From positions 1 through 28,289 of IMG/VR virus record IMGVR_UViG_3300047311_000570: a stretch of DNA of 28,289 nt. One strand, 5' to 3'. Position numbers and translations under genes: made by a program. Position 1 is the stretch's first letter. Each line of letters opens with the position of its first letter. Of this stretch, positions 1 through 28,289 are shown in pieces. This DNA is from a virus. The notes below the pieces were generated by a model, which was given only the letters and a program-made list of their open reading frames with translations, was not told the origin of the DNA and did no database searches.

Positions 1-65
1 TTTTAAGGGGAGAGAGGAGAGCGCACACACAGAGAGTGAACGATTCTAAAGGGTTTACGGGAGCA

Positions 66-99
66 ATAAAAACCCCTCCCAACGTTCTGAGAGGGGTTT
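66..99 (-). terminator. Intrinsic terminator of the leftward small-gene operon
   Basis: Read on the - strand, AAACCCCTC and GAGGGGTTT form a 9-bp stem, and the second arm runs into a T-rich tract (TTTTTATT). This is a textbook Rho-independent terminator. It lies about 30 bases past the last gene of the leftward operon, which ends at 130. The remaining 65 bases to the window edge contain no gene that I can support. Confidence 0.88.
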
Positions 100-129
100 G
101 CACAGGAAGCTCTCAAATGTTCGCTTAGG

Positions 130-351
130 TCAGATGGCAGCCCCCTTTCGTGTCCGCTTGGGACTAGGTTTGACTTCTGGTGCAAATTTGAGGCAGCGGC
201 AGAACCGTCCACAGCGATCTTGAGAGAGGCAGTCAGATAGGTGGAAATGGGCAGCTGGGGGGTGCCCACAGCGACACAGGGGCGAGGGGGGCAGACTGCC
301 ACCTTTTCGCTCCGATGGCTCTAATCGCCTCCGCTGGCCCTTCGCGCCCAT
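130..351 (-). CDS. Small Cys/His-rich putative zinc-binding protein
   Basis: Last gene of the leftward operon (73 aa), starting 2 bases after the stop of the gene before it. A GGAGGG lies about 11 bases upstream of the ATG. The central part contains CRCGH, then a His pair, then a Cys cluster (DRCGRFCRCLKF). This C-x-C-G-H ... C ... C-x-C-x-x-F pattern recurs in small phage and actinobacterial proteins and would suit one structural metal ion; the function of that group is not known to me. The basic tail (KPSPKRTRKG) could contact nucleic acid. The 99-aa ORF in another frame over the same DNA is rejected because it has no ribosome site and no motif. The gene is likely real; the role is unknown. 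Confidence 0.65.
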   Translation of the reverse strand: MGAKGQRRRLEPSERKGGSLPPSPLCRCGHPPAAHFHLSDCLSQDRCGRFCRCLKFAPEVKPSPKRTRKGAAI

Positions 352-353
352 CT

Positions 354-599
354 CTAGAGCGCCCTCCGAATCGTCCCAGCCCGCGCCGCCAGCTGTGCTC
401 GCCTATCCCTCTCCTGAAAATGCCATTCCCTCGACCGGGCGAAGTCCAAGAAGGCCACCTCCGCCGCCCGCGTCACCCTCCCGCTACACTGACTAGCCAT
501 CAGACTAGCCTGCATCCGGCGAAACTCCTTGTAGATTGCTGGATAGGGATTCCCCGGCTTGCACCTGCACATCAAACCGCATACTATACAGCTGCTCAT
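354..599 (-). CDS. Small Cys-rich hypothetical protein
   Basis: An 81-aa product with a strong ribosome site (GGGAGG, 5 bases before the ATG). The N-terminus has a C-x2-C-x3-C-x-C cluster at residues 4-13 and a further Cys near residue 38, suggesting a small metal-binding knuckle. An amphipathic, Arg-rich helical C-terminal half follows. The gene sits between the 31-aa membrane gene and the Cys/His gene of the same operon. I do not recognise the family; metal binding is inferred from Cys spacing only. Confidence 0.65.
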   Translation of the reverse strand: MSSCIVCGLMCRCKPGNPYPAIYKEFRRMQASLMASQCSGRVTRAAEVAFLDFARSREWHFQERDRRAQLAARAGTIRRAL

Positions 600-609
600 C
601 TCATCCTCC

Positions 610-705
610 CTAGCGTGTCAGAATATTAACAATCACCTTCCAGACTCCCCTTGCGATCAGCACCCACCCGATCACCATCAACACCATAATCTCCGGGGTT
701 CCCAT
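610..705 (-). CDS. 31-aa single-span membrane peptide
   Basis: The ATG at 705 overlaps the stop of the preceding gene in a TGATG junction, and the stop is TAG at 610-612. The translation is MGTPEIMVLMVIGWV followed by LIARGVWKVIVNILTR: one hydrophobic helix (about residues 5-28) with a few basic residues towards the C-terminus. GGTGG lies 7-12 bases upstream. The position fills the only gap in an otherwise contiguous operon, and the overlap with both neighbours' signals supports translation. Possible roles are a tiny membrane effector, or lysis- or exclusion-related peptide, but the sequence does not decide. Confidence 0.55.
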   Translation of the reverse strand: MGTPEIMVLMVIGWVLIARGVWKVIVNILTR

Positions 706-902
706 CACTCACCACCTAACACATAATCCCTAGCGATTTTCAGACACTCCGTCATTTTTGAAGTAAGGTCTAACTTAACCTCTGCTAATTCCACATATGT
801 TTCCCCATAAGCAGTTTTTCCTGTCTCATCATCGGCTAACATCACACACAATCTAAATCGTGGTCCTGTTGGTTCATTTTTCCAATTCGCTAAATCACTC
901 AT
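705..902 (-). CDS. Hypothetical 65-aa protein
   Basis: Has a strong ribosome site (GGAGGGAG, a few bases before the ATG). The product is short, mildly acidic, and probably an alpha/beta protein: a beta-rich first half (FRLCVMLADDETGKTAYGE) and a helical second half rich in Leu, Lys and Glu. No signal peptide or membrane segment is present. I do not recognise it. It is embedded in the leftward operon after the exported 90-aa protein, with a 30-base gap that contains its ribosome site. Confidence 0.65.
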   Translation of the reverse strand: MSDLANWKNEPTGPRFRLCVMLADDETGKTAYGETYVELAEVKLDLTSKMTECLKIARDYVLGGE

Positions 903-932
903 TCTTCTCCCTCCAGTCGAGCTTGCTGATTC

Positions 933-1205
933 CTAACGCACCACTCGACTACGCACAGACATATGCAACTGTTTCAAAAGCCCTTCCGACACACAGACTT
1001 GATAGCTTTCATAATAATACTCACCTGTTTTAGGCGCATCTACCGTTACCATCAAACTCGCTGTTCTTGTACCCTCCCTACACTTCCACTCGGTGGAGGT
1101 CTTCAAAACAGGCACTGGCTCCGAAATCACGGGCACGGGTGTTTGAGCTATGGCAGGCAGCGAAAATAATATCAACAATAATCCACCAACCAAGCGATTA
1201 CTCAT
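933..1205 (-). CDS. Small exported protein with signal peptide
   Basis: A 90-aa product beginning with a classical Sec signal peptide: MSNR, a hydrophobic core LVGGLLLILFSL, and a cleavage site PAIAQ (AxA-like, after about residue 20). The mature part is about 70 aa, with a Pro/Val-rich linker and two cysteines (EWKC and QVCV) that could form one disulfide. The start overlaps the upstream gene by 8 bases and has GGAGG about 8 bases upstream. As the only exported product in the leftward operon, it is a candidate for acting in the periplasm or envelope, for example in superinfection exclusion. That role is inference; no family was recognised. Confidence 0.68.
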   Translation of the reverse strand: MSNRLVGGLLLILFSLPAIAQTPVPVISEPVPVLKTSTEWKCREGTRTASLMVTVDAPKTGEYYYESYQVCVSEGLLKQLHMSVRSRVVR

Positions 1206-1371
1206 CTTCTAACCTCCGCTGTAAATCCCTATCATGCTGCCCCTGCTCCTCCCTCGACTGCGCCAGTTGCCTCTCACTCTCCGCGTTCTCCCTACGCAAT
1301 CGCGTTAACCACTCTGCGTATGTCTCTTCCAGCATTAACCTATTGCTAACTAGCTCTCTGAAAGTTGTCAT
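1198..1371 (-). CDS. Small coiled-coil protein
   Basis: Start chosen at ATG 1371 (MTTFRELVSN, 57 aa), not the upstream in-frame ATG at 1401. The 1371 ATG forms an ATGA overlap with the stop of the preceding gene and has GGGAGAGG just upstream. The product is highly charged and almost entirely helical (Arg/Glu/Gln-rich, ending RDLQRRLEDE), consistent with a short coiled coil. No catalytic motif is seen. It probably works as an oligomer or protein partner; function unknown. Confidence 0.6.
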   Translation of the reverse strand: MTTFRELVSNRLMLEETYAEWLTRLRRENAESERQLAQSREEQGQHDRDLQRRLEDE

Positions 1372-1556
1372 ATATCCTCTCCCTTTCTCACATCTTCCCA
1401 ATACTCACGATCTTTCTCTTCCCAATCCGCAATCTCCTGCTCAATCACATCCTGAATACACTGGGCCAGCTGCTTACGATGCTCAGCGGTGTTGACCGAC
1501 TTCGAACAATCCGACAAAAAACTCTCCGCCAGCTCAGCACATTTTGTATCGAACAT
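1368..1556 (-). CDS. Hypothetical acidic helical protein
   Basis: A 62-aa product starting at an ATG that shares one base with the upstream stop (TAATG), and ending in an ATGA overlap with the next gene, so translation is probably coupled on both sides. The sequence is helical and acidic (QEIADWEEKDREYWEDV) with three Cys. I do not recognise a family. Acidic small early phage proteins sometimes mimic DNA or bind host factors, but nothing here proves this. Confidence 0.6.
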   Translation of the reverse strand: MFDTKCAELAESFLSDCSKSVNTAEHRKQLAQCIQDVIEQEIADWEEKDREYWEDVRKGEDI

Positions 1557-1765
1557 TACTCTCCCTCCAACCTGGGCTCAGCCTCACCCGCATCCTCGGG
1601 ACAACTCTGCTCGAACGTCATCACATCCGCACCGTCAATATTCACCTCCCTCGGAATCGTGGGGTGATGCCAACCATGCTGTCCACCCCAAGGGTCAAAC
1701 AGCGGCTCGATAGGCAGACCGCAATTCTTACACAACACAACCGCTCCAACATTCCGCGTGCTCAT
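1556..1765 (-). CDS. Small zinc-ribbon-like protein
   Basis: Start chosen at ATG 1765 (MSTRNVGAVV, 69 aa), which has GGAGGG directly upstream and makes an ATGA overlap with the preceding gene; the in-frame ATG at 1813 lies inside that gene. An N-terminal CKNCG knuckle (about residues 12-16) is followed by WGGQHGWHH, giving Cys and His ligands in the order typical of small metal-binding phage proteins. The C-terminal part is acidic with one Cys (QSCPEDAGE). Likely a small metal-stabilised protein; function unknown. Confidence 0.62.
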   Translation of the reverse strand: MSTRNVGAVVLCKNCGLPIEPLFDPWGGQHGWHHPTIPREVNIDGADVMTFEQSCPEDAGEAEPRLEGE

Positions 1766-2064
1766 CGTCCCTCCGCGAGTTTGAGAGCGGCTTTGGCCTG
1801 TGCAAGATACCACTCCGGGTCAACTGATTCTCCAGCAAATAAACCATGTTCGCATGCGCCGGATATTATGGCTTGCAGCGCCTCCCGCATGGCATCGAAA
1901 CTATTGACCGCTTGGCAGATGAGAGCGGCATTAGCATTTCCATATATTTCGGCCACATCCCATGCGCGATTTGAACTATCGGACACAGACTGGACTAACA
2001 ATCCTTCGCCGGTACTTCCAACTACCTGCCACGGCCTAGCTGTCGCAAGCTTAGTGTCTGTCAT
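1762..2064 (-). CDS. Conserved small phage protein of the ARPW...NANAALI type
   Basis: Start chosen at ATG 2064 (MTDTKLATARPW, 100 aa) with GGGG about 9 bases upstream; the longer version from 2112 has no better site. The layout (TARPW, a beta region, AEIYGNANAALICQAVNSFDAM, then an amphipathic helix EALQAIISG) matches a small protein seen in many unrelated phages, in which an Asn/Ala-rich segment precedes a helix. Its biochemical function is, as far as I know, uncharacterised. The ATGA overlap with the following gene indicates translational coupling. Confidence 0.7.
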   Translation of the reverse strand: MTDTKLATARPWQVVGSTGEGLLVQSVSDSSNRAWDVAEIYGNANAALICQAVNSFDAMREALQAIISGACEHGLFAGESVDPEWYLAQAKAALKLAEGR

Positions 2065-2128
2065 GATTGCACCCCATGATTCCTGGTAATGGTCCGTTCG
2101 ATAGCCTCCCACCTCTCACGTTCGCGTG

Positions 2129-2362
2129 TCATCGGGACGCCTCGGTTACTCTGCCACGGGTGATAGTGCGAAAAACCTCAACGCGTAGTGTATTGTCGGG
2201 ACGCGATCTAAACATATTGGCTATTTCCATAGGGTAGGTTCCATGTGCAACCAGCGCAGCATCGGGATACTCGGGAGAATGTAGCCAAGTGGAACCACCC
2301 GTTACGGCAGAACAGTGACAAGCTGCATATTGCTGCTCCGTGATATCTATCCAAGTTTTCAT
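2129..2362 (-). CDS. Hypothetical 77-aa protein
   Basis: Has a strong ribosome site (GAGGAG, 7 bases from the ATG). The product begins MKTWIDITEQQYAACHCSAV, contains a C-x-C, and is otherwise a mixed alpha/beta globular sequence with an Arg-rich C-terminal third. No domain was recognised. It follows a 44-base gap after the upstream gene in the leftward operon. Confidence 0.62.
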   Translation of the reverse strand: MKTWIDITEQQYAACHCSAVTGGSTWLHSPEYPDAALVAHGTYPMEIANMFRSRPDNTLRVEVFRTITRGRVTEASR

Positions 2363-2406
2363 GTATCGTCTCCTCGGTTTATAGCCCCTGTCAGGCTTTA
2401 TGACTG

Positions 2407-2688
2407 CTACGCTGCTAGTTTCCCCTTGATGCTCCAGAACAATTCTTTGCGTGTATTGATATCATCGGTGCCCATATAGCAGCGCACCAGTTCCCCATAC
2501 TGCTTGACGGCTTGCTCCAGCATCGTCGCCAATGGAGACTTAGGGAGCTGTGGCACGCGATGGCAATTATGTGCCCATTCAAAATCTCCATTCTTCCAGA
2601 ATCGTGCAATATAGTAATTATCCTTGGAATCGCTGGACAATTCGCACCAGTTAACAGAGCTGGTGAACTGGATACCGTCTTTAATCAT
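2407..2688 (-). CDS. Hypothetical 93-aa protein
   Basis: AAGGAGA precedes the ATG by about 7 bases. The N-terminal half is aromatic-rich and beta-like (YYIARFWKNGDFEWAH); the C-terminal half is helical (LATMLEQAVKQYGELVR). Two Cys and a His-Asn-Cys-His stretch occur near the middle. I do not recognise the family. Its ribosome site lies just after an extended inverted repeat (2709-2754) that may influence expression of everything downstream in the operon. Confidence 0.63.
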   Translation of the reverse strand: MIKDGIQFTSSVNWCELSSDSKDNYYIARFWKNGDFEWAHNCHRVPQLPKSPLATMLEQAVKQYGELVRCYMGTDDINTRKELFWSIKGKLAA

Positions 2689-2708
2689 GGCGTTTCTCCT
2701 TGTAACCT

Positions 2709-2754
2709 CTAACCTACAGATAAGCCTCTCGTGAGAGGCTTAGCAGAGGGTTAG
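2709..2754 (-). repeat. Extended inverted repeat between the first two genes of the leftward operon
   Basis: A perfect 10-bp inverted repeat (TAAGCCTCTC at 2721-2730 and GAGAGGCTTA at 2733-2742) is nested inside an outer pair, CTAACC (2709-2714) and GGTTAG (2749-2754). The outer arm reaches the stop codon of the upstream gene. No T-tract follows in the direction of transcription, so it does not look like a complete intrinsic terminator. It could be an RNA-processing or stability hairpin, an attenuator or a protein-binding site. Confidence 0.55.
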
Positions 2755-3068
2755 AGCACAGCTACTAGAACACGCGTGGCATCCATGTAATGAATGGCAC
2801 CTTCTATGGAAGATTGTGCTGCCCGGCAGACTAGACCCTCAAGTACAAAATAGCGGTTGGTGGTATTGCTATTGCGAACGATATTTACAAGCTCGTTCAA
2901 CCGTCCGCGCAATTCCGGCTTGTAGGCATACGGTTGCGCCAATGTGCCTAGAAATGAGCCAGTGTTGGTTTCCGCATCCAACTGGATATAGTTATCGGTG
3001 TACTGAATGGCAGTACCAAACAACTTTTCCTCTAGAACGGTTGGAACAATGGCAACCTTGCGTGTCAT
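2751..3068 (-). CDS. Promoter-proximal protein of the leftward operon, hypothetical
   Basis: First gene of the leftward operon (105 aa), starting about 30 bases downstream of the predicted transcription start, with GGGAG at 8-12 bases before the ATG. The product is a mixed alpha/beta globular protein (MTRKVAIVPTVLEEKLFG at the N-terminus, then LRGRLNELVNIVRN helix) without signal peptide or membrane segment. As the most promoter-proximal product it may be the most expressed of the block. No family recognised. Confidence 0.68.
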   Translation of the reverse strand: MTRKVAIVPTVLEEKLFGTAIQYTDNYIQLDAETNTGSFLGTLAQPYAYKPELRGRLNELVNIVRNSNTTNRYFVLEGLVCRAAQSSIEGAIHYMDATRVLVAVL

Positions 3069-3101
3069 GTCGTTATCTCCCTAACCTCAGCTAACAATGC
3101 T

Positions 3102-3130
3102 ATTATTCCAGCATCCCGGGAATAAGTCAA
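3102..3130 (-). promoter_or_regulatory. Leftward sigma70-type promoter
   Basis: On the - strand a TTGACT -35 box (3125-3130) is followed after exactly 17 bases by an AATAAT -10 box (3102-3107), 5/6 matches to consensus for each. Transcription would start near 3095 and leave about 27 bases of leader containing the ribosome site of the first gene. Its position in the divergent region supports it as the main promoter of the twelve-gene operon. Confidence 0.75.
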
Positions 3131-3137
3131 GAGAATA

Positions 3138-3147
3138 ATAGTACTAT
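3138..3147. promoter_or_regulatory. Palindrome in the divergent promoter region, possible operator
   Basis: ATAGTACTAT is a perfect 10-bp palindrome just upstream of the -35 box of the leftward promoter and about 30 bases before the -35 of the candidate rightward promoter. Its location would suit a regulator acting on both directions. A single short AT-rich palindrome can occur by chance, so this is tentative. Confidence 0.25.
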
Positions 3148-3176
3148 GCCATATTCGGTACTCTCTGTTGTCGAGC

Positions 3177-3207
3177 TTGACACTAGGCGGGTAGAGTTTG
3201 CTAGACT
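3177..3207 (+). promoter_or_regulatory. Candidate rightward promoter before terS
   Basis: A perfect TTGACA (3177-3182) is followed after 19 bases by TAGACT (3202-3207), preceded by TG one base upstream (extended -10). The spacing is longer than ideal. If used, transcription would start within a few bases of the first ATG of terS, implying a leaderless or re-initiated start, or that translation begins at the in-frame ATG at 3232. Confidence 0.4.
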
Positions 3208-3213
3208 CCAGCC

Positions 3214-4116
3214 ATGCCAGAAACACTCGAAATGGCTCCCGAAACACACTACAAACCAGCCCGATTGCTCCCCAAGAGGCGTAAATTCGTCAATGAGTAC
3301 ATTAAAACAGGCAGTGCGCGGCTGGCGGCGAAACGTGCTGGTTACAAACCAGATAACGCAGCTGAAATCGGAAGCGCACTGTTACTGGTCCCGGAAGTGC
3401 GTCGCAGCATCGAAGCGAGACTTGAAAAACTCGATATCAAAGCCGAATCGGTGTTGCAAGAGACTGCAAAGCTTGCATTTAGCAACATAGCTGATTACAT
3501 GGCGCTTGATGCGGAGGGAATTCCGCGCATAGACTTCAGCGAGGCGACGCGAGCGCAGTTTGCGGCGGTGCAAGAGATTAGTGAAGATGTGACTGGCGGC
3601 TCGGGAGATGGCGAGCGCGTTAAGATATTGCGACGGAAGATTAAGTTACAGCCGAAACTCCAGGCGCTGGAGCTGCTCGCGGACCATCTCCATCTGAGAG
3701 ATCAGCGAGTAGAGGTGGACATTGGAGACCAGCTGGCGGAGAGACTTCAACGCGCCCGCACGCGCACACTCGATGCGATCGCACCTGAGCTGGCGTCTGC
3801 TAGTGCCACGCCTGAGGATGCACAATCAGTAATCAACTCACACTCTAGTAACCAACTAGTCAACACTCACATCGTTCGAGATGATTCTTTCGACGGGGCT
3901 GAGCAGCATGAGACTGCGCTCGCTCAGACTTCAACTTCACTGCCCCCCTGGGGGGGTGGGGAGGGCGACATTACCTATATGGAAAATCTAGCGCCGGGAG
4001 AGGTTGGAGATGCTGGAATAATGCAGCTTGAGATGAGCTTTGAGATGCAGGCTGAGCCGCAGCCCCCGTCCGCTGAACCTCCGCAAGCTCAACTAGGTTT
4101 TGACTGGAGAGACTGA
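3214..4116 (+). CDS. terS: Terminase small subunit with long C-terminal extension
   Basis: A 300-aa product. Residues about 20-180 match the Terminase_2 type of small subunit: KRRKFVNEYIKTGSARLAAKRAGY holds a helix-turn-helix DNA-recognition segment (about 33-46), followed by helices and a beta-hairpin around GERVKILRRKIKLQPKLQALELLADHL, the usual oligomerisation region. It would bind the packaging site and hand DNA to TerL. Residues from about 190 onward are an acidic, Pro/Gln/Ser-rich low-complexity tail, making the protein nearly twice the 162 aa of P22 gp3. A C6-T-G7 tract lies inside the tail's coding region. The start is uncertain: ATG 3214 or ATG 3232, neither with a strong ribosome site. 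It is followed by a TGATG overlap with a 48-aa gene and then terL. Confidence 0.85.
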   Translation: MPETLEMAPETHYKPARLLPKRRKFVNEYIKTGSARLAAKRAGYKPDNAAEIGSALLLVPEVRRSIEARLEKLDIKAESVLQETAKLAFSNIADYMALDAEGIPRIDFSEATRAQFAAVQEISEDVTGGSGDGERVKILRRKIKLQPKLQALELLADHLHLRDQRVEVDIGDQLAERLQRARTRTLDAIAPELASASATPEDAQSVINSHSSNQLVNTHIVRDDSFDGAEQHETALAQTSTSLPPWGGGEGDITYMENLAPGEVGDAGIMQLEMSFEMQAEPQPPSAEPPQAQLGFDWRD

Positions 4117-4262
4117 TGAGAGATATTCGTAAGTTGAAGGGTAACGACAAGCTCACTCCTGCTGAGTGTAAAAAACTGGACAGAATTCTTGACCTCTGGC
4201 TAGCAGACTGTTGGCGTCGAGCTTGGCAAGTTGCATTGGGTAAAAAGGTTACTTCCCGCTAA
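4116..4262 (+). CDS. 48-aa basic protein between terS and terL
   Basis: The ATG shares a base with the terS stop (TGATG), and the TAA shares a base with the terL ATG (TAATG), so both junctions suggest coupled translation. The product starts MRDIRKLKGNDKLTPAECKK and continues with a Trp-rich helix (LDLWLADCWRRAWQVALG). It is small, basic and probably all-helical. Its place between the two terminase genes suggests an accessory role in packaging, but no family was recognised. Confidence 0.65.
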   Translation: MRDIRKLKGNDKLTPAECKKLDRILDLWLADCWRRAWQVALGKKVTSR

Positions 4263-5776
4263 TGCCCCTCGCCCCGCCCAAGAATCGCCAGTTCAGACAG
4301 AAGGATAACGAGATTGCTGATGAGATTCAGGAGAAGTATCATAATGACCCTTTCGGCTATGTGATGTGGGCCTATCCGTGGGGGGAGCCCGGACCTCTCC
4401 TGCATGAGAGTGGGCCCGACACCTGGCAGCGGGCGTTCTTGAACGACTTCGGCGCTAAGCTCAAGGCGAACCGGTTCGATGGCAAGACTCCCGTGCCGCC
4501 CATCCGAATGGCTATCTCCAGCGGGCACGGGACCGGCAAGACGACCTTGTGGGCGTGGATAGTGAACTTCATCATGTCCACTCGCCCTCACTGTCGGGGG
4601 ACGGTCACCGCCAACACTTTTACCCAGCTGGAGACGAAGACTTGGGCGAGCATCCAGAGGTGGAGCAAGTTATCTCTAACTGGTCATTGGTTCAACGTGA
4701 CCGGGGATAAGATGTTCTTTCCGCGCTCGAAGGAGAGCTGGTTTGTGAGTGCCCAGTCCAGCAAGGAGGAGAACAGCGAGGCCTTCGCCGGTCAGCACGC
4801 CGCCGACAGCTCCAGCTTCTACATCTTCGACGAAGGGTCCGCCATCCCCGATAAGATATTCGAGGTCGCTGAGGGGGGACTGACCGACGGGGAGCCGATG
4901 ATCTTCATCGGGGGCAACTGCACGCGCTCGAACGGCAAGCTCCATCGGGTGTGCTTCGGGAGTGAGCGCGACAGGTGGGACCACCGCACCGTGGACTCGC
5001 GCCAGTCGAAGATGGCCAACAAGCAGTTGATTGGAGAGTGGGCGGGCGATTATGGAGAGGGAAGCGACTTTTTCAGGGTCAGGGTGCTGGGACTCCCTCC
5101 GGCTGCCAGCGAGAGTCAGTTCATTGATGCTCAGCGGGTGGCGGAGGCTCAGCAAAGATTACCGATAGTGTTGCCTGACGAACCGCTGGTGGCGGGGGTG
5201 GACTTCGCGTGGGGCGGCGGGGACGACAACGTGGTGAGGTTCCGGCGCGGCAACGATGCTCGCACCATTCCGCCCATCCGCATCAAGGGCGAGTTCACGC
5301 GGGACCCGATGGTGATGGTGCAGAAGCTGGAGGATGTGTTGACGAGGGATTGGAAGATAGGCGATGGGCGGATGGCGAAGGTGGCGATGTTGTTTCTCGA
5401 CAGTGCGGGGATAGCTGGGCCGGTCGCTGCACGCCTCAGGGAGATGGGTCATTCGAACTTGCGCGAGGTAAACTTCGGCGCTCACTCACCCGATTATCGT
5501 TATGTCTACTACCGCGACTTCATGTGGGGCAAGATGAAGGAGTGGCTGGCGGGGGCGGCGATTGACAACTCCAGCGAGTTGGAGGCAGACTTGGTGGGAC
5601 CGGGCATCGTACCGGATGCCAAGCAGCGCGTGAAGCTAGAGCCTAAGGAAGCCATGAAGAAACGCGGTGTGGATAGCCCGGATGATGCCGACGCCCTCGC
5701 CCTGACGTTCGCCGCGCCGGTCATGCCGGGGGGACGCAAGCATACGGTGAAATCGCCCGTGCGAGTTTGGGGCTAG
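4262..5776 (+). CDS. terL: Terminase large subunit (packaging ATPase and nuclease)
   Basis: A 504-aa product, close to P22 gp2 (499 aa). It powers DNA translocation into the procapsid and cuts the concatemer. Walker A is SSGHGTGKTT (residues 86-95) and Walker B with catalytic Glu is FYIFDE (186-191). The C-terminal RNase H-like nuclease shows its acidic residues in order: GVDFAWGG (Asp 314), MLFLDSAG (Asp 380) and DSPDDADALAL (Asp 474-477). Thus both activities appear intact. The start is the ATG in a TAATG junction with the upstream small gene. The pac or cos mode of cutting cannot be deduced from this alone. Confidence 0.95.
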   Translation: MPLAPPKNRQFRQKDNEIADEIQEKYHNDPFGYVMWAYPWGEPGPLLHESGPDTWQRAFLNDFGAKLKANRFDGKTPVPPIRMAISSGHGTGKTTLWAWIVNFIMSTRPHCRGTVTANTFTQLETKTWASIQRWSKLSLTGHWFNVTGDKMFFPRSKESWFVSAQSSKEENSEAFAGQHAADSSSFYIFDEGSAIPDKIFEVAEGGLTDGEPMIFIGGNCTRSNGKLHRVCFGSERDRWDHRTVDSRQSKMANKQLIGEWAGDYGEGSDFFRVRVLGLPPAASESQFIDAQRVAEAQQRLPIVLPDEPLVAGVDFAWGGGDDNVVRFRRGNDARTIPPIRIKGEFTRDPMVMVQKLEDVLTRDWKIGDGRMAKVAMLFLDSAGIAGPVAARLREMGHSNLREVNFGAHSPDYRYVYYRDFMWGKMKEWLAGAAIDNSSELEADLVGPGIVPDAKQRVKLEPKEAMKKRGVDSPDDADALALTFAAPVMPGGRKHTVKSPVRVWG

Positions 5777-5779
5777 CGA

Positions 5780-5926
5780 ATGAAGCTGGTCATCATGGTA
5801 ATTAGCGACACCGGCAAGGTGAGGGGTGCGGAGTTTGAACTCACACCCGAAGAAGAGTCCATGCCGATTGCAGATATTGTGGCGAGGCGTTATAGTGAAG
5901 ATAATGACAAGCAGGCGATTAACTAG
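5780..5926 (+). CDS. Hypothetical 48-aa protein
   Basis: ATG three bases after the terL stop, TAG at 5924-5926. The product begins MKLVIMVISDTGKVRGAEFE and continues acidic and helical (LTPEEESMPIADIVARRY). No membrane segment is present. The ribosome site is weak, so re-initiation by ribosomes finishing terL is likely. No known family. Confidence 0.5.
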   Translation: MKLVIMVISDTGKVRGAEFELTPEEESMPIADIVARRYSEDNDKQAIN

Positions 5927-5938
5927 AAGGTCAGCTTG

Positions 5939-6127
5939 ATGCGCGACCCCCGGATGATTATGGGGATGGTTATTTTGATGGCCATGTTTGTGCTGGCGTT
6001 GTCGATTGCGCTGGGAACGGTGCATAAGGATACTAGTTTTGGATTAGAAATAGTGCTGGGTTCTCTTAGTAGTTTGTGTGGAGCGTTCGCTCAGTGGGCT
6101 TTCAGCAGGAGGAGTAGTGATGAGTAA
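5939..6127 (+). CDS. Small two-span membrane protein (possible holin)
   Basis: A 62-aa product from ATG 5939 (the in-frame TTG just before it is less likely). It has two hydrophobic segments, about residues 7-27 (IMGMVILMAMFVLALSIALG) and 35-55 (FGLEIVLGSLSSLCGAFAQW), and a charged tail RRSSDE. Size and topology resemble class II holins, but no endolysin gene is adjacent and many unrelated tiny phage membrane proteins look alike. The gene overlaps the next by 8 bases. Membrane location is well supported; holin function is only a possibility. Confidence 0.65.
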   Translation: MRDPRMIMGMVILMAMFVLALSIALGTVHKDTSFGLEIVLGSLSSLCGAFAQWAFSRRSSDE

Positions 6128-6329
6128 GCTGACCAGCAAGTCCCGTAACGCGCTCGCTGACCGGACGTTTGGATTGCCGGGGGAGCGGAAGTATCCGCTA
6201 AATGACCGTGCTCACCAAATTAATGCAAAAAGTCGTGCGACTCAAATGGAGAAGGCTGGAAAACTTTCCCCATCGTCGGCAGCTAAAATAAAATCAAAAG
6301 CTAATCAACTTCTTCATAAGGGAAAATGA
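6120..6329 (+). CDS. Conserved small basic phage protein (KLTSKSRNAL type)
   Basis: Start chosen at ATG 6120 (MSKLTSKSRNALADRTFGLP, 69 aa), preceded by GGAGGAG; the longer frame from 6078 lies inside the membrane gene. The sequence order (KLT-x2-R-x-L, then FGLPGERKYPLNDRAHQINAKSR, then a Lys-rich tail) matches a widespread small phage protein in which a FxLP-R-YP-DxxHA core is conserved. Its function is unknown to me. It ends in an ATGA overlap with the nuclease gene. Confidence 0.7.
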   Translation: MSKLTSKSRNALADRTFGLPGERKYPLNDRAHQINAKSRATQMEKAGKLSPSSAAKIKSKANQLLHKGK

Positions 6330-6781
6330 CTGCTTACGAAAAAACGAAAGCATGGCGAGAACGTCATCCTGATCTTCGCGCTTACCGTGCTGAAGAATCT
6401 CGTAAGTGGAGAGCAGCCCACCCTGAAAAATCTGCTGAAATCAAAAAACGTTTTAGAGCGCGTCATCGAGATCGTATTTTGAAAGAAGATGCTGCTTATA
6501 AACGTGAATGGCGTAAAAATAATCCTGAATCTCAACGTGTACGAATGGCTAGATTTACTGCCAAGAAAAAAGCTACTCAAGAATTGGTAGCCGGTCGCCC
6601 TCGTCCAACAGTATGTGAACTTTGCAATGAGCTAAACCTTAGAGTAGTATTTGATCACTGTCATCTAAGTGGTAAATTTCGTGGCTGGCTTTGCGATAGG
6701 TGTAATAAAACTCTTGGGCATGTTAAGGATTCACCGGAGTTGTTACGAAAATTAGCTGATTATCTTGAGGCTCACAAATGA
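6326..6781 (+). CDS. Recombination endonuclease VII-type HNH nuclease
   Basis: A 151-aa product. The C-terminal half carries the Endonuclease VII signature: zinc ligands C97-x2-C100 and C123-x2-C126, with the catalytic FDHCH (109-113) and FRGWLCDRCN in between, then a helical end. T4 endonuclease VII resolves branched DNA before packaging; smaller relatives also act as HNH nickases or homing nucleases. The N-terminal 90 residues are very basic, with repeated R/K-HP/NP segments (RERHPDLRAYR, RAAHPEKSAEIKKR, KREWRKNNPESQR) that probably bind DNA. The base composition is clearly more AT-rich than the terminase genes, suggesting separate acquisition. Overlaps both neighbours by ATGA. Confidence 0.88.
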   Translation: MTAYEKTKAWRERHPDLRAYRAEESRKWRAAHPEKSAEIKKRFRARHRDRILKEDAAYKREWRKNNPESQRVRMARFTAKKKATQELVAGRPRPTVCELCNELNLRVVFDHCHLSGKFRGWLCDRCNKTLGHVKDSPELLRKLADYLEAHK

Positions 6782-6966
6782 GTACCCTCCCCAACGCACT
6801 CGCCCAGCGAGCGGGCGTTCGCAAGAAGAAGCCTCTCCCCAAAGGTACCGCGACCATGACCATCGAGCCCCGCCAGCCTGAAATTGGCGAGCATCTTGAT
6901 AATCCACCCGAACCAAAGGTGGAACTCGATTACAATCGAAAATTGAAACGCATCCAGAGAGCTTAG
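6778..6966 (+). CDS. Hypothetical 62-aa basic protein
   Basis: The ATG overlaps the nuclease stop (ATGA). The product starts MSTLPNALAQRAGVRKKKPL and is Pro/Lys-rich, probably disordered in its first half, with a helical basic end (YNRKLKRIQRA). GC content returns to the higher level here. No domain recognised. It is followed by a 12-base gap holding AGGAGG for the next gene. Confidence 0.55.
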   Translation: MSTLPNALAQRAGVRKKKPLPKGTATMTIEPRQPEIGEHLDNPPEPKVELDYNRKLKRIQRA

Positions 6967-6978
6967 GAGGAATCGAAG

Positions 6979-7299
6979 ATGGCGGTTATTCAGGATGGAA
7001 AGTATACGAGGATTATCAGTCTCACCGAGATGGGTGTTGAAATCGTCGCTCATAATTTCTGTCGCCGCGTGCTGGTGCAGGAGAATTATGATTCCGCAAC
7101 CGGCGCAACCACCGACTTGGCGATGGAAGCTCCTGTCGGGGCGGACGCGGTGATTGTGTTGAAGGGGGTGCCAGCGATTTTCACTGCGGCGGGTGGACCG
7201 AATGGTCAATATACGCCCGGCACCATCGTGGGCAAAGTCTACACGGCAGCCGGTGGCGGCACCGTTGAGGGCCAGCAGATAGAAAGCCAGCTGATATGA
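6979..7299 (+). CDS. Small beta-rich protein, possible head decoration
   Basis: A 106-aa product with an excellent ribosome site (AGGAGG, 7-8 bases upstream), suggesting higher expression than neighbouring small genes. The sequence is beta-rich and Gly/Ala/Val-rich (MEAPVGADAVIVLKGVPA, TPGTIVGKVYTAAGGGTVEG), with no Cys except one near residue 28. Strong translation and composition would suit a small virion surface or decoration protein, but I do not recognise the family. Confidence 0.6.
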   Translation: MAVIQDGKYTRIISLTEMGVEIVAHNFCRRVLVQENYDSATGATTDLAMEAPVGADAVIVLKGVPAIFTAAGGPNGQYTPGTIVGKVYTAAGGGTVEGQQIESQLI

Positions 7300-7466
7300 A
7301 AATTAGTGTTCGCTTTGATGTAGGTGAACCTTTCAAAAAAGGTTCTCAATATTGGGAAATATCAGCAGATGGTGAAAAAGCTGTTGATTGGCAGGAGATA
7401 TATCGCTTGTATCTTCTAGCAAAAAAAGCAGAAATAGAAAATTTAATGGAATCCCAGGTAATTTAG
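7296..7466 (+). CDS. Hypothetical 56-aa protein, AT-rich
   Basis: The ATG overlaps the previous stop (ATGA); TAG at 7464-7466. The product begins MKISVRFDVGEPFKKGSQYW and ends in an Lys/Glu-rich helix (IYRLYLLAKKAEIENLMES). The codons are AT-rich compared with the genes on both sides. A small alpha/beta protein of unknown function. Confidence 0.5.
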   Translation: MKISVRFDVGEPFKKGSQYWEISADGEKAVDWQEIYRLYLLAKKAEIENLMESQVI

Positions 7467-7468
7467 CC

Positions 7469-7645
7469 ATGAATGCTTATCTTACCTCTAACCTGAGATG
7501 TGAGTATTGCGGGTGTGTGATGGGAGTGACGCAGGAAGTGAAAGACCACCAGGTGGTAGGAGTTTATGTAACCTGCGGCTCGCCGCCCTGTAAGTATTAT
7601 GAGATCAAGTTTCATGCCCCTCAGATGGAGTTGAAGGAGGCTTAG
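7469..7645 (+). CDS. Small Cys-rich zinc-ribbon-like protein
   Basis: Start chosen at ATG 7469 (MNAYLTSNLRCEYCGCVMGV, 58 aa); the longer frame from 7388 is inside the previous gene. Two Cys groups, CEYCGC and CGSPPC separated by about 23 residues with a His between, give a zinc-ribbon arrangement. The ribosome site is weak, so coupling with the upstream gene (2 bases away) is likely. Function unknown. Confidence 0.6.
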   Translation: MNAYLTSNLRCEYCGCVMGVTQEVKDHQVVGVYVTCGSPPCKYYEIKFHAPQMELKEA

Positions 7646-7646
7646 C

Positions 7647-7811
7647 GTGAGTGACCTAATGCCTATTGAAGAATTCAAAAAAATATACATTGAACCTGCT
7701 TGTAAGGAATTAGCCAGAAAAGTTATCAACAACGAACCGCTTGATAAACTTGAAATGCAGGTTTTTCAAAATTATCTGTATCAGGTGAGAAAAGATGCAG
7801 AACGAAGTTGA
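7647..7811 (+). CDS. Hypothetical 54-aa helical protein (GTG start)
   Basis: GTG at 7647 preceded by AAGGAGG at good distance; TGA at 7809-7811. The product (MSDLMPIEEFKKIYIEPACK, then a charged helical remainder) has no membrane segment and one Cys. The strong ribosome site is the main support for reality and for the GTG start. It overlaps the next gene by 17 bases. Confidence 0.55.
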   Translation: MSDLMPIEEFKKIYIEPACKELARKVINNEPLDKLEMQVFQNYLYQVRKDAERS

Positions 7812-7989
7812 AGTAATTCCATTCGTCGGCCAGCTCACGGGTGAGGCCATCCGGGAGATGTTGCAGGCGAGGTTTCAGCAAGATTATTTCAGGATAGCCC
7901 ATTCGTTGGCACCAGAAATGTTCATGCGTCACGCCGCTCTGAGCAGCGCGGTCGCAATCGCCACCCGACGGGAGCGCGAACGTGGGTAA
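7795..7989 (+). CDS. Hypothetical 64-aa helical protein
   Basis: ATG at 7795 with AGGTGAG about 6 bases upstream, within the end of the previous gene. The product is helical (GEAIREMLQARFQQDYFRIAHSL) with a Met/Ala-rich middle and an Arg-rich end (RRERERG). No domain recognised. It overlaps the following GTG-started gene by 8 bases. Confidence 0.58.
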   Translation: MQNEVEVIPFVGQLTGEAIREMLQARFQQDYFRIAHSLAPEMFMRHAALSSAVAIATRRERERG

Positions 7990-8470
7990 TCAGTATGATT
8001 TCCGCCAAGCTACCCCGATGCCGGTGGATAGTGCGAAGTTTATGTCCAACGCACTGGGTCAGCTGAATCAACGTGTGCCTTATCAGATGCCCGTGGGGAT
8101 GCATAAGATAGGTAATATTGATGTAAATAACCGTCCTGTGGTTCATAACGATGATGGAAGTATCAGCACTGTTTTTTCCACTCGCGCTCCGTTAGGAGAT
8201 GGAAAGTGGGCTTTGATTCCAACGATTGTGAACGGAAAATTTTTAACTCCCAGCGGTAAGAAGCCAAATGAGAAAAATCCCGCTGAAATGCAGGCTTTGG
8301 AAGATGCAGCCACGGAGCATTTCAAAAAGTCTGGCGAGCATCTGGGGATTTTTGATTCCCCCGATGCAGCAGATAAATTTGCAGAAATAACTCATGCTTG
8401 GACACCGACAGGTACGGGTGAGCAGGTTTTTTTGCCTTATAAAGCCGACATGGCGCTGGGTGGTCAGTGA
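7982..8470 (+). CDS. Phage protein with a domain seen in internal virion proteins
   Basis: A 162-aa product from GTG 7982, preceded by CGGGAG. Residues about 1-9 are MGNQYDFRQ, a motif shared with two nearby genes. The central part (GNIDVNNRPVVHNDDGSIST, then WALIPTIVNGKFL, EDAATEHFKKSGEHLG, FDSPDAADKFAEITH) has the layout of a short domain found repeatedly in large internal or ejected virion proteins of podoviruses and in stand-alone phage proteins. Its biochemical role is not established as far as I know. A virion component or one that joins the portal-proximal machinery is plausible. TGATG junction to the next gene. Confidence 0.68.
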   Translation: MGNQYDFRQATPMPVDSAKFMSNALGQLNQRVPYQMPVGMHKIGNIDVNNRPVVHNDDGSISTVFSTRAPLGDGKWALIPTIVNGKFLTPSGKKPNEKNPAEMQALEDAATEHFKKSGEHLGIFDSPDAADKFAEITHAWTPTGTGEQVFLPYKADMALGGQ

Positions 8471-8745
8471 TGGGGAATAGTTACGACTTTCGCCAGCCCG
8501 CCGACGACAACGACGCGGACGACTCCAACGCCCCCATCGGCACCCCCAAGTCTGGCTACGCTCCCCCCAGCGATGGACCCTTCGAGTGCGTGAGATGTGA
8601 ACACTACGCGAGCATCAACGGGACGCATGGACATTGCGATCATCCCGAAGTTATCGAGGACTTAGGCGAACCGGCGACGGTTGCCAGCAGGGGTTGCTGC
8701 ACGTATTTCCGACCCGAGGAATCCGATGAAGCTACCGAAGAATAA
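8470..8745 (+). CDS. Small protein with Cys cluster and YDFRQ start
   Basis: ATG 8470 (91 aa) overlaps the previous stop; the GTG three bases earlier is an alternative. It begins MGNSYDFRQPADDNDADDSN, has an acidic linker, then CVRCEHY, GHCDHPEV and GCCTYFRP. The C-x2-C ... C-x-H ... GCC arrangement recurs in small phage proteins and could bind zinc or an iron-sulfur cluster. The N-terminal motif matches that of the preceding gene although the rest is unrelated. Confidence 0.68.
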   Translation: MGNSYDFRQPADDNDADDSNAPIGTPKSGYAPPSDGPFECVRCEHYASINGTHGHCDHPEVIEDLGEPATVASRGCCTYFRPEESDEATEE

Positions 8746-8908
8746 TTATGAGCTGTTTCGGGTGCTGCGGGACCTCCCGCCCGCCGACCAGCAAGCCGAG
8801 TATGCTAAGCTGGCGGGGCAGGTAGACTTTAAGGTAAAGTCTCTATCGTACATTATCAAGAAGGGTACTCAGCTAGACGAGATGCTTGGAGGAGGCGGAG
8901 ATGCCTAA
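8726..8908 (+). CDS. Hypothetical 60-aa protein
   Basis: Start chosen at ATG 8726 (MKLPKNNYELFRVLRDLPPA) with GAGGA upstream; the longer frame from 8681 is inside the previous gene. It is a compact, helical, charged protein (ADQQAEYAKLAGQVDFKVKS) ending in a Gly-rich tail. It overlaps genes at both ends. No family recognised. Confidence 0.58.
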   Translation: MKLPKNNYELFRVLRDLPPADQQAEYAKLAGQVDFKVKSLSYIIKKGTQLDEMLGGGGDA

Positions 8909-9122
8909 GTTTTTGGAGAAGAAGTTGAAGGCTCAGTACGGGGCAGACAGCAAGATTCCCTACAAAATTATGAACTCCATCGGCGCGATGCATGGCAACA
9001 AAGAGACCGCGAAGGGTGCTGCGATGGAGAAGAAGCATGAGTCGGACACCGAGACTCACTCCTACGACTTCCGCAAGCAACGTGGCAAGCGAGCGCCCGT
9101 GAAAATGAAGCTGAGCAAATAA
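8901..9122 (+). CDS. Conserved small phage protein preceding the portal
   Basis: Start chosen at ATG 8901 (MPKFLEKKLKAQYGADSKIP, 73 aa), preceded by GGAGGCGGAG. The order KFLEKKLK-x-YG, IPYKIMNSIGAMHGNKET is typical of a small protein common in phage and prophage head regions, of unknown function. Near the C-terminus it carries HSYDFRKQRGKR, the third occurrence of the YDFR motif in this stretch. It ends one base before the portal start. Confidence 0.7.
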   Translation: MPKFLEKKLKAQYGADSKIPYKIMNSIGAMHGNKETAKGAAMEKKHESDTETHSYDFRKQRGKRAPVKMKLSK

Positions 9123-9123
9123 C

Positions 9124-11277
9124 TTGGCCAACGATTATCAAGGGATTCTGGACGCCTCCACGCCGGACGGCAAGTTACTCAAACGGATACGCGACAGGTT
9201 CGAGCTGGCCATGCAGGAGTGGAAGGATATCCGCAGCGAAGGGGCGCTCGACATGCGCTACCTCGCCGGGGACCCCTGGGATGACCGCGAGAAAGCCGCC
9301 CGCAAGGACGAGGGGCGACCCGCGATGGTTTTTGATGAGCTGGGGCAATATTTGAACCAACTGGTAAACGAAGTCCGCATGAATCCCCACGCGGTGAAGG
9401 TTACGCCCAAGGGAGCGGGCGATCTCGACAAGCAAGCTGAGGTTCGCGCCGACATCATCAGAAACGTAGAGTACAAGTCGAACGCCAAGGCTGCCTATCT
9501 GGCGGGCTTCGAGAATTCTGCCAGCCGCAGTTATGGCTTCTGGCGCATCACCCGAAAATATGTGAGTGACCAGAGTTTTGAGCAAGAACTACTCATCAAA
9601 CGCATCCCCAATCCCGACAACGTAATCTTCGACCCCAACTATAAAGAAGCCGACGCCAGCGACATCAAGTATTGCTATCTCATCGAACAGATGCCCCGCG
9701 AAGAGTTCAAGCAGCGCTGGCCCAAGGCCAAGTTCGTAGACTTCAGCAACGAACTGATGATGCTTGCTCCGAAGTGGATTAAGGAGCAGGAAGTCCAGGT
9801 GGCTGAGTATTGGGAGATTGAAGAGACGCCCACGAAGCTGCTGATGGTGCAGAGCGCAGATGGCAGCCAGCAGATGATGACCAGCGAGGAGTTCGCTCAG
9901 GCTGAGAGCGACGCAGAGAAAGCTGGCGTTCAGTTTGGCGCAACCGTTCTGATGGAGCGCCCCCTGACATCTCGCAAGGTGATGCAGTATTTCACGAATG
10001 GTGTCGAGGTGCTGGAAAAGCTGGAGTGGGACGGGCAGTGGATACCCATCATCGGATGCTTCGGTAAAGAGCTGTATGTGGACTACGGAAGCGGTCCGCA
10101 GCGGGTGCTGATGTCGCTCATCCGGGCGGCCCGCGACCCTTTTATGTTCTATTGCTACCTCCGAAGTTGTGAGGCCGAAGAGAGCGCCATGACCCCCAAG
10201 ACTCCCTTTATCGGAGCCGAAGGTCAGTTCGAGGGCCACGAAGACGAGTGGGCGAAGGTCAGCAAGGCGCCGCTAGCCTATCTGCAATACAAGCCCATCG
10301 TGAATGCCGCGAATGGTCAACCGCTCGGACCACCCATGCGGCAGCCCTTCCAGCCTAACTTTGCAGCTTATGAGATTGCAGCCGAAGCCGCCCGCCGCGC
10401 CATCCAGGCTGCGATGGGCATCAGTCCTCTCCCAACCGCCGCTCAGCGCCAGAATCAGAAGTCAGGAATCGCGCTCGAAAAAATGCAAGCCGCCGAGCAA
10501 AAGGGCAGCTATCATTTTATCGACAACTTTTTGATGTCCCTCGAACACTCAGGCCGGGTGCTGAACGACCTGCTCGACAAGACTTATGACACCGCCCGCG
10601 ACGTGGGTGTGCGCCACGCAGACGGTCAATATAGCGTCCAGCGCGTCAATGACCAACAGCATCCCCAGGCGGTCGATCTGACGGGCGATGCTCACGATGT
10701 GACGATCTCGACGGGTCCCAGCTACGAGTCCCAGCGTGAAGAAGCCGCTGACTTCGCTGATACCATCTCAAAACTTCCCGGTGTGTTTGAAAAAGTGGGC
10801 GACCTTGTGACGAGACTGAGAAATCTAGGTCCCATTGGTGATGAAATCGCCAAACGGCTCGCCCCACCGGGAGCTATTGGCCCAGACGGCAAGCCCCTCC
10901 CGCCCGAGGTGATGCAGATGGTCACTCAGCTCAAGCAAGCCCATGACCAGTTGCACGCTTACGCCCAGCAACTCGAACAGCAGTTGACAGAAGCCAAGCA
11001 AAAAGAGCAAGCTAAGGTTGTTGATAATGAATATAAGGTAACTCTTGCTAAGTTGGATAATGAAACAAAAATAGCGGTCGCCGAAATCAACGCGAAGGTC
11101 CAGGATGTCCTGTTCCGCATCGAAACTCAGCTCAAGGCTTGGCAGGACATGCACGACGCCGCTCACGAACACGCCATGCAGACCGACCAGCAGGCGCATG
11201 AGCAGAAATTAGCTGAGTCCGCGCAGGCAGCTGCGGCTCAGCAAGCAGAATCTCAGCAATCGCAGCCCGCTGAGTAG
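9124..11277 (+). CDS. Portal protein, P22 type
   Basis: A 717-aa product (P22 gp1 is 725). It forms the dodecameric ring at one vertex through which DNA enters and leaves. Typical P22-portal features are the N-terminal RFELAMQEWKDIRSEGALDM helix leading to RYLAGDPWDDREK, then PAMVFDELGQYLNQLVNEVR, the NPDNVIFDPNYKEAD segment, and a long C-terminal Gln/Ala-rich coiled coil (about residues 595-715) corresponding to the barrel. Initiation is at TTG: no in-frame ATG or GTG exists between the upstream stop (9112) and this codon, and the conserved N-terminal helix needs it. No strong ribosome site is present; the gene follows the previous stop by one base. Confidence 0.93.
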   Translation: MANDYQGILDASTPDGKLLKRIRDRFELAMQEWKDIRSEGALDMRYLAGDPWDDREKAARKDEGRPAMVFDELGQYLNQLVNEVRMNPHAVKVTPKGAGDLDKQAEVRADIIRNVEYKSNAKAAYLAGFENSASRSYGFWRITRKYVSDQSFEQELLIKRIPNPDNVIFDPNYKEADASDIKYCYLIEQMPREEFKQRWPKAKFVDFSNELMMLAPKWIKEQEVQVAEYWEIEETPTKLLMVQSADGSQQMMTSEEFAQAESDAEKAGVQFGATVLMERPLTSRKVMQYFTNGVEVLEKLEWDGQWIPIIGCFGKELYVDYGSGPQRVLMSLIRAARDPFMFYCYLRSCEAEESAMTPKTPFIGAEGQFEGHEDEWAKVSKAPLAYLQYKPIVNAANGQPLGPPMRQPFQPNFAAYEIAAEAARRAIQAAMGISPLPTAAQRQNQKSGIALEKMQAAEQKGSYHFIDNFLMSLEHSGRVLNDLLDKTYDTARDVGVRHADGQYSVQRVNDQQHPQAVDLTGDAHDVTISTGPSYESQREEAADFADTISKLPGVFEKVGDLVTRLRNLGPIGDEIAKRLAPPGAIGPDGKPLPPEVMQMVTQLKQAHDQLHAYAQQLEQQLTEAKQKEQAKVVDNEYKVTLAKLDNETKIAVAEINAKVQDVLFRIETQLKAWQDMHDAAHEHAMQTDQQAHEQKLAESAQAAAAQQAESQQSQPAE

Positions 11278-11280
11278 ACA

Positions 11281-11310
11281 CCCGCAGAACAAAACGATGG
11301 TATCTGCGGG
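11281..11310 (+). other. Hairpin after the portal gene
   Basis: CCCGCAGA (11281-11288) pairs with TCTGCGGG (11303-11310) around a 14-base loop, immediately after the portal stop. The following CGGGTTATTT is only weakly T-rich. It could be a partial terminator or an RNA end-protecting hairpin adjusting the ratio of portal to downstream products. Confidence 0.5.
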
Positions 11311-11333
11311 CGGGTTATTTAACAGGAGGATAC

Positions 11334-12281
11334 ATGCCGTTTCCACAGTTAGTGAACACAGGCGCGTTTACGTTGGCGAATCAGAACATTATCAATAACA
11401 ACTTTGCAGCTCTCGCAGGCGTGTACACTCCGGGGAATATCTGGTTTGTCAACGCCAACGGAGGCTCGGACCAGTTGGATGGAAATTCATGGGCAAACGC
11501 TCTCCACACAATGAGGGAGTGTTTTTCGCGCCTATCACCAAACGACACCATCCTGTTCATCGGTCAGGTGAAGGAACAGTTGGTGGCTCCGCTGGGTGTG
11601 AGCAACGTCAAGATTATTGGCGCTGCCACCCGCACCCGCTATGGCAACGAATCGAGCTTCGGGCATCCGTTGCTGGATGCAGCTTCAGCGTGGCGACCCC
11701 CAGCCTCTCCGACCGCCGCCACCCCGCTGCTGGAACTCCGTCAACAGGGCTGGCTGGTGTCGAATATCCTGTGGGACGCTCCGGCAGACGCAGCGGCCAT
11801 CCAGCTGCATCGCGCCGAGAACGCCACCTATCCCGACCCGTCCAGCTTTGTCGCAGATAACTGTCAATTCAGCGACGGCGAAGGCGGAATCTACGACGTG
11901 GGCGGCTGCTACAACATTCTCATCCAGAACTCCCGCTTCCGCGCTCTGACCACCGCCATCAAGACCGTCAGCACCGGAATCGCCGTACCTCTTCGCAACA
12001 CCATCCAGGGCAACACGTTCATCGGCAACACGAATGACATCAATGGTTCGTACTCGCAAGCGGTTATTCAAAACAACCTGTTCCTGAGCGACAGCACCGT
12101 CACGATCAACACCATCGCGGTCAGCGCCCAGGGCGATCACAACATGGTTATCAACAACTACGTGCCGAACGTCGCAGCAGACATCGACCCGGCACACGGA
12201 TACACGGGAAGCGCCACTGATGTGTGGAGAACCTTTGCCACCGACCAGGCCGACCCGGTTATCACTTCGCCGCCTGTTTAG
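11334..12281 (+). CDS. Beta-helix-like protein in the head gene cluster
   Basis: A 315-aa product with a very good ribosome site (AGGAGG). After MPFPQLVNTGAFTLANQNII, a WFVNANGGSDQLDGNSWANA segment is the usual N-terminal turn of parallel beta-helix proteins (FVN-x-GGSD-x-DG-x-SWA). Repeated short strands follow with Asn-rich turns (NCQFSDGEGGIYD, IQNSRFRALTTAI, IQGNTFIGNTNDI, IQNNLFLSD), as in pectate-lyase-like folds. Catalytic residues cannot be assigned. Proteins of this fold are usually tailspikes or fibres, but this one sits between portal and scaffold, pointing to a head-attached fibre or decoration protein. Alternatively it is a displaced receptor-binding enzyme. Confidence 0.75.
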   Translation: MPFPQLVNTGAFTLANQNIINNNFAALAGVYTPGNIWFVNANGGSDQLDGNSWANALHTMRECFSRLSPNDTILFIGQVKEQLVAPLGVSNVKIIGAATRTRYGNESSFGHPLLDAASAWRPPASPTAATPLLELRQQGWLVSNILWDAPADAAAIQLHRAENATYPDPSSFVADNCQFSDGEGGIYDVGGCYNILIQNSRFRALTTAIKTVSTGIAVPLRNTIQGNTFIGNTNDINGSYSQAVIQNNLFLSDSTVTINTIAVSAQGDHNMVINNYVPNVAADIDPAHGYTGSATDVWRTFATDQADPVITSPPV

Positions 12282-12303
12282 AAGTAGAAGTAGTCTGGGC
12301 GGG

Positions 12304-12327
12304 GCAGCCAGCGCCTAATCTGGCTGC
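12304..12327 (+). other. Hairpin before the scaffold gene
   Basis: GCAGCCAG (12304-12311) and CTGGCTGC (12320-12327) form a perfect 8-bp stem with an 8-base loop, followed by AATCTT. It lies in the 73-base gap between the beta-helix gene and scaffold. A weak terminator or RNA-stability element is possible. Confidence 0.5.
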
Positions 12328-12354
12328 AATCTTAACCTACGCATCGGAGAGACG

Positions 12355-13398
12355 ATGGCCTTAAATGAGACTCAGGTAGTCGAACAGCCAGTCGCAGCAG
12401 AAGTAGAATCAGCCGAACCCGAATCACACTCCATCCCAGTTGTAGAGGAGCTAACTGGGAAAGGCCGGGAAAAGTGGTTAAAGGAGCCAGCGGATTATCC
12501 GCGCCCCCCGAAGAAGTCTGCTCCCAAATCTTCGACCTCGACGGACAAGGCGGACTCGTCAGCCGCAGCAGCAGATGTGAAGGAATCCGACGTAACGGAA
12601 GACTCGTCACCTTCCCCCGCTCAGGGAACTGAGGAAACCGCCGAAACCGCCGCAGAATCGGCAGCTGCGGAACCATCACAGTCGCAACCAAAGGGTAGCG
12701 AAGCTGAGAAGCGCATCAAGTCGCTGCTTAGCGAAACCAAGCTACTCAAGCAACGGTTAGCTCAACTGGAAGTGGAGCGTGGTGCGCCCCCGACGCAGGC
12801 TGCCTCTAAGCCCGCCGCCGAGGGTGAGAAAGCTCTCGAACGCCCCGACCCCTCGAAGTTTGAGACCCTCGGGGAGTATTTCGACGCTCTCTCGGACTTT
12901 AAGGTAGAGTCCGCGCTGCGTACCGAGCGGCAACGGCAGGCCCAGGAGTGGGAGCAGTCTCAGGCTCAACAGAAGGTTCAGGTTGAGCGTGAGCAGTGGA
13001 ACTCGAAAATCGACGGTGCCCGCAAGCGACACCCCGACTTCGACACCATCGCTCTCAACCCCGACCTCCCCGTGGCAGAAGGCTCAGCAATCGACTGGTG
13101 GGTGATGAACAGCGAACATGGAGCAGAGGTGCTCTATCACTTCGCCTCCAATCCCGACCAGCTCGAAGCCCTGAACCGGATGCCTCCGCTTGAAGCCGCC
13201 AAGGCTCTCGCCAAAGTTGAGTTCGAAATGACCGACGCCCCTGCGCCTGTGCAACGTCAGGTTCCAAAAGCGCCTCCCCCGCCACGAGAGGCTAATACTC
13301 GTGGACAAGTTGACCCGATAGCGGCGGCGCTCGCAGCCGGTGACTTTGGCACATATCGACGCCTAAAGGACGCCGAGGAGCGAGGGAAACGCTCTTAA
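12355..13398 (+). CDS. Scaffolding protein
   Basis: A 347-aa product (P22 gp8 is 303). It directs coat assembly and leaves the procapsid before DNA entry. The first ~120 residues are acidic, Pro/Ser/Ala-rich and disordered; a coiled coil follows (EAEKRIKSLLSETKLLKQRL, about 120-142), then helices (FETLGEYFDALSDFKVESAL; ERQRQAQEWEQSQAQQKVQV) and a C-terminal basic helix (FGTYRRLKDAEERGKRS) of the kind that contacts coat protein. Position directly before the coat gene is the classic location. Start ATG 12355; GGAGAG precedes it. Confidence 0.85.
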   Translation: MALNETQVVEQPVAAEVESAEPESHSIPVVEELTGKGREKWLKEPADYPRPPKKSAPKSSTSTDKADSSAAAADVKESDVTEDSSPSPAQGTEETAETAAESAAAEPSQSQPKGSEAEKRIKSLLSETKLLKQRLAQLEVERGAPPTQAASKPAAEGEKALERPDPSKFETLGEYFDALSDFKVESALRTERQRQAQEWEQSQAQQKVQVEREQWNSKIDGARKRHPDFDTIALNPDLPVAEGSAIDWWVMNSEHGAEVLYHFASNPDQLEALNRMPPLEAAKALAKVEFEMTDAPAPVQRQVPKAPPPPREANTRGQVDPIAAALAAGDFGTYRRLKDAEERGKRS

Positions 13399-13416
13399 AT
13401 ATCTCACAAGTGATGC

Positions 13417-14664
13417 TTGGCAAATTCATTTCAATTTGTAGACTGGGTGACGATGGAGAGTTTGCGTATACTCGTCAACCAGTTGAAGGTAGCCGGTTAC
13501 ATGAACACCGACTACAACAAAGAGTATACGCGAGAGTTTGCGGTGGGCGAGACCGTTCGGGTCAAGCTGCCCCAACGCTTCAAGACCCGCGACGGCCTCG
13601 GCTACAACCCCCAAGCTCTAGATCGCCAGTACACCTCTGTCACCTGTAACCAGATTTTCGGCGTCGATTTCGAATGGGATTCCGTCGAAAAGGCTCTGAA
13701 AATGGAGCGTGGCGAGGAAGCAATCCGCAACGAATACATCAAGCCAGCGATGGCCGCAATTGCGAACGATATTGATTCGCGTGCAGCCTTGTTTGCTTAC
13801 CAGAACACCAACAACATCGTTGGCGTGCTGGGCACCAACCCCACCTCGATGACCACCTTCGAGCAGGCGCGGGAACGCATGGTTAATCTTGCGTGCCCTC
13901 CCGGCAAGAAGACCCTCACGGTGGTGCCTCAGGTTAATACGAGCATGGTCCCGAGTCTGGCGAGTTTCCTCAACCCGAGCCGTCAGATTAGCGACCAGTA
14001 CCTCGAAGGCTTCCTGGGCAAGCTCAGTGGCTTCGACGTGTGGGAAGATGTTAATATCTACAACCACACTGCCGGGACCGCTGGGACCGCTGGTAACGTG
14101 ACCGTGGTGGGAGCTGGCCAGTCCGGCAGCGCCATCAACATCACGGGCACCGCAGCCGAGACGTTCCTGAAGGGCGATGTCATCAGCTTCGACGGCGTGC
14201 GAATGGTTAACCCCCAGTCGCGCCGAGTTGTGGGAGCTGAAGACAAGCAGTTTGTTGTCACCGCAGACCTCACCCTGACGGGCGGCACGGATGTGCTGAA
14301 CATCGAACCCGCCATCGTTGGACCGGGGCTGTATCCGGCTGGTCAGTATCAAAACGTTGATGTGCTTCCGGGCGCTTCGGCAGTCATCACGTTGTTCCCC
14401 GGCACCTCAGCACCGCAGGGCCTCACGGGAGCGCAGAATCTGGCGCTGCATCGGGATGCTTTCGCGCTGGTGGGTGTGAAGCTGGAAGTCCCGAAGGCAG
14501 TCGAAATGTCCAGCCAGCAACGCGACCCCGAGACTGGGATTGCGGTGCGGTTCGTCAGGATGTTCGACCCGGTTCAATCGCGCATGATTAACCGCTTCGA
14601 CGTGTTGATGGGCTTTGGAGTTCTCTACGGCGATAACTGCGCCGTAAGAATGTTGAGTGCATAG
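13417..14664 (+). CDS. Major coat protein, P22 type
   Basis: A 415-aa product (P22 gp5 is 430). It builds the icosahedral shell with the HK97 fold. The N-terminus (MANSFQFVDWVTMESLRILV) and YTREFAVGETVRVKLPQRF are typical of the P22 coat family. A Gly/Thr-rich beta insert (about residues 218-330) is in the position of the telokin-like I-domain, and RMFDPVQSRMINRFDVLMGF is the conserved C-terminal strand-loop. It starts at TTG: a TGA lies two codons upstream in frame, and the next ATG is residue 13. No clear Shine-Dalgarno site is seen, surprising for the most abundant virion protein. Confidence 0.92.
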   Translation: MANSFQFVDWVTMESLRILVNQLKVAGYMNTDYNKEYTREFAVGETVRVKLPQRFKTRDGLGYNPQALDRQYTSVTCNQIFGVDFEWDSVEKALKMERGEEAIRNEYIKPAMAAIANDIDSRAALFAYQNTNNIVGVLGTNPTSMTTFEQARERMVNLACPPGKKTLTVVPQVNTSMVPSLASFLNPSRQISDQYLEGFLGKLSGFDVWEDVNIYNHTAGTAGTAGNVTVVGAGQSGSAINITGTAAETFLKGDVISFDGVRMVNPQSRRVVGAEDKQFVVTADLTLTGGTDVLNIEPAIVGPGLYPAGQYQNVDVLPGASAVITLFPGTSAPQGLTGAQNLALHRDAFALVGVKLEVPKAVEMSSQQRDPETGIAVRFVRMFDPVQSRMINRFDVLMGFGVLYGDNCAVRMLSA

Positions 14665-14670
14665 GAGATA

Positions 14671-15432
14671 ATGACTAACATGAAAACACTATACAAAGCC
14701 GTTATCTCGCTGGTTCTGGCGTTCGTTGGACTCACTCCGGCGTTCGCTACCACCTCACTCACCCAAACCACCCTCGCGGCGGGTGTTAGTCGGACAAGCG
14801 ACACGATTCATGTCGCCTCGACGACCGGCATCACCGTCAGCGGCGGGACCACTGCCACCGGCCTCTACATCGACAACGAGTATCTTGTGGTACTCGCGGT
14901 CGATACGACCAGTGGATTTGTGAAGGTCAGCAGGGGTCAGGCTGGCACGCGCTCTAACGCTCACCTGAGCGGAGCGATTGTGCTCGCCGGTCCGCCTCGC
15001 GCCTTCTACAACACCGACCCAAGCGGAGCAGCGGGTTATCCGGCTGCCTGCACCAACGCCGCCTACACCCCCTACATCAACATCATCACCGGCAATCAGT
15101 GGTTGTGCTCGACGGTGCTGAACAAGTGGGTGCCGGGATGGGGTAATCCGGGGAACTCCGGGACTCCTATCGCTGTGACCGCTGCGGTGGCTTCGGCTGC
15201 CGGGACGATCACCCCGAGCGGCCCCCTGTTTCACGTAACCGGCGCACTCGCTATCACCGGGTTCGTGATTCCGATCGGTTACAACGGTGGACCGTTCTGT
15301 ATCATCCCAGACGGTAACTTCACCACCACCACAGCGGGCAACATCGCACTCGCTTCCACGGCAGTAACTAGCAAGCAACTTTGCTATGCCTACGATGCGA
15401 ATGCGGCGAAGCCTTTCTTTCCTAGCTATTAG
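14671..15432 (+). CDS. Signal-peptide-bearing protein next to the coat gene
   Basis: A 253-aa product with AGGAG upstream of ATG 14671; ATG 14680 (MKTLYKAVISLVLAFVG) is an alternative. The N-terminus is a clear Sec signal peptide with cleavage after TPAFA. The mature part starts with a compact beta domain (IHVASTTGITV, GLYIDNEYLVVLAVD, VKVSRGQAGTRSNAHLSGA) whose RG-x-x-GT-x2-xAH-x-SGA ending recurs in phage virion proteins, followed by a Thr/Gly-rich beta region. Four cysteines could form two disulfides. By position it would be a capsid decoration or fibre, but the signal peptide implies export. Both readings are kept open. Confidence 0.72.
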   Translation: MTNMKTLYKAVISLVLAFVGLTPAFATTSLTQTTLAAGVSRTSDTIHVASTTGITVSGGTTATGLYIDNEYLVVLAVDTTSGFVKVSRGQAGTRSNAHLSGAIVLAGPPRAFYNTDPSGAAGYPAACTNAAYTPYINIITGNQWLCSTVLNKWVPGWGNPGNSGTPIAVTAAVASAAGTITPSGPLFHVTGALAITGFVIPIGYNGGPFCIIPDGNFTTTTAGNIALASTAVTSKQLCYAYDANAAKPFFPSY

Positions 15433-15448
15433 TTAGATAGTAAAGGGC

Positions 15449-15472
15449 GGGGGTGGCTGAAAGGTCACCCCC
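15449..15472 (+). other. Strong hairpin before the gp4-like gene
   Basis: GGGGGTG (15449-15455) pairs with CACCCCC (15466-15472), extended by two inner pairs, around the loop TGAAAG. It is followed by TCTCTCAATCC rather than a clean T-tract. Located in the 63-base gap after the signal-peptide gene. It may reduce read-through from the highly expressed head genes into the tail genes, or protect RNA ends. Confidence 0.55.
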
Positions 15473-15495
15473 TCTCTCAATCCCCAGGAGGCTCC

Positions 15496-16242
15496 GTGGC
15501 AACAGTCCTCGACATCATCACCGACAGCCTCAGTGAAATTGGTAGCTATGCTCAGGGTGAAGTCCCCTCCGCCGCCGACGCCCAGTTTGCACTTCGCAAG
15601 CTAAACCGGATGTTGGATGCATGGAATGCGCGAAGGTTGATGATTTATACGACTACCTTTGCTCAGTATACGCTGGTGCCGGGCTTGATTCCCCACACCA
15701 TCGGCCCGAGCGGCGCAACCTACACAGTCAGCCAGCGCCCCGTCCGCATCGAGGCCGCCAACATTATCTTGAACAACGTGGTTCCCTACGTGAAGAGTCC
15801 GCTGAACATCCGTAACGACCAATTCTGGGAAAACCAACCCGTCCCCACTATCACCACCACTCTCCCCACCGACCTCTACTACTCCCCGGCGTGGCCCAAC
15901 GGTCAACTCTACATCTGGCCAGTCCCCACGGTCGCTTACGGACTCGAACTTTGGTACTGGCAGGTTATTAGTCAGTTTGCTGCTCTCACAGACACGGTGA
16001 GCTTCCCTCCCGGCTACCAGAACGCCATCGTCTATTCGCTGGCGGTGGAGATGGCGAATGCGTTCGGCAAACAGGTGAGCGGCTCGCTCGCCACCCTCGC
16101 TAACAATGCGTTCAACTACATCTTCGGCAACAACAGCGATTCGCCGCAGATTGCCACGACCGACAGCGGAATCCCGGACTGCGGCGGCAAACAACTGCCC
16201 AGCTTCAACTGGCGCACGGGCGGCTTCTCGGGGAGTCACTAG
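15496..16242 (+). CDS. Head-completion / DNA-stabilisation protein, P22 gp4-like
   Basis: A 248-aa product from GTG 15496 with AGGAGG upstream. P22 gp4 (166 aa) joins the portal ring after packaging. The features are VLDIITDSLSEIGSYAQGE, ADAQFALRKLNRMLDAWNAR, the later YYSPAWPNGQLYIWPVPTV and the helix YQNAIVYSLAVEMANAFGKQ, which together are characteristic of gp4-type adaptors. The C-terminal extra ~40 residues are Asn/Ser-rich. It ends in a TAGTG overlap with the gp10-like gene, as expected for co-assembled hub proteins. Confidence 0.85.
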   Translation: MATVLDIITDSLSEIGSYAQGEVPSAADAQFALRKLNRMLDAWNARRLMIYTTTFAQYTLVPGLIPHTIGPSGATYTVSQRPVRIEAANIILNNVVPYVKSPLNIRNDQFWENQPVPTITTTLPTDLYYSPAWPNGQLYIWPVPTVAYGLELWYWQVISQFAALTDTVSFPPGYQNAIVYSLAVEMANAFGKQVSGSLATLANNAFNYIFGNNSDSPQIATTDSGIPDCGGKQLPSFNWRTGGFSGSH

Positions 16243-17714
16243 TGCCTAGCTTCGGATTCGTCGGACCCAGCTACGAATCACAATCGGTTAGCGCCGCTAA
16301 CCAAGCCTCTATCAATCTCTATCCCGAGCAAATCGAAGTGGGCAACGAGAATCAGAAGGTGGTGCTCTACCCGACGCCGGGATTGCTTGAGTACACCTCG
16401 GCAGGCAACCAAACTCGCGGGAGCTGGCAGATAAACGACCGGGCTTTCTTTGTGAGTGATGATGCGTTGTATGAAATCCCCGCCACCACAGGCGCTCCCA
16501 CCAATCTCGGCAACCTCGCCAACGACCAGCTCCCGGTGTCGATGATAGCCTATGGCGACCAACTGCTGATTGCGAGCGCCGGAATCGCTTATGTTCTGAC
16601 GCTCAGCACCAACGCCTTCGCGCCAGTCGCAGCCCTCGCGGGTGATGATGTCATCAAGGTGGACTTCTGTGGGGGATTTTTTATTGCTCTGATCGGCGGC
16701 ACTAACACTTTCCGCATCTCCGGCCCCATCGACGCCACCGTCTGGGACCCGCTGGACTTCGCACAGATTAGCATCTTCGCGGGCAATCTTATCTCCATGA
16801 TAGTAGACCACAACGAAATCTGGTTGTTCAGCTCGCTCGCCAGCACCGTCTACTACCTCAGCGGCAACGTTGACTTCCCTTTCGACGTGAACCCCAGCGC
16901 ACAGGTTATCGAAGGCGGAATTGCCGCCATCAACTCCATCGCCAAGCTCGACAATACAATTTTCTGGGTGGGCAAGGATACTCGCGGAAGGGGGGTGGTC
17001 TGGAGGGCCAGCGGGTATACGCCCACTCGGGTTTCCAATCACGCCATCGAAAATGCTATCTCTAAATATGGCGATATCAGCGATGCGGTTTCGTATGGCT
17101 ATCAGGACCAGGGGCACGCGTTCTACGTACTATTCTTTCCGACCGCCGAAGTACTCCCTCACGAAACAAAGACTCACACCTGGGTTTACGACGTGGCGAC
17201 CGGGATGTGGCATGAGCGGGGATTCTGGGACCAGCGCCTAGCCGAATATCAAGCCCACCACAGCTGGAATCATGTGTTCTTTGTGAACAAGCACCTGGTA
17301 GGCGACTGGCAGAGCGGCAAGATTTACGATATGAGTATTAACTATTATGACGATAACGGGGTGCTTATCAGAAGGCTCCGGCGCTCCCCTCACATCAGCA
17401 ACGAGCAACAGTGGGCTTTTCATCAACAGATGCAGGTTTTTGTGCAGCCCGGACTGGGGCCTACGCCTCCCTTGCTCGACGGCCTCGGGGTAGCTCGGGG
17501 TCCGGTGATGAACCTTCGCTGGTCTAACGATGGCGGTCAGGTGTGGAGCAGCGAGGTGCCTGCCGACTGCGGACAGGTAGGCGAGTACACGCGCAGGGTG
17601 ATGTGGAGACGGCTGGGGAGAGCGAGGGACCGAATCTACGAAATCAACATGAGCGACCCGATTCCGTGGCGGGTGGTAGATAGTTTTTTACAGGTCGAAC
17701 CGGGGATTAGCTGA
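16242..17714 (+). CDS. Tail hub / DNA-stabilisation protein, P22 gp10-like
   Basis: A 490-aa product (P22 gp10 is 472). It binds below gp4 and closes the portal channel. Typical features are the opening GFVGPSYESQSVSAANQASI with NLYPEQIE, a beta-propeller-like middle with repeated strands (FFVSDDALYEIPATTG, IFWVGKDTRGRGVVWRAS) and WVYDVATGMWHERGFWD. Start is GTG 16242 in a TAGTG junction with the gp4-like gene, giving coupled translation. Identification rests on motif order, length and neighbours. Confidence 0.85.
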   Translation: MPSFGFVGPSYESQSVSAANQASINLYPEQIEVGNENQKVVLYPTPGLLEYTSAGNQTRGSWQINDRAFFVSDDALYEIPATTGAPTNLGNLANDQLPVSMIAYGDQLLIASAGIAYVLTLSTNAFAPVAALAGDDVIKVDFCGGFFIALIGGTNTFRISGPIDATVWDPLDFAQISIFAGNLISMIVDHNEIWLFSSLASTVYYLSGNVDFPFDVNPSAQVIEGGIAAINSIAKLDNTIFWVGKDTRGRGVVWRASGYTPTRVSNHAIENAISKYGDISDAVSYGYQDQGHAFYVLFFPTAEVLPHETKTHTWVYDVATGMWHERGFWDQRLAEYQAHHSWNHVFFVNKHLVGDWQSGKIYDMSINYYDDNGVLIRRLRRSPHISNEQQWAFHQQMQVFVQPGLGPTPPLLDGLGVARGPVMNLRWSNDGGQVWSSEVPADCGQVGEYTRRVMWRRLGRARDRIYEINMSDPIPWRVVDSFLQVEPGIS

Positions 17715-17715
17715 G

Positions 17716-18462
17716 ATGCCCGTAATCACCCTACCCACTCCTCCACCGATGCGTGATAAATTCATCGGGACGGATGGCAAAAACACCGACCAGAACACCG
17801 GGATGTCGCAACCCTGGGTGAGGTGGTTGCTCTCAATCTTCACCACCCTCTCTCAACAGGTCGCCAGCATCAATGGCAGCACAATTGTAGACAGCAGCCA
17901 AGCAGACCTCGGGGCGCTGGCGGGCACTTTCACCGCCGCCAACACCGGCCAGATAGTCTACGTCACCGACTACAACCACACCCTTCGTTGGACAGGGACT
18001 GGCTTCACCTGGGGACCCGGCGAGAACGGCAGCGGTTACATCACGCCCTTCCTGAACGACCCCTCGCCCACCACCGGGTGGCAGCTCTGCGACGGCAGCG
18101 GAACCACCAAGCTCAACAGCGACGGGACCATCTCAGCGGTCACAGTCCCCAATTATGGCACCGCTGCTTATCTCAAGCTGAGCAGCGCCGCCCCCGTCGC
18201 AGGCCCCACCGCAGCCAGCGGAGCGAGCGGTTCAACGAGCGGTGGCACCCCGAGCGGCACCAACTCGAATCCCGACACCGGGGATGATGTGGGCGGAGGA
18301 ACAGTCGTGCAGGTGGGTGTGGGAGCAACGGTCGCCGCCGAACCTCACCATCACACCACCACCGCCCCCGTGTTCACCGGCAACGCTCTGGCCGGTCACA
18401 CCCACTCACCCGGAACTCTGGAGCTAGAGCGCACTCAACTGAAAGCGTGGTATCGTCGCTAG
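17716..18462 (+). CDS. Tail protein with collar domain, possible tail tip
   Basis: A 248-aa product occupying the position of the P22 tail needle gene (after gp10). The N-terminal ~60 residues (PPMRDKFIGTDGKNTDQ, WVRWLLSIFTTLSQQV) look like a virion-attachment helix. Next is a small domain LRWTGTGFTWGPGENGSGYI, then a collar-type region (TTGWQLCDGSGTTKLNSDG, VTVPNYGTAAYLKL). The C-terminal part is Gly/Ser/Thr-rich with HHH and HTH, reminiscent of His ligands that bind metal along trimeric fibre tips. It probably forms a trimeric tip or short fibre; needle function is inferred from position. Confidence 0.72.
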   Translation: MPVITLPTPPPMRDKFIGTDGKNTDQNTGMSQPWVRWLLSIFTTLSQQVASINGSTIVDSSQADLGALAGTFTAANTGQIVYVTDYNHTLRWTGTGFTWGPGENGSGYITPFLNDPSPTTGWQLCDGSGTTKLNSDGTISAVTVPNYGTAAYLKLSSAAPVAGPTAASGASGSTSGGTPSGTNSNPDTGDDVGGGTVVQVGVGATVAAEPHHHTTTAPVFTGNALAGHTHSPGTLELERTQLKAWYRR

Positions 18463-18463
18463 T

Positions 18464-19054
18464 ATGTTAAATCTAATCCAGTGCGATGATTTCATCCCGA
18501 ATGCTTATGAAATTCGAGAACAGGTTATTCAGCGTGAATTTAAGACCGAAAAAGGTCCCGATGGGGCTAATTATTCAAATGTCCAACTAGTTGAAGTACC
18601 CGAATTAATAGACCGCATCTCGCTGGTGTTGGGAGGAAAAATCATCCCCCGCTTGTCGGGATTTCGCTTAAATCTGGCGGGTGAACTTCCTCACTCATGG
18701 GTTCATTCAGACGAAATTTGTGCGGGCTGGGCGAGTGTTTTGTATCTAAATCCTCCCTCCCAATGCCAAGGGGGAACGGCTTTCTGGAAACATCGTGGAT
18801 TAAACATCGACCACTCCCCTACTCCCGAAGCTATCACCAGCAACGGATTTGATGTGGAGTGGTTTCAACAAATGCTCTCACGCGAATGGAAAGAATTAGA
18901 TTACTGGGAACAAGCAGGCTTCGTGACGATGAAGTTCAATCGTTTCATCACCTACCCAACCTCTATGTTTCATTCACGTTATCCTTTCGAGGGCTTTGGA
19001 ACCAGCCCCGCTGACGGTAGACTCGTGTGGGTGTGTTTTTATGACTATGTCTGA
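18464..19054 (+). CDS. 2OG-Fe(II) oxygenase-like protein
   Basis: A 196-aa product. A possible iron triad is His 81 and Asp 83 (SWVHSDE) with His 170 (SMFHSRYP). Arg 186 (DGRLVWVCF) is in the right place to hold 2-oxoglutarate. The core strands WASVLYLNPPSQCQGGTAFW and KFNRFITYPTSMFH fit a double-stranded beta-helix oxygenase and resemble a phage family of this type (possibly DUF6445). The substrate is unknown; hydroxylation of a virion or host protein, or a nucleotide, is possible. The base composition is visibly more AT-rich than the tail genes on either side, and the gene partly overlaps an acetyltransferase, suggesting a two-gene cargo module. Confidence 0.7.
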   Translation: MLNLIQCDDFIPNAYEIREQVIQREFKTEKGPDGANYSNVQLVEVPELIDRISLVLGGKIIPRLSGFRLNLAGELPHSWVHSDEICAGWASVLYLNPPSQCQGGTAFWKHRGLNIDHSPTPEAITSNGFDVEWFQQMLSREWKELDYWEQAGFVTMKFNRFITYPTSMFHSRYPFEGFGTSPADGRLVWVCFYDYV

Positions 19055-19493
19055 GCTAAGACTACTGATGCCCGAAGAAGTTCCGCTGGTGTTGCCGCTG
19101 GCGAGAGAGTTTTTTGCAACCGGCGAAATCCCCGGCAAGCTGAATGAGGTTCATTTTGTAAATCTCTTTCGCAAACAACTCGCTGAAGGCAACGCGTTTA
19201 TTATAGCTGCCGGAATCCCTCTTCGGGGCATGATTGCGGGTTTTGTGCATCAGGACCCTTTTGATGGTCAGCTGGTTTGCGGTGAACTCTGGTGGTTTGT
19301 TCGCAAGGAAGAACGGGGTTCGCTGGGATTGAGATTATTTAACGCATGGGAAGCTGAAGCTAAATCAAGGGGGGCAGTAAGGTTTCAGATGGCTCACCTT
19401 ACAGGTAGTAAAACAGACTCACTCGATAGGCTTTTTGAACGAAAAGGTTATATAATGAAAGAGAAAATATTTGTAAAAGAGGTTAACCGATGA
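19041..19493 (+). CDS. GNAT-family N-acetyltransferase
   Basis: About 150 aa. Start is ATG 19041 or 19047 (MSELRLLMPEEVPLVLPLAR), inside the end of the oxygenase gene; the longer frame from 18996 has no support. The layout is typical of GNAT: N-terminal helices, central strands LWWFVRKEERGSLGLRLFNA with an R-G-S-L-G type acetyl-CoA loop, helix EAEAKSRGA, strand FQMAHL, and a C-terminal ERKGYIMKEKIFVKEV strand. It transfers acetyl from acetyl-CoA to an amine; the target is unknown. GNAT genes occur near tail and injection genes in other phages. AT-richer than flanking genes; ends with an ATGA overlap into the first ejection gene. Confidence 0.78.
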   Translation: MTMSELRLLMPEEVPLVLPLAREFFATGEIPGKLNEVHFVNLFRKQLAEGNAFIIAAGIPLRGMIAGFVHQDPFDGQLVCGELWWFVRKEERGSLGLRLFNAWEAEAKSRGAVRFQMAHLTGSKTDSLDRLFERKGYIMKEKIFVKEVNR

Positions 19494-20281
19494 GTATCGG
19501 AATAGGAACTGCTCTGGCGATTGGAGCAGGAGCCAGTGTTCTTGGTTCAGGATTATCTGCTCATGCCGCCAATAAGGCTTCTGCAACCCAAGCCGATGCC
19601 GCTAACCATGCTGCTGACCTCCAGAAGCAGGCTGCTGACGAATCGCTCGCGTTTCAGAAGCAACAGTATGGTGAGAATGTAGCACGCCAACAACCTTGGC
19701 TAACCGCTGGCACTCAGGCACTCGGCAAACTCAGCAACCTCCCAACCTTCGCCGCTCCCACCGCTGCCGACGCCGCCACCGACCCCGGTTATGAGTTCCG
19801 CCTCGCGCAAGGTCAGAAGGCGCTAGAGAACTCCGCAGCGGGTCGCGGGAGATTGCTGGGCGGCGGGTCCCTCAAGGCTGCCGAAAACTACGGTCAAGAC
19901 GCTGCCTCACAGGAATACGGAAACGTCTACGCCCGCCGGATGGGGGAGTACAACAGTCAGCTGGGGCAGCTTCAATCACTAGCGGGTGTCGGTCAGTCAG
20001 CAGGTCAGAATCTCGGTACCGCCGGTCAAAACGCCGCCAACACGATGAACTCCACGCTGATGAGCAGCGCCACCAACCAGGGCATCGCCGCAGGCAACGC
20101 CGCCGCCGCCCGCGCCTCGGGCTACCAAACCAACGGAGCCATCGGGAACAATCTGGCGAACTCACTCGGGAATACGATTCAGGATTATCTGACCACTCGC
20201 AAACCTTCTGGAGCCGCCAGCCAGGATTATCTAAAAAATTACTCACAACAGAATCCTGACTGGATTCCGGGGATGGACTAA
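19490..20281 (+). CDS. DNA ejection protein, P22 gp7 position
   Basis: A 263-aa product (P22 gp7 is 229). It starts with a hydrophobic Gly/Ala helix (IGTALAIGAGASVLGSGLSA), then a Gln/Ala-rich coiled coil (ADLQKQAADESLAFQKQQYG) and the telling DPGYEFRLAQGQKALENSAA and GRLLGGGSLKAAENYGQDAA segments found in many phage DNA-transfer proteins. The remainder is Asn/Ala/Gly-rich. Such proteins are packaged in the virion and leave with the DNA to form a conduit through the envelope. First of three such genes, following the order gp7-gp20-gp16. Confidence 0.82.
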   Translation: MSIGIGTALAIGAGASVLGSGLSAHAANKASATQADAANHAADLQKQAADESLAFQKQQYGENVARQQPWLTAGTQALGKLSNLPTFAAPTAADAATDPGYEFRLAQGQKALENSAAGRGRLLGGGSLKAAENYGQDAASQEYGNVYARRMGEYNSQLGQLQSLAGVGQSAGQNLGTAGQNAANTMNSTLMSSATNQGIAAGNAAAARASGYQTNGAIGNNLANSLGNTIQDYLTTRKPSGAASQDYLKNYSQQNPDWIPGMD

Positions 20282-20283
20282 CC

Positions 20284-21798
20284 ATGAGCCTCCCTATCAT
20301 GCGCCCGGAAGGTCCCCAGGATTCGAACGTGGGCATCTTCAATCCCGTCCAGCGCCAGCTTTCTGTTCGCAAACTACTCGACGAACAACAAGCTCGCCAG
20401 CAGGAGAATCAGCTTAACCAGATGAAGCTCCAGGAAGCCCAGAAGCAGCAAGCCGAACAATCCGCTATCCAGCGAGCTTATTCTGACTCTGGTGGAGACA
20501 TTGACAAATTCATGCGAATTGCTCCGGTCTATGGAGCTTCGCCCGAGACGATGTTTAAGTTGCAAGATGGCGTGGCGAAAGCTAAAAAGTCCCTTGCCGA
20601 CATGGACGAATCCACCTTCAAAGCCCAAGTCGCCAAGAACGCTGTCGTTTCGTCGGGTCTTGACGCGGTGATGGCTGTTCCCGAAGAAGGTCGCCCCGCC
20701 GCGTGGCAGCAGACTATCCAGCAACTCTCCAAACAAGGCGCTCTTTCGCCCGAGGAAGCTCAACAGTACGCCCAATACCCCGGTCCCGACCAGCTTAAGC
20801 AAATGGATATGCAACGCAAGACCACCGAGCAGCTTCACCAGCAGGCTGCTGATGAGCGAGCGGCGGCGGTCGAGAAGCGTGCAGTAGAAGTTCAGAATGC
20901 CCGACGTGCAGCGGGAACCCTGGGGGGCGCACTCGCCGCCAAGCCCCAGGATATTCAAAATTACGAATACTACGCCCAGCAGGAGAAGGCCGCTGGTCGC
21001 CCGCCGATGACGTTTGAGAAATGGGTAGACCGTCAGAATGCCGCCAAGACCTCCGCTGCCGCCGACAAGTCCGACAAAACGATGGGCTATGCCGCCGACA
21101 AGGATGGAAATGTCATCTACACCTCCAAGGGAGAGGCTGAGAAATCTGGCAGCGTGTTCGAGCAAATCACTCCCACCGATGTGAACAAAGACCGCCAAGC
21201 GATTAGCCTGATGAGCAACACTCAGCTGAACACGTCGAATTACAAGAAAGCTCTCGATGCTCTCCCCGGACCCATATCGGTTCAACACTCCGGCTGGATG
21301 CAGGATATTCTGACCGACCCCAAACTCGACGACGCCACCCTGCTCAACTACATCGGCGCAGGCAGCATCGCCAGCGTGGCACGTCAAATTGGTCGCGCAC
21401 GCGAATGGAACATGCTCACCGAACCTGAACGCAACGCTCTCACCCAGTATCTCCGTGCCAAAGCAGCGGTTCTCTCTTATCAACGCGCTATCACCAACCA
21501 GGGCCGCACGAATCCCGAAGCTCTGCATGTAGAGTTCTCAACCATCCCTGAACCTTTTGTTGGTTCAACCGCTGCTGCCCCACGTTTTGATGCTTTTCAG
21601 GAAAACATCGACCAAGTCGCCAGTCGCTTCCCCAGCAACCTCCCCGGCGCAGAGCATCCCCGCGATATCCGCAAACGCATCGAAGGTTCAGCTAAAACAT
21701 CATCTACTCCTCCTGCTGGTGCAACTATGAAAGTGCCAGGTTCAGATGGTAAGTTACATTGGAGTGACGGAAAAATAGATTTGGGGGTAGCTGAATAA
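20284..21798 (+). CDS. Second ejection / internal virion protein, P22 gp20 position
   Basis: A 504-aa product (P22 gp20 is 471). Long Gln/Glu/Ala/Lys-rich coiled-coil segments occupy residues about 25-75 and 165-215; the C-terminal half is more globular (LLNYIGAGSIASVARQIGRA, LTQYLRAKAAVLSYQRAITN). Sequence similarity to gp20 is not visible by eye; identity as an ejection protein is inferred from composition, length and place between two others. ATG is preceded by GGGGATGG within the end of the previous gene. An overlapping 384-aa frame on the opposite strand is a shadow of its codon bias. Confidence 0.65.
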   Translation: MSLPIMRPEGPQDSNVGIFNPVQRQLSVRKLLDEQQARQQENQLNQMKLQEAQKQQAEQSAIQRAYSDSGGDIDKFMRIAPVYGASPETMFKLQDGVAKAKKSLADMDESTFKAQVAKNAVVSSGLDAVMAVPEEGRPAAWQQTIQQLSKQGALSPEEAQQYAQYPGPDQLKQMDMQRKTTEQLHQQAADERAAAVEKRAVEVQNARRAAGTLGGALAAKPQDIQNYEYYAQQEKAAGRPPMTFEKWVDRQNAAKTSAAADKSDKTMGYAADKDGNVIYTSKGEAEKSGSVFEQITPTDVNKDRQAISLMSNTQLNTSNYKKALDALPGPISVQHSGWMQDILTDPKLDDATLLNYIGAGSIASVARQIGRAREWNMLTEPERNALTQYLRAKAAVLSYQRAITNQGRTNPEALHVEFSTIPEPFVGSTAAAPRFDAFQENIDQVASRFPSNLPGAEHPRDIRKRIEGSAKTSSTPPAGATMKVPGSDGKLHWSDGKIDLGVAE

Positions 21799-23549
21799 TG
21801 CCAGAAATTAAACTGGATTTCAGCAAGGCCCAACCAATTAAGTTAGATTTTTCTAAAGCTCAATCTGTTTCATCACAGCAGCAAGCCCCACCCGAATCTC
21901 AAGGTATGAAGGTGTCGGACCTCCTGACTGGCCCCGCCTACATGGTCAGGCATCCGATTGATTCAGCTAGATTACTAGGTAGTTATCTGGGTGGAGGAGA
22001 GCCGGAGACTGTTAACAAAACCGCTCGTGAGGGGGAAGTCGGCAATCGTTTCGCTGCTCCCGGCGCAACTAACACTCCTCTCGCACAGGGAGTCTCAGAA
22101 GCGGGTGCGGTTGCCAGTCTGGGGGCTACATCTGAGATAGGTGCTCCCCGGAATCTACCCGTGCGAGAGGGTCTGAGGGGAGCCGCCAGCAAGTTGAAGG
22201 AGAAAATCTCACGTCCAACGGTGACGGAGCAACTTCGTTCTGCTCCAACCGAGACAGTAAAACAAGAACCCGTTGTAAATATCGGCGGCGGACGTACAGC
22301 TCCCGCCAAGGACATCGGTAGATTTATGAACGAGGGTTATCAGTCTACGGGCGAGTTATCTGCTGAACAAGCTGCCGCCCGTAATGAGCAATACAACGCC
22401 CACGCCCAGGAGCTGATGGACCGGCAGACAGCTCAAGATAAACTCGACGCCGCCGCCAACAAAGCCAGCAACGCCCGCGCTCGCCTGGAGCGTCAAGCTC
22501 AAGAACAAAAAGGTTCCGTGATGGCGAAGGATATCGAGCAGGCGAGGGAGCTTGAGAAATCTCAAGTCGAAGCCGCCGCCCAGAACAAGAAAATTGACGA
22601 TAAATGGTGGAATGATGTGCAGCAGGAACGCCAGCAGCGAGCAGGCGCTCACGCTGAGATGGAAGGTGAGATTGGCGCGGGTCGTCAGGAACGAGCAGGT
22701 GCTCACACACAGATGGAGCAGGATATTGGCGAGGGTCAACAAGCGCGAGCTGCAGGCCGGAACGAGATGTATGAATCCCTGGCTTCAGCTCGCAATCGAC
22801 GGGGAAATCCCCGAGCGACCGCTGCACCCGGAGCGGCTCCCGAAGAAACCCCCATCTTGAAAGGTAAATCCACTCCTACGCCTCCCGGTGAAGGTCGCCC
22901 CGCCACCTGGACAAACGAGCGGGTGGTTGAGTTGGCTACCAAATCTCAAGACCCCCTTGTGCGTCAACAAGCTATCGACCAGTTGAATATTCGTAAAATA
23001 AAAGTCCCCAATCTAAAATATATCACCGGCGAAGGTTCACCTTTCGAACGCAACGTCAGCTCAAACGCCATTCGCAACCGTTTCATGTCGCCCGACCCAG
23101 CGATGCTGGACGCGGGACTGGGGACACTTCAACCGGGCGCTCAGCTTCCCAAACCTCTTTCCCTTAGTGAGCAATGGAGTCAAGTGGCCGCTAATGCTGC
23201 TAAAGAGGGAGCTGACCCTCAGATGGTCAGCAGGTTGAACCAGATTAGCGAAACAATGGCGCGTGCCGAAAAGCATATTAAAAATGCCCCCGCCGAACGT
23301 ACTGGCTTGAATGCCAGCGGTGAATCCGCCGCCAGCCAGGAAGCTATCAACCGGGTGGCGAGTGAGAAAGCGGGGGGCATCAAACGTTTCCGTATCGACA
23401 CCCGCTCAGGAAACGAAATCCCTCTCACCGGGGTGGATGCCGTCGATGCCCGCCCCGGACAGTATGATGTTATTGTAGAACGTAGCCCAAAGGGCGAGAC
23501 GGTTCTGGATAGTGGTCCAAAATCCCGGCCCTACAGGAGCAAGCGATAA
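21798..23549 (+). CDS. Third ejection / internal virion protein, P22 gp16 position
   Basis: A 583-aa product (P22 gp16 is 609). It opens with a duplicated nine-residue motif IKLDFSKAQ (residues 4-12 and 14-22). A Gly-rich stretch (about 45-110) follows, then a long helical Gln/Glu/Ala/Arg region (about 190-330) with three 18-residue repeats, then a Pro-rich linker and a C-terminal globular part ending in basic residues. No lytic transglycosylase motif is evident. The TAATG junction links it to the previous gene. The role as the third channel protein is inferred from position and composition. Confidence 0.62.
   Translation: MPEIKLDFSKAQPIKLDFSKAQSVSSQQQAPPESQGMKVSDLLTGPAYMVRHPIDSARLLGSYLGGGEPETVNKTAREGEVGNRFAAPGATNTPLAQGVSEAGAVASLGATSEIGAPRNLPVREGLRGAASKLKEKISRPTVTEQLRSAPTETVKQEPVVNIGGGRTAPAKDIGRFMNEGYQSTGELSAEQAAARNEQYNAHAQELMDRQTAQDKLDAAANKASNARARLERQAQEQKGSVMAKDIEQARELEKSQVEAAAQNKKIDDKWWNDVQQERQQRAGAHAEMEGEIGAGRQERAGAHTQMEQDIGEGQQARAAGRNEMYESLASARNRRGNPRATAAPGAAPEETPILKGKSTPTPPGEGRPATWTNERVVELATKSQDPLVRQQAIDQLNIRKIKVPNLKYITGEGSPFERNVSSNAIRNRFMSPDPAMLDAGLGTLQPGAQLPKPLSLSEQWSQVAANAAKEGADPQMVSRLNQISETMARAEKHIKNAPAERTGLNASGESAASQEAINRVASEKAGGIKRFRIDTRSGNEIPLTGVDAVDARPGQYDVIVERSPKGETVLDSGPKSRPYRSKR
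21807..21863 (+). repeat. Duplicated nine-residue coding motif
   Basis: IKLDFSKAQ is encoded at 21807-21833 and again at 21837-21863, separated by one Pro codon. The amino acids are identical but most codons differ in the third base (for example CTGGATTTC versus TTAGATTTT). The protein motif therefore appears preserved by selection rather than being a recent DNA duplication. Confidence 0.85.
22638..22799 (+). repeat. Three 54-bp coding repeats (18 residues each)
   Basis: Repeat units begin with Arg codons at 22638, 22692 and 22746, corresponding to RAGAHAEMEGEIGAGRQ, RAGAHTQMEQDIGEGQQ and RAAGRNEMYESLASARN. The first two are closely similar in DNA and protein, the third is decayed. The 18-residue period suits an extended helical or coiled-coil stretch and could change length by recombination. 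Confidence 0.8.
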
Positions 23550-24523
23550 TGCCACCTCTGGTACAGCCCTCACCGATCATCAGGTATCAATTCTTCGACG
23601 CCAATGGCGACCCCCTGGCGTTTGGCAAGATTTATACCTACGCTGCCGGGACCAACACTCCCGCCGCTACCTACACCGACCACACCGCCAACACGCAGAA
23701 TTCCAATCCCATTATCCTCGACGCGGGTGGATACGCTGACATCTGGCTCACCGCCAGCAGCTATAAAATCAGCGTCCACAACGCCGCCGACGTGCCCCTC
23801 TACACCATCGACGGACTCCCCGGACTGGGAAGCATTATCAGCGCGGGCAGCCTTCATCCGCTGTTTACCACCTCTCTGTCGGGTGGAGCCATCAACTTTG
23901 CCTTCGACTCGGTGAACGCTTACCAGCTATTCGGTCGATTCGCTGGAACCTCGGGCGACCCCAGCTATGGCGCGGTCGGCAGCGACAAACAGATCACTCA
24001 CAACGAAAGCGGCCAGATGCGCGGTTCGCAGGACCTCCTGTGGGATGATGCACTTAAAATTTTCACGGTGGGGACAAGCGGAAGTCCTGTTGTACGTCTG
24101 CTCTCCGATTCTGGCGCAGGCAAGATTATCTTCGGTACAGGCGTCGCACCGTTTATTGAAGACCACTCTGGCTCTGGTTTCTTCATTACCGGAGAAAATG
24201 GGCAAGATATAGTTTTCGGAACCCGTACGACTGGACCCGCCGACTATGTAATGGCTGCAAGCGGTGGCAATATAGGCTCTCCTCGCGGTACGTTTGCAAT
24301 GGGTAGCGGTTCGGCACCGGGTGATCTATTTCTGAACGATGGCAATCAAACCGCTGGCGTCCGTGCAGGCCCACACGTCATCGGTGGTTCACTCGCCACC
24401 CCCGAAACCTTCATCGCCGCTCCCACCGGGAGTCTCTACCTAACCACGGCGGGCGGAGCGATGACAACTCTCTGGGTCAAAGAATCTTCACCGACAGCTT
24501 CAACAGGATGGGTGGCTAAGTGA
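23549..24523 (+). CDS. Tail fibre with virion-binding N-terminal domain
   Basis: A 324-aa product. Residues about 10-95 (YQFFDANGDPLAFGKIYTYA, TPAATYTDHTANTQNSNPII, LDAGGYADIWLTASSYKISV) match the head- or tail-binding domain of podoviral tailspikes and fibres. The middle is beta-rich with fibre-like segments. The end (APTGSLYLTTAGGAMTTLWV, then KES and TGWVAK) is a common fibre C-terminus. It is much shorter than the P22 tailspike (666 aa) and has no visible beta-helix enzyme domain, so it is likely an adaptor or short fibre for receptor contact. TAATG junction upstream, TGATG downstream. Confidence 0.8.
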   Translation: MPPLVQPSPIIRYQFFDANGDPLAFGKIYTYAAGTNTPAATYTDHTANTQNSNPIILDAGGYADIWLTASSYKISVHNAADVPLYTIDGLPGLGSIISAGSLHPLFTTSLSGGAINFAFDSVNAYQLFGRFAGTSGDPSYGAVGSDKQITHNESGQMRGSQDLLWDDALKIFTVGTSGSPVVRLLSDSGAGKIIFGTGVAPFIEDHSGSGFFITGENGQDIVFGTRTTGPADYVMAASGGNIGSPRGTFAMGSGSAPGDLFLNDGNQTAGVRAGPHVIGGSLATPETFIAAPTGSLYLTTAGGAMTTLWVKESSPTASTGWVAK

Positions 24524-24831
24524 TGACTAAGATTGAAAAATTTATTCTCTTCGTGGTGGTGCTGGCGGCGATATGGGCGTTCAGTCTCGTCGCCCGAGCA
24601 GCGAATGATGCCCTCCAGCCCACCGAGCTTCAGACCCTCAAGCTCCAACTCAAACAACGCGATGCTCAAGTCGCCCAAAAGGATGTCTACATCGCTCAGC
24701 AGAACTTCCAGCGAGCGGTGGATGCGCTCCGATTTGAAGCCGAGCAGGTTAAGATCGACAACAAGTGGCCCCAGTCGGTTCAGTTCGACCCCGATACTCT
24801 GAAGTTCGCTCCCCCCAAGGAGGAGAAGTGA
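24523..24831 (+). CDS. Membrane-anchored or exported coiled-coil protein
   Basis: A 102-aa product from ATG 24523 (a GTG three bases earlier is possible). The N-terminal hydrophobic segment (KFILFVVVLAAIWAFSLVARA) is either a signal peptide cleaved before AND or a membrane anchor. The rest is a Gln/Leu/Lys-rich coiled coil (LQTLKLQLKQRDAQVAQKDV) and a Pro-rich end. The architecture recalls i-spanins (a membrane helix plus periplasmic coiled coil), yet no o-spanin or endolysin is adjacent. Placement between fibre genes may instead indicate an envelope-associated assembly factor. GTGA overlap with the next gene. Confidence 0.65.
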   Translation: MTKIEKFILFVVVLAAIWAFSLVARAANDALQPTELQTLKLQLKQRDAQVAQKDVYIAQQNFQRAVDALRFEAEQVKIDNKWPQSVQFDPDTLKFAPPKEEK

Positions 24832-25892
24832 AGCGACTACTCGCACTACTCATCATCATCGCCGGGTGCTTGCTGCCTGTCCCCGCACACGCCCAGTTCT
24901 CGCGCATCATCGGCATCACCTTGCGTCAGAACAATAACTCCCTAGCCGCCTACTACTCCTCCCCCTTCACCATCAAGGCGGGACCGAATTGCAGCTGGAG
25001 CATCAGCGGCACCACCGGAACATTCGACTGCTCGGGTGGCGCAGCATCTAGCGTACCGTTCAGCGGCATCACTTCGGGCACCAACACGACTGCTACGATG
25101 GTATGCGGAACGGGTTGTTCTATATCCACGACAGGTACGGGCACAATTAGTGCAACCCCTGGCGGAGCGGTTAGCTCTGTCCAGTACAACAATGCTGGAG
25201 CTTTTGGAGGCATAACGAACCTGAGTGGTAACCAGACGAATTGTGGTGGGTTGGGTGCTGATTGCCAGTTGCTCTCAGTCCTGCCGACGGCGACGTTCAA
25301 GTACATCATGGTTGGAACTGCAACAGACGCCCCTGCGGGAAACTATTTCGACATATATCAATTCGGCTCAACGGGCGGATTGTATATGGACAGCTACAAC
25401 GGAACACATGGGGCGAGTTTTACTCTGGATTATTCCGGCGACAGCGGCGTCACAGCGTACTCACCGAACGGCGGAATCTCCGTAGTGACTCATGACGGCT
25501 TTGAAAGTTCGATGCTTTCCCGTTTCATGGTTCAGACGCACACGAACCAGATTCCTGTGACGGGCGACTTCGCGCTATCCGGGGGATGGGGAAGCACTGG
25601 GGCGAAAGCGAACATTCGCGGTTCGGACAACGCGCCGGAGATTCAGGTCACCCCGGGCGGGACCGGCATCGCGGCGAATCCGACGATCACTTTCACATTC
25701 CACAACGGAGTTTTTGGCAACACATCTCAGACCTGGGTGGGAGTTTGCCAGCAACGCGGCGGGACTGGCGCGGTGGCCGACATCACGTGGGCCTCGACGA
25801 CTACGACTCTCGTAATGACCTACAACGGAACGCCGGTTTCCGGCTCGACCTACATCATCAGTTGCTTCGGCACTGTGAACGGGGAGAACTAA
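24828..25892 (+). CDS. Exported fibre-like protein with eight cysteines
   Basis: Start set at GTG 24828 (354 aa): it overlaps the previous stop as GTGA and has AAGGAGGA just upstream. The longer frame from 24765 would bury the signal peptide. The N-terminus VKRLLALLIIIAGCLLPVP ends in AHA before QF, a Sec signal; an IAGC lipobox inside it is an alternative lipoprotein site. The mature part is Thr/Ser/Gly-rich beta sequence with the fibre motif GGAVSSVQYNNAGAFGGI and a C-terminal domain TFHNGVFGNTSQTWVGVC ending in a second Cys. Eight mature cysteines, often paired (CGTGC, CGGLGADC), fit disulfides. Fibre-like by sequence, exported by signal. Confidence 0.75.
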   Translation: MKRLLALLIIIAGCLLPVPAHAQFSRIIGITLRQNNNSLAAYYSSPFTIKAGPNCSWSISGTTGTFDCSGGAASSVPFSGITSGTNTTATMVCGTGCSISTTGTGTISATPGGAVSSVQYNNAGAFGGITNLSGNQTNCGGLGADCQLLSVLPTATFKYIMVGTATDAPAGNYFDIYQFGSTGGLYMDSYNGTHGASFTLDYSGDSGVTAYSPNGGISVVTHDGFESSMLSRFMVQTHTNQIPVTGDFALSGGWGSTGAKANIRGSDNAPEIQVTPGGTGIAANPTITFTFHNGVFGNTSQTWVGVCQQRGGTGAVADITWASTTTTLVMTYNGTPVSGSTYIISCFGTVNGEN

Positions 25893-25893
25893 C

Positions 25894-26502
25894 ATGAAAA
25901 CACTCAAGGCACTCTCGCTCCTGCTTCCGTTCTTTCTAATCGGCGGACTCCTCGCGCTCGCGCAGCAAGACACGCACACCGGGCGAGTGTGGGGACCGTT
26001 GTTGGTGTTCGGTACCGATAACAGTGTAGCCGGAAGCCTGACGCTCTCGAACGGTTCCGCGAACGCCCACACAGTCTGGAGCAGCGGCGCGACCACCACG
26101 AACACCATCAACGGTTTTGCCACCGTTCCCACCACCGGCCACCTGCTCGATTGCACCGTGTCGAGCACGACTTGCTTGCTTCACGATAGCGGTATCGCTA
26201 CGGCAGCCGTGACGCAGACGATAGCCAGCGGAGCGAAGGCTCTCGCGACTGGCGCAATCTCATCTGGCACCTGCACCACGGCTCAAACCGACACCGCGAC
26301 TGGCACCGCCACCACTGACAATGTCATGGCCGACTTCAACGCTGACCCAACCGGAGTGACCGGCTATGCTCCAGTCACAACGGGGATGCTGACAATCATC
26401 AAGTACCCGACATCGGGCACGGTGAATTTCAAGGTTTGCAATCTCACGTCGTCAAGCATTACACCGGGGGCGATCACACTGAACTGGAGAGTCACACGCT
26501 AG
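25894..26502 (+). CDS. Exported fibre-like protein, four cysteines
   Basis: A 202-aa product with GGGGAGA upstream of the ATG. The signal peptide is MKTLKALSLLLPFFLIGGL with cleavage around LALAQ. A Thr/Ser/Gly-rich mature part follows. TVPTTGHLLDCTVSSTTCLL resembles the repeating units of phage fibres, and the C-terminal strand region (MLTIIKYPTSGTVNFKVCNL, then AITLNWRV) resembles a capping beta-sandwich. The four cysteines lie in two likely pairs. It starts one base after the previous gene's stop, and its stop overlaps the next gene (TAGTG). Confidence 0.72.
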   Translation: MKTLKALSLLLPFFLIGGLLALAQQDTHTGRVWGPLLVFGTDNSVAGSLTLSNGSANAHTVWSSGATTTNTINGFATVPTTGHLLDCTVSSTTCLLHDSGIATAAVTQTIASGAKALATGAISSGTCTTAQTDTATGTATTDNVMADFNADPTGVTGYAPVTTGMLTIIKYPTSGTVNFKVCNLTSSSITPGAITLNWRVTR

Positions 26503-27884
26503 TGAAACGGCTCCTCCTGCTGCCGCTGCTGCTTCTCGCGTGCCCCTCGGCGTGGGGGGCGGCTGCCGTACTGGGCATAAGCACCACCAGCACTGCCAAC
26601 GCGACCAGTTATGCGACGGGGTCTTTCACCCCAGCGTTTGCCGACCGCATGGTTGTATTCGTGACGGCATCCGATACAGTCGCCACGGGCACCACGCTCA
26701 CCAGCAATCAACCCTCACTCAACTTCTCCTTGGTTACCTCAGCCCTGAGTCGAACCAGTCTGGATACAACCTATGTGTTCGTATCCAATGCGCCAGCTGC
26801 TGGAAATGCCATCGTCTTAACTTTCGACTGTTCCGCCGATGCAGCGACAGGCGCAATCATCACCGTTATTCGCATCAGTGGAATAACAAAAGACGGTGTG
26901 GTTTCCATCAAACAGTCTGCAAAGATCGAAAATCAGGCAGCAAGCGGAACGCCTGCAATTACCTTTGGTTCATCTGTGTTGACTGGCAATCCCACCTTGG
27001 TCGCCGTAACCAACTCCTCGAATCCTGCAGCTTTAGCTCAGCCTGTAAGCTGGACAGAGCGGTCGGATAATGGATATGGGACTCCACCTACGGGACAAGA
27101 AAGCGCCACCAGAGACAGCGGGTTCACTGGGACGACGGTGACCTGGAATGGTACATCAGCTTCGGCATTCAGTGCGGTAGGAGTAGAAGTGGATGCTTCG
27201 GCGTGTACGGGTATTTGTATCTATCAGGATGGTTCCACCGAAGCGGGAAGCGGGACCGACGGTTCGGTTGGATTGCTCAGTAGCAGCATTGCTAATGACT
27301 ATTTTTACGTGGCGGTTGGTCTGAGTAACGCAACAGCTACGATTACCACCATCTCAGACACTTGTTCGGATACCTTCACGCAAGCGACCAGTTCTCCCGC
27401 TCGGGGGGCGAATAGTTCTGTCATTGTGTATACGGCCAAAACTTCTGGCGGTTGTGGAACGATTACAATAACCATTTCCACGAGCGTTGCCCACAGCGTT
27501 TCGATCATCGAATATAGCGGCCTAAACACCACCAGCGCTGTTGATTGCGATACGAAGGGTACGGGAACGGGCACAGCCTTCCTGACGACTGGCCCAACTT
27601 GCACAACTTCAGTTCCAGCAGCAATTCTCATCGCAACCAGTTATCAACTCGCCGATGCAATCGTTACCCCTGGAACAAGCTATGTGAATCGGTTGGGAAA
27701 ACTCACAGGGGCAACGTTTACTTATAAAACGGAGGACCAGATTGTTTCAGCGACGGGAACTTATACGGGTAGCGCAACCTCCGCGACCAGTGCCGAGTGG
27801 GTTATGCACATGATTGCACTCAAGAATGCCACGCAGCCCCCTGGTGCGATAACCCAAGTCGGCGCATTCCTGGTGGGTCCATGA
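26502..27884 (+). CDS. Exported repeat beta-sandwich protein
   Basis: Start set at GTG 26502 (460 aa) in a TAGTG junction with the preceding stop; upstream in-frame ATG 26436 lies within that gene. The signal is VKRLLLLPLLLLACPSAWG; LLAC could be a lipobox. The mature protein has two related ~200-residue beta domains. Each moves through strands like RMVVFVTASDTVATG or YFYVAVGLSNATATI, a central SVSIIEYSGL or ITVIRISGI strand, and a final segment ending WVMHMIALK. This layout resembles Ig/fibronectin-like adhesive modules in phage and bacterial surface proteins. Seven mature cysteines. Likely ligand-binding; the target is unknown. Confidence 0.72.
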   Translation: MKRLLLLPLLLLACPSAWGAAAVLGISTTSTANATSYATGSFTPAFADRMVVFVTASDTVATGTTLTSNQPSLNFSLVTSALSRTSLDTTYVFVSNAPAAGNAIVLTFDCSADAATGAIITVIRISGITKDGVVSIKQSAKIENQAASGTPAITFGSSVLTGNPTLVAVTNSSNPAALAQPVSWTERSDNGYGTPPTGQESATRDSGFTGTTVTWNGTSASAFSAVGVEVDASACTGICIYQDGSTEAGSGTDGSVGLLSSSIANDYFYVAVGLSNATATITTISDTCSDTFTQATSSPARGANSSVIVYTAKTSGGCGTITITISTSVAHSVSIIEYSGLNTTSAVDCDTKGTGTGTAFLTTGPTCTTSVPAAILIATSYQLADAIVTPGTSYVNRLGKLTGATFTYKTEDQIVSATGTYTGSATSATSAEWVMHMIALKNATQPPGAITQVGAFLVGP

Positions 27885-28289
27885 AAAGAATCCTTCTAAT
27901 TCTAGCTCTATTAGCTCTACCTATTCGAGCGAGCGCGAGCGCGACGTTCCTCCAGATCGTTACGGGTAGCGGCGGCACCGGCACGACGAGCGCACCATCG
28001 CCTACCATCACGACGCACACCGGAAACCTAGTCATCGTCGCGACGATTATTGGTGGCGGAACGACGAATCCGGTTACGTCGGTGACTGACACGGGCGGCA
28101 ACGGATATACCTTTATCACTGCTGCCGATGCGGGGAATGGGAGTCTTTTCGGAGGCTGCAAGGCGAGACTGTTTTACTCCGTCATCACGACCGGAGCCAC
28201 GGGCGCAGTCACGGGCCATACGGGAGTGAACATCTCGGGCTTTAGCAACATGACCGTCTTTGAATACTCAAATGCGGGCGGCTGGGCTG
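27881..28289 (+). CDS. Exported beta-sandwich protein, paralogue of the previous gene (3' cut by window)
   Basis: ATG 27881 overlaps the previous stop (ATGA); the reading frame runs off the window after 136 codons. The signal peptide is MKRILLILALLALPIRASAS, before ATF. The following domain (GNLVIVATIIGGGTTNPVTS, then VTDTGGNGYTFITAAD, and FSNMTVFEYSNAGGW) matches the second domain of the preceding protein in order: a strand, a VxDTxxNxFT turn, a Tyr strand, and a final (I/F)EYS strand. This indicates tandem duplication of a secreted adhesion-like module. Total length cannot be known. Confidence 0.7.
   Translation, partial: MKRILLILALLALPIRASASATFLQIVTGSGGTGTTSAPSPTITTHTGNLVIVATIIGGGTTNPVTSVTDTGGNGYTFITAADAGNGSLFGGCKARLFYSVITTGATGAVTGHTGVNISGFSNMTVFEYSNAGGWA

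Follow-up and report, generated by a model that had tools for sequence, protein, structure and literature searches.

The window analysed here is an entire IMG/VR viral record of 28,289 bp, and all of its features described below lie on the + strand. Judged from its predicted proteins, it carries the gene set of a P22-like podovirus. This includes a portal protein (9124–11277; phrog_156, E 6e-85), a major head protein (13453–14664; phrog_283, E 3e-60), a gp4-like head-tail adaptor (15496–16242; phrog_12985 / phrog_637) and a gp10-like head closure protein, Hc3 (16242–17714; phrog_578, E 2e-95), none of which has a signal peptide (SP). The gp10-like Hc3 is a component of the hub that is bound by P22-type tailspikes. 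The portal, head protein and hub genes rule out mis-binned cellular DNA as the source of the window. The ejection-protein position (19490–23549) is occupied by three proteins, all free of cysteine, and is followed by f0 (23549–24523), a conventional tail fibre with a P22-type head-binding domain (HBD; phrog_26190, E 1e-7) that has neither an SP nor a cysteine. The N-terminal domain of f0 is homologous to the N-termini of isolate tail spikes and corresponds to the HBD of those of Xanthomonas PBR31, Rhodoferax P26218, Shewanella X14 and Pseudomonas PAE2. It served as the cytoplasmic reference version for comparison with the SP-bearing genes.

A first-pass annotation of the same DNA had described five successive, overlapping or abutting genes with Sec-type N-termini 3′ of f0 (24523–28289), and all five were recovered with our own SP scorer, each with an AxA-type site. 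The first, g1 (24523–24831), consists of a signal or anchor segment (24523–24600) and a short, charged, helical-looking part that is cysteine-free and not fibre-like. The other four continue, as had been claimed, into fibre-like Thr/Ser/Gly-rich beta sequence, and the reported counts of 8, 4 and 7 mature cysteines in g2, g3 and g4, respectively, are correct. The GTG start of g2 (24828–25892; SP 24828–24893) is fixed by an AAGGAGG ribosome-binding site at 24817–24823, so that the SP is included in this Thr/Ser/Gly-rich protein. It is followed by g3 (25894–26502; SP 25894–25962), a short fibre with a conserved C-terminal domain, by g4 (26502–27884; SP 26502–26558), a long beta protein that also begins with GTG, and by g5 (27881–28289; SP 27881–27937), a beta protein ended by the contig edge whose beta part is, by eye, similar to part of g4. 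A sixth SP gene, absent from the first-pass annotation, lies directly 3′ of the major head protein gene (14671–15432; SP 14671–14748) and encodes four cysteines. Its homologues at three other loci (L051, L126 and L127) also have an SP, and no isolated phage encoding this protein was found.

Both SPs and genes were called by home-made scripts, and the counts given here would shift with SignalP or a trained gene caller. A positively charged N-region, a hydrophobic core and an AxA-type site at the true start were found by our scorer in g1–g5, in the 14671 protein and in 93 of the 101 homologues described below. Shuffled N-termini gave SP false positives at 0.4–2.5%, and the SP rate at called starts was 40% in Thr/Ser/Gly-rich genes versus 5% in other genes; chance hydrophobic starts are ruled out by the shuffles and the SP-less controls. 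A Shine-Dalgarno-like motif was present at 41 of 88 scored SP-positive family starts (47%) compared with 11% of random positions. These ribosome-binding motifs rule out a wrong-start artefact, as does retention of the SP in all 12 of the first-found homologues whose N-terminus could be seen, and the scenario raised in the first-pass annotation, in which the start codons lie downstream of the hydrophobic segment, was not borne out. The same annotation had pointed to possible lipoboxes in two genes. Where the hydrophobic core ends, IAGC of g2 does fit the pattern [LVI][ASTVI][GAS]C and LLAC of g4 is marginal; the cysteine in the lipobox place is not conserved in relatives. Downstream AxA-type sites are present in both g2 and g4, and glutamine is at position +1 after the predicted AxA-type site in 51 of 88 scored SP-positive relatives, which makes signal peptidase I the likelier enzyme.

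The genes of the train differ in what relatives could be found. A search for g1 relatives, directed at a spanin or Skp-like chaperone identity, returned none, and a Pfam DIMCO_N match to g1 was rejected as below cut-off. No homologues of g2 or g5 were present among the collected relative loci. A scan of viral contigs with g4 gave no confirmed relative, and the collected loci contained two syntenic ones, directly 3′ of a g3-type gene in L030 and L099. The C-terminal tip domain of g3 (its last 103 residues, 26191–26499) is by comparison widespread, with 105 ORFs after redundancy removal, of which 4 were N-terminally cut and 101 were informative. Nearly all of its carriers are viral contigs, the few others being bins of bacteria (Acidobacteria, Terriglobia, Desulfarculales and Alphaproteobacteria); no isolated phage with the domain was found. 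Its AlphaFold model (pLDDT 94.9) resembles the C-terminal parts of tailspikes (phi297 gp61, Pam1 and LKA1; weak E values of 0.08–0.9 with probabilities up to 0.99) as well as BFVD predictions for phage pectate-lyase and tail proteins.

Retention of the SP in homologues, a check that the first-pass annotation had proposed, was the rule in this family, with 93 of the 101 informative proteins SP-positive and 8 SP-negative, and the SP-positive members vary widely in length and in the sequence between SP and domain. A conserved cysteine pair, at 26272–26274 and 26437–26439 in g3, is present in 90 of the 93 SP-positive and none of the 8 SP-negative homologues (Fisher p 8e-10 with kinship ignored). 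In the SP-negative proteins the two positions are A/V, K/V, S/V or S/S. The three SP-positive exceptions comprise L045, with two cysteines elsewhere in the domain, and L131 and L100, with none there. The tree of the domain (92 columns) is poorly resolved, and its best version has five SP-state changes. Cysteine and SP states go together in the scorable independent pairs, of which just one lies on well-supported branches; the Fisher values thus overstate independence. Six of the eight SP-negative homologues are in loci without any SP gene on the strand scored (the exceptions are L074 and L168), hence export may be a property of whole modules. The SP genes are arranged in trains of up to eight. 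Raw cysteine richness was set aside as proof, because cytoplasmic tail spikes can also be cysteine-rich (6 in PBR31 and 11 in X14), and pairing and co-variation were used in its place. Among Thr/Ser/Gly-rich genes of the g3-family loci there are 1.70 cysteines per 100 residues with an SP versus 0.78 without, and cysteine counts are even in 77% of SP-positive fibre-like genes (n=215) compared with 47% of SP-negative ones (n=99).

The HBD, a domain unrelated to the g3 tip, behaves in the same way. None of the isolate HBD matches examined has an SP, and these proteins start at or near the domain. Sixteen unique HBDs preceded by an SP were collected (L138, L139, L186–L188, L191–L193, L042, L045, L113, L343, L013, L002, L015 and L063), and exactly two cysteines are found in 13 of these 16 and in none of 105 SP-negative HBDs (121 unique HBDs in all), or in 12 of 15 and 0 of 47, respectively, after 80% redundancy removal (p 2e-10). 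The sites of the pair vary (PCxGC; QGC..VTCD; TYCD..SSSC; CLFSY..NCASG), which suggests that it was gained repeatedly. Five SP-positive HBDs have no domain cysteine (L002, L015 and L063, plus L344 and L345; Acidobacteriota genomes), and the pair is present in an SP-positive HBD found later in a Pseudomonadota genome (L350/L359). One chain, L042 7294, combines an SP, an HBD and a g3-type C-terminal domain. Together, the SP kept in 93 of 101 homologues and the co-variation of cysteine pairs with the SP in two unrelated domains give good support to export into an oxidising compartment. The hydrophobic N-termini might instead be retained anchors to the virion or inner membrane, and g1 could be such an anchor, with nothing else specific in favour; the conserved AxA-Q sites, with glutamine at +1 in 51 of 88, and the cysteine pairing that tracks the SP in both domains imply a cleaved protein located in an oxidising compartment, which makes anchoring highly improbable as a general explanation.

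That the exported domain is a genuine P22-type HBD is indicated by matches to phrog_26190 in L042, L045, L138, L139, L359 and others and, for L343, by AlphaFold and Foldseek. The L343 HBD was modelled with a pLDDT of 92.9, and its structural matches are the tail complexes of Pan3 and Pam1, the HBD of the P22 tailspike (1lkt, 8tvr) and Sf6 gp14, the best matches having E values of 3e-6 to about 1e-3. The SP-positive spike lies directly 3′ of ejection-like genes in L139, L042 and L359, the position of f0 in the window, and a tail hub is encoded in the same genome in the window (gp4- and gp10-like, 15496–17714), L042 and L359 (gp10-like, and SP-less in both). The L359 locus, on a 948-kb Pseudomonadota contig, has a head protein (phrog_334), the gp10-like hub (phrog_578) and ejection-like genes followed by an SP-positive spike that matches a tail-protein family across its mature length (phrog_8763, E 2e-41). 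A 6.4-Mb Acidobacteriota contig (L357) carries a train of three SP-positive genes between ejection-like genes and a lysozyme-like gene, and at a second Acidobacteriota locus (L183/L184) SP-positive genes are beside phage genes with bacterial genes on both sides. Mis-binned cellular DNA was also rejected for these prophage-like loci (L183/L184, L357 and L359).

The first-pass annotation had left two options, namely that the exported proteins are secreted or displayed phage products or that some virion parts are attached outside the inner membrane. The second is favoured since the SP precedes a bona fide P22-type HBD in relatives and no separate SP-less copy of the domain was found in 17 contigs with an SP-positive HBD. 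In one record (G401), a second, weak HBD match is located in another SP-positive ORF. Collar and tail-protein families in SP-positive chains (L019, L082 and L359) likewise speak against the reading that the proteins are adhesins or enzymes, secreted or bound to the surface, which would mask or trim the receptor without being virion parts. Such proteins could serve in superinfection exclusion, reduce loss of progeny on debris or change the surface of a lysogen, and they have a precedent in lambda Lom, an SP-bearing outer-membrane protein whose gene is flanked by those for tail spike and tail fibre (PMC12309495). Consistent with this role, f0 is the only match of the HBD profile in the window, so that g2–g5 are not classed as P22-type tailspikes, and the HBD-bearing f0, which is not exported, could act as the virion fibre. 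This is evidence counter to a virion location, together with the SP-positive homologues in the Terriglobia contig (L099), where no phage head genes are present in the 20 kb seen. For g2–g5 a purely secreted or displayed function is on balance unlikely, while retaining appreciable weight. A dual role, in which exported spikes first act on the surface polysaccharide of their own host, either from within the periplasm or once released, before part of them join virions, would suit SP-positive chains that look like enzyme-bearing tailspikes (L139 has a GDSL-type lipase match, below the Pfam cut-off) and the resemblance of the g3 tip to depolymerase tailspike ends; no partner or regulator was identified, and we regard it as improbable.

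We propose that the region is the module for tail fibres and tail spikes in a P22-like podovirus, and that this phage probably makes its adhesive parts as Sec preproteins that join virions outside the cytoplasm. The SP-bearing chains would be exported by Sec, cleaved after the AxA site and folded with disulfides in the periplasm, while heads with the portal and the gp4-like and gp10-like hub, all SP-less, would be built and filled in the cytoplasm. Late in infection, lysis proteins would open the inner membrane and the finished heads would meet the waiting fibres. In the relatives, the spikes would bind the gp4–gp10 hub through the P22-type HBD, and in the window phage the fibres would bind via the f0 fibre or another contact. 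In vitro, finished P22 heads take up their tailspikes spontaneously in the final step of assembly, so late joining of this kind is plausible. Virion attachment of the exported fibres after collapse of the inner membrane is the best inference and, for the window's own genes, rests on the relatives; cleavage, disulfides, timing and joining are steps that we infer, the last from the identity of the HBD. The likely gain from export is a disulfide-hardened adhesin. The corresponding division of assembly between two compartments, with heads and hub cytoplasmic, cysteine-bonded spikes and fibres, and perhaps the 14671 protein as a head-associated component, maturing in the periplasm, and the virion complete only at lysis, is marginally favoured.

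The proposed particle shares much with known systems. The P22-type tailspikes (P22 gp9, Sf6 gp14 and Pam1/Pan3) are alike in the fold of the HBD, in gene position after ejection-type genes, in the gp4-like and gp10-like hub and in a C-terminal tip that resembles tailspike ends. They differ in that the exported relatives add a Sec SP and cysteine pairs in HBD and tip, whereas in the isolate relatives examined the chain opens with the domain itself and has no SP. In function, the nearest parallel is filamentous phage pIII, a Sec-exported adsorption protein with disulfides in its mature part. M13, in contrast to the tailed, lytic-type podovirus considered here, is assembled and extruded across the membranes with no lysis, and its g3p is membrane-anchored; no C-terminal anchor was noticed in the exported fibres. 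PMC8310372 describes M13 G3p as a receptor-binding protein that is exported by means of a Sec signal sequence. Phage SP genes near tail or lysis genes are known from lambda Lom and Sec-exported endolysins (PMC12309495, PMC6116005), but their site of action is the envelope, and they share no homology with tail fibres. Neither an exported fibre or spike of a tailed phage in the literature searched nor a cultured phage with one was found. The spikes and fibres are of a known P22-type kind with a new property, and the assembly route that they imply would be categorically new.

Morphogenesis of tailed phages is held to be cytoplasmic. The present analysis suggests that in many uncultured phages, at least some of them from Acidobacteria, fibres and spikes travel by way of the oxidising periplasm and are added to the particle outside the cytoplasm. 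If so, the assembly pathway has an extra compartment and completion of the virion is tied to lysis, and the use of disulfides for hardening adhesins in these phages is explained. An SP combined with an even number of cysteines would then be a sequence marker for such phages and for prophages in Acidobacteriota and Pseudomonadota genomes. Hosts of the SP-positive phages are seen only for the few prophage-like loci, in genomes of these two phyla, and for the window itself the synteny of g3 and g4 with L030 and with the Terriglobia contig L099 suggests a host among the Acidobacteriota.

Immediately downstream of the major head protein gene, the window carries a gene (14671-15432) whose product begins with a Sec-type signal peptide and contains four cysteines. 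A signal peptide is also found in homologues of this protein at related loci (L051, ORF 10317; L126, ORF 86; and L127), and the product is possibly an exported head-associated protein.

The small charged signal-peptide/anchor protein g1 (24523-24831) is encoded between the tail fibre on one side and the exported Thr/Ser/Gly-rich fibres on the other. An unrelated signal-peptide protein occupies the equivalent position in L045 (ORF 6260). g1 may serve as a spanin, a chaperone or an anchor.

Exceptions to the co-variation of the signal peptide with the conserved cysteine pair in the C-terminal domain of g3 were observed among homologues that carry the signal. The homologue from a Desulfarculales bin (L100, 9983-10288) lacks the pair, and its host possibly lacks periplasmic disulfide formation. 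That at L045 8986-9291 lacks the canonical pair and has two other cysteines within the same domain, a possible relocation of a disulfide. The same domain ends a signal-peptide-bearing chain of 2,516 residues in L043 (1684-9291).

In a Terriglobia contig (L099, 6906-13784), three fibre-like genes with signal peptides and one further phage-like gene are flanked on both sides by ordinary bacterial genes, and head and packaging genes are absent from the 20 kb seen; this group may be a remnant or domesticated.

Elsewhere in the window, the protein encoded between the portal and scaffold-like genes (11334-12281) lacks a signal peptide, had no family match and, judged by eye, resembles a parallel beta-helix. 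A tail-module protein (18464-19054) appears, also by eye, similar to 2-oxoglutarate/Fe(II) oxygenases.
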